Positions 1 through 64,000 of a stretch of DNA of 64,000 bases are shown in pieces. The stretch is from Zelonia costaricensis (taxonomy: Eukaryota > Euglenozoa > Kinetoplastea > Trypanosomatida > Trypanosomatidae). A program made the translations under genes and the position numbers. The stretch spans positions 32,202 through 96,201 of the forward strand of contig JASAOO010003530.1 of NCBI GenBank assembly GCA_030849075.1, written 5' to 3'. The notes beneath the pieces were generated by a model. The model ran no database searches, had not been told where the DNA came from, and saw only the letters and a program-made list of their open reading frames with translations. Numbering within the stretch: the first letter of the stretch is position 1; each line of letters begins with the position of its first letter.

Positions 1-651
1 GCGCGTGGCGCCCTTCTTCACCCCCGCACGAGCGGCAATAGTGCTGGACTTGAGGCGGTCGTACTGGTAAGCCGCCGTGACAGCGTACGTGGCCGTCCTC
101 TCCACCACATCCTGCGCCCCCAGCCGCTGCGCCGGGTGGTAGGCGTCGACCGTCGTGTTGACGTCCTGCTTCGGCGGGTGCAGCGAGACCCACGCCGCGC
201 GGCACGCCTTCGCCTTGCGCACCGCCGCGGTGACGGCCAGGCGGTAGTCCCGCACGGAGGAGTGGGGGCCAAGACCAGCCACAAGCTCCGCCGGCTTCAC
301 GGACGCAGTCGCAGCGTGTGCAGCAGTAGCCGCAGAGCGCTTTGCCTCGCGCTTGCCCGAGGACGCTGCTGCAGCGGCGGTGGTGCTCGAGGTCGGTGCC
401 CAGCGGCGGCGGAAGTCCACCTCACCCGCCTTGCCGGTGAACCCCGGCGGGAGCGGCAGCGCATCCTCTGCGTCGCCTGCCGCAACGGTGTTGGCGGCGG
501 CCGCCGCGGTGCACTCGGCAGCGGTGAGAAAGTGAACGTGCACGCCGGGGCTCTTGCTGAGCCGGTTGCGGCGCCCGCTCATCAAGTTGGCGGCTGGACT
601 GACGGGGAGTGAGGCCGGCAGGGGGCCGCGAGCGAGCACGCGGCGGAGCAT
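1..651 (-). CDS. Hypothetical protein with mitochondrial-type N-terminus, 3' part missing (cut by window edge)
   Basis: An open minus-strand frame starts at the ATG at 651 and stays open for 217 codons to the left edge, so the C-terminus is missing. I do not recognise the family. The N-terminus (MLRRVLARGPLPASLPVSPA) is rich in Arg, Leu, Ala and Ser and has no acidic residue for about 45 residues, which fits a cleavable mitochondrial presequence. Then come an Ala-rich linker, a Lys/Arg/Ala-rich stretch around residues 110-130, and a more ordered part with WVSLHPPKQDVN and TAAYQYDRLK. Frame openness, codon bias and the minus orientation, shared with all neighbours, support it as a real gene. 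The next gene in transcription lies beyond the window. Mitochondrial import is inferred from composition only; a role in the kinetoplast or mitoribosome cannot be claimed. Confidence 0.6.
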   Translation of the reverse strand, partial: MLRRVLARGPLPASLPVSPAANLMSGRRNRLSKSPGVHVHFLTAAECTAAAAANTVAAGDAEDALPLPPGFTGKAGEVDFRRRWAPTSSTTAAAAASSGKREAKRSAATAAHAATASVKPAELVAGLGPHSSVRDYRLAVTAAVRKAKACRAAWVSLHPPKQDVNTTVDAYHPAQRLGAQDVVERTATYAVTAAYQYDRLKSSTIAARAGVKKGATR

Positions 652-2229
652 GGCAGCTTTGGGGGAGAATAAGGGAGGCGAAGGAGGCAAAAGAGGGATG
701 AAAATGAGGTGAGTGTGGCGAGTGGAGGGTGGAGGCCGCTCTATATCTATATATATGTGTGTGTGTGTGTGTGTTTGTGGGTGTAAGAGAGAGCTAGAAG
801 TTGCGGAGACTGTGAGCTGGATGAGGAGGTGAGGGATAGAAGTGGTGATGGGGGGCCGGTGTGTTCGTGTGTGGTTGTGTGTACGCGTGCGCGTATCCGG
901 GGAGGCGGGAATGGAATTGAGTCTCCGCCCGCCACGCGTCCACTGGGTGCGGCAGGACACGTATGAGTTCGTGGGTGAGTGGTTCGGTGTGCAGCGGTGG
1001 CGAAACAAGCGGCGAGGTGCAAGGGCAGCGCGCACACACACACACACACACTCTCACACAGTGTGAAGTTTCTTCTATGCGTGGCCGCCGTGGTGGTGGT
1101 ACCTCGTAGATGGTAGCTTGTTCCGTGTTTCTCTTGTTAAGAGAGCAGTCTCGTCTGCGAGGAATGGGTCTGGTGGGCGGGAAGGGGGGAAAGCGGGCGG
1201 CACTCACTCAATTCTATCGTTTGTCTTTCTCCAGGTGGGAAACTCATGGCTTGCGTGCGTGTGTGTGTGTCTGTGTGTGTGTGTGTGTGCGTACGGGGTA
1301 GCGCACGTTTGATGTGCCGTCCAGACGCGACGGTGAGAAGGGCGCATAGAAGATTCCAAACAAAGCAAAAACAGACACAAGAGCGCGGACACACACACAA
1401 GCGTCAAGCGGGGGGTGACAAGTGAAGTTCGCCAAGGCGAAGAGGCATCCAGTTCGATTGGGAGAGGAAACCCCGCCGCCCCCCTCTCCGGTAAACCCAG
1501 TGGCGTGCAGCGGCGCCCTTTCACCGCCGCAACGCATGCAGGGTGCGAGAGGCCCCGACGGAGGACGACGCGGCGCCAACTATTGAATATCGCAGTGGTG
1601 GGAAGGAAGCTCTCGACACCACATACGAGTTGCACAACGCCCACCTCATCACGGCGCTAGAAGCGTTGTGAATGAGGGTGTGCGTGTGGGGGGGGGGGTG
1701 TCTGTGTGTCCGCTCCCTCGCCCATCTCCCCATCCCCCGGGGGAGAGGGGGGGGGGGCGGGGAGGCGAGGTTTGGTGTTGTGGCAGGTGTAGAGAAACAC
1801 AGAGAGCGCTGCGATGACGGAGTCGAGAGACACAGAGCCGCGGTCGAGGAGATCAAGAGGCCCGAGGAGGCACCACACGCGAGGGAGGGCACCCAGCCGC
1901 ATGTATGGGGAGGAGGACGGGGCGAAAGGCCACAACGGGAAAAGCGAACCGACACGCCGCTCCATCGCAGTGGTGGGGAGACGAGAGAGAGAGAGAAGGC
2001 GGGAGGGCAAGTGGGGCGCGGGGCCCCACCTCTCCAGGCAGGCACGACGAGCTTCAAGAGAAATTCAGCAAAGTTGACGGACAACACGAGATACACACAC
2101 CGCCACCCTCACGGCTCACTGACGCTCTAGCGCCCCCCCCCGCCTCACCTACCTTTCTCTCCGCGTCTCCTCTTCGTATCTGTCTCTCTCTCCCTCTCTT
2201 GACGTTCCCTTTATTCACTGTTCTTCGTT
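652..2229. other. Intergenic spacer, no gene seen
   Basis: This is the region between the 3' end of the chitobiase-like gene and the start of the left-edge gene. It holds an AT then TG microsatellite near 746-775, CA/TG tracts at about 1030-1050 and 1259-1290, G runs near 1688 and 1750, and AG-rich sequence on the plus strand. The last gives polypyrimidine tracts on the coding strand suited to trans-splicing and polyadenylation. Frames through the region translate to low-complexity Arg/Pro/Thr-His peptides and none looks coding. Confidence 0.6.
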
Positions 2230-4206
2230 CTACGTGTTGTGGAAGTAGAAGCCGCGGTGGAAGACGCCGCCGTAGCGGTAGCCCAGCAGCCGCCCACTCC
2301 CCAGGCAGTTCCCGCCTTGTGCCCCGTGGTCACCGTACAGAGCACCGTCCGAGCCCTCGAAGATGGGCAAGAACGCCCGCGCAGTGACAAACACTTGCTG
2401 CGTCTCCATCAACGTCACGTGAATGTGCTTGCCAGGCTGGTACAAGTATGTGTGCGAGCCGTCGCGGTCGCCAACGACGGGGCTGACGTGGTCATGCCTG
2501 CCACAGCTGCCCACGCCACCAGCACCACTACAAGCCGCGTCCGACACCGCCACCACAGCGTCGCTGCCCAGAGGCACCGCGCAGGCCGGCGGGGTCACGT
2601 CGCACAGCGCCGGCTCCGTGCCGTTCAACGTGTACGCGATGCGGCCATTCGCCGGCGCGTCATCGAACGCGAGCTCCATCTCGCCACACGACACGCACAT
2701 CACGGGCGGTGGGAGCAGCTGGTCGGGGTGGATGTTGTACTGCTCCAGGCGGCGCCGGCTCAGCTTGCCCCGCTCCGCTGCCGCGCGGCTGCAGTCGTAG
2801 ATGCACGGCACACTGCGCACCCGCTCGAACGCCTCCTCCGGCGCGGCCCCCTCGCGGTCAGCCGCGTCGCTGCGCATCACCGTCCAGGCATGCACCGTGG
2901 CGACGTTCTCTGGCAAGACGATGGGGTTGCCGTCGTACAGGCGGGCGCGGTGGCGGCTGAACTTCACCTTGCGCCGCGCCTCCTCGACGTACACGACCTC
3001 GTACAGGGTTTGCGTGTGCGGCGGGTTCTGCGACTCGTCGAAGTAGAGTGTCGCATCCGTGGCCCGCAGGCGCATGGAGGGGGTGGGCACGCTGGGGTCG
3101 AAGTACGACAGGCCCGCCGCCCGCACCTGCAGCACCGCGCGTGCCGTCGCGCTCACCCCTGTGCCCAGCCCTGCGCGCGCCGCGGCAGAGACGCCGCCGC
3201 CGCCGCCGTCGGCACGCACCGCAATCGCGTGGACAATCACCTGGCGGCGCTGCGAGGGCAGCAGCGAGGGCGGCGGCAGGCTGAGCTTGATCGGGCCCGT
3301 GTACAGCAGCGACGGAAAGCTGCCATCGACGCTGTAGCGCAGCTGGTCGGGTGAGGTGCTCAGCTCGTGCGGCGATATGACGACCTCCGTCGACGTCGTC
3401 ACCTCGCCACTGCTGGGCCAGATGGTGGGTGGCAGGGGGGCTGCACCGGCTGCACTGGGCGGCGCCACCATCGCGGAGAGGGCGGACGCCGGTGCGGCAG
3501 CCTGGAAGGCGTTGGCCTCCGCCTGGGCTCGCTCGAGCTGCCGCCGGGCTATGTCGATGTCAATCAGGTTCGCGTTCGCGCCGCCACCGCCGCCGCCTGC
3601 GATGGCGTTGAAGCCCGCAGAGGGGGTGGCCGTGACGACGTACACGAACTGGTGCACCGCCCCGACGACCTTCCGCGTGGGGTGCACCGTGTGCGCCTGG
3701 ATCATGTACGTGCCCGCCTCGGTAAACTCGAGCGGGTTCGCGTACAGCAGGAAGTCGTTGTGGTAGAAGCCGTCGTTGCCGAGCACCTGGCTGCTGCAGT
3801 GGTCGGTGGGCACGCTGTCGCGCAGGCGATCCACCGACACGAGAATGTCGCAGGCGTCGGCGCCCGCCTGGTCGGGCCGCACGCGGAGGTGCACCACTAG
3901 CGGTGCTGGAAACGACCAGGCACTGTTGGGCGGCGGCAGCGCCTCCAGCTCCTCGGCGGTGCTACGGCGGAAGCCGATGTACAGCGCTGCGGCGCCGGCG
4001 ACCGGATTCGCGTTGATCGCCGCGCCAGTGCTGCTCACGTCATGCTCGTCCACGTTTATCTTGATCTGCTCAAGGCGGCGCCGTCGCGCGAGTCGCCGGC
4101 GATGCCGCCGGCAGAAGAGAAAGACAGTGAGGCAGACCACGACGACGAGCAGCACGGCGCACACGACCCAAATCGCGATCGCCGCACCCGCGTGCTGCAC
4201 CGTCAT
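2230..4206 (-). CDS. Single-pass membrane protein with chitobiase/hexosaminidase C-terminal-like repeats
   Basis: The protein has 658 residues. The frame extends 7 codons upstream with a TTG; the ATG at 4206 is the first methionine and places the membrane segment at the N-terminus. Residues about 8-32 (AIAIWVVCAVLLVVVVCLTV) form one hydrophobic helix, immediately followed by a strongly basic stretch (CRRHRRRLARRRR). That charge pattern favours a cytosolic C-terminal domain. The rest contains several copies of a beta-sandwich motif of the chitobiase/beta-hexosaminidase C-terminal (Fn3-associated) type. The best are LRYSVDGSFPSLLYTG and IAYTLNGTEPALC, which match the family pattern Y-T-x-D/N-G-x-x-P; weaker copies lie near residues 70-190 and 390-480. 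No glycosidase catalytic domain is visible, so a binding or scaffolding role is likelier than hydrolysis. Poly-Gly/Ala linkers separate the repeats. Confidence 0.75.
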   Translation of the reverse strand: MTVQHAGAAIAIWVVCAVLLVVVVCLTVFLFCRRHRRRLARRRRLEQIKINVDEHDVSSTGAAINANPVAGAAALYIGFRRSTAEELEALPPPNSAWSFPAPLVVHLRVRPDQAGADACDILVSVDRLRDSVPTDHCSSQVLGNDGFYHNDFLLYANPLEFTEAGTYMIQAHTVHPTRKVVGAVHQFVYVVTATPSAGFNAIAGGGGGGANANLIDIDIARRQLERAQAEANAFQAAAPASALSAMVAPPSAAGAAPLPPTIWPSSGEVTTSTEVVISPHELSTSPDQLRYSVDGSFPSLLYTGPIKLSLPPPSLLPSQRRQVIVHAIAVRADGGGGGVSAAARAGLGTGVSATARAVLQVRAAGLSYFDPSVPTPSMRLRATDATLYFDESQNPPHTQTLYEVVYVEEARRKVKFSRHRARLYDGNPIVLPENVATVHAWTVMRSDAADREGAAPEEAFERVRSVPCIYDCSRAAAERGKLSRRRLEQYNIHPDQLLPPPVMCVSCGEMELAFDDAPANGRIAYTLNGTEPALCDVTPPACAVPLGSDAVVAVSDAACSGAGGVGSCGRHDHVSPVVGDRDGSHTYLYQPGKHIHVTLMETQQVFVTARAFLPIFEGSDGALYGDHGAQGGNCLGSGRLLGYRYGGVFHRGFYFHNT

Positions 4207-5733
4207 TGTCCTTTGGCACAGGCGCAAACAAATCCGTAGGAGTGTGTGTGTGTGTGTCTAGATAAGTGACCGAGGAAGAAGAGCGAGACGGTGGAAGGAG
4301 CTTCGACGAGCTGTAGAGGACCCGTTAGCGCACGCAGTGAAACAACAAAGAGAGAAGAGCGGAAGCGGAGCTCTAACCCTGCGCACACTTCCTCGCATGC
4401 GACACCGCGGCACCGCGTGAACCTTCCTTAGTCTCTCTCCTTCCTTCTATGTCAACAGTTTAAAAGGGAAAAAAAAGAGGAACGAGCGCGTTGCCTACAG
4501 TGTATGTGCGTGTGTACGCTTGTATGTATGTACGTGTGTGTGTGTGTGTATGTGTGCGCGAGCACCGGTGCGCACCAGCTGCAGTCGAGGTCGTCGGTGG
4601 GCCGCGTGTCCGTGCGAGTGCACGGATTAGGGAGTAGCTACGAAAAGAGGAGAGGACGTCAGAAGAATGCACACACAGCCTTCACAACGTGAAGTGCGCC
4701 TCGTCCTGCTCTGTGTTTCGAGTGTATGTGTGTGCTGGCGCAGGCACTCTCCCAGCGCACGTGCGCGCCAGCGAGGTGTCTGCGATGCAGCTGCTTTCTA
4801 TGAAAGGCAGCACTGCGAGTGCGTGTCAAGTGGGCGACAACGGAGGCGCGAGTTACAGTGGGAAAGTGCGGCAAGCGCAGAGGCAGAGCGGTGGAAGCGG
4901 TGTGGCGTGCGCGACGGCGCCGCTTCTCAGTTCTTTTTCGAATAGGCGCACTGCTTGGTGAGTCGAGATGCCCGTGTCTGTGTGTTTGTGGGTGCCGTAA
5001 TGAGCGCCTTCTATGGTGCACCCTGCTCACGTTCCTTTGCAGTGTGGCAAGGCTGTCATACAAGAGGGGAGAGGGGTTCAGAGAAGCGAATAGACGACGT
5101 GGTGGAATCCTTGGACAGTCGATCAGCGGCCGAGTGCTTCAAGCAGGCACGGCGCGGCGAGGTTGCTCGTACCGACTCTCACGCGAGATGAAGACGCCGC
5201 AGCCCCGCTGTCAGCACCCGCGCTAACGTGTGTTCGCGGCTAGCGGCCACGCAGCCATGGTCCCAAACCCTGCACCACAGCCACAGGCACTGCACTGCAC
5301 GTGCTCAACGCTCACCCGGTGCGCGCGCGCACATTTCCCTTGGGTAAGCAGGGCCACGACGAGAGCTGCAGCCGCGCCGAGGGAGAAGAAAAAGAAAACG
5401 AAGGTGCGAGCAACTTCGATGTGTGGCTGATTTCGAGTGCTTCGTTTGTGTGCTGCTCTTTTTTTGTTTGTCTTTTCGAGGTCGTGTGTGTGTGTGTGTG
5501 TGTATGCGCACGCATCGAACCGGGTGGAGCCCCGGGCGATGCCGTCAGGGTGCGAGGCAACGTGACGGAGACGCGCGCAGAGAGGCAGAGACAGAAACGC
5601 GGAGCGACGACGAAGACAGCGGCGAGGCCCGGATGCTCGCTCAGAGGAGCGCCACGACGGTGGCGAGCAGCCGTTCATCAAGTCGTTCTCTTTTTTTTTC
5701 GCTTCTTTCCTCCCTTTTTGCCGCTGCGCTCCA
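4207..5733. other. Intergenic spacer, no gene seen
   Basis: Apart from the candidate splice acceptor near 4258, the region has TG/TATG tracts at about 4503-4560 and 5483-5504 and a T run near 5690. Peptides from all frames are low-complexity or Cys/Val/His repeats from the microsatellites. No coding sequence is supported. Confidence 0.6.
4258..4300 (-). promoter_or_regulatory. Candidate spliced-leader acceptor and polypyrimidine tract
   Basis: On the minus strand a pyrimidine-rich tract (about 4300 to 4271, including CGCTCTTCTTCCTCGG) is followed by TCTAG, whose AG is at 4259-4258. This is about 50 nt upstream of the ATG of the membrane-protein gene. Tract, AG and short 5' UTR are the expected arrangement for trans-splicing in trypanosomatids. 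No transcript end is available to confirm the site. Confidence 0.35.
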
Positions 5734-6921
5734 TCACGTGCCGGCGTGCTGTGACGCCGCCGCTGCCGGTGGCTGCGACGGCGCCGGTGGACGGGCCCGA
5801 GCTCGGCGCAACAACTTCCTCGCCGCCTCCACCGCCGCCTGCTCGGCTGCCTCGACTACACTGTCCCGGCTGACGCGCACATCGGTAGGCGCGCCATGCC
5901 AGCCGCTGCTGCCTCGTAGGGCGCTCCCACGGTCGCCATGGCGGAGGCCACTTGGCGATTCAGCCGCCGCAGCGCCGCGGCCGCTTCTCTCCATGGTTGG
6001 CGTCGCCTGACGTTGCCGCTCCTCTCGCAGCGGCGTTGTGGCGGCCTCGGCGGCGGTGGCGGTGTGCCGTGTGCGCTGTCGGTGCAGCAGCAGCAGGCGC
6101 CGTTTGCGGATGGAGATGACCTTCTCCTGCAACGCGAGCTTCTCGATCTGCGAGCGCACAGCCGAGGAAAGCCCGATGTGGCTCGACACCAGCGCCACCC
6201 GCTCCTTCTCCTTGGCGCTGTACAGGCCGTCCGCGACGCACGTGCACACCGCGTCGTAGACAAGCACACGCGCGATGGAGGAGGGAAAGGCCGTGGCGGA
6301 GACGAAGGACATGATGGACTCCACCGCCGCCGCGTCCTCCTCGGCGACCTCGGCCTCACGCTGCGCCAGCGCAGCCGCGGCGGCGTGCCGGCGAAGCAGC
6401 TCCGCCTCTGCGCTCTCCTCGTCACGGAAGCCGGCGGGGTCGTACGGATCGCGCGCCTCGGACGAGCGCGCCCCGCCTGCCACCGAGGAAGCGAAAATCG
6501 CCCCGTCGCGGTGCGCGAGGAGGGCGCGCGCCGCCTCCTCCAGGTCATCGTCCGGCTCGTCCTCTTCTTCTTCGTCCTCGTCACCGACGCGCGTGTTGTG
6601 CTGCGCGCCACTGCTGCTGCTGTGGTGGCGGTCCATAGGAATGGCATCCACGAACTGCAGCAGCTCGAGCTTCGTGAGGTTGTCCTGTGACACCTTGGAG
6701 GGGAGGAGCAGCTCAATCAAGCCGTGGACGTAGCGGCCCTCGCGCAGCTCCAGCCCGTGTCCGGTGGCGCACAGCAGAATCGTCTTCACGTACGCGTACG
6801 GCATGTGGAACGTGCCGAGGTTCGCACTGTACTTGGAGCCGTACAGGGCCTCGACGAGGAAGGCGCAGCCCACCACGGGGGTGTAGCGGCTGCTACACGC
6901 AACACGCGATCGATGCAGCAT
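5734..6921 (-). CDS. TerB-like helical-domain protein, split by an acidic insert
   Basis: The protein has 395 residues from the ATG at 6921. The frame is open further up to a GTG at 7140, but that extension is Cys/Arg-rich and UTR-like. Two parts look like the halves of a TerB/tellurite-resistance-type helical domain. The first, at about residues 18-95, includes FLVEALYGSKYSANLGTFHM and GLELREGRYVHGLIELLLP. The second, at about 220-285, includes DAVCTCVADGLYSAKEKERV and the following helix LVSSHIGLSSAVRSQIEKLA. The motif A-x-x-D-G-x-x-S-x-x-E in the second half is the usual metal-binding signature of the fold. Between them lies a disordered acidic insert (DEDEEEEDEPDDDLEEA, near 113-130). The C-terminus, from about 290, is basic and Ala/Arg-rich. 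Function is unknown. The TerB assignment rests on motif pattern only. Confidence 0.65.
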   Translation of the reverse strand: MLHRSRVACSSRYTPVVGCAFLVEALYGSKYSANLGTFHMPYAYVKTILLCATGHGLELREGRYVHGLIELLLPSKVSQDNLTKLELLQFVDAIPMDRHHSSSSGAQHNTRVGDEDEEEEDEPDDDLEEAARALLAHRDGAIFASSVAGGARSSEARDPYDPAGFRDEESAEAELLRRHAAAAALAQREAEVAEEDAAAVESIMSFVSATAFPSSIARVLVYDAVCTCVADGLYSAKEKERVALVSSHIGLSSAVRSQIEKLALQEKVISIRKRRLLLLHRQRTRHTATAAEAATTPLREERQRQATPTMERSGRGAAAAESPSGLRHGDRGSALRGSSGWHGAPTDVRVSRDSVVEAAEQAAVEAARKLLRRARARPPAPSQPPAAAASQHAGT

Positions 6922-9900
6922 CACGAAAGAGAGTCGTGAGACAGGGCAGAATATCGGAAGAAGAACCGCTAAGATGGCAAAGGAAAGGTACTCGCGGTCC
7001 CCCAATGGGGAGCACGCGTCACGTTCGCGGCGCTGCACGGCAGGCTCCTTGCGCGAGGCGCACGTACATGCGCACACACATCGACACACCGTGCGTGTCG
7101 AAGGAGTTCCCGCGGACGTGTAGGCGCGCTGCAGTGTCACACACGCTTCAGCGAATCAAGAAGGGAAGCAACGGTGCGCCTGCGTGTGTGTTGAGGGGGG
7201 GTGAGTATGGGCCTCGCTCCGCGACCGCGTGGCGTCAGCGAGGTCAGTGGAAAGAAAAAGAAAGAAAGCGTGTCGCAGGCGGTCAGCGCGGTGTACTCGC
7301 GGATTTTGCGGCAGGTGCACAAGACACGCAGCAGCTGGCATCAAGATACCGGCGAGATTGAGGAAAGGGGGGTGCAGCGTGACAGAAGTTTGGAGGAAGA
7401 TGCACCAGCCGGTGTAGAGAAATCGTCAGAGGGCTGTCCTGTGAGCTAAGACCTGCTCTTGCAAGTGTGGAAGGAGGACGTGGCACACAACACGCGCGGT
7501 GCCTGGGCCAGCGGGAAGACGGGAGAGGCTCGGCCGCGGTCCCGGAAACTACAGCTGAGGTACCCACAACGTGCGCGCTCCCGTCTGCGCCCCGTTCGTG
7601 CGCCTCGCCGAGTGACTTTCCCAGCCCGCATTCGCTCGCAGAAGGGGCGTTGCCCGTCCCCGTACTTCTCTCCTGCGTCCCACTCCACTCCAACAACGCA
7701 CTTTGTGCGTTGCAGGTGAAACAAGAGAGGCGGGGGGAGGTGGACGCCACCATCGCCGGGTTAAAAGGCTGGCACGTGTCGCGGTCACCTCCTCTCTTCT
7801 GAATGTGTGTGTGTGGATGGGTTGTGCGCGCGCATCTCGGCCTTTTCCACGTGCGCCCCCCGTTGACAGGGGACGCACCATCGTCGCGCCACAACTCACA
7901 AGAAGGCACTTGCGTCTAAATCGAACTTCTATTCATTTACTTTTTTTTTTTTGCTTTGAACGTCAAGTGGCAACGGAGAAGAACTGGTTTACAGGCACGC
8001 GAAGCGAGGAAAGCGACACAGATGCAAGCGCCTGCGTGGGTGTAGACGTGCGTATCGGTGAGGCTGCGATCACGGTGATCGCCCGCCACCACACCGCACA
8101 TACACACACACTTACGCACAGAGGCGCTTGCACAGATCACGTCAAAGTCAGAAAAGTACACAAGGTAACGCTGGAAAGTTGGAAAGGAGCGGGGGGGGGG
8201 GCGTCGAGGTGAGCAGAAGTCAGACACATGAAACGGGTGGGGTAATTCACACACGCATAGTCCGTCACGCAGAGGGCACGCACGCACGACACACCGGAAG
8301 GACGCGTGAACACATAAAAGGAAAAAGGGCTAGAGCAGAGTGCGAGCCTCTCTTCTCTCTTAGTGTTTGCTGTTTCTCGCGTTGAGCAGCGACGTGGTGC
8401 ATGTTGTTGCCGGCCTGCGCCATTCTTCTTGTGCGGCCGGAGGTAGTGGAGGACGGGAGTGGGGTGAGGGAGCGGTTAGAGAGGAAACCAGGGAAGGCAG
8501 CGTGTGCAGACGGGAGTAAGGGTTGCGCCGACATTCGCAGGGTTGCCCTCGTCTCCACGCCGCGTTGACTCCACTTCACCTCAGTGATTCCCTGCAAAAA
8601 GAAAGCACGAGCCCCCTATGAAAGCGGTGGGTGCTCATCCACCTATGCACGTCTCCTACGGCACGCTTGGCGCCGTCGGTCCTTCTCTTCCCTACACACA
8701 CGGGCACGCACGCTTTGGCACCGCACTTGAGGGCCGCATGTGCACCGCCGCATCCCACACACACACACACACATACACCGGTGCCGGCACGTTCGAGCAC
8801 CAGTCGGCCGAATGCACCCCGCGATGAGCCTGCACACACCCAACAAACCTAAAAAAAAAAAGGAGAATCGATGGGCTAAACAAGAGCAACAACGCCGTGG
8901 TGCCAAGAGGAGCATCGCATTCTTTACACAAGCGAGCGAGGGAGAAAGATAGAGACGTTCAACACAAACACACGCACACGTCAACACACGGATTCACACA
9001 CAAACAAACAAACAGGAAACGCAAGGGCGACGGCGGAGGTGGAGAAAGAAAAGGCGTCCAGACACGCACACACGCACACGCACAAACACCAGCCATCACA
9101 TGCGATGCCACAAAGCACAAGCCAAGGGAGAAGCACTACCAAAACTCAAAGCAGCACGGAGGTGCACACACACACACACACACACACCACGTGCACACGC
9201 ACCCAAAGCCTCATGGTCAACCACTCTCCACGTTTGTTTTCCGTTTCGGTCCCCCCGCCCTCCCTCCAGGCGGAGGCCGACGGAAAACAAAAGACATGAA
9301 GCGACTCGTAGGTGAACAGACGGGGCCGCGAGCCTGTACTGGTATGTGTGTGTGTGTGCGTGTGCATCGATCCCCGAAGGGAAGCCGCCGCGAACCCAAC
9401 AAGAGAAAAAGAAAAGAGCCGCGAAGGAAGGATGAAGGAGTAGGTGAGGCGATGGACAGCAAAGAGCGGCCCTCACATACAGAGTGAAATAGGCGAGCCC
9501 CGTCGAGGGGGGCCCCGAGTGGTGCGTCGTTCGGGGGAGGGAGGGAAAGGCATCAACGAGGCGGAAAGGCACGCGACGACATCGGGCACCGACGTCGCCG
9601 CCCACGCGAAGGTAACCTGCACGGCGACAACACGTTGGCACGCACACAACACAGACGTGAGCGCTAGGTGAAGGGGTAAGAAGGAGGAGAGGAGGGGACG
9701 AGCAGTGTTGACGCATCTTGTTTGCACTTTTTGTTTTTTTTTTCTTTTTGATGACTTCGCCTGCCACGCTTGACGCAGCGCGTGCGTGAGTGTAGGAAGG
9801 GGATAGGAAAAAGCCGCCAGGAGAAGGCCGAAACGCGCAGAGGTGCCGTGGCACACACACACACTCACAGGCAAACTCACGATGAGGTAAAAGGACCCAT

Positions 9901-10114
9901 GAGAAAACAACAGCAGGCAAAGCGCTCACATAAAAGAAAAAGCCCTCGAGGGACAAATAGAACCCAAAGGAACACACACGCACACAGAAGCAACCTACGA
10001 CCGTACCCGTCCTCGGACCTGCTTCCTTTTTTTTTTCTTTTTTTGAAGAGAAGAAGGGTAAAGGAGCTGTGTGCAGGGGTGTGTACGACGGTATGCAGGC
10101 ATGTGCTGCACACC

Positions 10115-10139
10115 AACACACACACACACACACACACAA
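10115..10139. repeat. (CA)n microsatellite
   Basis: A perfect or near-perfect CA dinucleotide tract in the long spacer downstream of the first BAR-like gene. It is one of several dozen such tracts that mark the untranslated regions of this window. Confidence 0.9.
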
Positions 10140-10353
10140 GCAGAAGCACAAGCGCACGCCTTCTCCTACACAAAGGAGGAGGATAGGTGAGGAGCAATGC
10201 ACGGTCACGCTGTTCACGAGACGGGCTAGACAGGGAATACAAATGATCATGATAAAAATGGAATGTAGTCTTGGAGTTTTTTCTTTCTTGTTTTCTTTCT
10301 TTCTTCTTTTGTTTTTCATTAAGAGTCGCTTCTCTCTTCATTTCTGCGGCTTT

Positions 10354-10357
10354 TGTG

Positions 10358-10390
<33 letters not shown>
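10354..10390. repeat. (TG)n microsatellite with one interruption
   Basis: A TG tract with a single C interruption near 10364, followed by a T run. Intergenic. Confidence 0.9.
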
Positions 10391-11791
10391 TTTTTCTTTG
10401 CTGTCTCTGCTTCCGTTAGCTGTGGCGTCCCTCTCGGCGCTCGCAGAAGGCGCGGGTGATGATATCGCCGGGGGTGGGGAGGGGAAGGGAAAGGAGGGGC
10501 GCTTCCATGGTCTCTCACGTGTGTGTGTGTGTGTGTGTGTGAGGGGGGTTCTTGGCTGCGCGCACGTCGCACACGACGAGATGGCCCCCTCTCACATCTT
10601 ACCCGGATCGAGGGCATAAGAGAGACAGGGAAGTCGCCAACATGCACCGCTCGCAGCACCACAGCAACTCGCGCGCCACACACGTCGCGTACCACGGCGG
10701 CAAGAGAAGGTAGAGTGGGAAGTGCCGCGTGCGTCACTGCAGAGCCGAGGAGGGAAACTCAGAAGGGAGGAAGCGCTGATTCAAGTCGGAGAGAAGGGGT
10801 GGACACGTGGGGGAGGAGACGAGCCAGCAAGCGATCGAGGTGAGTCACACAAAACACGAGGATGCACATACACAGGGCATGACGCGTAAACGAGTTGAAA
10901 CACGCAAACACACACACACACACACACACACAAGCGCGTGACGAGGACGACGTGCCGACCATGGGGTCGGCTCCCTCCAACACCAACAGAGGAGGGAGTG
11001 CTGAGGTGCGGTGAAGCAAGCGGAAGAGAGCAGCCAATCACGTGCTGTGGGTCCGTGTGTCTCTGTGCGTGCGTGGGTGAGCGTGCGTGCGTGCTCGTCG
11101 CAAGCCGCCACGTAAGCGAGACGACGAACCACAGAGGAGACGCGGACAAGTCGTGGAGACGGAGGAAGGAGGGGGGCCGGCAGTCGAAGGGGCCAGGGAA
11201 GCCGACGGCGCCTCCGATCAGCAAAGCAGTGGAAACCGACAAACATGAGAGAGTGGGAGACGAAGGGAGGAGGGGAAAAGAAGATAGCGAGGGGGGGAGC
11301 CGCGGATGAAGAAGAACGGGCGGGGAGGCGTGGTGCAGCGATGCAGCGATGCGAGCCCGCGACAGATAGACAGAAATAGAAACAACGTGAGAGCGAGCAA
11401 GCAGAGCGGAAACGGTGTCGAGGGTGCCGGGTGGTCGAGCTGGTCGTGGGTTCGTTTGTGTTTGTTTGTTTTTTTCTCTCTTCGCTATTCCTGTTGTTGC
11501 TGGCACTTCACAGAAGGTCAGCGACACAAGACACCACAGTGCGGCAAAGGACAAAAGAAAATAGAAAGGTGAAGAGAGAGAGAACGGGGACCATGCGAAG
11601 GAGGAGAATGCGGAGGTCAGGAGAGCGAGCCGCTGACGGGGGGAGTGAGGGGGTTGCCGTCACGGGCATAGAAAGTTGCTCAAGGCTGCGCTCGTGCGTG
11701 CGTGCTGGCCGTGCGGGACGGCTGCACCGCCAGCACGCACGAACGCACGGAAACTCCCACTGGCATCACGCAACGCCGTCAGTGGACCGCA

Positions 11792-12697
11792 CTACTGCCT
11801 CTTGCGCTCCTCCATGTCGAAGGAAGAGCTCCGGCTGTTCTCGTCGACGGCCGGCTCGCGGAACGCCGCCCTGGAGGCGCGCTCTGCATGCGCCACCTGC
11901 GCCTCACGCTCGCGCATGCGGCTACGCTGCGGGGTGTCGCTGTAGTCCAGCTTCATGATTATCTCGCGGTAGTAGCTGACGACGTTGTCCAGGAAGATGT
12001 CGGTGGTGGTGGCGCAGAACTCCTGGTACATGACCAGCACCTCCTCGTAGCGCGCGTCGAAGCCGTCCAGCTGACTCTGGTACGCCTTCTCCTTGGTATC
12101 GCGCTCGTCGACGGCCTTTGCGTAGCTCCTGTTCGCCGTCACGTTCTTGCTCTTATTCGCCGCGGCGGACTCCATGCGCTTGACAGACTTCCTCGATGCG
12201 CCGTAGCGGCTCATCTGATCCTCCGTCTTCTTGCCCTGCGCGATAGCCTGCGCCGTGGCCTTGCTGAGCTTTTCCAGCTCCGCGGCAATCTTGTCCTGGA
12301 TCTCCGCGCGGTACTTGGCGCTCAGACCCGACTTGGCGTCGTCCATCGCTTTGCAGAAGTTCTGCGACATCTGGTACGACTCATCCGCGAAGTCGCGGTC
12401 GATCCTCGTCGTGCTGCCGCCCTGGTCCGCGCCGTCCGCACGGCTCTGACGCCGCGAGGTCGACCCGCCCGTGCCGCCGTGGCTGAGGCACGCCGTCACG
12501 CCCGCGTAGCCCGCACCGACATCCCGCAGGCACTTGGGCGTGCCGTCCATGTTGGTCAGCGCTGCCGTGATGCTCTTCTTCAGCGACTTGTTCGACTCGC
12601 GCAGCGTCTTGAGCGTGTCGTAGCTGCGCTTGAACTCAGGGTTGACGTCCTTGCCGTCCGCCTTGGAGACGATGATGTTGCTGAGCTTGTTGCCCAT
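11792..12697 (-). CDS. N-myristoylated BAR-like protein (BAR paralogue 1)
   Basis: The protein has 301 residues. It starts MGNKLSNIIVSKADG; Gly2 with Ser6 is a good N-myristoyltransferase signal and supports the ATG at 12697. Residues about 20-60 and 100-260 are predominantly helical with heptad-like spacing (for example FCKAMDDAKSGLSAKYRAEI and KIAAELEKLSKATAQAIAQG). The block YAKAVDERDTKEKAYQSQLD, followed by GFDARYEEVLVMYQEF and DIFLDNVVSYYREIIMKL, matches the last long helices of a BAR domain and aligns with the same block in the genes at 14575 and 20063. The C-terminus from about 260 is charged and probably disordered. BAR domains dimerise into curved modules that bind acidic membranes. 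A myristoyl anchor in place of the usual N-terminal amphipathic helix is unusual. BAR assignment: helical pattern plus paralogue comparison, no search run. Confidence 0.75.
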   Translation of the reverse strand: MGNKLSNIIVSKADGKDVNPEFKRSYDTLKTLRESNKSLKKSITAALTNMDGTPKCLRDVGAGYAGVTACLSHGGTGGSTSRRQSRADGADQGGSTTRIDRDFADESYQMSQNFCKAMDDAKSGLSAKYRAEIQDKIAAELEKLSKATAQAIAQGKKTEDQMSRYGASRKSVKRMESAAANKSKNVTANRSYAKAVDERDTKEKAYQSQLDGFDARYEEVLVMYQEFCATTTDIFLDNVVSYYREIIMKLDYSDTPQRSRMREREAQVAHAERASRAAFREPAVDENSRSSSFDMEERKRQ

Positions 12698-13517
12698 CGT
12701 TGCAAGTGTGTGTGTTTGTGTGTTTGTGTGTGTGGGTGGGTGGGTGGAAGAGAGAGGGAAGGGTGGAAGGAGAATGCCGAATGGAGGACACGCGGAAGGG
12801 GAGTGTTGGATGCGGAATAGGTTGACGTGAATGGTGACGGAGCGAGAATGCGAAGGAGAACGGAACTATGCTATGGTGTGTGTGTGTGTGCAGGAACAGG
12901 TCAGCCAAGCCGAACAGGGAGGGGGGGCGTTCAAGGAAGGATGTGCATAAGATGGAAAGAGGAGGCGGAGGGGGGGGAGGAGAAGGAACGCGCAGGGGGG
13001 GGAGGTAACGCGGCGACGAGCGCAGGGGTCTGCGTGCGGTGCTGCCGGCCGCTCCGCATCACCGGCCACTCGTGCATCGGTGCAGCGCCTGCTCCCGCGA
13101 TGGCGCCTCTCTCGCTCTCCATCTCCACAGGGCCGTCAGCGAACACCAACTCAAGAGACGCGGGAGAAGCGCACACCAAAGCGCAGCAGTCAACGCCATC
13201 TCTTGCGTCTATTAGTTTCCTCTTTCTTTTGTTTGCTCGCGGCGTCACCGCTGTGGCACACGGATCCACTGTGCTCCCCCACTTGACCTCTTCCTCCACC
13301 CCCACTCCACCCCACCCCACTTGGCCACATCGACGGAGTGGCACAACTGGAGAGGGCACGTACGCGGGTGAGGGAGACGTGGAAGGGGGGGGGGGGGCGA
13401 CAGGAGACGGAGCTGATGGACGGTGCGGTGGGCGACGCCCCCGACTTCAGTAGGAAGGGGGCAAGAAAGGCAGGTGCTGCGGATACAAAGGCGAGCCAAA
13501 ACAAGCGCACACGCACA

Positions 13518-13615
13518 CACACGGCCTGGACACACACACACACACACACAGGGAGAGGATTAGAGCGGAACGGGTACGCGTGTGTGTGTGTGTGTGTGTG
13601 TGTCCAGGCCGTGTG
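13518..13615. repeat. 33-bp perfect inverted repeat around a 32-nt loop
   Basis: The left arm, 13518-13550, reads cacacggcctggaca and continues as a CA tract. The right arm, 13583-13615, is its exact reverse complement: a TG tract ending in tgtccaggccgtgtg. The non-repetitive core ggcctgg and its complement ccaggcc show that this is a true palindrome and not a chance pairing of CA and TG tracts. Transcribed from the minus strand it would give a 33-bp RNA hairpin in the spacer between two BAR-like genes. Confidence 0.85.
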
Positions 13616-14153
13616 GAACCAGAGCGAGGCAGGGAGGGAGGAGGGTACAAGAGACGGTGGCGAAGCGCCAAAGGGAGAAGCAAAACACAAGAAACGCAAA
13701 GAGAAAAGTACAGCAGTTGTCGTCGCGTCACGGGGGGGGGTCCACACGGCACGTGCGGGCACAATGCGTGTGGCTGGCACCGCCACGTGCGTGCACGCCT
13801 CTGCCATCTTTTTTTGTGAGGGTGTTTAAGTGCGAGTGTGCTCGTGCGTGTGGTGGTGCGATGCGCGGAGGCGGGAAGGCGAGGAGGAAGCGGCCTTGAT
13901 CGAGCCCAAAGGCGTGAAGACGGGAGGAGGATGGATGGAAGCACACACACAGACGCGATCAGCGCCCACTCGACACAAGCACACAAGCAGAGCTCACACA
14001 CACACACACACATAGTGATCGAGACTTAGACGTTCGCGGAGGCGCTCAAGGACTCTGAAGGTGAAAGGGGGGTGGGGCGGAGAATGCAAAGAAAAGAAAG
14101 GCGGAGGAGGCCGTGATGAGCATCGAAGCAAGCGGAAGGTGGCAACTGGGGGA

Positions 14154-14191
14154 CACGTGCGGTGTGTGTGTGCGCACACACGCCGCACGTG
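14154..14191. repeat. Imperfect inverted repeat
   Basis: The arm cacgtgcggtgtgtgtgtgc (14154-14173) pairs with gcacacacgccgcacgtg (14174-14191), with one mismatch and a 2-nt size difference. This gives a nearly loopless hairpin of about 17 bp in the same spacer as the larger palindrome. Confidence 0.7.
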
Positions 14192-14574
14192 CGACGGAGG
14201 GGGGGGGGAGTGGAGTGGAGTGGAGGTGGAAGTGGGAGGAAGGTACCAAAGGAGCGCATCGTCATCGATGACGTGCGCAAGCGGAGGTGGGGCAGGGGGA
14301 AACACAAGCGCACACGCGCGCTGGCACAAGGAGAAGAGCAACACGCAAACACACAAACAGAGACACATAAGGACAATCGAAGCAGCAGAACCTAAACACA
14401 CACACACGCATACACAGGTGGGAGGGGGCGTCCCTCTTCCATCGTGCCGTGACTGCTCGCGGACAGGACCGCGTTGGTGCGCCTCGCCCGCCTCTTCAGA
14501 GTGAGACCGAGAGAGAGAGAGAGAGACAGACATGGAAGCGAGCAGCCCACGAAATCGAGGTAAGGTCGCCGCTC

Positions 14575-16983
14575 TCACGACGAGCCCTCGTGCCGTACCT
14601 GCGAGTCCTCCCACGCCCGCACCCCCAGCAGCCCCGGCTGCGGGGTGGGCACCGGGCTGTCCAGGCCGCAGCTAGCCGAGAGGCTCTGCGAGCGGCCCGA
14701 CACGCCGCCGCTGTTGCCGTTCGCATAACCACCGCCACCGCCGTACCTGCCGGCGTCGGAGTCCACTCCATCCCCACACCACGGGTACGCGCCTGCCGCA
14801 TCCCTGCAGCTGGCACGCACGGACGCGGGGTGAAAGCCGGTCTCGAGGCTGGACAGCACCGTGTACCGCTGCGGCGCCGCCCCAGCAGGGGCGGCGGGGA
14901 TGCACTGGGTGGGGCGCGGCGCGGGCTCCTGCGCGGGTCGCTGCCCGTGTCCGCCGCCGAACGCGTACACACCGCTGGCGCCGCGATTCCGATCTGAGGC
15001 GTCCAGCCACTGTGTGTTGATGCTCATGGACATGTTGTCGTCCTCGGGCGGTGGTGGCGCGGAGGCAAACCCCATCGCGCCGGCCGCCGCCCCCCCTGAA
15101 GGGCGCCGACCCTTCGTACTACGGCGCGCGTGCTGCTGAGTGAGGGCCATTACGTCGCTGATGGTGGCGGTCGACCCGCGCGGGCGTGGGCTGTGCAGCG
15201 GCACGCGGAGCTCGTCTGCGTGCCCGGGTGTCTCGGAAGGGAAGAGCACGAGGGGCTGCAGCGACCCACGCGGCGTGCGCTCGCGGGCGTCGAGCGACAC
15301 GTAGTGGTCGTCGAAGGGCTCGGAGGAGCGGCCGCGCTGCAGGGCAAGGAGCAGGTCCGCACGGTCTGCAGCCGCTGTTCCGGCAGGCCCCAGCGCCGCG
15401 GGGCTGCGACGCTGGTCCGGGCGCTGCGACGACGGTGGCACGTCGGCGGCGCGGCACGTCGCAGACGCAGCGGGGGACGGGAAGGCGGCGACGGGTGGGG
15501 TGGCGCCCGTACCGAACGGGGTGTGGCGTGCGGCGGGCTCCGCGGTGGGCCGCCGAGGCGCCGCCGCGCCGCGCCGCTGCGCCGCCACCGAGCTCCCCGT
15601 GAGCCTTCCGGAGCTCATGTCCGCCGCAGGAGTGCCCGCAGCGGCGGGCGGAGCGGCGAGAACGGCGAATGGGTTGGTGGGGCGCCCGACGAGGGGCAGC
15701 GGATCGGTGTGGCGGGCCGCGGCGTGAAACGACGGGGCCTGCTGTGGGGGCGGGGACGGGTCCGGCTCCTCCGCGGAGAAGGCGCGGCTCGCGAGCTGCG
15801 CGGTGTGCACCGTGTTGCCGCCGCTCTCGCCCCCGGCAAAGTGCAGTGGGGTGCGGTAGTCGAGAAGCAGCTGCCGGTGCGGCGTGCCGCCCGCGCCGAG
15901 GCCACCCGGCGAGTTCGGGTTTGCGTTCTCCTTGTGGATCGTCTGCGCGGCTGCGGCCTCTCCGTCCTCCTCGTCCATGCCCCGCGCCGTAGGCGGCGCC
16001 CGCTCCGCCGAGGGGGGCAGGTTGCGTCGGTTGCCGTAGTAGCAGGTGAAGTTGTGCGCCGACCCGCCGCGGCTCGACTTGGCTGGGGTGGCCTTGCCCG
16101 GGGATTTGCCGAGGCTGCCGCTCATGTCCGCGCTCACTGCATCGCCAGGACGAGGGCGCAGGCGGCTGCCCAGCTGCTCCTCCGGTGCCACGCCGAGGCG
16201 CTCGCCGAGTTGCTCACCGCTCTCCACCATGCGCTGCACCGCCTCCGGCCCGTTCGGCGCGAGGCAGCCAACCACCTTCAGCATCTGCGCCAGGTACGTC
16301 GTGTTGGCGTCGAGGAAGTCGTCCATGGTGTGGCCCGCGACGTACATCTGGCGCTGCATGAGGGACTCGTACTCGGCGTCGAAGGTGCGCAGCTTCGCTT
16401 CGTAGATCTGCTCGTGTTGCCGCATCTTGCCCACCTGCTTCACGTACAGCTTGCTCTCCGTGAGTGGGCGGCCCTTGTGGAGGTACTTGGCCTCCTTCTT
16501 GCTCACTACCTTGCGCGAGGTGATGAGCTTCCGCAGCGCCGAATCCACGTCGTCGCCAAGCTCGCGGGTCTTCTGGGAGCACTTGAGCACCTCGTGCAGC
16601 CGCGCAAGCACCGTCTGGTGCACCGCCCCGTTGTATGTCACGTACTGCGCCCCCTCCTTGATGCTCTTCATCTCCTCCGAGAAGAGGGAGCCGGCGCGTT
16701 GCAGCGTCTGCCCGTAGCTTTCGGCGAGGCGGTTGTGAAACGAGATGTGGTACGCGGTGTTCATGCAGCTGTGCGGGTTCGTGTTGTTGATGCACTGCGC
16801 CACCTCGTGGTAGCTGTGGCCCACAAGCGAGAGGCTGGAGGCCACCTCCCGCATGGCCTGCGAGGTGCGTGTGATGTGATTGTCGAACTGCTTCAGCACC
16901 TTGCCGAAGAGCTTCACCCGCTCATGGCGGAGGGAGAAGTCGTAGTTGCCGTTCGCCGGCGACGGGCTCTTGGCGTTGAACAT
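14575..16983 (-). CDS. BAR-like protein with long disordered C-terminal tail (BAR paralogue 2)
   Basis: The protein has 802 residues from the ATG at 16983 (MFNAKSPSPANGNYDF); the frame runs 14 codons further only to a GTG. Residues about 17-245 are the helical module. It includes RVKLFGKVLKQFDNHITRTS at the start and KLYVKQVGKMRQHEQIYEAK with KLRTFDAEYESLMQRQ near its end, followed by DDFLDANTTYLAQMLKVV. That end block aligns with BAR paralogue 1 and more weakly with paralogue 3. The remaining 550 residues are disordered, rich in Pro, Ser, Ala, Gly and Arg, with many PxxP-like stretches (for example DPSPPPQQAPS) that could recruit SH3-type or other partners. The layout resembles amphiphysin or arfaptin-like adaptors with a long tail. 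The polypyrimidine tract upstream ends at an AG two bases before the ATG, so the acceptor could be very close. BAR call by pattern only. Confidence 0.72.
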   Translation of the reverse strand: MFNAKSPSPANGNYDFSLRHERVKLFGKVLKQFDNHITRTSQAMREVASSLSLVGHSYHEVAQCINNTNPHSCMNTAYHISFHNRLAESYGQTLQRAGSLFSEEMKSIKEGAQYVTYNGAVHQTVLARLHEVLKCSQKTRELGDDVDSALRKLITSRKVVSKKEAKYLHKGRPLTESKLYVKQVGKMRQHEQIYEAKLRTFDAEYESLMQRQMYVAGHTMDDFLDANTTYLAQMLKVVGCLAPNGPEAVQRMVESGEQLGERLGVAPEEQLGSRLRPRPGDAVSADMSGSLGKSPGKATPAKSSRGGSAHNFTCYYGNRRNLPPSAERAPPTARGMDEEDGEAAAAQTIHKENANPNSPGGLGAGGTPHRQLLLDYRTPLHFAGGESGGNTVHTAQLASRAFSAEEPDPSPPPQQAPSFHAAARHTDPLPLVGRPTNPFAVLAAPPAAAGTPAADMSSGRLTGSSVAAQRRGAAAPRRPTAEPAARHTPFGTGATPPVAAFPSPAASATCRAADVPPSSQRPDQRRSPAALGPAGTAAADRADLLLALQRGRSSEPFDDHYVSLDARERTPRGSLQPLVLFPSETPGHADELRVPLHSPRPRGSTATISDVMALTQQHARRSTKGRRPSGGAAAGAMGFASAPPPPEDDNMSMSINTQWLDASDRNRGASGVYAFGGGHGQRPAQEPAPRPTQCIPAAPAGAAPQRYTVLSSLETGFHPASVRASCRDAAGAYPWCGDGVDSDAGRYGGGGGYANGNSGGVSGRSQSLSASCGLDSPVPTPQPGLLGVRAWEDSQVRHEGSS

Positions 16984-18124
16984 TCTTGCGTGGGGTCGCA
17001 AAGACACGCCCACACGCAAACACACACAGGAGATCGGAAAGGAGGACTGTGACTCAGTTTGCCTTCAAACAACGAGCGAGCGGCGTGAGGGTGCGGGTGT
17101 CCAAGCGAATACGCGATACAGCCGTACGCAGTTGTGTGTGTGTGTGTGTGTGTGTGGGAGCGCGTGTTCTTCTTAAGCTTCGCAGCGGTCAGCGGTCCAC
17201 AATCAAGAGGGTGAAGGGCGGGGTTGGCCGGATAGGCAGAAGTTGCGTGCAGCTGGCCCTGAGAAAGGCAGTGCCACACACACACTGCAGGCCACACCTC
17301 CACGCAGTGAGCGGCGACGTGGTTCAGTCACGCAAGGGGGACGCGCGCTAAAGACGGAGGCGTTGTGGGAGAAAAGGGAGTAGCGAGGTCGGTGGTCAGC
17401 GGGAGCGTGCGCCGCGCTGTGCGTTTGTGTGTCCGTGCCTGTCGCTGACGTGGTGTAGCTGGCGCTGGTGGCCTACCGCGCGAGGAGGGGGAGGTGGGGG
17501 GATGAGGAGGAGGCGGAAGAGGGAGGGCCATCACAGGCGGGGTGAGAAGGGAGTGGGGGTGGTCGTTCAGCGTAGCCAGTGTGGCGGTTTTAGGATAGGT
17601 GAACAGGTGGGCGAGACTCGTCACTCTGCTGTTGGTGCTTCCGTCTGCTCGAAGAGTGGACGTGCTTGCGGCGGCACGGGGGGTGGGGAGGAGCACAAGG
17701 ACCACAGCGCTGCAGAACATGAAGAGAGAGATGGGCAGAGAAAGAAATTCGGCAGCGTCGCGTGGCCTCGCACCGCCGCGCATACCGGAAACCGCCTTCC
17801 ACCACTACCCACCACGACCGCCCCTCTTGTCTTTGCCTCCTTCGTGCATGCTACGGGGCACGACCACCACCGCCACGTTGCCTCCCGTGTGCTGGGACGG
17901 GCCCAAGTCTTCTCATATCGTGTTCTACTTCGCTTTTCTCTGCTTGCTGCCTCTGCGTCGTCTGCTGTGTGTGTGTGTGTGTGTTGCGCAGCGTGCGAAA
18001 GAGGAGTGCAGAACGGAGAGACCAGCATTCGAGGGGAAAAGAGAAGACAGCGCAACACGTGCAAAGCTGGCAAACAAAAAGAAAAGAAGTACATCGACGT
18101 GTGTTTGCGTGCGCTTGCGTGCAT

Positions 18125-18162
<38 letters not shown>

Positions 18163-20062
18163 ATCAGAGTGTTTTTGCTCGTGGGATTGCACACACTTCC
18201 ACGCATCCTCTCCATGTGTGCAAAAGAAGAGCGGAGCATCGTCACGGCAGACCGGAGACGCGACACGCCACGCACGCCCTCGCCGCTGCCCTCGCCGCTA
18301 CATGGAATGCACCCTCACGCACACACGTCAACACACATCACGTACCCGAGCATGATACCGAAGAGACGCGGAAAGGGGTAGTGAACAGGTGAAAAACCTA
18401 CACTCGCACACACATCAACACACACACACACACACACAGCCAGAGTGTGTGACCACACAAAAAAAGGGCACAGACATAGCTGACGCTCTCTCAAAAATGG
18501 TTGTGCTCGTAAAGGGCGTCATGACACGCGCACCGACATGTTTGCCTCTCTGCGGCTGCAATCGCCAGGAACGAAATCCTATCGCACGCGCACGCACCGT
18601 GACACGGCACCGAGAAGCGGAGAAACTAATATCCATAAATCGGCGAACGCACGAGACACACACACACACACCACGAGAAGGAAAACAAGAGAGAGCAGCG
18701 TCACGTGCGCTAGATGACACATGGGGGAGCTTGAGAGACGGGAAGCGCAGCGATCTAGTGGCAAACCAAACCAAGGAGATACGGAGGAAGCCGGGAGAGA
18801 GCTAACAAAGTCGCAAGAGGAAGAGGCGCACGTGTTGATGATACAGGCCGCCGCAGGGCACAACAACTCGACGGAGAAGACGAGGAGAGCCAAGAGAAAA
18901 GGGAAAAAAAAAAAAGGCCGCACACGGGTGCGCAATCGGGGAAAAGAGGGACGTACGGTTGAGGGGGGGGAGGGGGGCGCAGTTATGACGTGTGTCTGTG
19001 TGTGTTTGCTTGTGTACTGCTCTCCTCAGGCCTTGCTTTGCAGGACCTGCGTGCGGAAAGGCAGAGGAGGTGGGAAAGGTGAGGGGAGGGGAGGACCGAG
19101 AAGGTCGACGGGGGGATGAGGTGGGGGGGGGGATGGGGGGCATCCGCGGCCCGGCCCCTCCTCATCTCCCACCTCGCCCGGACTACCTTCTCCCTCCCTC
19201 CTCCTCCACAGGGGACAGGCACTTGGGAGGTGCACGTCCTGTAGTTTTGCAGCATCGGCAAGGACTCCATCGCACAGCAGCAATCCCAGCTGAAGAGCTG
19301 GACATGGAAAAGGGAAAGAAAAAGAAGAAAACGGAAACGCCAAAGAAGAGCAGAAGCGGCCAGGCTTCTGTCAACAAAAACAAAAGCGAAAACGAAGCGA
19401 ATGGGAGAGCACGCGCGTGTTGTGTGTGGGTGGGGAGGGTGCTCCATACAACGCACGCAGTCACGTAGGAGGAGGGGGAAGGGAGGGAAGAGGACGGGAA
19501 GAAAGAGGAGGGGCGGAAAGACGAAAGGAAGCCACACACTCTTCGTTGTAGTCTGGCGGAGGTCGCCTGCGCGAGACCGAGAAGCGAACAAAGTATGGAA
19601 GCGCTCAAGTCGACTGCGTCTACACCCCTTCTGGACGCCACGGCAGACACAGGAGTGCAGAGAAAGTTAGATGGGGGAGAGGGACCGAGATGGCGAGCTT
19701 TGCGGATGCGTCAAGCACCACTGTGCCTCCTCTCTTCCCCACACTGCCTCCACTCCAGTGAATGGGCAGTCGTGACGGGATCTCCGCACCGCATCGCACA
19801 CCCTCATCTACATCGGCAAAGAGAAGAAGAGAGCCTCCGTGATGCCGCCGTGGTATCCACTATCACCCTCGCACCCTTCCCCCCAACCCACACCCCCTTG
19901 CTGATCTGCTCTCAGCGGATGCGATGCTCAGCTTTCCGCGCCACCAACTGCTTGTGCGGCGCAGTAGGGCAGACGGGCGTCCACATCTGTGCAGTGCCCC
20001 GTCATAGACAGACACACGCACAAACGGGGTTCGACCGCTGCTCTTGCGTCAGCACCGGGCCG
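16984..20062. other. 3.1-kb intergenic spacer, no gene seen
   Basis: The region contains TG tracts at 17131-17156 and 18127-18160, CA tracts at about 18417-18440 and 18657-18671, an A run near 18906 and G runs near 18963 and 19118. The part next to 20063 is presumably the 3' UTR of BAR paralogue 3. No frame looks coding. Confidence 0.55.
18127..18160. repeat. (GT)17 microsatellite
   Basis: A 34-nt uninterrupted GT tract, one of the longest in the window, in the spacer between BAR paralogues 2 and 3. Confidence 0.95.
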
Positions 20063-20764
20063 TCACGACTGCATGGTCTTGGAAAGGTTGGAGTAGTACT
20101 TGACCGAGTACGTGTGCAGCCCGTCCACAACCCGCTGCAGCGTCTGGCTGCGCTTCTGCAGGAGCGTTGTGTAGGTCGCGCGGAACTTCTCCGAGTCGGC
20201 GTCCGCCTCGGCACGGAGCTTGTCGCGCTTGGCCACCTTCTCCGCAAACTTCGGGTTGTTCGCGACACCCTGGTTCTTCTTGGCCAGCTTCGTCTCGAGT
20301 GAGTCGACCTCGGCGCGCTGCTTGTTGAACTTAGACACCACCGCGTCGTTGGTCGCCTTGGCCTTCTCAGTGACCCTGATCGTTGACTTGAGCTCATCGA
20401 TCGCGGTGCTGATCTCGCGCGTGAAGTCGTTCATGTAATTGACAAAGGAGTACGTCTCGGCACCGCTCAAGCGACCCGGCGGCAGCTCCGACGCGCGGCG
20501 CGACTTGCTGCCATTGCCGGCGATGGAGTTCGTGGCCATGTGCCGATCCACCGCCGTGCACAGACTGTCCGCGCGCGTGCGGATGGCCGAGTTCTCCTCG
20601 CCCTGCGAGAGCTCGCGAATGGCAATCGCGATGGCCTCCATCGCCCCATCGAGTTCCTTCACCGCCGTGAGGTACTTCTTCGATGCCGCATCGTAGCTGC
20701 TGCAGGCGTGCTTGAGCTTCTTGATCAGCACGGACTGATCATCCGAGGGGGCCGCCTTGGGCAT
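20063..20764 (-). CDS. Compact BAR-like protein (BAR paralogue 3)
   Basis: The protein has 233 residues from the ATG at 20764 (MPKAAPSDDQSVLIKKLKHA); a longer frame begins only at a TTG. It is almost entirely helical: SVLIKKLKHACSSYDAASKK at 10-29, a second helix at about 30-65 ending with RELSQGEENSAIRTRADSLC, and long helices from about 110 to 230 (YSFVNYMNDFTREISTAIDE, and VAKRDKLRAEADADSEKFRA followed by TYTTLLQKRSQTLQRVVDGL). The length and four-block arrangement match a minimal BAR domain with almost no extra sequence. The final helices align with those of the other two BAR-like genes downstream, so these are probably tandem duplicates that diverged long ago. No acylation signal is present. 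A conserved helical block of this sort in other kinetoplastids would confirm the family. Confidence 0.7.
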   Translation of the reverse strand: MPKAAPSDDQSVLIKKLKHACSSYDAASKKYLTAVKELDGAMEAIAIAIRELSQGEENSAIRTRADSLCTAVDRHMATNSIAGNGSKSRRASELPPGRLSGAETYSFVNYMNDFTREISTAIDELKSTIRVTEKAKATNDAVVSKFNKQRAEVDSLETKLAKKNQGVANNPKFAEKVAKRDKLRAEADADSEKFRATYTTLLQKRSQTLQRVVDGLHTYSVKYYSNLSKTMQS

Positions 20765-23700
20765 TGTCGGGCTGTCTTCGTTGAGGGAGAGGGGAAGGAG
20801 TGGAGGTGAATCTGATCCTAGGCGTGCGATAGACAAAGAAAATGGGGATTGAGCTTTCTCGAATTAGATCAACACGCGGCGTGTGTAAACCGAACTTCGG
20901 TGTTGATGAGGGTTGCGCTGAGTTTCACCAAAGGAATAGGAGAAGCGTGAGGGGGGGGGGGGCGGGGCCAGCAGCGTCGCAGCCCTGTGTGGATGTTCGT
21001 CAGAGGACGCGGAGTCCCGCTGGTTGGTGACTCACCCGAGTAAGGAGCGTACGACGCAGAAGTAAGAAAGGCGGAGAGTGAAGAGAATGCAGTACGGGAC
21101 ACAATAAGGAGGCGCACCACAGTACAGGGCACCGACAGAGCGCGAGCGGCGTCACTTTTTTTTCGGCTTTGCGTTGCTCGTTTGATTTGATTTGTGTGTG
21201 TGTGTGTGTGTGAGGGGGAGGGGGGCGGAGGAGAGGGAAGGGGCGCGAACGGCCAGTGGTACGTTGCGTGAAATGCAAGAAACTGGGGTGGGATGCGCGG
21301 GACGTCAAAGCTGGGGTTGAGAGACGGAGAGAGAGAGCCAAATGTGCTAGCGATGTTTTCGTTTGTGTGTTGATGAGCTGCAGAGGGTCGTGCTGCGGTG
21401 ATGTAGTGTAGTGTTGTGTAGAGAAAACAAAAGATGAAGGGCAGTGAGCACAGGAAGAGAAAGTGGAGCGGCGTTGGTGGGTGCAGTGTGCGGGGGGGAG
21501 GAGGAGAAGAGCTCAAGTGCTGTGGGTGGATGTGTGTGTGTGTGTGTGTGTGGTTGTATGGCTGGTGCTGCAGAGCGGGGATGGCCGGTGCCCTGCGTAC
21601 GTGGCGCGCAGCGCACACTCGCGAGCGCTCCGCACATCAGCCTCTGGGCCATGTCCTTGCTAAAGACACGCAGGGTCATCTCTGATGCGAAACGCTGCGG
21701 GTGAGCATCCCTCAGTGACGACACTGGCCAGCGGCGCGCATCAGCAAGCTCCTGCCGCCTCGACTCCCCCCCCCCTCCCGCGCGCCTTACCCCACTCCCG
21801 CCTCCGGTGCCCTAATAGAAGTGCGTCACGCATCAGTCAGATGCGTGCACGGCTACTATACGCAGCGTGGAGTGGGGTGGGGAAGAGGGAGATGGAAGAG
21901 GGGGAGGGGAGGGAGGGCGATGCGAGCAGCCAACGCGTGTAGCCCTTATCAGGCCTGGCACGTGTCCACTCTTTGTGGTTTGGCGTGTTGTGAGCTTTGA
22001 TGAGATACGGAGTTTTGTCTAATTACGTTCACCGCGAAGCACGCACCCGAAGCACGGGCGGCGCCGGCTCCTCCTTCCCCCGTGGGGCGGCGAAGGAGGG
22101 CATTAGTGGAGAAGAACACGCCAAGAGAGAGAAAGAAGAAGAAGACAGGCACACAGGGAGGGGAAGGGGAGGGGGGTGTTTAACCCGCACGCGCACCTAC
22201 GCACATGCGCACGCACACGCAGACACACAAACAAAGGCTAGCCGATAGTTGGCCAGACCACTCCCAAGGTAGCGCCACATCCGCACCCCAGCTGCAGACC
22301 CGCATGCGGGCGCACTCACCGTCACCGCCACTACAGCGATCCTTACCCCCCCCCCCACTCTCTCTCTCTCTCTCACCCAACACACTCAACACGGGAAGTC
22401 CGCCGGCGCGCCGCGTGATTCGGGCTACACGCACTGCGCCACGGAGCGAGATCAACACGTCGCCCCTCCCCCCTCTGAACTACCCACACGTGACCTTTTT
22501 TATCTCTCTTGTTTGCCTTTCGAGGAACGGAGGACAAGGAGGAAGGATGAACGCAAGAGTGTGTGTATGTGACACCCCCCACCATCACCACCACCTCCCT
22601 TCCACAATGCCCTCGCCCAAGCAAGCGTACACGCACACGCGCGCGCGTACGCACTGCAACGCACCCCAGCACCAACAAGCTCGAGAGGAAAAAAAAAGAG
22701 AGAAGAGCCACACAGGCGGGTCCTGCACGGCGGTGGATGAATGGCAACGGGTGGGGCCGGGCGCACGACACGATCAAAGGCAAACGAGAAGACAAGAGAA
22801 GAGATATAGTAAGTAAGGTGGTGGTGTATACAAGAGGAGGATGCTAAGTGGAGCTGAATGTGTGTGTGTGTGTGTTTGTGCGCCAAGGAAGGAAGGCCTG
22901 GAGCGGACCTGGGAAAAAAAAACAGAAGGAGGGAAAGAAAGACACAGCAAGGCAGCGCAGCTGTGAATGCCTCGTTCTTTCTTTTTTGCGCTCGTCTCTT
23001 GCACACCACATCCACTCACGAACACACCAAAAGCACACCGCGACCAAGGAGAAGCCAAATCCGCCCACACGCACTCGATGCCCGCGCGAGAGAGAAGAAC
23101 CAAACGAAAAAAAAAAGAAAAAAGAGAATCACAAGTCACCACCGATGAAGGCGCCAAGAAGCAGACACACGCATCCACGCGCTGGGACGCACACGCAGCA
23201 GGGGGAGGGGGAGGAGCGCAATGGCGAGGAGTGGAGGACACACACCGCGAGAGAGAGAGAGACTCGTACACAAGAACATGCACAGTCCCACCCCCAACTC
23301 TCCTCCCCCTCCCTCCCTCCCGCTCCACGCGCCACAAGGAAAAAGAAAGAAAAGAAGAGAGTCGCCACATTCGAGCACCAACGCTCAAGAGGGAAATCAA
23401 CCGAACAGAGGAAGGCAAGAAACCAAAAGCACCCACAAACACACACACACACTTCACGTAGTCGAGCAAAGGAGGGAAGAAAGAAAGAAAAAAGAGACCC
23501 ACAAGGCACCTGCACCAAAGTACACACTCTCACACAGCCGCACATCCGCGACCATGCCCAGTGGTGCCCCCCCCCCGCTACTCCATCGTGGCACACGCGG
23601 GAGGGCCGGGTGAGACCGGCCGCGGATGCATGCAAACGGGAGCAGCGGAGAAGGGGGGGTGGGGTGGGGTGGTGGCGGAACCTCCTACCCCCTCCCCCCC

Positions 23701-24419
23701 CTCCAACCGCCCGTCCTCGAAGGTGCGCACCCCCAACGCGCGAGACGCGGCGCGACACGACTCGAGACAGGCCGGAAGGGGAAAAAACAAAAAGCAAAAA
23801 AAGGGGGAGAAGAAAGGGAAGACACCAACACAACAAAGAAGAAGAAGGGGGGGCGGAAACACGCTACGGATGGGGGCACGGGTGCGAACGCGCACACGAC
23901 ACGTGGAACGGGCCAAGAAGAGGGTGAGAAGAGGACGAGGAAGAGCCCGGCAGTCCGTCAGGCACACACCGCCACACACACACACACACAGACACGGAGT
24001 AGCGCAGGAAACAAGCTCTTGAAAAAAGGGAAGAAAGATGGCACACACACACACACACACGCACACAGAGACACGCACAAGTGGAAGAGGTGACACGCCG
24101 TTACATGTGTTGAAGAGGGTCAAGAGAGAGGGAGGAGCGCACGACGACCACACCGGGGGGAGGGGGGGAGGGGGAGGGCGGGCCGTGGTGCGTGAGAGCG
24201 GAAGTTTGTTTGGGGAGAGGGAGGGTGCGAGTAGCGGCACAGGCAATAGCAGCAGCAGCACCATGAAGCAACAGTGACCGCGGCGCGGCATCACCGCAGC
24301 GTAAGAGCCCCGCAACGCCAGACAAGACGAGGGCAAGGAGGGCACCAACGCCTCACAGGCCCCCGCAACCTCCAGCCCCACACCCGTCCCTGCGCCCCTC
24401 CCTCCACTCGAACTGGCAC
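20765..24419. other. 3.7-kb intergenic spacer, no gene seen
   Basis: The spacer holds TG tracts near 21191-21212, 21534-21553 and 22859-22877, a CT tract near 22362, a poly-C stretch at 22346-22357, long A/G-rich runs at 22900-23900 and CA tracts near 23977 and 24041. A frame at 21347-21679 has an ATG and about 20 plausible residues, but then runs into a microsatellite. No gene is supported. Confidence 0.55.
20776..20808 (-). promoter_or_regulatory. Candidate spliced-leader acceptor of BAR paralogue 3
   Basis: On the minus strand a pyrimidine tract (about 20808 to 20783, CACCTCCACTCCTTCCCCTC and on) is followed by AACGAAG, with AG at 20777-20776. This is 11 nt upstream of the ATG at 20764 and would support that start. 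Confidence 0.4.
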
Positions 24420-27400
24420 TCAGCTGGAGGCTGACGAGGCGGCCTGCAGCTTGTTGGTCTTGGCTCGCGCGTTGCGTGCACGTCGCTTCGCCGCGCCACT
24501 CTTGCCGACCTCTGCGCCGCCCCCGCTGCCAGCCCCACCACCGCTTCCGCCCGCGGCGTCCCTGCTCGCTCCAGAGCCTGGGGCAAGAGGCGACGGCGGG
24601 CCCGACTTGCTCGCAGAGCCGCTGCTCTTGTCCGCCTCCCGCCTGCCCTCGTTGCCGCCGCGCCCCGCAGACGCCGCAGCTGCCGCAGCAGAGGTCGGCG
24701 CAGGCGGTAACGGGCTCGCGGCACCGCCGCCCCTCCTGCCCGTGTTGGCCGCAGGTGCCGCTGCGGTGGCCGGGCCTCCGTTCGTCGCCTCCTTGCCGCC
24801 TCGGCCCGCCGCTGCGCCCTGCGTGGCCGAACCGCTGCCGCGCGCGTTGCGGCTTTGGACACTGTTGACACCGGCGCTGTTGTTATTGGTGCTGCTGCTG
24901 CTGCCGCCTGTCGACGCCGCCCCAGCTTCCTTGCTGCCACCGGCTGCGGCGCCGGTGCTGGACGAGAGGCTCCCGCGCGGCAGCGGCAGCTGCGGTTGAC
25001 GTGCGTTGCCCGCACTGTTGCCAGATGCCCCCGTCGACGTCGCCGGCGCCACGACCCCCGCGTTCTTCACAAGCTTTGCAAACGTCTGCCGCTCCGTGCT
25101 GCTCGCACGACGCGCGGGCCCGGCACCTCCGCTACCGCCGTGGTTGCCGCTGTTCACGCTTGGCTTGCCGTTGCCACTCGGGCCGGTGACCGCGGCCCCT
25201 GCCGTCGCGACGTTGCCCTGTGCGAGAAGCTGCACCGGGGAGGGCGTGGCCGACGTGGTGGCCGAGGTCGAAGACGAGGCGGCGGCGTTGGGCGAGCTCG
25301 CGGCTGTGTCGGACGCGTTCGAGCTGGACTCGAGCCACTGCTGCTCCTTGAGCAGCTTCGCCGCGAGTACCCGCTTCACCGTGACGAGCTCGCCGGATGT
25401 AAGCGTGGGGGTGAGGCTTGTATCCGCGCCGTTGGTGCCGGCGGTCGCAGGGCGCGGCTGGGGTGGCGAGCCGGGCGCGTTCGCCGGCCATTCGGCCTCC
25501 CCGGCATGCCCGCAGACGAGCGGGATGAAGTACGGGTGCTTGGCGGCAATGTCAAGGACCGGCAGCGGGTGCTCCACTGGCTCTTGCGCGCCGGGGCGGC
25601 CCGGTGAAGGGCCCGTCGAGGTCAGCGACGTGGCGATCGCCGCGCGGGTGAGGGTGCCGGTGGCGCCGCTGTACATGTACTGGTGCAGGAAGTACCCCGA
25701 GAGAGTGAAGTCGGCCGACACCATCATGGTCACGAGCACCGGCAGCGGCCGCTGCGGTGCCGCGCGCTTCGCGCTGGTTGTCGCCAATGCCGCCGGGCTG
25801 GCGGTGGTGGTGCCCTCGCGCAGCTGCTGCAACTTGACTTGAATGTTTTCCTCCCTGTTGTTGCGGTTCTGCCGCAGCGACAGCTCGATCTCGCGCTCGC
25901 CGTCGACGGTGGTGTGCAGGATTTGGATAAACTCTGCCCACTCCTGCTCCGTCAGGGACTTCTGCGGCGGGTAGTACTGAATCACAATGTCGACGTCCAT
26001 GACGTCAATCGAGGTCAGCGCGTCCCATGCGATGAGGGTGACGACGACCGGCGACGAGGCAGGGGAGGCAGCGGCAGCAGCCGGGGACGCCCCCGGCGCT
26101 ACGGCCCGCTCGGCCGCCTCGCAGCTCAGCACGTACGACGCCTGGCACTGCTGTTGCGCGCCGAGGCTGTCCATGCGTCGCGTCGAGATCACGCAGTTGG
26201 GCGAGTTCGTCGTAGCCGAGCCCGCGGTCGGGGCCTCCTTGGACACCCCCCAACTCGCGATCAGCGCGCCCAGCTGCGCCACCTCCTTGTTGTGCGTCAG
26301 TAGCAGCACGCGGTGGTACAGCCCGCTGCGATCCGTGACGATGCGGCGCAGCTGCGCCTCCTTGTCCGACTGGTTCTGTGAGAGCACGATGCGCACCCCG
26401 AGCGACTCCGCCGGGGAGCTGAGCCCCTCGTGTGGGTGGGGCATGAGCGCGACGGCGACGGGGCTGATGTAGGTGGACGGCTGCAGCTGGTAGTAGCGCC
26501 GGCTGCGACGGCTGAGGCACTGCCGCAGCGGGGGCGGCAGCTGGGCGACCGGGCCGCGGCAGATCCACATGTAGTGCGGGTGCAGGTGCAGCGCCGGGGC
26601 GTAGCGCGGGTTCTGCCGCAGCACCGCCGCGTAGAGCGTGTGGTGCAGCTCGCGCCACTGCTGCAGTGCCTTCTCGGTGCCCATCGGGGATGTGACGCTG
26701 GCGCCGCCGACCTCCTCCACCACGATGGAGGCGATGTGCGGGTACACGCGCCGCGTCCCCGGGGCGGCAGCGGCAGCGCTCCCCGCGGCCCCCGCGGCTG
26801 CGCCGTCTCTCGCGGCGTCTGGCGTGCCGCCCGTGACGGCGACGTCGACACCGGCGTTCAGGAGTGCGTTGATGCTCCAGCCGAGGAAGGCGTGCACGGG
26901 GACGACAATGATGGACGCCGCGAAGGGACACTCGGCGGCCGCAGTCGCCGTCGTCGTCGGTGACGCCGTGGTGGCAGCAGCAGCAGCCGCAGTAGTGCTG
27001 GCGGCATCTTCGTCCGCAGGCTCGGCCGGATGCGCCGTGGCGGACGCCTCCGCGCTGGACGGGGACGCGGGGTCTGCGGCGGTAGTCGTAGTCGCACTGC
27101 TGTTGATGTTGCTGCTGCTGCTGCTGCTACTGCTACTGCTCGTAATGCTGCTGGTGCTGCTCCTCTCGGTGGTGGAGTTGGCCGCTTTCGCACTCGACTT
27201 TGGCGTCTCCGCCGCCGACGCGACGGTGCCCCCCTCCGCCGCCGACGGCGCCGTGGCGGTGGGCGTCGTCGCGGCTGCCGGAAGGACGAGGGAGGCGGGC
27301 GCATTGCGGCCGGTGTGCAGCACCACGCGAACGCGCACGCCGCACGCGTCGGCCAGCGCCGTGCAGAGCCGGTGCAGCTCCGCCGCGCTCGCCTCCGTCT

Positions 27401-28034
27401 CCGCCAGCACCAGCGACACCTCCGGTGCCCAGTTGCGGGCCGCCAGTGGTAGCTGCGCGACGCGGCCCTCGCCGTCCGCGCGGACGGCCGCTGCGGCAGC
27501 GGTGGCGCTCGTGGTGGATGTTGTCACCGGCGCCGGCGCGGCCCCGTTCGCGCCGCTGCTGTTTGCCGCCGTCTCCTGCCCAGCGCTGAGCAGGCAGTGC
27601 ATCGTGTACGTCGTCAAGAGCATGCGACACTCCGCCAGGGCCGCGTCGGTGCAGTACAGCGGCGTTGGCAGCAGTCCGCTATCGCCGTCGCCGGGCCTCG
27701 GGGACGAGGGCCCACTCGCGGCGCCGCCGGTGCTGTTGGAGCCGGTCGACGGTGTGCTGGAGGCCCCCGGGCCGGCAGCAGCAGCCGCGGCGGCACGCAC
27801 CGCCGTGTTGTTGTGCACCCACACCGCCGCCGCGCTGCCCACCTGCCGCGTCCCGGTGGCGCAGCGGCCGTCCACGATGACATCAGCGAAGTCCACGGCG
27901 GTGCGGCGCAGGACTCGCTTGAGCAGCGGGGTGGGGGTGATGGTGTGGCCAGCGGCCTGGGCGGCGGTGAGCAGCTTCGCGTGGAGCTGCACCCCGGCCT
28001 CCGCGAAGGTGGGCAAGGGCGTGAGGATGCTCAT
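24420..28034 (-). CDS. Degenerate DEAD-box-like (pseudo)helicase with low-complexity C-terminus
   Basis: The protein has 1204 residues from the ATG at 28034. Traces of the two RecA-like domains of a DEAD-box helicase remain. VSLVLAETEASAAELHRLC (about 197-214) sits where motif Ia normally follows the Walker A region. IASIVVEEVGG (about 423-433) occupies the DEAD position. RVLLLTHNKEVAQLGALI (about 554-571) resembles the start of RecA2, and LTSIDVMDVDIVIQYYPPQ (about 652-670) resembles motif V (ARGxDxxxVDxVINYDxP). No Walker A GxGKT, no true DEAD and no HRxGR arginine finger are visible, so ATP hydrolysis is unlikely. Long Ala/Ser/Thr insertions, including a Ser run at about 285-297, interrupt the fold. 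Residues from about 860 are Gly/Ser/Ala-rich and end in a basic cluster (KRRARNARAKTNK). It is probably an RNA-binding scaffold, not an active enzyme. Confidence 0.7.
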   Translation of the reverse strand: MSILTPLPTFAEAGVQLHAKLLTAAQAAGHTITPTPLLKRVLRRTAVDFADVIVDGRCATGTRQVGSAAAVWVHNNTAVRAAAAAAAGPGASSTPSTGSNSTGGAASGPSSPRPGDGDSGLLPTPLYCTDAALAECRMLLTTYTMHCLLSAGQETAANSSGANGAAPAPVTTSTTSATAAAAAVRADGEGRVAQLPLAARNWAPEVSLVLAETEASAAELHRLCTALADACGVRVRVVLHTGRNAPASLVLPAAATTPTATAPSAAEGGTVASAAETPKSSAKAANSTTERSSTSSITSSSSSSSSSSNINSSATTTTAADPASPSSAEASATAHPAEPADEDAASTTAAAAAATTASPTTTATAAAECPFAASIIVVPVHAFLGWSINALLNAGVDVAVTGGTPDAARDGAAAGAAGSAAAAAPGTRRVYPHIASIVVEEVGGASVTSPMGTEKALQQWRELHHTLYAAVLRQNPRYAPALHLHPHYMWICRGPVAQLPPPLRQCLSRRSRRYYQLQPSTYISPVAVALMPHPHEGLSSPAESLGVRIVLSQNQSDKEAQLRRIVTDRSGLYHRVLLLTHNKEVAQLGALIASWGVSKEAPTAGSATTNSPNCVISTRRMDSLGAQQQCQASYVLSCEAAERAVAPGASPAAAAASPASSPVVVTLIAWDALTSIDVMDVDIVIQYYPPQKSLTEQEWAEFIQILHTTVDGEREIELSLRQNRNNREENIQVKLQQLREGTTTASPAALATTSAKRAAPQRPLPVLVTMMVSADFTLSGYFLHQYMYSGATGTLTRAAIATSLTSTGPSPGRPGAQEPVEHPLPVLDIAAKHPYFIPLVCGHAGEAEWPANAPGSPPQPRPATAGTNGADTSLTPTLTSGELVTVKRVLAAKLLKEQQWLESSSNASDTAASSPNAAASSSTSATTSATPSPVQLLAQGNVATAGAAVTGPSGNGKPSVNSGNHGGSGGAGPARRASSTERQTFAKLVKNAGVVAPATSTGASGNSAGNARQPQLPLPRGSLSSSTGAAAGGSKEAGAASTGGSSSSTNNNSAGVNSVQSRNARGSGSATQGAAAGRGGKEATNGGPATAAAPAANTGRRGGGAASPLPPAPTSAAAAAASAGRGGNEGRREADKSSGSASKSGPPSPLAPGSGASRDAAGGSGGGAGSGGGAEVGKSGAAKRRARNARAKTNKLQAASSASS

Positions 28035-30571
28035 CGTGCGTGTCTCTCACAATCACAGGCGAAAACGGTAAGCGGGGGTGAGAAGGAAGTGTGGCTCGTG
28101 GTGGTGCGTTGGGTGCGTCGGGGGAGGACAGGATCCAGCCTATCTGAGCAAGAGAGGAGGAGGAGGGGGGGGAAGATGCGGCAGGGCTCAGCCGACACAC
28201 ACGCACACACACAGAGAGACGCGCAAACGTGCGGGAGCGCTTAGACGCGAGGGAGAGCGAGCGGGATCACACTGTACGCGCAGACAAGCGCACAACCGTG
28301 CGAAGCACCTCACAACGAGGCACTGCACGCGTTGACGGCAGGCGAGGCACCAGAGTTGGAAGCCGCCACACTAAACACGCGCGCAGTGGAGGTGCACACA
28401 GAGAGAGAGAGAGAGCCCCGCGCCAACGCGGAAGGATGCACCCAAAACGTGCGGGGACACGGGGACGCACACACAGAGGGGAAGAAACAAAGAGAACACA
28501 CAGAAGAGGGGAGAGCAAGCCCGCAGAGAACTGAGAAGAGCGCGCGAGCGACCGATATGCGAGTTTGGGAAAGTGGGGAGGGGGGTGTATGCCTTTGTGT
28601 GCGTGTGCGTGTCTGCTTGTGTGTGTGTGTGTGTGTGTCTAGCGACCTCGTCTCGTCCTGCAGTGAGAAGTGGCTATTGGTGAGGGGCTTTGATGTCGAG
28701 TAGGAGAGCGGTGGGGGTGGGGAGGGGGGGGAGCCTCGAGCGGTAGGACACTGAGAGAAGGAAGCCTCAAAACCAAAGAGCCGATGGCCCTGGGAAGAGA
28801 GTCGAGGCGGACGGCGTAGTGTGGTGTGCGGGGGGGGAGGTTTTACTATGCCACCAGACACGCACAAAAAAGGGGGAGGTAGACAAGGCTGTCTCGGCAC
28901 TCACGCGAGCACACGTTGCAACACACGCGCACCGCGAGAGACACAACAAGGGGAGGGGGGAGGTGAGCACTCGCACCCAGAACACAAATAAAAAACACCT
29001 GACAACACTGTAGGCTGGGGAAAGAGGAGAAGTACGAACACGTCTCGCCACTTCGAAATCCCGGCTGCCCAGCGCACTTGCAGGCACGGCAGGAAGGCGC
29101 AGGCGGCGACGAGGTGGAGTGGGGGGGAAAGAGAAGACACAGAGGGGTGTGGGAGGAGGTCGACAAGGCAGCCGGCGAGAAGACGAAGCCGTCTGCGTGT
29201 ACGTCCTGGTAAAGCGTGCTCGCGCAAGCACACGAAGTCCACCGTCGAAGACGCGCACGGTGTGTGTGTGTGGGGGGGGGGGGGGGGGCGCACCGCGTCC
29301 TTTGCCACTCGCGTGCGGGACGGGGCACCGTTGCGACTACCCGACTGGCGCACACACGCTCGCACGATCGCTGCTGCGATGGCCGCACTGCTGCACCGCG
29401 ACACGTGATGGGCGCCCTCTTTGTACTTTTCCCCCTTTGTTCCCTCAAGGCCCCGTTGCGCTGCAGCACGAGACGCCGCAGTGCAGGGGCACCGCGCCAA
29501 CCACAGCGGCGGCGGTCTACACGGGCGTACTGGAGAGACGCAACGCGAGGCTCGCGCGCTCACTGTGCTGAAGTGGCAGCGAGGTCCGGCAGAGGTCCGA
29601 GACGCCTCGGCGCGGGGGTGCAGCGGTGGAGGCGGCGGAGCTCCCGGGGAGGAAAGGGGGCCTGCGGCGGAGAAGATTCGCGTGCCACAGCGCCAATCCA
29701 GCTCGCCAACACAAACACACGCACCCGCTAAATTCGGAAGCTGAGGCGGCGTGCACGGGGAGAGCGGGGGTGATGAGAAGCCGGGGACGGCGACCACGGT
29801 CAGCACAAGGGCTGAAGACGAGCGGCTCAAACCCAAAAACCAGCCACAGCGGCGTGCGACGAGAGCGGCTTCCCGTGAGCGGGTGCAGGTGGAGACCGAG
29901 AGCGCGACGAGAAGGAGGGGAGAGAGGGAGGAGGCTCAGCTCAGCACGCGTTCCAACGGAGAGTGCACGAGGAGGGGTGGACAGAGGCCCAGGTCACCGT
30001 CACGTCCGAGTTGTGCCGAGAGCGAGTTGGAGCGGGGGGGACAAGGAGCGTCGGGGAGGGGGAGGGCGTCCAGCGACGCACGTTGCGGGGCGTGTGTGAG
30101 ACGGGGATGGGAGGGCGGCACACGAGCAACGGAGGGGGGGAGGGGGAGGAGGGACAACACAGGAAGGAATAGCGGATCGCCGAGCGGCTGCAACAACGGG
30201 CCACACTGGTGTGATCGCACAGTTTGAGGGGGCGGCAGTGTTCGTATGTGTGTGTGTGTGTGTGTGTGTGAAGGAGCGTCGTACGCAACAGCCACAGCAA
30301 AGCCAGAAGATTCGAGAGAGAGAGAGAAGTGAGTGGTACGGCTGGAAAAAGAAATGGCGCAGCGTATCACCTCCGCCTTCGATGCTTCCGTCCCTTGCAC
30401 GACGTCTGCGCCAGGGGGGCTGGTAGCAGGCGAGGAGCAGCGATCTGGAAAAGCGGCCGTGGCCCAGCAGCCTCCCTTCCCCGCTTCCCCTTTCCCATTT
30501 TCAACGAGCCGATCGTTTCGAAGAGGCGGGGGGAGGGGAGGGGGGCGGTGGCACCTGGCGACGTGGCTCAC

Positions 30572-30602
<31 letters not shown>

Positions 30603-33600
30603 GCCGCTGTTGACACCGAGCTTTACTGTCGGGACAGCTGGCGGGAGAAGCGCCGCGAAAAGAAGGGGGGAGAACAGGGGGGAGGGGCGCGCTGAACGGA
30701 GTCCGATCTCGCCTCCACTCCCCGTCCCCGCTCTATCTCTCCCTCTCTCCGCTGCTGTGGCCTGTCGCTCAGACATGCGCCGCCGTCTTCTTCTCCTTCT
30801 TTCTCTTGTCCCTTGGAGGTGTCTCGTACTGGAGGTGTCGGTGTATGTGCGACGCATCAACAAGGCTCTCGCATCGCGTCAGCGTGGTGCTGACGAGTTT
30901 TGCCTACATGCATTTTCATCTTCTTTACAGAGTAGCGATCACGGGTTGGCTCCCCGTTTTGTTTTTTTTCTTTTCGTCTAAAGCAATGGAAGAAGATAAA
31001 GAGAAAGGGAGAACGCCTTCTGCGCCGCCAGCGTCGTTGTTCCGTCTTCTCACCGCTCCCTCGCTTCACCGCAGGCCGCGCATCACGCGTTTGCCCCCCC
31101 CCCCCCCACACACACACCTCCACCTCCACCTCGTCGCCTCATTCCTCTGTTCGTCCACCCCACGCGACCCGTGCTCCACTGGCACGGAGGAAGCGGGAGA
31201 AGGCGAGGCTTGCGGAAGGAGGGGCGGCGGCGGCGGAGGGCGTGGAAGGGGGAGGGGGGGGGGGCACGGGTGGCGGACAGAGGGAGGGAGGTAGAAGGGG
31301 AGGGGTGAAACTGAGGAGGAGAAAACTGAAACTCATACATCGACAGTGGTTGTCCCCGCGATGCCCTCCAACTCGCCTGCTGCGGCCTGCTTGTACTGTG
31401 GCTCGTTTTTCCTGTCCCTCTTCCGCTGGGCTCTTGACTGCACTCATGGCCCACGCACACACACACACACACACCTCATGTGCGTCACCTTCATGCCAGT
31501 GTCAGAGAGGGCAGTCGAGCCCGTTCGTTCCTGTCCGTCCTTGACCATCGCACGTTGCCTCCAGCAGTGGTAAAACACGCACACGTGGTCAGCAGCGCTT
31601 GTGAGTCGCCGTCCGAACACGCGTGCCGGTCACACGCACGCACACACACACAAGTACGTGAAGAAGGGACGAGGAAGGCGCAGGCACCTTGTATACATGG
31701 CGCGCAGAGACGTCCATCATCGCCGTACTTCGCCCTGATGTGTGCGCCTGCACAGGAGTTGCTCGTGGGGGGAGGGGAGAAGGAAGCGATGGGGAAAGAA
31801 GCGGGAGCCCCTGGAGCCGTTAATGGGAAGGGCGAAGACAGAGGCGGGTCGCGAAGCGAAGAGGGGGAGCGAGTGTCTGTGCGTGTGCGTCGGTGTGCGT
31901 CTGCCTTCGCCCACGAGAGACGCCGCAACACACAATGAGAAGCGACGAGCAAAGCGGCACGGAGGGGAGACACCAGCACACACACGCACGCGCGCGCGCG
32001 CTCCGCTACGCGCGGACAGCGCAGAGTGAGCATGCGGACGGGTATGCAGCGAGCGGGCAGTGCGCAAGACACGGGAGAGATGCTCGGCAGGACCAAGCGA
32101 AGACGTAGAAGAGGGCCGCGCACCGGAAGGCAAGGACGCGTTGATGGGGAGTGGTCGGTGGGAGAGACAAGGGGGGTGCAGCGGCGGTGGCAAGGGGGAG
32201 AGGGATCAGGCGAGGCGGGGGGGATGAGGGGACGGGGGGGGGAAGAGGAAGGGGGGGGGGGGTCCGCTTCATGGGGTGGGAGGGGGAGCAACGCAAGGGA
32301 AGAAGGAGCAGCCTGTGTGCAGGTACGGGCGGAGGGACCCAAAAATGGAGGAGGAGGAGAGAGAATCAAACGGAGGCAAGCAAGCTAAACAAGGAAGGGA
32401 GTGAAAACCAAATTAAGGGTACGGAAGAGAACTCAGCGTCGAAGTCAGCGATCGTCCCTCCTCCAACACACACCCATATACATGAATGAGCTCACGCATC
32501 TAAGCTTGCACGCACACACACACACACAAACGCAAACGCACGCCCGGAGATGGAGGGATGGGGGGAAGGGCCATACGGAGCGGGGAGCATCAAACCCAGA
32601 CAGCGACCACACCCCCGCGCTGTGCAAGCTTCCTACAAGGAAAAGGAGGGACAAGAAGCCAAGGGCTTGCAGCGAGGGGGACCGCCGTGAAGGGGGCGGA
32701 GTGTGTGCTCATGGGTGGCGAAGCGGCGATGCGCGCAGGGGGGAACGCGGAAAGGCATGGGGATGGGGGAGGGCGTGAGAGACGACAGAGGGGAGAAGGA
32801 AAGCTCTGAAGAAACAAAGCAAAAGACAGAGCCCGCAACGCACCAGCGAACAACGCAAAAACCACGGGACACGACGCGTACGAGCCGACGAGGTGAGTGC
32901 CGCTTTACACGCGAGCCGGGGGCTCCCCCTCCTCCCTCGCACTCCTCCCCCCTCCCCCACCCCCCCCCCTTCCATCCCCTCCCGCTTTCCTCGTCCCCAT
33001 CCGCGACAGCGAGGAGCAGGTCGGGCACCAGCACAAAACGGGAAAGGACGCGAGGCGAAAGAGGTGCATGTGGAGGCATCGAGGAACTCACGCAGGGGAA
33101 GGGGGGGAGACGGGGGAGGGGTGCGCGCTACACACACACGCACACACACACACACAACATCAGCAACAACAACAACAAATAGGAAGAAGATGAAGGGACG
33201 AGCCGTCAGAGACTGGAGGGGCGTACCATGCGAGGGGGGCGGGTACCGGAGAGGTGGGGTGGTTTCGCCGAGGACACGCAGACCAGTGAACTGCACAAGG
33301 TCGTGTTTCGTTTCTTCGCAAGAGGTGGGTTGGCTGCGGTGAGGGTGCGAGTCGGGGCAGAACTCCGAGGACGGAAGAGCGGAGAAGGACATGGGGGGTG
33401 GGAGGGGGGGGGGCGACGGGGGGACGCCTTGAGAGGGGAGGCTAGCACGGTACAAGAGCACACACCCGCACACAGGCAGAGAGAGAAAAGGGCGCAGCAT
33501 AAAACGGGAAGGACAGGGAGCGCCGTTCGCACCGAGGAGGGAGGGGGGGCAGCAGCGTGAATCCCGTCACACAAACACACACACAAGCACAGTGGCGTAC

Positions 33601-34539
33601 AAACGTTCAGCAACGCACAAAAACAAAGGCGGCAACAACGCCGCTGTTATCTACAAGGGCGATCAGCCCCCGACGTGGCACTCAAGGTGAAGAGGAAGGA
33701 GGGGTCGGAGGTGAGAGGGGGAAGAAAGAAAAGCGGAGAAGAAGCCGGTGCGGGGCGGGGCGCCGGGGGGGGGAGGTGAAGGGGCGAAGGGTGCAGGTCA
33801 ACGCGAAGAAGCGGCGCCTCACGTGGTCCGCGTACGATGGTGGGAGGGGAGATGGTGGAAGTCCAGCGGCGGAAGCGGTGATGAGAGAAGGGGAGGCCAC
33901 GTGCACACCCGTGGAGCACCACCGTACACTAGGGAGAGAGGGGAGGGGGGCGCTGTAGAGTACAGTCGCGAACTTCTGGCACAGAACAGGGAAGGGGGAA
34001 GATGGGGAAGAGAGTCAAGCAAACAGGAAACGCAATGCGGCCACGAAAAGCGAAGTGTCATTCATATTGGGTGTGCGTATGTGTGTGAGTGTGTGTGTGG
34101 GGGGGGGGGTCATCTGCGTTTGGAGGTGTCCGCGTGCCATCAACGCTGTGGAACGCAAACGAAGAGAAGAAGGAGGAAGAAGAGCGGAGCTTTAACACGC
34201 CGCCAGTCTGGAAAGGAAGGATGAGATGCAAGAGGAGGCGACAAGCTCGAGTCTCTCCGCCTCTTCCAAGTTCTCCCCCCCCCCTCCCTTCCAGCTTCCC
34301 TGCACAGTCGCGCACACCGGCAAAGAGGCGCACGCGTAGAGAGAGAGAGAGAGCGACAAACACACACACACACACACACACGCAGACACGACCACAAGGA
34401 GCGAGACGCGGAGTGGGGCGTTCAAGACTCGGGGGCGAGAGTCGAAGCCGCGTTGGAGGGAGGACAAAGACAAACAAAGAGTTGAGGACGCACAAGGCCA
34501 GTGTCCTCTTCGGCACTTTGCCTCTCTCACTCTCTCTTT
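28035..34539. other. 6.5-kb region without a recognisable gene
   Basis: This is the longest gene-free stretch of the window. It has TG/CA tracts near 28617-28638, 30245-30270, 30571-30595, 33129-33157 and 34363-34382, several long G runs (29272-29288, about 31252-31263, 32224-32262), and purine-rich plus-strand sequence throughout. The longest open frames (for example 28901-29836 and 31491-32369 on the minus strand) begin at non-ATG codons and encode Pro/Ser/Arg/Cys low-complexity sequence that runs through microsatellites. No tRNA or snRNA was recognised. The right part presumably contains the 3' UTR of the nine-repeat protein gene at 34540. Very short genes or noncoding RNAs cannot be excluded. 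Confidence 0.5.
29272..29288 (+). repeat. 17-nt G homopolymer after a TG tract
   Basis: An uninterrupted run of 17 G on the plus strand, directly after a TG tract. It is poly-C on the presumed transcribed strand. It is the longest G run seen and may be of uncertain length in the assembly. Confidence 0.9.
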
Positions 34540-34902
34540 CTAGTTCGCCGCATCGTCGGCCTTCTTGTCGAAGTCCTGCAGCTTCTCCTGCGCCTGCTTC
34601 TCGAGGTCGTCGATCTTGACCTCGGCGTCCTTCTGCATCTCCTGGCGCTTGGCGTCGGCGTCATGCTGGAACTCCTGCTCCTTGGCCTCCGCGTCCTTCT
34701 TAAAGTCGCTCTGCTCCTTCTGAAGGTTTTTCTCGAGCTCGGCGCGCTTCGCCTCGCCCTCCTTCTGTAGCTTCTGGTGCTCGGTGTCCGCGTGGCTCTT
34801 GATGCTCTCCTTCGCCGCGTTGGCCTCCTGCTGGATCTGCTCCTGGCCGTTCTGCGCGTCCTCCTTCGCGGCCGCCTCCGTCTTGGTGCAGAAGGAGCCC
34901 AT
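34540..34902 (-). CDS. Acylated (SH4-type) protein of nine tandem 11-residue repeats, HASP-like N-terminus
   Basis: The protein has 120 residues. The N-terminus MGSFCTK has Gly2 and Thr6 for N-myristoylation and Cys5 for palmitoylation. It closely resembles the MGSSCTK acylation motif of Leishmania HASP surface proteins (family knowledge). Residues 22-120 are exactly nine consecutive 11-mers, for example DFKKDAEAKEQ (66-76), EFQHDADAKRQ (77-87) and EMQKDAEVKID (88-98). Position 2 is hydrophobic (I, L, F or M), position 6 is often Ala, and the rest are mostly Lys, Glu, Asp or Gln. This is the 11/3 amphipathic helix pattern of LEA group 3 proteins, synucleins and apolipoproteins. There is no transmembrane helix or secretion signal. 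It is probably dually acylated and lies on the inner or outer face of the plasma or flagellar membrane. The gene at 37701 has the same architecture but a different repeat consensus. Confidence 0.88.
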   Translation of the reverse strand: MGSFCTKTEAAAKEDAQNGQEQIQQEANAAKESIKSHADTEHQKLQKEGEAKRAELEKNLQKEQSDFKKDAEAKEQEFQHDADAKRQEMQKDAEVKIDDLEKQAQEKLQDFDKKADDAAN

Positions 34903-35995
34903 TATGATTGATGGAAGATGATGAGGAAGGGTGGGGGAGAAAGTGAGCGAGTGGGAGGCGTGAGTCGGGAGTATAACTGAACGATGGAATCACACGTACA
35001 CACAAACGCACACACGAACGCAAACGCGATGCGAAAAATCGGAAGAACGGGGGGGCGCGAAAAAACAAAGGGGGAAAAGAGTGAGGAAGCGGAAGGGGGG
35101 GAGAGGATGGTGGTGGTGGTTGGGGTAAAAAGGCGAAGCAGCGTGCAGAGCTAGGGAGCGTGTGCCAGGTGATGAGGAGGTGACCCACGCGCACGCAGTG
35201 GGGAGGGGGAGAGAGGGGGGGAACAGAGGACGAGGTGAGGCCAAAGTGTAGAGAGTGAAGGACATGGGCGGGCTGAGAAGTGAGGTGGAGAGGCGGACAG
35301 CCTCCACCGCGAGGCATTCCTGAGGAAGGGGGGGGGGCCTTCAAGCACAAGCAGCCTTCATCACGAAAACGTCGGTAATTCGAAAGGCGCCGAGGTCGCG
35401 CCTCACACACGGTGCCGCGTGTCTCTGTTTGGGTGCGACAGCCGCACAACTTGGTGTCGACATCAGTGTGAAGAGCGGAACGGTGCGATTGCGCTGTGTG
35501 CTGCCTGCGTCGAGTCCTTTTACAGTGTGTGCGCGCGGGGTGTTGGCTTTTTGGGGGGGTTCTGTTTGGGGATCTCCTTTTTCGATTCAGGGGCGCCGAA
35601 GCGCAAGATAAGAGGTGTACAGCGGCGAGCCGGAGTTGCGCCTGGGCAAAACGACAAGAGCCGTCCCGCACTTCCTCAATGTGAGCGCCTCTTTGCTTCC
35701 CCTTTTTTTTTTTTGGTTCTGCTCTTGTCGGACGTCAGTCATACGCACACACACAGACACAGACGCGCAAGCGACCACGCAGTAAAGTGGACACTTCTGG
35801 TTGCGTGTGTGTGTGCGCAGATGTGCCGGTGTGGCGTGCTGTTGCCTCCGGCAACGTCCGCACCGGTATGTGCTGCGTGCGACATAGAACGTGAATCAAG
35901 ACGGGAAAACAGACATCTAGCTCAGCAAAGACGGGAAGGGAGCCGGGCATCACATTAGCGCACGTACACACACAGACACACACAAGCGCGTACGC

Positions 35996-36000
<5 letters not shown>

Positions 36001-36031
<31 letters not shown>
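36001..36031. repeat. (CA)n microsatellite
   Basis: A 31-nt uninterrupted CA tract in the spacer between the two nine-repeat acylated-protein genes. Confidence 0.95.
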
Positions 36032-36034
<3 letters not shown>

Positions 36035-36226
36035 AGAGCCTCTGACGGCATCCATGGCCCCCCTCGCTTGTTGCCGCTCTTAGTGTCCCCCGTGGCTCTC
36101 ACCTCCTCCTGCTGCAAAAGCTGTGTATAGGAAAGAGGGGCCTTGCTGCAAGAGAGGTCAGGAGCCGCACGCGTACAAGTCTGCGTGTGCGGTGAGGAGG
36201 GGCGAATAACGGGGAGGAGGGCATGC

Positions 36227-36261
<35 letters not shown>

Positions 36262-36937
36262 CGTGAGCGTGTACGTGTTTACACCTGTGTGTTTTATATG
36301 TGTCAGTGAGTGAGTGTGTGTGTCTGTGTGTGTGTGTGTGTTGGTTCATGCGACAAGCTCACACCACTCACGGAAAAGAGTAGAGAAGACGGGGAGGAAG
36401 AAGGGCGCGAGCGCAGGAGGAAGAAGAGGGGGAGAGGAGAGCGCGAGAGTTGGGGCGATGGTGCGGGCGCACAATCTCACGGAGAGCGTATGAGGACATG
36501 CTTGCGCTCGCACGGTGCATCCACCACACCGTGAACGTGGAAGTTCAAGACACCCACACCCATACACACACACGGACAAATCTCTGGAAAGCAGCTCTCG
36601 CACCAAGTTCAGACATACAAGTGGGATGACTGGTGCCCCCTCCAAATCCGCTCCGCGCATGACGCGACTGGCAAAGAGTAGCAAGCAAGAAGACACAGAA
36701 AAAAAAAGGGGGAGAGGGGGAACACACTACGGAGGCGCGAGGGGGGCGGGGGGCGGGGGCGGGTCGCTCTGCGAAAGCCCACGCGAGGTCTATACGGCAC
36801 GCACGCCAGAGAGAGAAGAGGGCGGTGAAAGGAAAAGCGGGGCGAGGGGGGAGGGGGGGTGGAGACCGATGGACTCGAGAGGGAGGGTGGGAGCGTGGCG
36901 TACAGCATGCACCACACGGCACGCATAATAACATCAC

Positions 36938-36971
<34 letters not shown>

Positions 36972-37241
36972 AACGGGGACGGCTATACGCAAACGAAAAG
37001 AGAAGGAGGAGGGTAACATCGATGAGATACATGCAAGCTCGCTGTCAAACAGAGAGCGCACGTGGTTTGGGTACACGCAAGAGGGACAACTCGGAAGAAA
37101 AAGAAAACAAAGGGAAACAACTGTAGCACAGTCGCCCTCTAACTCGTCGGCACGAAAGGGTGCAGCGGGCATGGCAAGGTCACAGAGTCGTTCCCGCAGA
37201 CGCAAATGAGGAGAGGGGTTCAGCGCTTGACCAATTGTGCG

Positions 37242-37244
<3 letters not shown>

Positions 37245-37272
<28 letters not shown>
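37245..37272. repeat. (TG)n microsatellite
   Basis: A 28-nt TG tract about 430 nt downstream of the stop codon of the acylated-protein gene at 37701, probably in its 3' UTR. Confidence 0.95.
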
Positions 37273-37700
37273 TCCCATAAACGCTGACTGTTGCCGTATC
37301 TACAAAGGCGTCACCCCACTGCAGCACCGAGCAGAGAGAGGGCGGCAGTGAGCCGTCCGCGGCAACCGAAGCCCGCAACGCGCATGGCGAGGCGGCAGAG
37401 AGAAAGCGGAAAGCGGAAAGCGCTCCATCCATTCACCCTTCACCCTTCCCCCTTCACCCAACTCCACCTTTCGGGGTCTCGAAGGGCCCATCGCCACCAC
37501 GCGCCGTATGCGCTTCGCATTTCCTGCCGCCGCACACGCACAAGACCCATGCCTCAACAAGAGCGAAGGGGGGGGGAAGCGCCGCAGTGCACCACCTTCC
37601 CCCGTACCACCGGTGCGGCGCTCGATCCCTCGGCACACAAACGCGAGAACGGAAAGAGATGCTGCGAATGCAAGGCCACGGCCACGCAGCTTCGTGTAGC

Positions 37701-38027
37701 TTACTCCGCCTTGATCTTGTCTTCCGCTTCCTGTACGGCGTCCTTCACCTTCTCCCCCGCGCTGGCCCCGGCGTTGTGTACGCCGTCCTTCACCTCGGCG
37801 GCCTTGTTCTGGATGTTGTCCCCAGCCTCCGCCGCCGCGTTGTGTGCGTCGTCGTTCACCTCTGCCGCCTTCTTCTCCGCGCCAGACTGCGCGTTGCTCG
37901 CGTCCTTCTGCGCGGCGCCCTCCACCTGCTTGGCGTCGTTCTGCACGTTCTTCTCCGCCTGCTTCGTGTCCTGCTGAGCAGAGCTCTCAGCGTTCTTCGT
38001 GCTGCCGGAGCCGCAGATGTTGCCCAT
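37701..38027 (-). CDS. Acylated (SH4-type) LEA/SHERP-like protein of nine tandem 11-residue repeats
   Basis: The protein has 108 residues from the ATG at 38027. The same frame is open for over 150 codons upstream, but that part is UTR-like and is cut off by a good splice acceptor. MGNICGS gives Gly2 and Gly6 (accepted at that site) for myristoylation and Cys5 for palmitoylation. Residues 9-107 are exactly nine tandem 11-mers, for example DTKQAEKNVQN (20-30), DAKQVEGAAQK (31-41) and KAAEVNDDAHN (53-63). KAAEVKDGVHN (75-85) is a close copy of the 53-63 unit two repeats away, so a 22-residue unit was also duplicated. Consensus positions 5 and 9 are Ala, Val or Ile, and Gln, His, Asn, Lys and Asp fill the others. 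The sequence resembles LEA proteins and the small Leishmania protein SHERP in character. It is predicted to be a membrane-anchored, conditionally folded amphipathic helix. Confidence 0.88.
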   Translation of the reverse strand: MGNICGSGSTKNAESSAQQDTKQAEKNVQNDAKQVEGAAQKDASNAQSGAEKKAAEVNDDAHNAAAEAGDNIQNKAAEVKDGVHNAGASAGEKVKDAVQEAEDKIKAE

Positions 38028-39975
38028 CTTGGTGCGGTGCGCTGAAGGCGGGATAGAGAGGGGTAGAGAGATGGAGGCGGGAAGGCGGGGAAAGTGGATT
38101 AGCTTGGCCTGAGGGACGAGAAGCGTCAAGGCGGTCAGATATGTTTGCGCGCTGGGGTGCAGGGCAATATGGGTGTGCACGTGTACAAGGCTGAGCAAGC
38201 GATGTGGGCGTGGTGCGCTGACGTGGGTATGGGGCGAGAGAGAGACGGAAGGCAGTCTACCATGCAGAGCGTTGGGTTTACGAGTTGGTGTAACAGCACA
38301 CAGTCGTGTGTACACGTGCGTGTACGCGCGGTGGGGCGGGAGCGACCCAGTAGGGTGGGCAGAGGAGGAGGCGAGAGGGCAGACAAGAAGACGGCAATGA
38401 CGTTGACTGCGGTGCGTAGCAGTGGTGCAGAGGGGAGGGGTCAGGCACCAAGGCGAGGCAGCCGTCACGCGGGCATGGGATGCCTGCACGTACCACCGAG
38501 ACGAACGTCAGGAGGGGAGCTGCACGAGTCCCTGCGTGGCCTCGTCCCCATCGGGTCTTCGCACGAAGCCTTGGGGGGTCCGGGAAGTGAGAAGAGCACA
38601 CGTGCCAACACCACCGTGAAACAAAGGGTGTTCTGTTTTTTTTGTGCTTTTGTTCTCGAGTTCACGGCTCCATCGCAGCGCGCGGGGAAGGGGGGGTCCG
38701 CGCGCCGGACACGCACGCGCGGGGAAGGGGTACGGAGAGGGGCAGCACGGGAGAGGCAACCTACATCTAACCAGAGGACGTGAGGACGCTGCACAAAAGC
38801 AGAAAAAAAAGGTACTCACACGCACACCACCACGTGCAATCACAAAGCGCGTGATATCTGTGTGTGTGTGTGTGTTTGCAAGCTGTAGAAGTCGGAACGC
38901 CAAGTCCGGAATAGGTTCCACGGAAAGGGCGGGGGGCGGAGGCGAGGGGGAGGAGGGGGGCAGCCACAAAGGGGGTGGAGAAACGGCGTTGGGGGTGGGG
39001 AGGGTAGGGAGGGAGGGGGGTGAAGGCGTGCATGTGTTTGTTCTTGACGAAGAGGCCGCCTCAACCGTAAAAGGAAAACAAAAACAGAGTAGAGAGGTAA
39101 GGACGGAGAAAAGACAGCGGAGTCGACGTGCGCGCTTGTGCCTCGACAACGAGCCCAGGCCTCTCGCACGCCTGTGCGCTTCCCTGCCCCCTTCACTTCT
39201 TATCCTCCGCTTCTCTGCAGTCATTAACACACATCACGCAACCCGAAAGGGGGTAGGCGGGCAGGCAGTGTACACGTGAGTAACCCCCCCCTCCCCTCTC
39301 ACCTCAGATCTACTGCTGCTGTTGGTGCTTCGTCGCGCCGGCGATCTGCGCTGTCACGCACGCGTCCTGGAGCACCAAGCGCGAGCCACGCGTGGGCAAG
39401 CAGCTACACGGAACGCGAGCCGAGGGGAACCACAAGAAAATAGCTGCGAAGCTGGTGGAGGGTGAGGGGGAGAGGGGGAGGGCGCCGTGCCGTATACATG
39501 CAGGCAGCGGCATCGTGGTGGGTGGACACTCTCGAGCAGGTGCGCAGGCGTCGCTCACGCCATTTTTTTTCCTCTCGGCGGCGGCAGGCCCGCGCTGAGA
39601 GACACACACGCGCACACAAAACAAAAAAGGAGAAGAGGAGCAGGCGGAAAAGGGGGAGAGGCCGGCATTCGCCTTGTGTACATCGAGTTAAGTGGCCAAC
39701 ACCACGTCATGGAGGGGCAACTGGAACGGGAGGGCCTCGAGCTCAGAGAAGCGGCAGGGCCGCGCGACGCATCCCCCTCCGTCCGTCCGTGTGCCGCTCC
39801 TTCACTCCCCCCCCAGACCGCCGTATAGACGTCAGGGGTGTGGCGGCGATGGCAGCGCGCGTGCCAGAGTCCGCCCACATCGACCACCGGTTGCTGGCAT
39901 GGCGTCTTCGTGCTACCCACGTCTCCATCACCAGCAGCGCCGGCAGGAGCAGCCGCACCAGCTGCTCTGCCGCCC
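38028..39975. other. Intergenic spacer, no gene seen
   Basis: Beyond the polypyrimidine tract at 38045-38095 the spacer contains a TG tract at about 38859-38876, G runs near 38950-39020 and a T run at about 39562-39570. Nothing looks coding. Confidence 0.55.
38042..38095 (-). promoter_or_regulatory. Candidate spliced-leader acceptor with 50-nt polypyrimidine tract
   Basis: Minus-strand sequence from 38095 to 38045 is almost pure pyrimidine (CTTTCCCCGCCTTCCCGCCT and on, through CATCTCTCTACCCCTCTCTA). It ends in CGCCTTCAG, with AG at 38043-38042. The first downstream ATG is at 38027, giving a 14-nt 5' UTR. This is the clearest trans-splice acceptor in the window. It rules out the longer upstream frame as the start of the acylated protein. 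Confidence 0.6.
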
Positions 39976-41643
39976 TCATACCGGCGCGAAGGTAGTGGCG
40001 CTCGCTTGAAAGCGGTTGCGAGCCGACTCGGGCGTCGCGGGCGAGCGCGGGCCGCTGCCGGGCGGCGCGTACCAGGTGCCGGACAAGTGCATCGAGGCGT
40101 CGCTGCCGTGAGTTCTGTGCGGCCGCTGCGACGCAGCCGCCTCCCCTGAAGCTCGATGCGGCCCCGGGGGCCGGCGGTGGAACAAGTCTGCGCCGCCCGT
40201 CGGTGGCATCGGGGGACGTCCAGGGGCGCGGCGCTGAGCCGAGCTCGCTCCATCGCCGATCTCCCACGCCGACGACGAGGCGGTGCCGTCCGCGTTGAGG
40301 GCGTGCGCGGCAACCGGCCACCCGTCCGCCCCCGCATCGGGGTGCGCGGAGAGGAGCGGCGGCTTCCTGTGCATCAGCGCACCGCGCCAGATCTGCGTCA
40401 CACCGCCCTCCTCCTCCGGCGCGACGAGACGCACCCCGCTCGTCGCCGGACTCGCACTCGAGCCGACTGGGTCGTGCCCCCGGGACGGCGGCCCGGCGAG
40501 TTGCTGTTGGTGCTGGGGCTGCGGTGCGGTGTGCGCGCGTGGGCCACCGCGGGCCCGCGTTGAGGTGCCGCCACCGCCGTCGCGGCGCAGCTGCAGGTCT
40601 GCGGCGTAGTGCAGCAGGGGGATGTCCGTGGCAGAGACGGGCTGCCAGTCCGGCCGTGCGGTAGCGCGGGGTGGCTGCAGGGACGGGCAGCACGAGTCCT
40701 CCAGCGTGCCGGTGGGACTCGCCGCGGTGGGGCTGCCGTGACTCCCTCGCAGGCCCTTGGGCGGTGAGGTCGGGTCCTCGAGCGCGAGGGGCACGCCGCC
40801 GTAGGAGGTGGTGCGCACGAGCGGCAGGAGGGAGGCTGGGGCGGTGCGCGAGGCCTCGGCGACGGAGAGCGGCGGGAAGGGGTGGCCGCGCAGGAGCGGC
40901 GGCGACGCGGCGAGCTCAGCCGCCACGTAGTACGGCACCCCCGCGGCCGCGGCCGCAGCAGCCGTGCGAGATCGGCGCCGCTTCAGCGAGCTACCACGAC
41001 TGCCGCCACTGCCGCGGCTCCGCGAGCGACTCGCGGCCCCCTCCAGCACGCGCGCTCCAGCGAACGGCTCCGCCGGCTTGAAGCGGGAGAGCTGCGCGAG
41101 GCGCTTGCGGTGGACCCTGTTGTACCACGTGTCGAGCTCCTTGGCCGTGCGCACGTGCGGGGCGACGGTGATCAGGTGGCCGAGGAAGCGCTGGTTCTCG
41201 GCGACAATGTGCTTCTGCTCCGTCGTGCGGTCGCGCGCGCGGTGCGACGTCTGCTCCTGGATGTTGTCGAAGCGTGCTACCTCTGCGGCGGTGGGGATCA
41301 TGTTCATGTGCCGCGCCACACGTGCTTTGGGGTCGCCCGCCAGCGTGAGCCCTTCCAGCACACGCAGGTTCTGTGCGTAAATCTGGGCTTCGTCATGCTT
41401 CAGCTGCAGCGCGTAGTGCTCGGTGTTGAGTCGACGGTTGTACTCGACCGCGGGGTCGGACGGGTTGGCAAAGTCGACGTCGGGGGCATCTTGGATGGTG
41501 TGGCCGGGGTTCAGACGAATGGTGGCGAGTCGCTGCAGGTGCCACAGATGAATAAGGCCGGCCTCGTTCTCCGACGTGGCGTAGTAGTGCTGCCGCAGGT
41601 GCTGACGCGCCTCGGGCGACGTGTGCGGCACCGGACGTGGCAT
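39976..41643 (-). CDS. Hemingway/CFAP97-like domain protein, possible axonemal protein
   Basis: The protein has 555 residues from the ATG at 41643 (MPRPVPHTSPEARQHLRQHY). The open frame continues upstream only through a TG tract (a poly Thr-His stretch) and is UTR. The N-terminal 200 residues are ordered. IVAENQRFLGHLITVAPHVR, followed about 4 residues later by LDTWYNRVHRKRLAQLSRF, resembles the Hemingway/CFAP97 domain (E-N-x-x-L-x-x-R/L-L, then a basic helix). A weaker related block, NTEHYALQLKHDEAQIYAQN, lies before it. Members of that family are linked to cilia and flagella. From about residue 200 the protein is disordered, rich in Ser, Pro, Arg and Gly, with a nuclear-localisation-like cluster (SLKRRRSR). 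A flagellar role is plausible in a kinetoplastid, but the domain match is modest and made by eye. Confidence 0.6.
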   Translation of the reverse strand: MPRPVPHTSPEARQHLRQHYYATSENEAGLIHLWHLQRLATIRLNPGHTIQDAPDVDFANPSDPAVEYNRRLNTEHYALQLKHDEAQIYAQNLRVLEGLTLAGDPKARVARHMNMIPTAAEVARFDNIQEQTSHRARDRTTEQKHIVAENQRFLGHLITVAPHVRTAKELDTWYNRVHRKRLAQLSRFKPAEPFAGARVLEGAASRSRSRGSGGSRGSSLKRRRSRTAAAAAAAGVPYYVAAELAASPPLLRGHPFPPLSVAEASRTAPASLLPLVRTTSYGGVPLALEDPTSPPKGLRGSHGSPTAASPTGTLEDSCCPSLQPPRATARPDWQPVSATDIPLLHYAADLQLRRDGGGGTSTRARGGPRAHTAPQPQHQQQLAGPPSRGHDPVGSSASPATSGVRLVAPEEEGGVTQIWRGALMHRKPPLLSAHPDAGADGWPVAAHALNADGTASSSAWEIGDGASSAQRRAPGRPPMPPTGGADLFHRRPPGPHRASGEAAASQRPHRTHGSDASMHLSGTWYAPPGSGPRSPATPESARNRFQASATTFAPV

Positions 41644-41684
41644 CCTTTTTTGTTGTTCGGTGGTGGTGTTGATGCCTGTCTGTC

Positions 41685-41730
<46 letters not shown>

Positions 41731-42413
41731 TCCTGTGTGCGAGGAGGTCCGTAATCGCCGGTGCGGCTGTGTGCGGGTGGGGTGGATACGCGGGTGCAGC
41801 TGTGCGGGAGCTGAGGAAAGCAAGAAGAGATTCCACCGAGCCGCAGCGGGAGGCCTCACTGGTTGAGAGACGGCATGGACGTGAAGAAGTGGGAGAAGCC
41901 ACGAAAGGGGTTGCAGAGGATGTCCATGTGACTCTGGCCCAAGCACAAGTACGGCCATCGCCACCTACAGCATCGGCATTTAGCCTGGACACACCCTGCA
42001 GGGTGGGACGCTCCCGTTGCAGAGGGAGGGAGGAGGGCGGAGGGGAGAGGCGGGGGGGAGGGGGGGGGGGCGTCAAGGCAGAGGAGGAGCCATCCACATC
42101 GCCACGGGGCAGAAACGGTACAATTCGCGTGTGAGACGTATAGATACGTGCATGTGTAAGTGCGCGTATGTGTGCGTGTGTGCTTCCTGCACTCACCGGC
42201 CCTGCACTGTCGCCGGGTGGCAAGAGGAAGAGGGAAAGAAGCGCAGCGGCTTCACAAGCCGATCTTTAGCAGAGCAAGGGAGGAACACGCGAAGCGTGGC
42301 GGCGGTGCCGCAACTCCTGCGCTGCACACCACTCACATGCAGCTGGTCCTCAGCTCTGGGCTGCATTGCCTAGCCCCTACGCGTAACACGCGGTGCAGCG
42401 GCATGTGCCACCG
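41644..42413. other. Short intergenic spacer, no gene seen
   Basis: The spacer includes the TG tract at 41690-41728 and a G-rich stretch near 42048-42070. The rest has no coding signal. Confidence 0.6.
41690..41728. repeat. (TG)n microsatellite next to a start codon
   Basis: A 39-nt TG tract beginning 47 nt upstream of the ATG of the CFAP97-like gene. It is preceded by TCTG repeats at 41677-41689. It probably lies in the 5' UTR or at the splice region, and it accounts for the poly Thr-His translation of the upstream frame. Confidence 0.95.
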
Positions 42414-44336
42414 TCACACGTCAACGCCGGCAAGGCTTCGTAGCGCGGTGCGCACAGCACCTTGCAAGCCCACCGCAGACGCGATGTTGTCGCAAGTCAT
42501 TCTCGGCGTTGCGGTGCTCGCCACCCCGAGGAGGGCCTGCAGGAGCCATGGCGCGTGCACAGCATCCACCTCGACACACAGCGTCCACGTCGCGTGGAGC
42601 GTGACACGCGGTGGCTCCTCAGCGCCGCCGCCTCGGTTGTGCGGCGCGGAGAGGCTCCAGCTCACCGCCTGCAGCTCCGACGGCGTCGCGCTGTAGTGGA
42701 CCTCCACCACGGCGCGGGCCGCGCCGAGAGCCGCGAGACTGCGCACCGGCGTGAGCGTCGAGGCCATCAGCGCCGGCGCGGTTGACGAGTCCCCTGCTAA
42801 TGCGAGATGCGCCGTCCAGGCCTGCACGGAGCGCAGTGAGGCCTGCCGCGTGTGCCAGTCACAGTCGCCCGTCAGCGCAAGCGGATCGCTGGCGGTCTCA
42901 CGCATGGCGGGGCCGGGCAGCGGTGGTGGTGGGGCAGCAGCCGGGGGCGACTGCGTCTTCGATTCTGTTGTAGCAGCGGTGGGGCCGTGGGGCGCCGTTC
43001 CGGTACGCGCCGCGCCCTTCGCGCCGTCCGATGCGCAAGTGGCGTGGAGGGAGGAGCAGAGCGGCACGTACTCCCACAGCGTGCAGTGGGTCCCGGCGCC
43101 GCCACCCGTGATGCCGCCGGCACCTGCAGAGCATCCGTCTGACGGTTGTGTTGCGCGAGACTGCAGGGCGTGCAGCCCGGCGCACACGGCCGCGACCGAC
43201 GTGGGGGAAAGCGGGTTCGCTGGCGTTCCAGCTGTGCACCACGGCAAGGAGGCGTTTGTAGGGCACGCGTCCAACTGCTCGCAGAGGGAGCGGGTCGCCG
43301 GTGTCGGCGCAACCGTTGCCGTGCGATGCGGTGCGGCCTGCACCCTCGACGTGGCCTTCTCTGAGCGCGTCGCTGGTGCGCCGCGTGGGTCGGGCGCCGC
43401 TTCCGCGGTCGCACGCGGCGCGGGGGGGGAGCGTCTCCTGTGTCGCGTCGCATCGCCCTCGCTGACCCGCTGTGGGTCGTCGTCGTCGTCGATGTGCACG
43501 GTCGATACGCCCCCCTGGGGTGGGGGCACGAGGGGATTGATTTGCGACGTCAGAGACGGGCGCTCACGGCTGGCGGTGTGCTCGGCATGCTGAACCTTGA
43601 GTGCGGCATCCTTAGCGGCGGCTGTAGAGGGGGCAGTGGTGTGTGTGGCTGCCTCCATCGATAGCGTAACTGCGTAGCCCGTGGAGAGCGCGCGCACAAA
43701 CACTGGCGATGACGACGTGCAGTCCGTGCGGTTTGGGGATGTCGCTTGACTGGCCTCCACACACGCCGCGGCTGCAGCCAGGCTCTTGCCCACGTGTTCG
43801 GTGAGCATGCCACGCAGACACGTCTCCACCACGGCGCAGTGGTCGCGCAGCGTCGCGGCGAGGCGCAGCTTCCACTGTCGCACCTCGCTCACCCCCTGCG
43901 CCTCCGCACTGCCGCCCCCCGCTCGCGCAGCGCTTGATGACAGTTGCCCTCTCGTGTGGCGTCGCCCAGGCAGCCAGCTCATAAAGCGCGACACGCGCGA
44001 TGCTGAGCGGGTGGACTCTGCCCGAGCTGTGGATGCAGACGGCGTTGCCTTGTTGAGGGCTGAGCCATGCCCCTGTCTCCACCACCGCGCTCGCGATCGT
44101 GCGGGCGGCGCCGAGGCCGCAACGAGCGGGCTCGTACTGGGTGTGACACTGGCGCGCACCGGTGCCGCGGCAGCGGAGGAGTGGAACGGGTTGTGCGCGC
44201 TGGTGGGCTCGGGCGGCTGCGGCTCCGGCTCCTCGGCAGCAGCTGCGCCGTCGTCGCTGTGGTGGCGCTGGAGCTGCTCCGCGCGTCGCAGCTGCACGTA
44301 GAGACGTCGTACGGCGAGGTGGGCGTGGACGTTCAT
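42414..44336 (-). CDS. Hypothetical protein, 640 residues
   Basis: The ATG at 44336 gives MNVHAHLAVRRLYVQLRRAE. The same frame is open to 45128, but that upstream part is UTR-like (Cys/Val repeats from a TG tract, no ordered sequence). I do not recognise the family. Visible parts are: a basic helix at 1-24; a disordered Ala/Pro/Ser segment with Arg-rich patches (RSRARWWRQG at 81-90, LPGRRHTRG at 122-130); a helical block at about 150-195 (EVRQWKLRLAATLRDHCAVV, then CLRGMLTEHVGKSLAAAAAC); a long low-complexity middle; and an ordered C-terminus of about 165 residues that contains VVEVHYSATPSELQAVSWSL and VTLHATWTLCVEVDAVHAPW, which look like alternating beta strands. Kinetoplastid-specific by appearance. 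The stop is at 42414-42416, and the gene lies between the cyclo-ligase and CFAP97-like genes on the same strand. Confidence 0.65.
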   Translation of the reverse strand: MNVHAHLAVRRLYVQLRRAEQLQRHHSDDGAAAAEEPEPQPPEPTSAHNPFHSSAAAAPVRASVTPSTSPLVAASAPPARSRARWWRQGHGSALNKATPSASTARAESTRSASRVSRFMSWLPGRRHTRGQLSSSAARAGGGSAEAQGVSEVRQWKLRLAATLRDHCAVVETCLRGMLTEHVGKSLAAAAACVEASQATSPNRTDCTSSSPVFVRALSTGYAVTLSMEAATHTTAPSTAAAKDAALKVQHAEHTASRERPSLTSQINPLVPPPQGGVSTVHIDDDDDPQRVSEGDATRHRRRSPPAPRATAEAAPDPRGAPATRSEKATSRVQAAPHRTATVAPTPATRSLCEQLDACPTNASLPWCTAGTPANPLSPTSVAAVCAGLHALQSRATQPSDGCSAGAGGITGGGAGTHCTLWEYVPLCSSLHATCASDGAKGAARTGTAPHGPTAATTESKTQSPPAAAPPPPLPGPAMRETASDPLALTGDCDWHTRQASLRSVQAWTAHLALAGDSSTAPALMASTLTPVRSLAALGAARAVVEVHYSATPSELQAVSWSLSAPHNRGGGAEEPPRVTLHATWTLCVEVDAVHAPWLLQALLGVASTATPRMTCDNIASAVGLQGAVRTALRSLAGVDV

Positions 44337-45325
44337 CGCGTCTGAAAGCGGACGGGATTGAGAGCGTCTCTGAGGACAAAAGGGGGGAGAGGGGGGAATG
44401 CCGCGCGTCCACACTGGGCGATGATCAGCGGCACGCACACGAGCTGCGAAGAGGTAGGGCTCCTTGTGGCAGACAGAGGGGGTGTGGGGAGCTTGGCTTG
44501 ATGGCGCGGGGGGGGAGAGTGGGGCACGGGACAGAGGAACACGTGCGATTCGGGATGGGGCGCGGCAAGTGAGGGCGGATGCGACAGCATGTGAAGGAAG
44601 ATGATCACATCGAGCAGAGGGCGGCACCACGCTTGGCTTGAGATACACGTTGGGAACGGGAGCGGGGAGTTGTGTTGACGCACTCTTCGTTGCCACGCCG
44701 AGCAAGCACGCGGTGTGCGAGCCCCCCCCCCCGGGGGTACAGAGGCGGCGAGTAAGCCCGCAGAGGAACTCCGACCCACGCAGCATGGGTGCACACCTTC
44801 CGCTCCGCTCCTTATTGCCATGCGTCAGTGTCGTGGTTCTTGACAACGTCAGTGGATAAGAGTCATGCAAGTCCTCCTCTGAGTGTGGAAGTGGCGCCGC
44901 CCCTCCCTCGCCTCCACCGCCATCACCGCCTGTACCACCCACCGGCACCGCACACACACACACACACATGCACACGTATATGCGCTCGCGGCACACGACG
45001 ACGCGAAGGAGGAGAGAGCGAGCGAGCGAGAGGCAAGCCTTGACAAGTGAGAAGACAATAAGGCGCTTGCAGTGTGGACGTCCTTCGCTAGCGGAGTGGG
45101 CGAGAGCGCACCCTTCAAAAAATACCACAACACCACTAAAGAGGTGCCGGTCTGGCTTCTCCGTCCTCCTGCCATTGTCTTCTCTCGCCAGTGCCGTTGC
45201 TCGGCTGGTGTTCTTTGCGCCTGTTGCACCCTTCTTGCTTCGCCACGTCGCCGCGGTGCGATCGGGGCTTCAATTCTGTGCTCGGACACGTGCGTGGCCG
45301 TGTGACGAGCCCGTGGCTCGCGCTC
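44337..45325. other. Intergenic spacer, no gene seen
   Basis: The region contains a short C run followed by G at 44725-44738 and a CA tract at 44953-44970. Minus-strand pyrimidine tracts occur near 44360-44400 and 44500-44530 and could serve the downstream gene. No coding sequence is supported. Confidence 0.55.
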
Positions 45326-46840
45326 TCACTCGAGGAACTCCCATACCTGCTCCACCCCAGCGGCCGGCGAGGCCACGCAGTGCATGCGCTGGTCATGCGC
45401 GTCCACTGGAATGCGCTCCGGCATCGCCGTCGAGACCGACGTCGGCGGCGACGGCGCATGCGTCGACGGAGCCGCGTTTGAGATGCAGCCTAGAGGTGCT
45501 GCTTGAGCCCCCACTCCCCCGACCACCGCCGCCGCTGCCGCCGTGGCAGCCGCACTACGCGGGATGTGCAGCACTTGTGCATCAAAGGCGACCGCCATCA
45601 CCTCCCACTGTGGCACCGGTGGTTGCGCTGCGCCAACCGAATGCGCCTGCATCGTCGTCGTTGACGCGTGCGAGGCGGCGTGGCTTGGCGGCGTTCGCCG
45701 GCGGTGTTCGCGGCTGTGATGGGCGAGGAAGCGGTCATAGAAGCCGCCGCCCTTGCCCAGGCGGCCGCCGGTCCGCACGTCGAAGAGAATGCCGGGGGCC
45801 AAGACGAGCACGCTGACGTCGCTGAGCTCGCACACGTGCGCGTCCCCTGCATCGGCGGTGATCGAGTCGGTGGTGTCGGTGACTGTCTCGTCCATCTCCG
45901 GCGACGCCTCCCTCGTGTGCGCCGCTGCCTCGGCTGCTGATTGCTGGCCATACTCCATCAAACCGTCCGGCCGGTACCCGGCGGCATGGGCTTGTGGGAA
46001 GAGAGTCTCGTACGCGTCACACAGCAGCACGTGGCGACGACGGCGATGCATACAGGGTGAGAGCGCCGTCGCGGCGCCTTCTACCGCTTCCTGGCTGGCC
46101 GGCGCTGAAGCAGCAGGAGCAGCAGCAGCCGTCTCGTGGCAAGGTGCCGCACCAGCACTTCGCCACACACTTCCCGCCTGAACCGCTGGCGCCGACGAGC
46201 ACGTCGCAGCGGCTGCAGGCCCGAGCAGCCACGCCGCCAATGCAGTGCTGTCGAACTCGCGAATGCCGTACGCCCCCTGCGGGGCAAAGGAGCGGCGCAG
46301 GTCCTCATCGTCCAGCACCTCCACGAACGCCATCGCACTCTGCAGAGCGTGTGGGGCACCAGCGGCAGCAGCAGCAGCGGTGGCTGCTCCTCCCGCCGTC
46401 GCTGGCATGGGGCACGGCGCCGCAGTGACAGGCGCTGGCAGTCCAGTCGAGTGCGTCGAGCTCGATAACGCAGCTGCTGGCAGCTGCTGCCCGAAGTTCT
46501 CCGGGAGGACAACGGGCGTCATGACGTGGATCGCCTGCGACGCGGCCACCTGCCACAGCCGCTCCATCAGCGGGACGAGGTCCACTTCGAAGTACAGAGG
46601 CAAATACGCGAGCACGAAAAGCGGGGTCGGCGGCACGGCAGGGTGCGGCGCCGTGACTGGCCTCATGGGTGCCGCGTGGGCTGGGCGATAGCGGGACATG
46701 ATGTAGTCGTACACGTGGTCGCACACGCGCCGCGACGCGGCCGCGACCTGCGCTGGCTCTGCCTTGGCCCACGTGCGCAGGTGACGCAGCTGCTCCTTCC
46801 GCAGCGCCTTCTTGATCTGTGCCACGGGCAGTGCCTGCAT
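45326..46840 (-). CDS. 5-formyltetrahydrofolate cyclo-ligase (methenyltetrahydrofolate synthetase)
   Basis: The enzyme converts 5-formyl-THF to 5,10-methenyl-THF with ATP, returning the storage folate to the one-carbon pool. The protein has 504 residues from the ATG at 46840; the codon before it is GTG. Family hallmarks are: an N-terminal Lys/Arg helix (VAQIKKALRKEQLRHLRTWA); FVLAYLPLYFEVDLVPLMER at about 75-94; SFAPQGAYGIREF, the substrate-side Gly-Ile-x-Glu region; the nucleotide/phosphate-binding LGKGGGFYDRFL at 361-372; and RIPVDAHDQRMHCVAS near 476-491 (P-x-D-x-H-D motif). Typical enzymes are about 200 residues. Here Ala/Ser/Thr-rich insertions of 40 to over 100 residues sit between the conserved blocks, a common feature of Leishmaniinae proteins. 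All key motifs are kept, so the protein is probably active. Confidence 0.9.
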   Translation of the reverse strand: MQALPVAQIKKALRKEQLRHLRTWAKAEPAQVAAASRRVCDHVYDYIMSRYRPAHAAPMRPVTAPHPAVPPTPLFVLAYLPLYFEVDLVPLMERLWQVAASQAIHVMTPVVLPENFGQQLPAAALSSSTHSTGLPAPVTAAPCPMPATAGGAATAAAAAAGAPHALQSAMAFVEVLDDEDLRRSFAPQGAYGIREFDSTALAAWLLGPAAAATCSSAPAVQAGSVWRSAGAAPCHETAAAAPAASAPASQEAVEGAATALSPCMHRRRRHVLLCDAYETLFPQAHAAGYRPDGLMEYGQQSAAEAAAHTREASPEMDETVTDTTDSITADAGDAHVCELSDVSVLVLAPGILFDVRTGGRLGKGGGFYDRFLAHHSREHRRRTPPSHAASHASTTTMQAHSVGAAQPPVPQWEVMAVAFDAQVLHIPRSAAATAAAAAVVGGVGAQAAPLGCISNAAPSTHAPSPPTSVSTAMPERIPVDAHDQRMHCVASPAAGVEQVWEFLE

Positions 46841-47464
46841 CACGCGGTGCGCGCAGTGGACGGGGATCTGGTGAAGCTCCCGAGGGTCGGGGGTGCACGC
46901 CGGTTCACCTTTTGTTGTGCATTGGGTGGCCCAGGGCTGCGCTCCTCCAGTTTCACTGGTGTGTCGTCAAGTGATCCGCTTCTCGCGCAGACCTCGTCTA
47001 GCCGGTGTTCGGGTGCGTGGGTGAGAACGGGGAAGCAAGAGGCGTGGCTGAGGCGGTCGACGTTGGTCATCATTATAGCATGCGCTCCCGGGTGAGGGCG
47101 GGGAGGGGGAGGAGAGGGAGCGCTGGAGCGGTGAGGGGACGCCACGTCTGCACCGTGGACTGCGTCTCTCTACCCCCGTGGGGGAGGGAGGGGGAGGATG
47201 GAGCCACGCTTAGGGGCCAGGACGTGCGACTGCAGTGGACACCTCCCCTCTGGGGGGGGGGGCTCCCGTCTGGTACACTCGGCGCTGCGCTCGAGTTGAT
47301 CTTCTTTTTTAGTCGTGTGTGTGTATGTGTATGTGTGTGTCGCCGCCAACACCGCGTGGACACACTTGATTGCAGCCTTCCGTGTGTACCGCCACGGTAC
47401 ACACAGACACACACGCACGTAGCATGTTGCTGTGAACACTGTCCCTCACAACCGTGACAGCTCA
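46841..47464. other. Short intergenic spacer with a small hairpin, no gene seen
   Basis: The spacer holds a G run at about 47250-47258, a TG tract near 47317-47341 and the inverted repeat at 47382-47404. No gene is seen. Confidence 0.6.
47382..47404. repeat. Short perfect hairpin, 10-bp stem and 3-nt loop
   Basis: gtgtgtaccg (47382-47391) and cggtacacac (47395-47404) are exact reverse complements around cca. The hairpin lies about 60 nt past the stop codon of the HIT-family gene, so it would be in its 3' UTR. Confidence 0.8.
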
Positions 47465-48688
47465 TCATGAGCATCCCCCAGCAGCGGCAGCAGCGTACTT
47501 GGTGAAGAGCGGCCGGAGCTGCTCCGCCTCGGCCCGCATGGTGGCCGCCGTGCGCGGTGGGCGGCGCCGCTGCTCTGCCTCGTCCGTTTCTGGCTCGCCC
47601 GCGAGCTCCCCGCAAGGGTCGAAGGGGATGACATGCACGTGCAAGTGGTCGACCGTCTGCCCTGCCTGCGCCCCCTGCTGCACGGCGATGCTGTAATTAC
47701 CCACAGCCGCCCAGGCCGACGTCGTCGCCGTGTCATTCGCCGACGCCGCGGACCGCCGCAGGTGTTCGAGCACCTGTATGGTGCACTGCATGACGTGCCC
47801 CCAGTCCTCCACCTCCGCCTCGGTCAGCCCGTGCATCGTGCCTACACATCGGATCGGAACCACCATGAGGTGGTGCGGCACGATCGGCTTGAGGTTCACG
47901 AGTACGCAGAAGTGCGCCGAACAGTATGGTATGCTGACCTCTGCCGCGATGGGGTGTGGGTAGAATGTGAAGGGGTGCGTGGCTGCCGGCTCGTGGGTGT
48001 CGGCGCCGCCGTCACGCGCCGCAGCAGCAGCAGCGGTGTACGCGCGAAGAGAGTCCGCGTTCTCGCGTGACTTGTGCTGGGCGGCCGGCTGCGAGGCGAG
48101 CAGGTCGCGCTGGAGCTTCTCAGCGGAACAAGCCGCCGCGAGCGCCGTGTCACGCGCGTCCAGCAGCTCGGCGCTCACGTCCTCGGTCGACACTGCCGGC
48201 ATCTCCTGCAGCTCAGTGACGAGCTTTGTGAAGGCACCCATGACAGACGTCGGCTGCGGCGCTGCGTCGCCGGTGCCGCACTTCGATGTGATGTGGTACT
48301 GCTGCAGGGCGTGGTAGATCATGTTGTTGGGGGTGAAGTCGCCGGGCACCCGCTCCACAACGTGCAGGTAGGCGCGGTTCTCTACGTGGGCGGCGGTGGT
48401 GTCGGCGGTGTCGCCCGGGGAGGAGAAGTTGAAGGACGCCTCGGGATGGGTGAGGCGCCGGCACACGCGCAGCAGCGCTGACCAGTCCACCGGCAGCAGT
48501 GACGCCAAGCGAAAGGCGGGCAGAGGCGCCTCCACCTCGGGCGATGGCGCTGCGGTGCTGGACGAGGTCTGACCGTGGCCGCGTGCGCGATATGCCTGCA
48601 TACTGAGGCAGCTGTTCACGGCGACGACGACGTAGTGCACCCCCGCCTTGGTCACCGCCGCCGCAGCTGGTACGCGGACGGCTCGCAT
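47465..48688 (-). CDS. HIT (histidine triad) family nucleotide hydrolase/transferase
   Basis: The protein has 407 residues from the ATG at 48688. The C-terminal half contains the HIT fold: IPYCSAHFCVLVNLKPIVPH, then HHLMVVPIRCVGTMHGLTEA, and the catalytic triad motif QTVDHLHVHVIPF at 344-356 (H-x-H-x-H-x-x, His348, His350 and His352). The pattern VNLKPIVPHHLMVVP is typical of the Fhit/aprataxin-like branch, which cleaves dinucleoside polyphosphates such as Ap3A. The N-terminal 230 residues are an extension with an ordered part (VDWSALLRVCRRLTHPEASF, FTPNNMIYHALQQYHITSKC) and an Ala-rich linker. Substrate is unknown. A later start at the Met near residue 30 (MQAYRARG) is possible, because residues 1-29 are hydrophobic and could instead be a targeting sequence. 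Confidence 0.85.
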   Translation of the reverse strand: MRAVRVPAAAAVTKAGVHYVVVAVNSCLSMQAYRARGHGQTSSSTAAPSPEVEAPLPAFRLASLLPVDWSALLRVCRRLTHPEASFNFSSPGDTADTTAAHVENRAYLHVVERVPGDFTPNNMIYHALQQYHITSKCGTGDAAPQPTSVMGAFTKLVTELQEMPAVSTEDVSAELLDARDTALAAACSAEKLQRDLLASQPAAQHKSRENADSLRAYTAAAAAARDGGADTHEPAATHPFTFYPHPIAAEVSIPYCSAHFCVLVNLKPIVPHHLMVVPIRCVGTMHGLTEAEVEDWGHVMQCTIQVLEHLRRSAASANDTATTSAWAAVGNYSIAVQQGAQAGQTVDHLHVHVIPFDPCGELAGEPETDEAEQRRRPPRTAATMRAEAEQLRPLFTKYAAAAAGGCS

Positions 48689-49595
48689 CGATGTCCTCCC
48701 CCTGCTCCTTGGAGAGTGGGCCGCTTGACGCGTCTGGCTCGTAACGTGTGTGCGTGCGTGTGCCTAAGAAGCCTTCCCTGCGGCTCCGCAGCACGACTGC
48801 AAAACACGGAGGGAGAGGTGAGGGCGATTGGGGGGGCGGAGGAGACACGGTGCTGTGACCTACGCACACAAGAGGAAGAGAAAAGGTATACAAGGGTGAG
48901 GGGAGGAGGCCGATGTGCGGGGTGCACCGGAGGGAGCGCGAGGGGGCGATGGCAGCGTGGGTGTTGTCAGAGGTGGATGGGAGCGTCACAGAGCATCACA
49001 GACTGGGAGGCGGGTGGGGAAAGGGGGGTGGGGGGGGGGGGTGGACAATGCGCTCCGCACCACCGGAGGTCCACCCCACTGTGACTCGCCACGTTCCGTT
49101 CCGTTTCCTTTCGTTTCTACTTTGGGCTCAAGAAAGAAAAGGCAAACGAAGAGGCCTGCGCTCTCCCTCCCTCTCACAAGGCCGCTCCGCCGCAGTTGAC
49201 GAGCACGCAGAGCGCGGCGCAGGGAAATGCCCAGAAGCCTGACAGAGCGCCACACTCGTCTTTTCTCTTTTTCTTTCTTTTTTGCTTTGCTTTCGCACGT
49301 TACCACGACTCGTTGTGGATGCGAGAGCGGGGGCACTGTGATGGTCGGTGCACGCGGCGCAGCCACGATCGCCCCCCCCCCCACCATACCCGTGCACACG
49401 CACACCGACACACACACACACGCACGGGCACTCCCCAATCTCAAGTGCGTGAATCGAGTACGGCGGCCAGCACGAGAATGCAGAGCTTCGCGGAGCGAGG
49501 GGAGACGGACCAGCTACACAACGAAGGAGCGACAGAACTGCCCCGCTCCAAGGGCGGGTGCTCACTGTCCTCCTCGCCCCCCCCTCTCGTCCTCT
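48689..49595. other. Intergenic spacer, no gene seen
   Basis: Features are a G run near 49023-49041, a T-rich stretch at about 49259-49293, a C run at 49372-49382 and a CA tract near 49408-49420. No coding sequence is supported. Confidence 0.6.
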
Positions 49596-51107
49596 TCAGC
49601 TCCGCGCCGCTGCCGCTGCGGCGCTCTGCTCCGCCTGCAGGGTCTGCACAAGCGCCAGCAACTGGGCATTGGTCAGCATGCCCGCGCACCGGCCACACAC
49701 CGCCGCCGGCACGAGCACCATCACGAACACAAACGGCGGGGGCACCGCAAAGGTCACGGCACGGCGCAGCGCACGCGGGTCGTACGCGGCGGCACCGAGG
49801 CTCGCACTGCCGCCACGCCCCGCGTTGCCACCACCGCCACGACCGCCGCTCACGGCCCCACCGCCCCGGCGCTGCTGCTTGCTGTTGTGGTACTCCACCG
49901 TCTCCTCCAACCACCGCTGCGCCTGCCGCTCCGCGCTGCGCAACGCCGCCGCAGCAGCCGCAGCCTCGGACTCAGCCGGTGAGGGCGACTCGGCAGCCGC
50001 TGAACCCGCTGCTATTGCTGCAGGTGCTGCTGGTGCGCCGTAGAAGGCGACGCGGCGGTCCACCGGGTAGCACGCGTTGCGCAGCAGCTCGTACGGGCTT
50101 GCGCGCAGAGCCGCCTCGATCGCGAGCAGGTGCGCCTCGCCCGCTCTCGTGCGTGGTGCAGTGGAAGCCGTGAGCGGCACGACCGTCGGCTGCGGGAGGT
50201 GCCGCTGCCGCAGAGGTGACGGCGGCCGTACCCCGTGGTGAGTCCCCTCTGTAGATGCACTCGACGCGGCGGGAATGGCGGCGGTGTCGCACGGCGCGGC
50301 CGGTGCCGCCGTCGTATTGGCCTCGCCCTCCGCCACGGCGACGGCGGCGTCGAAGGTGGCGACACCGACGCGCTCCGGCTTCACGCTGGTGCTGCATCCC
50401 TGCCCTGGCGCTCCTTCCGCGCCGTCGCGGGTGTGGCCGTACAACATCTCCTCCAGCACCCGCACCCCTTCCAGCAGCCGCCCGCCCTGCTCCACGCGGT
50501 CCTCGTAGTAGAAGACGCGGCTCGGCTGGTGGTACTGGATCAGGGAGAAGAACTGGTTCAGCTTGTACTTCACCGTGCCGGCGGTCTCGTGCGGCTTCAG
50601 CAGCACGTCCTCCACCTCCGTGTCAAGCCCGACGTGCTGCAGCAGCGTCCAGATGCGATCGTGATACTTCGCGTCCCGGCCTGTGAGCACGTACAGGAGC
50701 GGCATCTCGTCTGTGACGCCGGCCGACCCCGCGGAGGTCGACTTGCCCCCCGCGCCCACCACCGTCGTGCGGCGCTTCTTCTGCAGCATGGCGTTGCGGG
50801 CCGCAACGATAGCGCGCATGTGTGCGAGGATGGGCTGCACGTACCACGTCCCCTCCTCCGGCCGTGCTGGCACGGCGGGTGGGGAGAGGGTGAGCAGGCT
50901 CTGGTACCAGCCCAGCCCGCCGGTGCTGACGGGGTTGCGCAGCAGCCCGTGTAGCTTCTTAGCCGCAACTTCAGGGGTGTCTACAAGGGTGGCCGCGTCT
51001 GTTGCGCTCGGGCTGCGCAACTTCAGTGCGGCCTCGAGCGCGGCCGCCTCGGCTGTGGGGGAGAAGAAGAGGGTTCCATCGAAGTCAAAGATGTGCAGTT
51101 CCACCAT
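49596..51107 (-). CDS. HAD-fold protein, Swiss Army Knife RNA-repair-type HAD domain
   Basis: The protein has 503 residues from the ATG at 51107 (MVELHIFDFDGTLFF). An upstream in-frame extension of 62 codons is Pro/Ser-rich and puts the HAD motif away from the N-terminus, so I chose the internal ATG. HAD motif I is FDFDGTL (7-13), with both catalytic aspartates. MPLLYVLTGRDAKYHDRIWT (135-154) carries the LTGR motif characteristic of the HAD_SAK_1 domain. KPHETAGTVKYKL (171-183) supplies the conserved Lys, and RVFYYEDR (197-204) is the acidic motif. Family knowledge links this domain to polynucleotide 3'-phosphatase-type activity in RNA-repair polyproteins; here it is not fused to a ligase or kinase. 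The C-terminal 290 residues contain Ala/Gly/Arg-rich linkers, a Tyr-Asp-Pro segment (AYDPRALRRAVTFAVPPPFV) and a C-terminal helix. Activity is inferred. Confidence 0.75.
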   Translation of the reverse strand: MVELHIFDFDGTLFFSPTAEAAALEAALKLRSPSATDAATLVDTPEVAAKKLHGLLRNPVSTGGLGWYQSLLTLSPPAVPARPEEGTWYVQPILAHMRAIVAARNAMLQKKRRTTVVGAGGKSTSAGSAGVTDEMPLLYVLTGRDAKYHDRIWTLLQHVGLDTEVEDVLLKPHETAGTVKYKLNQFFSLIQYHQPSRVFYYEDRVEQGGRLLEGVRVLEEMLYGHTRDGAEGAPGQGCSTSVKPERVGVATFDAAVAVAEGEANTTAAPAAPCDTAAIPAASSASTEGTHHGVRPPSPLRQRHLPQPTVVPLTASTAPRTRAGEAHLLAIEAALRASPYELLRNACYPVDRRVAFYGAPAAPAAIAAGSAAAESPSPAESEAAAAAAALRSAERQAQRWLEETVEYHNSKQQRRGGGAVSGGRGGGGNAGRGGSASLGAAAYDPRALRRAVTFAVPPPFVFVMVLVPAAVCGRCAGMLTNAQLLALVQTLQAEQSAAAAAARS

Positions 51108-51936
51108 AGCGACGGGTGAGTGGGTGCTCGAGGAGGACGGGGCCGGAGGCCAGGGGAGGTGAGGGGGGGGGGCGCCGCGCGACGTCTCTCGGGAAGGTGA
51201 GGGAGCGGCGACTTGAGCGTCGCAGGAGGAGACAGGGAGAAGGGAGGGGGGCAGCAGTTCAATGAAGAGCAGCATGGCGGTAGGTGCTGACACAGCCGTG
51301 AGGTAACAGCCTAAGTTGCTTCGTCGTGTTCGCGGCCAAAAATAGTGGGTTCACATTGCTCGCCTGCACGCCCGCGTATACACGCAGATCCACCCAGGCA
51401 CGTTGACTCAGCCTCGCGTCTCGATCGGCCCGGGCACACGCGTAGGCACCGCCGGCATCGCCTCTGCAGGGTCCGCACCACTCCGCTTGGGAAAAAAAGA
51501 ATAAAAGAGCAACCGTGGTGAGTCAGAGGAGGAGGGGGCGCGGAGGGGGGAGAGGGAGAGAGACGAAGTGCTGCAGTTGTTCTCTTTTTTGTTGTTGTCA
51601 TTGCCTAGTTGCAGTGTTAGTGGGAGCGTGAGACGGCGTGCGGGGCCGACGTTGGAAGCGCTTTTTTTTTTTTGGAGTCGGTGACTCGGCGCAGGCGCGA
51701 GCAGGAGAGATCGAGCGGTACGGAGACCGCGTCCGCTCGTGAGAGTGGCAGATGCCTAAACAACAACGAGGGCAAACCAAGAAGAGACTCAAGATGCGTT
51801 CAAAAAGGGTGGAGTGAATAAGAAACGCGGAAGAGAAGGGAGCTGTGAAGGAAGACGAGGGAGCGTAGCGCCGATACTGCAATAGAGGGGGGAAAGGGAA
51901 AGGGGGAGGGGGCAGTGTCAGGACGACGTACGCTCC

Positions 51937-51968
<32 letters not shown>

Positions 51969-51985
51969 CACACACACCACCCCCT
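51108..51985. other. Intergenic spacer, no gene seen
   Basis: The spacer contains a T run at 51661-51672 and the large CA tract at 51937-51979 that ends just downstream of the stop codon of the 934-residue gene. No gene is seen. Confidence 0.6.
51937..51979. repeat. (CA)n microsatellite with one interruption
   Basis: A 43-nt CA tract with a single CG step at 51961-51962. It lies only a few bases past the stop codon of the 934-residue gene, so it is in its 3' UTR. Confidence 0.95.
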
Positions 51986-54790
51986 TCACGGGTTTAGGCG
52001 CTTTTTGAGCCACTGCACTGTCTGGCGAAGCGTGTCCAAGCCGCGGGCGTCGGAGTTATACCAGAGCTCGACGACGGCGTTCGGGTTGCACCGGATGCAC
52101 TCCACGAGGTCCAGCAGCCGGCTCGGCTGGATGAGACGGAGCGCAACGGCGTGCTCAATGCCAGAAAACCACTCCACCTCGCGGCTGCGCTGCTCGACTG
52201 TGGCCAACGCCGCCGCGAGCTCAGCACCCTGGTCGTCGGCCACGGCACTGCCCGCATTGTCCCATGCTGTGGTGGTCGTGGTGGCACCCTGCCGAGCCGC
52301 CTCCTGCGCCGGTGCCTCCTCGCACCGGTCCTTCACCAGGTGCACAAGCGCGTCGGCAGCGAGCTGCTCGTCGTCGCACGCAGCCCGCAGCACAGAGGCG
52401 ATCTGCGCGGCTCGCAGCTCAGCCGTCGCGCGCGTGCTCGTCCTCGCTGTCACGACGCTGCGCAGTCGCTGTATCTGCTCGCACCGCAGGCGGTCTTCGC
52501 TAGACAGGTGGCGCTCCAGCATGCTCTTGATCTCGCCCGTCTGCGGCGTCATGACCAGCCACCTGCGCACCTCCCGCAGCACCTCCGGCGTGGCCACATC
52601 CACCACGGCATCCAAGCCCGTCGTTGCGATCGCGGCTGTCGGCGGTGCGCCGCGGAAGGAGTTGTCGCCGGTGGCGGCCATCTGTCGCGTGGCGGCGCCT
52701 ACATTGAAGATCGCCTGTGAAAGGTTCACTTGCCCCGAGCTGATGCGCCAGCGAACGTACGCAAAGTATCGCCGGCACAACGTGAAGCGGCGCTGCGCCT
52801 GCTGCGCGGTGAGAACATCCGCTTGCGCCGCAGTCGCGCCCTCGCTCGTAGCTGCGCCTTCGGCGTCCGGTAGTTGGTCGCTGCTGTCAAGGACGGGGCG
52901 CCAACCGTCACCCGCGCCCCCACCGTCACCGTCCTGCCCCTCCGCGCCTGCCTGCAGCTCAGCGCCGCTCATCACGAACGCATGAGCAGCGGGGCTGTGC
53001 AGAAATGGGTGCTCACGCTGCAGCGCCTCCACAATCAGCTCGACCTCAAACGCGACGTAGTGGCGCAGCAGGCAGTGTATGGTGGCGTAGTTGCAGTTGA
53101 TGTGCAGGGCGATAGCCAGAGAGATGGTGGACTTGGACAGCGGCGGCACGGGGTTGCGGCAGACAGCCGGGGCAGCACGCCGCGAGCGCGACTTGTCCAC
53201 ACCACGAGCAGCCGCGGCCCCGGTGGAGAGCGCCGGTGACGATTCGTCGCGGTGAGAAGCGGCACTGATGACGGGGCTGATGACCGTCGCGGCGCAGCGC
53301 GGCGCGAGCGGCAGCGGTGGTAGCTTCCGCCCACGGAAGACTCGCGAAGAGGTCAGCGAGGAGCCGCGGGGGGAGGTGGTGGTGAGCGAGGCAGTGTCGA
53401 GGCCGCCGCTCAGCTGCGGGGACAGCTCCGTGCTCCCGTTCACCGACGACGCCGTGAGGCCCGGCACGGCAGAGGACACCACCGAGGCCGCGGAGCAGTG
53501 GGCGATGGAGGAGTGGCCGCCGCAGCCGCGCGCAAATCGAGACCCACCGTACGCGCAGCTCACCTCCACCAGCGCTCCGACCCGCTCAGGGAACGGTGCC
53601 CGCATCCGCACCACAGAGAGATCGGGTTGATCGATGAAAGTCACGTGGGGTAGACGGCGCGGCGCGGCACTGCCCAGGCTGGCGGTGGGAGCAGCTGTGG
53701 CGGCAGCCGTAGCAGCGACTCGCACGTCCGACGCGACGGTGAGGGACCGGGAGAGCGGGAGGCTGATGCTGGCGCTCTCCACGGAAGACGCGAGGGCGAG
53801 GGGTACGGCGAGCGGCATGGCGGGGTCTTTGGTTGCATTCGTGATGGCCGCCGTCAGTGTGGTCTCTTTAGCCGCAGGGGTGGGGCGAGGCGGGTCGTCG
53901 AGATGGCGGGGGCCGCCGCCCGCGGTCGGCTGGACGGAGGCTGGCCGAGGTGCCGCGTCGACGGCCGGCACCTCCGACTCCACCAGCAGCACTGCCGAGG
54001 TGAGCGCGTAGAGCACGACGGCACCGGCGGGCAGGTGGGCAGCCGCATCGCTGTCGCGCTCCCGTGGTGCACAACGGCCCGCACATGGATCAACGTCCGT
54101 GGCGGGCACGGGGGCGGCGAGAGAAGGTGGAGGTGCGTGTGGAGTGGGTCCCTGCGCCCCACTCACACTCGAGGGCAGCGGTGCCTGTGATGTCGACGGC
54201 GGCCACTCCCGGAGCGGCTGCAGCGCAAAGAGGGGCACGTTGCTAAGCGGTGCGCAGCGCCACACCCCGCTCGCACCCTCCGCTGTCGCAGCCGCAACGT
54301 CTTCGCAAGATTCACGCTCCAGCGGAGGCGACACAGATGGTATGCGCGGAGTGGTGGATGCGTCGCAGTGAGACACAGACGACACTTCGGTGAAGGTGGC
54401 TTGTGCAAGCGTGCAGTCGGCGTCATAATCCACACGCACCTCGTCCGCGAGACGCGCGTGCACTGCGTCCATCCCGGCCGTACTCGGGCACGCCGGCGGG
54501 GGCGACAGCGACGTGCTGCCTGCGGTGGGCAGAGGCGCTGGCATCTCCGTTCGCTTCTGATACGGCAGGGCCGCACTGCGCTGCACGCACCGCATCTCCT
54601 CCACGGGCGACAGTTGCAGCACATGGAAACAGCGAAGCCGACGCTGCAAGGTGGTGCGGCTGACAACATCCTTGAGCTGCGCGGCGGAGAGGCAGGCGGC
54701 GAGGGCGTCGCTGTCTACTGAGATTTCACATCCATTCTCGTCGAAGACCAGCACGAGTGGGATCGTACTTGGCACCATTCTGTAAACCAT
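51986..54790 (-). CDS. Hypothetical protein, 934 residues, kinetoplastid-type
   Basis: The ATG at 54790 gives MVYRMVPSTIPLVLVFDENG; a second Met at residue 5 is an alternative start. I do not recognise the family. An N-terminal ordered block (about 7-80) contains IPLVLVFDENGCEISVDSDA and LRCFHVLQLSPVEEMRCVQR, with a beta-rich look. Residues about 90-550 are mainly disordered Ser/Pro/Ala sequence with islands such as LPHVTFIDQPDLSVVRMRAP and ALVEVSCAYGGSRFARG. The C-terminal 370 residues are helical: ISLAIALHINCNYATIHCLL, YVAFEVELIVEALQREHPFL, FTLCRRYFAYVRWRISSGQV, and a last helix ending VELWYNSDARGLDTLRQTVQ. There is no transmembrane segment, signal peptide or catalytic motif. It sits between the methyltransferase and HAD genes in the same transcription unit. 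Confidence 0.75.
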   Translation of the reverse strand: MVYRMVPSTIPLVLVFDENGCEISVDSDALAACLSAAQLKDVVSRTTLQRRLRCFHVLQLSPVEEMRCVQRSAALPYQKRTEMPAPLPTAGSTSLSPPPACPSTAGMDAVHARLADEVRVDYDADCTLAQATFTEVSSVSHCDASTTPRIPSVSPPLERESCEDVAAATAEGASGVWRCAPLSNVPLFALQPLREWPPSTSQAPLPSSVSGAQGPTPHAPPPSLAAPVPATDVDPCAGRCAPRERDSDAAAHLPAGAVVLYALTSAVLLVESEVPAVDAAPRPASVQPTAGGGPRHLDDPPRPTPAAKETTLTAAITNATKDPAMPLAVPLALASSVESASISLPLSRSLTVASDVRVAATAAATAAPTASLGSAAPRRLPHVTFIDQPDLSVVRMRAPFPERVGALVEVSCAYGGSRFARGCGGHSSIAHCSAASVVSSAVPGLTASSVNGSTELSPQLSGGLDTASLTTTSPRGSSLTSSRVFRGRKLPPLPLAPRCAATVISPVISAASHRDESSPALSTGAAAARGVDKSRSRRAAPAVCRNPVPPLSKSTISLAIALHINCNYATIHCLLRHYVAFEVELIVEALQREHPFLHSPAAHAFVMSGAELQAGAEGQDGDGGGAGDGWRPVLDSSDQLPDAEGAATSEGATAAQADVLTAQQAQRRFTLCRRYFAYVRWRISSGQVNLSQAIFNVGAATRQMAATGDNSFRGAPPTAAIATTGLDAVVDVATPEVLREVRRWLVMTPQTGEIKSMLERHLSSEDRLRCEQIQRLRSVVTARTSTRATAELRAAQIASVLRAACDDEQLAADALVHLVKDRCEEAPAQEAARQGATTTTTAWDNAGSAVADDQGAELAAALATVEQRSREVEWFSGIEHAVALRLIQPSRLLDLVECIRCNPNAVVELWYNSDARGLDTLRQTVQWLKKRLNP

Positions 54791-57062
54791 GCGTGGTGTA
54801 GTGAAGACCGTGCGAAAGGCGTCTCACGCGAGTCAAGTGACGGTGAAACGAGGAGAGAAAGAGAAAGAAAAGAAAGAAGCGTTTGCGTGAGAGGATGGTG
54901 TGCGCCAAAGTTTCGGCTGCGAAGGACGCGCGCCCCACACGAACACACAAGCTAGAAGAAGCAAGCGTAAAGATGGGAGCCGGAGAAAAGTCAGGTCGAG
55001 CCCCGGGACGGGGGGGGGGGAGGAGGCGGCGCGCGCGTGGCGGCGGCCTCGCGCTGCAAGGCAGGCGGTTGTATATCAGCGTACGTGCACGCGCGGCGGT
55101 GAGTTCTGGTTTTGTGTCGTTTGAGGGACCACCGTACGAGCAGCAGCCCAGCAAAATAAAAAGGGGAAAGGGAGAGAGAGATGAAAGGTCCGCAAAGATG
55201 AGGGATCCAGCCAGGAAAGGCAGGGGTGCCGGGAATCCGATTATCGGGTGACTGAGATGAGAAAAATGGGGAAGAAGGAAGTGAAGAAGGAGAGAGATGT
55301 GATGCGTGTGTGTGTCTGTGTGTATGTGTACGCACGCTGCGCAGAACGTTGCTGTGNGAAGATGGCGAGGGGGTTGCTGAGAGGCGTATTCGCGGTCGCG
55401 AACGTGATTACTTGATCGTGTGTGTGTGTGTGTGTGTACGCACGCTGCGCAGAACGTTGCTGTGCCGTAGAAGTCCTGCTCGAGCTTCTTTTCTTCTCTC
55501 GGTAAGGGGGGAGGAGAGGGGGCAGTAGACCAGCGGAAGGGGCGGAAAGGGGGGTGGAGGAAGGGGTGCGGTGATGTGGTACGTTGGGGGCGAGTTAGTC
55601 CTAGAGCGTGCGACCAAGAGCCCACACGAGAAATGGAACAGGAAAGGAACACAAGAAGCCTGGAGACGTTGGGGGCAGGGGGGTCGGGGATGATGAAAGC
55701 CGAGAGCAAAGAAAAAGTGAAGCAAGCTAAAGGAGATGCGGTGCAAGACAGGGGAAGCGAGTCTTCCCTGGTAGGGAGAGAGAGCGGACAGAAGGGGAAA
55801 AGAACAAAGGGAGTTTGATGCACGACACGCGACGAGTTCGGTGCAGGCGGATGCGCGCGTCGCGGGTACTGCAGGCGGCGTCGGAGGAAACCCACGGAAA
55901 GGGAACGGAGAGATCCTGGGGGGAGGGCGAGGCGAGGCGAGGGGGGGTGAAGGTGGAACACCTGCTCGTTGTCACCGTGACTGGGGCGAGCGCACTCGAC
56001 CGCCAGGCACGCGCGCTCGCACCAACACCGCACGTACGCACGCGCGGTGCAGTCAAGAAACAAGCCAGGCACAGAAGTGGAGCAGGCGAGGCTGCTTCAC
56101 GGGGTCTGCCAGAGCTTGCTGTGACGGGCACGCACCGCGTGTGTCCGGCCAAAGCAAGGCACCGCGGGGAAAAGAAAAAGGAGGAGTGCACTTCGCAGGG
56201 GTACACAAGGGCGGTGACGACTCGCTCAGCGACAGGGGTGAAGCACGCGCACGCGACGGTGACGGTGATTGGGGTGGGGGTGGGGGCGCCGCTGGTCGGC
56301 AGTTCGGAACGAGAGGAAGAGAAGAGACAATCAGAGGAACCCAAAGAAAGCTAGCCGCACAACTGCGCGGCACGGTGATGAGCGGCACCGCGGTGCAGAG
56401 CAGTGAGAGAGGACAACAAGGGGGAGAGGAGGGGAGAGGAGAAGATGAAACAGAAGAGTGTGCGAGATGCGCAAAGAACATGCCCGAAGTGCGGCGGGGT
56501 GGGCCGAAGGGGGGAAGGGGAGGAGGGAGAAGTCGCGTGCAGCGTGTCGCGGTGCCGCCACGGCGCCACAGAACCCCGGACCTCGCTTTGCTCTTTGTCT
56601 GTCGCTGTTGCACCCGGGCGCGGCTCCTTCCGTAAATCGCGCCAGGCCGAAGGAGAAATCGCAGCGACGGGGCTGGCGGTGTCTGTGGAGGGCGGGGAGG
56701 GGGCGGGCCTGGTACACAGACGCACGCACACACACACATCCACACACATACACCCGCACGAGCGCAGTACAGCATACCCAATTCTCTTTCCTTTTTCGTT
56801 TTCGTTGCGGCTGATTATGTGGAGAGGAGCAGCGGGAGGGGGGAGGGTCGAGCGTGGGAGGACGGGATGCGGCGGTCGCCGGCGCGGACCGCCAGCAAGA
56901 GCGCCCTGCACCCCACAGCGCAAGGAGAAGGAGCAGGTAGAGGGGGGAAGGGAATCCACGGCGTACACGCTGCCCGCGAGATCCACTGACGCGCAGACAC
57001 AAAACAGGCACACGCAGGCCCCCCCCCTCCCCTCCCCCTTCCCGGCGGCGTACGCGCCGATG
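54791..57062. other. 2.3-kb intergenic spacer with a suspected assembly join, no gene seen
   Basis: The spacer includes the ambiguous base at 55357 and the 29-bp direct repeat beside it, a G run at about 55011-55020, a TG tract at 55416-55437, and CA tracts near 56730. A long minus-strand open frame (54726-56072) passes through the ambiguous base and both repeat copies and has no coding character. No gene is supported. Confidence 0.55.
55328..55464. repeat. 29-bp direct repeat flanking an ambiguous base
   Basis: The 29 bases at 55328-55356 (gtacgcacgctgcgcagaac and on to gctgtg) recur exactly at 55436-55464. Both copies are preceded by TG-rich sequence. The first copy stops exactly at the N at 55357. 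This is what is left when two contig ends that overlap in a repeat are joined by a single-N gap without merging. Confidence 0.85.
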
Positions 57063-58976
57063 TCAGATGTCGTCGCGGTCTTTGGCGTCGTCGGCGATGA
57101 TGCGCAGCCCCGTCGCGGCCGCGGCGGACTCCATTTGCAGCCGCACCCACGCGGCTCGGCCCTCCGCCGTCGCCCAGCCTTCCCGCACCGCCGCGGATGG
57201 CGTCACCTTCGCGAAGGACATACCGACAATCTTCTCTTGGACGCTCTGCTGCACGCGCTGGAAGCCGATGCTCGCGAGACACGCGGTCCACTCGTCCATC
57301 CAGTTGCGCCGGCGCGGCCCCTGCGTGCGCGTGCTGACCACCACGAGCAGCCCACCCTCGCGTAGCGCCAGGAAGGCGTGCACGCACGCGAGGAAGCGCA
57401 GCCGTGGCGTGGGCATGTAGGACAGCAGCAAACAGAAGAAGACGGCATCGAAGCTCTCGAGTCGTACCGCAATCGCCGCAGGCGGGCCGCGGCGTCGCTG
57501 CTCGCTGGACCCTGCAACCGCGGCACAAGGCGGCTGTACGCCGTCGGCCGACACACAGCCAGGCGCGTGGTGGTAGCGGACGCGTCCATCCTCCGCCTCA
57601 CCAACAGCACCGTCGCCCTGTGTCAGAGACGCCGGCCTTGCCTCGGCATCTGCGAAGAACTCCATCTGCAGCCAGTCCGCCTGCCACACACGCGGCATGG
57701 AGGTACCCATCATGTCCCCCTCCTCGTAGGGAGCCAAGTCCATGGAGGTGACGTGGAGGGGCACGGCCGGCTGAGACGCGCCGCGGAGCAGCTGCCGACT
57801 CGCAAAGGGGCCGTAGCAGGAGCCCACGTCCAGCACGTACAGCGGGGGCGCGGGGGGCGTTCCGGCAGAGAGGGTCACCCGGCTTGCGTACCCCAGCGCC
57901 GTGGCCCACGCCGAGTTGGGACTGCGGCGCCACGCAGACTCTGCCAGCGCTTCCATCGCGCTGCGGTCGCGCGTCAGCAGCTCCGCCACGGCAGCGTCTG
58001 GCGAACAACGCGCAGACACACTGCCGCTGATTGAGGTCGCCGGTGCCGGCGGGGTGCAGGACGCGATGAGCTGCGCTACCTCCGCCTCTGTCGCAACGCG
58101 CTGGTGTCGCAGAAAGAAGAGGCGACGCAGCGGCTTCACGGCACGCGCAAACACGCCGGGCAGCTGCCGGAAGCGGGCGCCGTAGAGCTCCACAACGAAC
58201 GGTTGGCTCGATGCCGCCGACGCAGCGGCAGAGGAGGCGGGGACTCTGGTGTGCACAGCTGGCTGAAGCGGAGGTGCAGCTCCCTCTGCGGCCGCGCTGC
58301 CGCTGCCCGTGGCAGACGCCGCCGCCACCGCCGCACCGCTCGGCGGCTCCAGCTCGCCCAGGAAGTACGCGGCGGTGCTCTGTAGGCAGTACATCAGCCG
58401 GTCGCTGTAGTGGCGCGGGCTGTCTGCGGCCGAGATGCCGGGGACGGCAGTGCACGCATCGTCCGCGGCCGCGTCAGTCGAATTCGCGGCGCGTTCTGAT
58501 GACTGCACGTCGTCGCGCTGGCGCTTTGCGCCGAGCTCCGCTGAGGTCGAGTCGGCACCTCCACCAGCACGTGCTGCACCACTCGACGCGAGACCGTTGC
58601 TCGCGTGTGCTTCGCTCTTCGCCGGCGCCGTGTCCGGGTCCCAGTACCGAGTGGCGAGGTGGTGCATCGCCGTGGCATACGCGGAAAGGCGCGCAGCAGC
58701 TGCATCGCCGCGCAGTGCCCCACGCCACTCCGCTAGCTCGGCCTCGTGCGCCGAGGTCTTCGCGGACGTGCTACTCGTGTGGCTGTCGCTGCAGCGCGCC
58801 CGTGAGCGGCTCGACGCCGCCACCGCCGCCTGCAAGTGGCGGTGCTGCTCCTTGATGAGCGACGCCCAGTCGAGGTGCTCGGAGCTGTTGCACGTGCCGG
58901 TGGTGGTGGCAGATGATGAAGAGAGGGGGGCGTCAGTGGGCTCCTCCATGTTGGGGGAGGGTGCAGGGGCCGACAT
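57063..58976 (-). CDS. BMT2/SAMTOR-like S-adenosylmethionine-dependent methyltransferase
   Basis: The protein has 637 residues from the ATG at 58976; the only upstream alternative in frame is a GTG. The C-terminal 260 residues are a class I methyltransferase. SAM-binding motif I is LYVLDVGSCYGPF (379-391), the acidic strand-2 end is VTSMDLAP (409-416), motif III-like is RVWQADWLQMEF (429-440), and FDAVFFCLLLSYMPTPRLRF (509-528) is followed by LREGGLLVVVSTRTQG and the final helices. The spacing and the L-S-Y-M-P-T/S-P-x-x-R string match the BMT2/C7orf60 family (25S rRNA adenine-N1 methyltransferase in yeast, the SAM sensor SAMTOR in animals). The N-terminal 190 residues are mostly linker with a helix near 75-115. 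An ordered block, VVELYGARFRQLPGVFARAV, comes before the enzyme domain. It is either an rRNA modifier or a SAM sensor; sequence alone does not decide. Confidence 0.75.
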   Translation of the reverse strand: MSAPAPSPNMEEPTDAPLSSSSATTTGTCNSSEHLDWASLIKEQHRHLQAAVAASSRSRARCSDSHTSSTSAKTSAHEAELAEWRGALRGDAAAARLSAYATAMHHLATRYWDPDTAPAKSEAHASNGLASSGAARAGGGADSTSAELGAKRQRDDVQSSERAANSTDAAADDACTAVPGISAADSPRHYSDRLMYCLQSTAAYFLGELEPPSGAAVAAASATGSGSAAAEGAAPPLQPAVHTRVPASSAAASAASSQPFVVELYGARFRQLPGVFARAVKPLRRLFFLRHQRVATEAEVAQLIASCTPPAPATSISGSVSARCSPDAAVAELLTRDRSAMEALAESAWRRSPNSAWATALGYASRVTLSAGTPPAPPLYVLDVGSCYGPFASRQLLRGASQPAVPLHVTSMDLAPYEEGDMMGTSMPRVWQADWLQMEFFADAEARPASLTQGDGAVGEAEDGRVRYHHAPGCVSADGVQPPCAAVAGSSEQRRRGPPAAIAVRLESFDAVFFCLLLSYMPTPRLRFLACVHAFLALREGGLLVVVSTRTQGPRRRNWMDEWTACLASIGFQRVQQSVQEKIVGMSFAKVTPSAAVREGWATAEGRAAWVRLQMESAAAATGLRIIADDAKDRDDI

Positions 58977-60066
58977 GCCACAAGGGGGCAGCGTTGGCAG
59001 GCTACGAGTAAGCACATGTGTGTGTGTGAGAGTGTGGGGGGGGGGGTTGATGTGAGGTCAAGAGCCGAGGGGGGGGGCGCATTGGGGAGTACAAGAAGCG
59101 CGATGCGTGTTTGCTCACGCTCTGTCTCTTCGCAAATGCGGCGCATCAAGTACACGCACGCATGCCTGGGTCACGCAGTGACCGGAGGCTGCTTCGGTTA
59201 GGAGGTTAAAAGCGGCTCGCAGCAGCACAAGGCACTCACGGATCTGCGTTTGCGTGTTGTGCGGCCACGCAGATCGCCCTTGCGGTTGTCAGACGATTGG
59301 GTGTAGGACGCAAAGAAGCACGACAGCGTGCATGCGAGTTTCCGCACCTTGCCCCCGCAAGAGCGAGCAGGTGGCAGCTCGTGTGTGTGTGCTGTGTGGA
59401 ACACCACCAAACACTCCACACGCACACACACACACACAAACGTGATCACGTGATCACGCACAATGAAAAAGGAGAGAAAGTGGTACACGCACGTCTGCGC
59501 ATCCCACACACATGTACACACACATGCACATACACACAAACACACGGACGCACAGACGAAGCAGGGAAAAGAAGAGGAACCAGAAAATGATGATGGGAAA
59601 GAGAGCGAGAGAGACGCTGTACACACGCAAACATGCGTGAGAAGAGTACAATGCACAGCGGGGAGATAAGATGAGAAAGTGAGGGCTTGGAGGAGCGAGG
59701 CACGTAGCCGCACGCACGGCGTCAGTCTCTCACCCATTCACCCACCCCACCCCACCCCCACGCACACACAGACACACAACGCCGCAGGCATTCGCCACCC
59801 GACGCGCCAAGGCACAATAGTGGTACACCGTGACCATGATGGCCGCAGCAACGCCACCCTCACCCCCTTTTGCCCTTCCCGCGACTCCTTGTCGTGCGCG
59901 TGTGAGAAGAAAGAAAAGACGGCAAAGACGTTCATGGCTGCGTCGCTGCTGCGCGTCCGAGGGTGGAAGGAAGCCAGAGGATGGGGGACTGCGGCACTCG
60001 GTCTCTAATGAAGGTGACGACAAGAGTGACGCGGAAGCACACGAGCCGCTCTTCGCCTCCACCGCT
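58977..60066. other. Intergenic spacer, no gene seen
   Basis: G runs occur near 59037-59046 and 59072. CA tracts lie at about 59421-59437 and 59510-59530, and a CCCCA repeat at about 59741-59760. An 8-bp palindrome repeat (gtgatcacgtgatcac) is at 59442-59457. No coding sequence is supported. Confidence 0.6.
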
Positions 60067-61461
60067 TTAGCAGTCCATGTAGTCGCTCTCGTCGAAGGAG
60101 TCGCAAATAACCTCCACGGAGGGCTTGTCCAGCAGCCGCTGAACGGCGTCCTGCATCATGATCGACCCACACACGTTGATCACCTTCAGCGCAGGGCAGT
60201 CGGCGAGGCGATTCACGTCGGTCACGTTCGTCATCTTCAGGTCCAGCTCCTCCAGCGTTGCGCACTCCGTGAGCATCTCCACACCCTCGTTCGTCACAGC
60301 CGTGCGGCCGCAGAGAATGCGGCGAATCTTGGGGCAACGATGGAATGCGTTGATGCTGGATATGTAGAGGCACCCGGTCAGCACCACCGTGTCGAGCTCC
60401 GGCGACTCCTCGAGGTTCATCAGCGTGTAGTCCGTCAGCGACGTGCTCGTTACATCCAGCACGCGCAGGTGCTCCATGGTTTTCAGGAACGTAATCGTGT
60501 TCAGGTCCGTCGACGTGCAGCGGAACATCTCGAGGCGGGTGCACTGCGCGACACTGTCGATGTCCTGCAGCGCGTTCAGCCGCGACACGTCGAGGAAGCG
60601 CAGTGCGGCGAGGCTACCCAGCGCTGACAGCTCGCCGACCTCCTCACAGCCGTCGAGCGAGAGATGCTCGAGGCTCTTCGCCAGCGACGTCTTGAGCGAG
60701 TTGAGCGTCAGCGAGTGCATCGGCGTCTCCGTCATGAGCAGTGCCGTCAGCGATTCGAGTGCCGCCGTGGGCATCTGCGTCAGCGCCGTGTCGATGAACG
60801 TCGCGGTGAGGTTGAGCAAGCGCAGGTTGGGACCGAGGTTGGCGAAGAAGACAGAGGACGTGTCGTCGTACACGCCACAGCTCTCGATGTGCACCTCCCG
60901 CAGCGCCGCGCACGTCTCCGGGTGAATTGCGTTCAGGTTCGACAGCTTGCAGCACGACCGCAGCGCCAGCTTCTGTAGCTTGGGCAGCTGCAGCCCGGAG
61001 ACCCCATCCGGCTCGACAGGACAGAAGATAATCGTGAGCGCCTCAAGGTTCTTGATGCGGCTCGCATCCGTCACGGAGGTGACGCCGCGGCACGAGACGA
61101 GCTCCAGCTCCCGAAGGTGCGTCAGGGCCCCGAGCGGCTCAAAGAACGAGTTCTCCACTGGTGCGTGGTGCAAGACAAGCCTGGACAGCCCGTTGGCGAC
61201 CAGGGCGTGATAGCGACCCAGCAGCTTCGCGCTGTGCGTGCGGAACTTGCGTCCGATAGACGAGATGGAGTAGAGGGAGAAGTCGCTGCGGCCCTGCTCG
61301 TCCTCCTGGGCGTTGAAGAGGATGCACTGCCCATATCGCGAGACCATAATCTCCTTGTGCGGCGCCCACGGGCTCTGCGGGCTCTGCACGGCGCTCCGAA
61401 ACGGCCGCGACACGCAGCGCATCGCCGTCAGGGTGCGCCGGTTGTACGGCATGAAGCGCAT
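60067..61461 (-). CDS. Leucine-rich-repeat protein with F-box-like N-terminus; start uncertain
   Basis: From the first in-frame ATG (61461) the protein has 464 residues. About ten RNI/AMN1-type leucine-rich repeats run from residue 93 to 450, for example LTHLRELELVSCRGVTSVTD, LEHLSLDGCEEVGELSALGS, LRFLDVSRLNALQDIDSVAQ and LEELDLKMTNVTDVNRLADC. The region just before them, DVMRFMPYNRRTLTAMRCVS, resembles an F-box (D-V-x-R-x-x-P-Y/x, then L-x-x-M-R-C-V-S-R-x-F). The F-box-like pattern begins about 10 codons upstream of the ATG (IPDKDTLHDV), and that upstream frame is still coding-like back to about 61560 without any ATG. The true N-terminus may therefore be hidden by an indel or a non-standard start. 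F-box/LRR proteins are substrate receptors of SCF ubiquitin ligases; here that is an inference. Confidence 0.8.
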   Translation of the reverse strand: MRFMPYNRRTLTAMRCVSRPFRSAVQSPQSPWAPHKEIMVSRYGQCILFNAQEDEQGRSDFSLYSISSIGRKFRTHSAKLLGRYHALVANGLSRLVLHHAPVENSFFEPLGALTHLRELELVSCRGVTSVTDASRIKNLEALTIIFCPVEPDGVSGLQLPKLQKLALRSCCKLSNLNAIHPETCAALREVHIESCGVYDDTSSVFFANLGPNLRLLNLTATFIDTALTQMPTAALESLTALLMTETPMHSLTLNSLKTSLAKSLEHLSLDGCEEVGELSALGSLAALRFLDVSRLNALQDIDSVAQCTRLEMFRCTSTDLNTITFLKTMEHLRVLDVTSTSLTDYTLMNLEESPELDTVVLTGCLYISSINAFHRCPKIRRILCGRTAVTNEGVEMLTECATLEELDLKMTNVTDVNRLADCPALKVINVCGSIMMQDAVQRLLDKPSVEVICDSFDESDYMDC

Positions 61462-64000
61462 GACATCGTGCAGCGTGTCCTTGTCAGGGATCTCGCCCGT
61501 GAAGGGCGTCGCAGCGCTCACAGCGCTGATGGGCCGCGCCGAGAAGGGATGGAATAAGCGCTTTAGAAAAGAAAATAGTGAACTGGAAGTCCGCACACAC
61601 ACACATACACATACACGCACACAGAAAGTAATCAACAATGTTCAGCGAAGAACCCAAGCAAGCCTGGCGTGAGAGTGAACGTTGGCGAGAGGGAGACCGC
61701 GAGGGGGAGGGAGGGAGGGAAGAGAGGGGGGCAGCAGGAAAACGAGGGAGACGGTGCGCTCTCACAGAAGCAGTCGAGTGGGATTGGCGCGTCTTACACG
61801 TGGGCGAGTGCGGCGCAGCGCGTGCTGAACCGTCGCTCCTCGTCGGGGCAAGCAGTGTGTGCGCTTGACTGAGAAAGAGAGAGAGAGACACGAGTGAGGG
61901 TTGCTACAGCAAGTCCATCAAACGTGGTTATGTGTGTGTGTGTGTGTGTGTGTGTGTTCGTGTTTGTGATCTTTTGTACTTCGATTGTATCCGTGTGATG
62001 GCAGGGGGACGCGCAGAAAGACCTGTGAGGGAAAAGGGGGAAGAGTGCGTGCGTTCAAGAGCACACGAGCTGGGAGCAGGACAAGGGCAAGAGAAGCCTA
62101 TCGATAACAAAACCAAGAACAAGACAAGTGAACAGCTGCAGTGTGGGAGTGCACTCACGTGAGACCCTTATTTTGTTTTTTTGCAGTTGCTGTTGTGGTG
62201 ATTCAGCGTGGTCTAGAGGTTCCTGGCGCTTGTGCAAGTGATGGTTGTTGTTATGGTGGTGGTGTATCTCTCTACAAAGCACAAGAGGAGCCCGTCTGGT
62301 GGTGAGGCGCCGTTAACGGTACAGAAGGCGCACAAGAAATGAGAAAGAAACAATGAGCAGGCTCTAAGTGTGTGTGTGTGTGTGTGTGTGTGTATTGGGG
62401 GGAGCGTGTCAGGGGGTGGGAGGGGATATGCTGTTGCGTCGAGTGCGTCGCAAGAAAGAGAGAGACAGCGGGGCGGAATAGGGAGAAGGGTGAGGAGGGG
62501 CAGGTGGAGGGCCAAGAGGCGATACGCGTGCCCGTGCCCGTGCCCGTGGCTGGAACGCCAGCACGCTCGACCACCCCCCGCAGCTGGGAAACCGGGAGGG
62601 GGGTGACCGTGCGAGATGGCGCGACAACGCCGGGACGACACACCAAGGTGGCACTCCGGTCTGTCGCAAGTGCGTCGAGTCCACTGCGGGTTGGGGGGGG
62701 GGTGAGCGGCAAGTTGGCTGCGCAACTTCTCAAAGCCCCCTTCCATCATACACACGAGTTCAGACATAGACTCTCCATGCCACACGAGGCGAACCCGATG
62801 AGCGCACCGGCGCTCTCTGTGGGGATGTGGCGCGGCGCAGGTGGGCGCGTCGTGGGAGAGTCTCGCCTCTTCGCGCGTCGCTTTCTTGGGGTCGTGTGTT
62901 AGGTGGAGAATGCTTGGGCGCGCGTCTGCTTACGTCAGTTGGCTTAGAGGGGGGGGCCTCGAGGTATGGGTGGGGAGCAAGAAGAGTGAAAAGAAGAGAA
63001 AAGCTCGCGACAACGGGAACAACACGGAAAGGCATCGATCGGGACGTGAGACACAACGAAAAGAGGAAAAAAGAGAGCGCAACCCGACAACGAAGAGCGC
63101 CTCGTCCCCGCAGTGGTGCAGCGAAGAATTCAAAACCTGCAAACCGAACACGCGCGTGTGCCGAGTCCGCCTGACGGTGGAGAGACGGACGCAGCACATA
63201 ACAAGCGGGGGGGGGGGCTGTACTGGGACGTTGCGGTCAGAGGAAAAGAAGGAGGAGGGAGAGGAGGAGGGGGCGAGAATTGCCAGCACACATGCGCAGA
63301 CACACACACACACACACACATACACATAAACACAGACGCACAAACACGGAAACGCGTCTGTGAAGAAGAAGAAAAGGCACGAAAACAGACGCTCGACGCC
63401 CGTCAAGCACCAAATCAGAGAAAGGAAAAGAAAAGAGTGCACTGCACAACAGGCGAAGTGCGGCACGCAGTGTCCAGACCGCAATCCAGGACAAAGACGG
63501 AGCAAGGAAAAACGCAACGAAAAACAAAACAAAAACGTAAGCATTGAAGGCAAGCAAAAACTAGCCCGCCTGTGCGCGTGATGCTACACCCGGTCACATG
63601 CGTCAACACGCACGCACGGAACCTGTGCGCGACAGGCCCAGCGGCGTCGTGAGAGCCGGGGAGGAGAAAAGGGAAGAAGACGGGGGGGGGGGCGTCACAG
63701 GGGGAGAGAGAGACTCTTCAAACACAAAAACAGAAAAGCAACGAGGAGTGGCAGTGGGGCGGGTGGGGGAAGTGGGGGAGGAGGGGGGGGGCGCAGCGAC
63801 AGCGAGGGCACCCTCTTCTTTTTTTCTCTGTTGCCTCAGCGTCTCGGTGCACGAGAAGCGCGCCCCCTGCCGTGCACCTGCGCAGCTCCTCACCGTATTC
63901 CCCTCCCTGTCCCCTCCCTCCCCCATTCACCTCTCCCGTGGCGCTTCGACCTCTTCGGTACTCGCACGCTAGTACGAGTGGGGCGGAGCGGCAGCACGGT
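61462..64000. other. 2.5-kb region to the right edge, no complete gene seen
   Basis: Apart from the probable coding extension of the leucine-rich-repeat gene up to about 61560, the region has TG tracts at 61931-61957 and 62368-62393, a (CCCGTG)n stretch at about 62529-62550, a G run at 62692-62701, a CA tract at 63300-63321 and a G run near 63684-63692. Open frames on both strands are Arg/Lys/Ser or Cys/Val low-complexity sequence. The next upstream gene of the unit must start beyond the window. Confidence 0.55.
62368..62393. repeat. (GT)n microsatellite
   Basis: A 26-nt GT tract in the right-hand gene-free region. A similar tract lies at 61931-61957. Confidence 0.95.

What the first reader, a model, noticed from the sequence alone, without database searches (positions are those of the whole stretch)
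34540..38027. Two neighbouring acylated proteins, each built of exactly nine 11-residue repeats
Seen: both proteins start with a Gly2/Cys5 acylation signal (MGSFCTK, MGNICGS). After it, residues 22-120 of the first and 9-107 of the second divide without gap into nine 11-mers (for example EFQHDADAKRQ; DTKQAEKNVQN). The hydrophobic positions differ between the two (position 2 and 6 versus 5 and 9), so recent duplication does not explain the shared nine-fold count. Known: 11-mer arrays form 11/3 amphipathic helices in LEA group 3, synucleins and apolipoproteins that fold on membranes or on drying. Inference: a pair of lipid-anchored, stress- or curvature-responsive helical proteins in a parasite, which I cannot match to a described family beyond the HASP-like and SHERP-like character.
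Basis: partly seen in the sequence, partly recalled or inferred. Interest (0 to 1): 0.85.

Follow-up and report, generated by a model that had tools for sequence, protein, structure and literature searches.

The report
Acylated SHERP-like helix gene pair
Two small neighbouring genes of a Leishmania relative encode probably fat-anchored, rod-like helical proteins; one is a relative of the Leishmania protein SHERP and the other starts like the HASP surface proteins, so the pair is likely a pared-down version of a gene cluster that Leishmania needs to mature in its insect host.

Summary
Both ORFs have coding-type codon use, a Gly2/Cys5 start and a strong 11-residue period (0 of 10,000 shuffles at lag 11 for either), unlike 13 other window ORFs. 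"Exactly nine" is set by the protein ends, and the "different" hydrophobic positions come from the choice of frame. The interpretation (lipid-anchored 11/3 amphipathic helices) is partly supported; that no described family fits is wrong. Residues 56-106 of the second protein match Leishmania SHERP (PDB 2x43, E 6e-5). SHERP in turn finds only this protein in the whole genome, has the same period in the same register, and the match exceeds period-preserving shuffles (6 of 3000 reach it). The first protein is the only MGSxCTK start found in the genome, as in HASPB. Both lie on one contig with the counterpart of the basic leucyl aminopeptidase that precedes HASP/SHERP on L. major chromosome 23. 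Best reading: a two-gene HASP/SHERP-type locus of a non-Leishmania leishmaniine, whose SHERP relative carries its own acylation signal. Depledge 2010 described a two-ORF acylated locus in Leptomonas seymouri, so this is a new variant of a known kind. Acylation and membrane folding are inferred.

The parts
34540..34902 (-). P1: HASP-like protein, 120 aa, net charge -10, Gly2/Cys5 start and 11-residue array
   Evidence: ORF and codon composition; lag-11 z 7.8, 0 of 10,000 shuffles; single match in the genome at E<=0.001
34882..34902 (-). P1 N-terminal acylation (SH4-type) motif MGSFCTK; 6 of 7 residues as in HASPB MGSSCTK
   Evidence: HASPB sequence in PMC5540225 (passages); only MGSxCTK start found in the 28.67 Mb genome
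34543..34839 (-).
   Evidence: 6 of 9 units fit singly at p<0.05
34615..34700 (-). 33-base tandem repeat, 2.6 copies, inside P1 (among the better conserved units)
   Evidence: Tandem Repeats Finder, 75% matches
37701..38027 (-). P2: SHERP-like protein with an acylation signal, 108 aa, net charge -7
   Evidence: ORF and codon composition; lag-11 z 8.2, 0 of 10,000 shuffles
38004..38027 (-). P2 residues 1-8, MGNICGSG, probable N-myristoylation/palmitoylation signal
   Evidence: fits the general myristoylation pattern PS00008 (pattern recalled)
37707..38003 (-). P2 residues 9-107, nine 11-residue units
   Evidence: 8 of 9 units fit singly at p<0.05
37710..37862 (-). P2 residues 56-106, homologous to Leishmania SHERP (2x43), 21 of 51 identical
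   Evidence: E 6e-5; reverse search of the genome E 5.6e-4, single hit; period-preserving shuffles 6 of 3000 and 3 of 10,000
1..651 (-). Synteny anchor: N-terminal part of the basic M17 leucyl aminopeptidase (counterpart of LmjF.23.0950)
   Evidence: PF00883 E 9.2e-102 at G000:C720:31122-32063, the better of two matches in the genome; 585 aa, pI 9.43; LmjF.23.0950 pI 9.5 (PMC11184559, passages)

Best explanation
The two genes are a compact HASP/SHERP-type locus, single-copy in this assembly, in a leishmaniine flagellate outside Leishmania. P2 is a SHERP homologue in which the SHERP 11-residue helix (51 aligned residues) is continued N-terminally in the same register to 99 residues and capped by its own Gly2/Cys5 acylation signal. 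P1 has a HASP-type acylated start (MGSFCTK) followed by an acidic 11-residue array instead of the known HASP repeats. Proposed working of P2: N-myristoylation then palmitoylation pins it to the cytosolic face of a membrane; the chain, largely disordered in water, zips into a shallow 11/3 amphipathic helix on the lipid surface, with small hydrophobic residues inwards and, in the SHERP-like half, lysines at the interface and acids outwards, thereby coating or stiffening the membrane in a resting, crowded or water-stressed stage. P1 would be anchored the same way and carry a long acidic helix that is more a rod or spacer than a lipid binder. Shown here: coding-type ORFs, the period, SHERP homology of P2, one copy each in the assembly, synteny on one side. 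Inferred: acylation, membrane folding, stage and stress role.
For: SHERP is the only PDB sequence matched by P2 at E<=10 (E 6e-5). The SHERP stretch finds one place in 28.67 Mb, P2, E 5.6e-4, 42% identity. The match exceeds shuffles that keep the 11-residue phase (6 of 3000 reach it; ungapped 3 of 10,000). SHERP has the same period (lag 11 z 6.4, 0 of 20,000) and hydrophobic register, also against the unaligned half of P2 (r 0.86 at shift 0, next best 0.47). Charge layout: SHERP D/E lie 71 degrees further from the hydrophobic face than K/R (0 of 20,000), P2 56-106 52 degrees (59 of 20,000). P1 is the only MGSxCTK start found genome-wide (2 DNA matches, the other reads MGRGCTK; reversed-pattern control 0) and sits 2.8 kb from the only SHERP relative found. 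Synteny: counterpart of the basic LAP LmjF.23.0950 on the same contig, HASP/SHERP being LmjF.23.1040-1088 (PMC5380837, passages); coronin-type, acid-phosphatase and SIR2 matches in the order of LmjF23.1165/.1170/.1210 on contig C716. SHERP goes from 7% to 69% helix on drying (PMC5368061, passages). P1 and P2 modelled as one helix each, mean pLDDT 92.2 and 90.5.
Against: P1 shows no similarity to SHERP (2019 of 3000 period-preserving shuffles score as high), to any PDB chain better than E 4.1, or clearly to HASPB beyond the first seven residues (7 of 18 identical, and P2 also has 7 of 18). P1 has no charge segregation, P2 as a whole has none (difference 0 degrees), and in P2 residues 9-55 the order is reversed, so the class A layout holds for half of one protein only. 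A search of the genome with the 18-residue HASPB start found nothing, not even P1 (no candidates, query very short). Neither protein found a relative in a database that holds Leptomonas, Novymonas and Leishmania proteins (control). The genome has a second M17 match on another contig. C716 is not joined to C720. The structure models rest on single sequences. No expression, acylation or localisation data; splice-acceptor signals were not decisive.
Confidence: 0.66

Rival explanations
1. Hendecad coiled coil: the 11-residue arrays form long right-handed or straight coiled-coil rods (homo- or hetero-oligomers, perhaps P1 with P2) tethered to the plasma membrane, not helices lying on lipid. Compatible with the locus reading; it competes on mechanism.
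For: The 4-4-3 stripe is also the core pattern of hendecad coiled coils (recalled). P1 has a narrow stripe of V/I/L/M/F (13 residues, mean 30 degrees from the face) with unsegregated charges and a predicted uninterrupted helix 8-119.
Against: P2 has 24 Ala, 7 Val, 3 Ile and no Leu, weak for a coiled-coil core; its SHERP-like half has class A charge layout. Its relative SHERP is called a peripheral membrane protein (PMC3491706, abstract in the listing) and is mostly unordered in solution. No coiled-coil family reached E 0.1 in Pfam.
Confidence: 0.25
2. P2 resembles SHERP only by convergence on an 11-residue low-complexity helix; the locus is a fast-evolving site where unrelated repeat proteins arise anew.
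For: A review says HASP and SHERP may have evolved de novo (PMC4413820, passages). Period-preserving shuffles of P2 already reach a mean score of 72 of the observed 102 against SHERP. P1 and P2 are not detectably homologous to each other beyond the period.
Against: 2994 of 3000 such shuffles score lower than the real P2; SHERP is the only hit at E<=10 among 177,635 PDB sequences, which by recall include apolipoproteins and synucleins, and P2 its only hit in the genome; the position matches the SHERP region.
Confidence: 0.15
3. Desiccation or osmotic protectants of LEA group 3 type that act as soluble molecular shields, the acylation motifs being incidental or inefficient.
For: 11-residue period, extreme hydrophilicity (GRAVY -1.58 and -1.05) and no Phe, Tyr or Trp in P2; drying-induced folding of SHERP. 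SHERP matches LEA_4 weakly (E 0.0028, below cut-off).
Against: LEA_4 is not among the matches of P1 or P2 (the filters drop most matches above E 0.1); both have Gly2 and Cys5, and P1 has the HASPB-type start that is published as dually acylated (PMC3491706, passages).
Confidence: 0.15

Closest known systems
[quoted passage not shown]
   Same: Homologous over 51 residues (21 identical); same 11-residue period, register and charge layout in the aligned part; same chromosomal region
   Different: P2 is about twice as long, carries a Gly2/Cys5 acylation start (SHERP is, by recall, not acylated) and is single-copy in this assembly
HASPB/HASPA (hydrophilic acylated surface proteins) of Leishmania
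   Same: P1 shares 6 of the first 7 residues of the dually acylated SH4 start, strong hydrophilicity, internal repeats and the chromosomal region
   Different: P1 repeats are 11-residue helical units; no full HASP sequence was in hand to compare. One copy here against five HASP genes listed for L. major
oHASP/OHL genes of L. (Viannia) braziliensis and the two ORFs at the same place in Leptomonas seymouri (Depledge 2010, PMC2946902)
   Same: Two acylated-repeat ORFs between conserved flanking genes; degenerate repeats in the L. seymouri pair
11-mer amphipathic helices: apolipoproteins A/E, synucleins, LEA group 3
   Same: 11-residue period near 98 degrees; sub-threshold Pfam Apolipoprotein matches
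   Different: No family-level match; neither synuclein nor LEA_4 among the matches of P1 or P2

Membership tests
SHERP | Sequence homology to SHERP | tested here: met
   P2 yes: E 6e-5, E 5.6e-4 reverse, beyond period-preserving shuffles. P1 no
SHERP | Gene at the chromosome-23 HASP/SHERP region | tested here: met
   Basic LAP anchor on the same contig; the coronin side lies on another, unjoined contig
SHERP | Very small and non-acylated (recalled), peripheral on ER/mitochondrial outer membrane (recalled) | tested here: not met
   P2 is 108 aa and has a Gly2/Cys5 start; so a SHERP relative, not a SHERP in the strict sense. Localisation not testable
HASP | Dually acylated SH4 N-terminus | tested here: inconclusive
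   Motif present: MGSFCTK against MGSSCTK; modification itself not tested
HASP | Conserved HASP N- and C-termini with hydrophilic central repeats | tested here: inconclusive
   Start alike over 7 residues only; the C-terminus could not be compared because no full HASP sequence was in hand; an 18-residue query found nothing in the genome, P1 included
oHASP (OHL) | 10-residue repeats | tested here: not met
   P1 and P2 have period 11; 10-residue repeats described in PMC2946902 (passages)
LEA group 3 (LEA_4, PF02987) | Profile match over cut-off | tested here: not met
   Not among the matches of P1 or P2
Apolipoprotein A1/A4/E (PF01442) | Profile match over cut-off | tested here: not met
   19.4 and 18.8 bits against a cut-off of 90
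Membrane-induced 11/3 helix | Disordered in water, helical on lipid | not testable with these tools
   Helix predicted; a gain of helix is seen in print here only for SHERP on drying

The most novel reading that the evidence does not exclude
P2 is a surviving bridge between the two families of the locus: an acylated 11-residue-repeat protein like P2 was the ancestor, from which Leishmania SHERP arose by loss of the acylation start and shortening, and HASPs by keeping the acylated start and replacing the helical array by variable antigenic repeats. HASP and SHERP, described as apparently unrelated and possibly born de novo, would then be two offshoots of one insect-stage membrane-helix gene.
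Probability: 0.2. Interest if true: 0.75.

Novelty: new variant of a known kind. Interest (0 to 1): 0.55.

Why it matters
HASP and SHERP are reported to be needed for L. major to mature in sand flies (PMC3015063 title and abstract start, listing; PMC5271408, passages), yet their origin and biochemical role are open; one review says they defy comparative explanation and may have evolved de novo (PMC4413820, passages). A SHERP homologue outside Leishmania, with its own acylation signal and next to a HASP-type start, would give the family a traceable history, would predate a vertebrate stage if the host is monoxenous (not shown), and points to a membrane-bound 11/3 helix as the ancestral function, which can be tested with recombinant protein and liposomes.

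Tried and rejected
Protein database searches with P1 and P2 gave no match at E<=10 among 27 and 22 candidates. As a control, the conserved neighbour at 20063 gave 17 matches, ten with named trypanosomatids including Novymonas esmeraldas (73%) and Leptomonas seymouri (58%). So the database holds such organisms, and the empty answers mean relatives that are diverged, unannotated or absent. A match as weak as that to SHERP would be borderline there (about E 2 by scaling to that database), and SHERP itself (57 residues, recalled) lies under the length limit for candidates. The control also argues against the genome being L. seymouri, as does its size (28.67 Mb, 755 contigs, against 27.3 Mb, 1,222 scaffolds in PMC4552786, passages). 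A literature search for the contig count named no species.

Two further genome hits of P2 (C732, E 0.006, with a stop codon; C466, E 0.57) were set aside as chance; the first was displayed but not analysed further. P1 and P2 as recent duplicates: rejected. Foldseek of the P2 model against PDB: no match, uninformative for a lone helix. Splice-acceptor scan: pyrimidine tracts of 16 and 13 bases upstream, not decisive. More genes of the kind in the 6.5 kb gap before P1: none of 40 codons or more with coding-type composition by my thresholds. 'Exactly nine' as a meaningful shared count: rejected. The opposite-strand ORFs over both genes were taken as frame shadows.
Full report
WHAT IS THERE. On the minus strand, 34540-34902 encodes a 120-residue protein (P1) and 37701-38027 a 108-residue protein (P2). 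Third-position G+C is 0.95 and 0.89 against 0.26 and 0.39 at the second, a coding signature in this 64% G+C window. Both are very hydrophilic and acidic (GRAVY -1.58 and -1.05, net -10 and -7), and both start with Gly2 and Cys5. Each has one convincing match in the 28.67 Mb assembly, itself, with the caveat that assemblies can collapse copies.

THE PERIOD. Self-similarity peaks at 11, 22 and 33 residues in both proteins; at lag 11 none of 10,000 shuffles reaches the observed value in either. Thirteen other ORFs of the window give no lag-11 z above 2.6 in 122 windows of up to 110 residues, and none above 3.0 over their whole length. The tallest hydrophobic period of P2 is 97.5-98.0 degrees in 4 of 4 settings, that of an 11/3 helix and not of a heptad coiled coil; for P1 it is 97.5 degrees in 1 of 4 settings and 164.5 degrees (near 5/11 of a turn) in the other three, with strong power at 98.2 degrees throughout. 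The hydrophobic moment exceeds all of 3000 shuffles in both. The count of nine is a by-product of two proteins of similar length: unit by unit, 6 of 9 (P1) and 8 of 9 (P2) fit at p<0.05, and the predicted helix of P1 spans about ten units.

P2 IS A SHERP RELATIVE. Against the PDB sequences, P2 has one match at E<=10: SHERP, 2x43, residues 56-106, E 6e-5. Taken back to the whole genome in six frames, the SHERP stretch has one match, P2, E 5.6e-4, 42% identity. Because both are periodic and low in complexity, I shuffled P2 within each of the eleven phases, which keeps the helix pattern: 6 of 3000 such sequences reach the local score of 102 (mean 72.3), and 3 of 10,000 reach the ungapped score. 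SHERP itself has the period (lag 11 z 6.4, lag 22 z 6.3, 0 of 20,000 each) and its hydrophobic register equals that of P2, also of P2 residues 9-55, which lie outside the alignment (r 0.86 at zero shift, next best 0.47). In SHERP and in P2 56-106, basic residues sit near the interface and acids on the polar side (difference 71 and 52 degrees; 0 and 59 of 20,000 permutations). In P2 9-55 the order is reversed, over the whole of P2 the difference is zero, and P1 has none. P1 is not like SHERP (2019 of 3000 period-preserving shuffles do as well), nor like P2 beyond the period (658 of 3000 period-preserving, 77 of 3000 full shuffles).

P1 STARTS LIKE HASPB. The first 18 residues of L. major HASPB, MGSSCTKDSAKEPQKSAD as printed in PMC5540225 (passages), are published as enough for dual acylation and plasma-membrane targeting (PMC3491706, passages). 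P1 shares six of the first seven. A DNA pattern for MGSxCTK has two matches in the genome, and only P1 has the serine (the other reads MGRGCTK, translated by eye); the reversed control has none. Beyond residue 7 there is no clear likeness: 7 of 18 identical in all, and P2 also has 7 of 18. A direct search of the genome with the 18 residues found nothing, P1 included.

THE PLACE. In L. major, five HASP and three SHERP genes are listed at LmjF.23.1040-1088 (PMC5380837, passages), the basic leucyl aminopeptidase is LmjF.23.0950 (pI 9.5; PMC11184559, passages), and coronin, an acid phosphatase and SIR2 are LmjF23.1165.1170 and .1210 (passages). Here the better of two M17 matches lies at the start of the window on the same contig (E 9.2e-102; the other, partial, on C470, E 4.3e-46). 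It is a basic protein of 585 residues, pI 9.43, about 34 kb and six larger ORFs from P1. A DUF1899 match (N-terminal domain of coronins, recalled), a His-acid phosphatase match (one of five in the genome) and a SIR2 match (one of three) follow each other on contig C716. C720 ends where the window ends and is not joined to C716, so the second flank is by content only; if the contigs are neighbours, the coding strand switches between them.

WHO OWNS IT. The neighbour at 20063 is 96% identical to an unnamed public sequence, 73% to Novymonas esmeraldas, 60% and 58% to Leptomonas pyrrhocoris and L. seymouri, and 55-59% to the four Leishmania named among its 17 matches. From this one gene I infer a leishmaniine outside Leishmania, nearest to Novymonas among the named matches.

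WHAT IS KNOWN. Depledge and others (PMC2946902; abstract, passages, sections 14 and 18 read) found at this place in L. braziliensis acylated proteins with 10-residue repeats, and in Leptomonas seymouri two ORFs with degenerate repeats and predicted acylation, and proposed a pre-Leishmania origin of the locus. They call the HASP and SHERP families apparently unrelated. Herpetomonas muscarum is reported to have neither (PMC6872171, passages). I saw no report of a SHERP homologue outside Leishmania in the listings (30 of 430 papers shown; 30 of 34; 10 of 10), but read passages of only eight of the papers they list; one of these names HASP and SHERP among surface families of four genera in general terms (PMC10747355, passages). 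SHERP in water is 7% helical and in a dried film 69% (PMC5368061, passages); the paper taken to be its structure report was not held.

HOW IT PROBABLY WORKS. P2: acyl anchor plus a 98-residue helix that forms on the membrane, with a weak Ala/Val/Ile face, so binding would need the anchor and would cover much surface without deep insertion. P1: same anchor, long acidic helix with mixed charges, more likely a rod, spacer or coiled coil. The models (P1 helix 8-119; P2 helix over residues 10-107 in protein numbering) are single-sequence predictions and do not tell lipid-bound from coiled-coil helices. The main rival is a membrane-tethered hendecad coiled coil, stronger for P1 than for P2. The odds given to the rivals overlap with the main reading, since they compete on mechanism and not on the locus.

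VERDICT. It is a new variant of the HASP/SHERP locus, whose interest lies in an acylated SHERP relative beside a HASP-type start outside Leishmania.

Noticed in passing
window 11792-12697, 14575-16983, 20063-20764 (all minus): Cluster of BAR-like membrane-curvature proteins beside the locus: 14575 against 11792 E 4e-11, 11792 against 20063 E 6e-5, 14575 against 20063 no match; several relatives of 20063 are named BAR domain-containing by UniRef. No BAR profile match was listed for the three in Pfam.
   Followed up: partly
window 28035-34539: 6.5 kb between two genes without an ORF of coding-type composition by my thresholds.
   Followed up: partly
window 45326-46840: Putative 5-formyltetrahydrofolate cyclo-ligase in which the best Pfam stretch covers only 345-379 of a 504-residue, Ala-rich ORF.
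   Followed up: no
window 2230-4206: ORF with a hydrophobic N-terminal stretch and chitobiase C-terminal / Fn3-associated domains over the Pfam cut-off.
   Followed up: no
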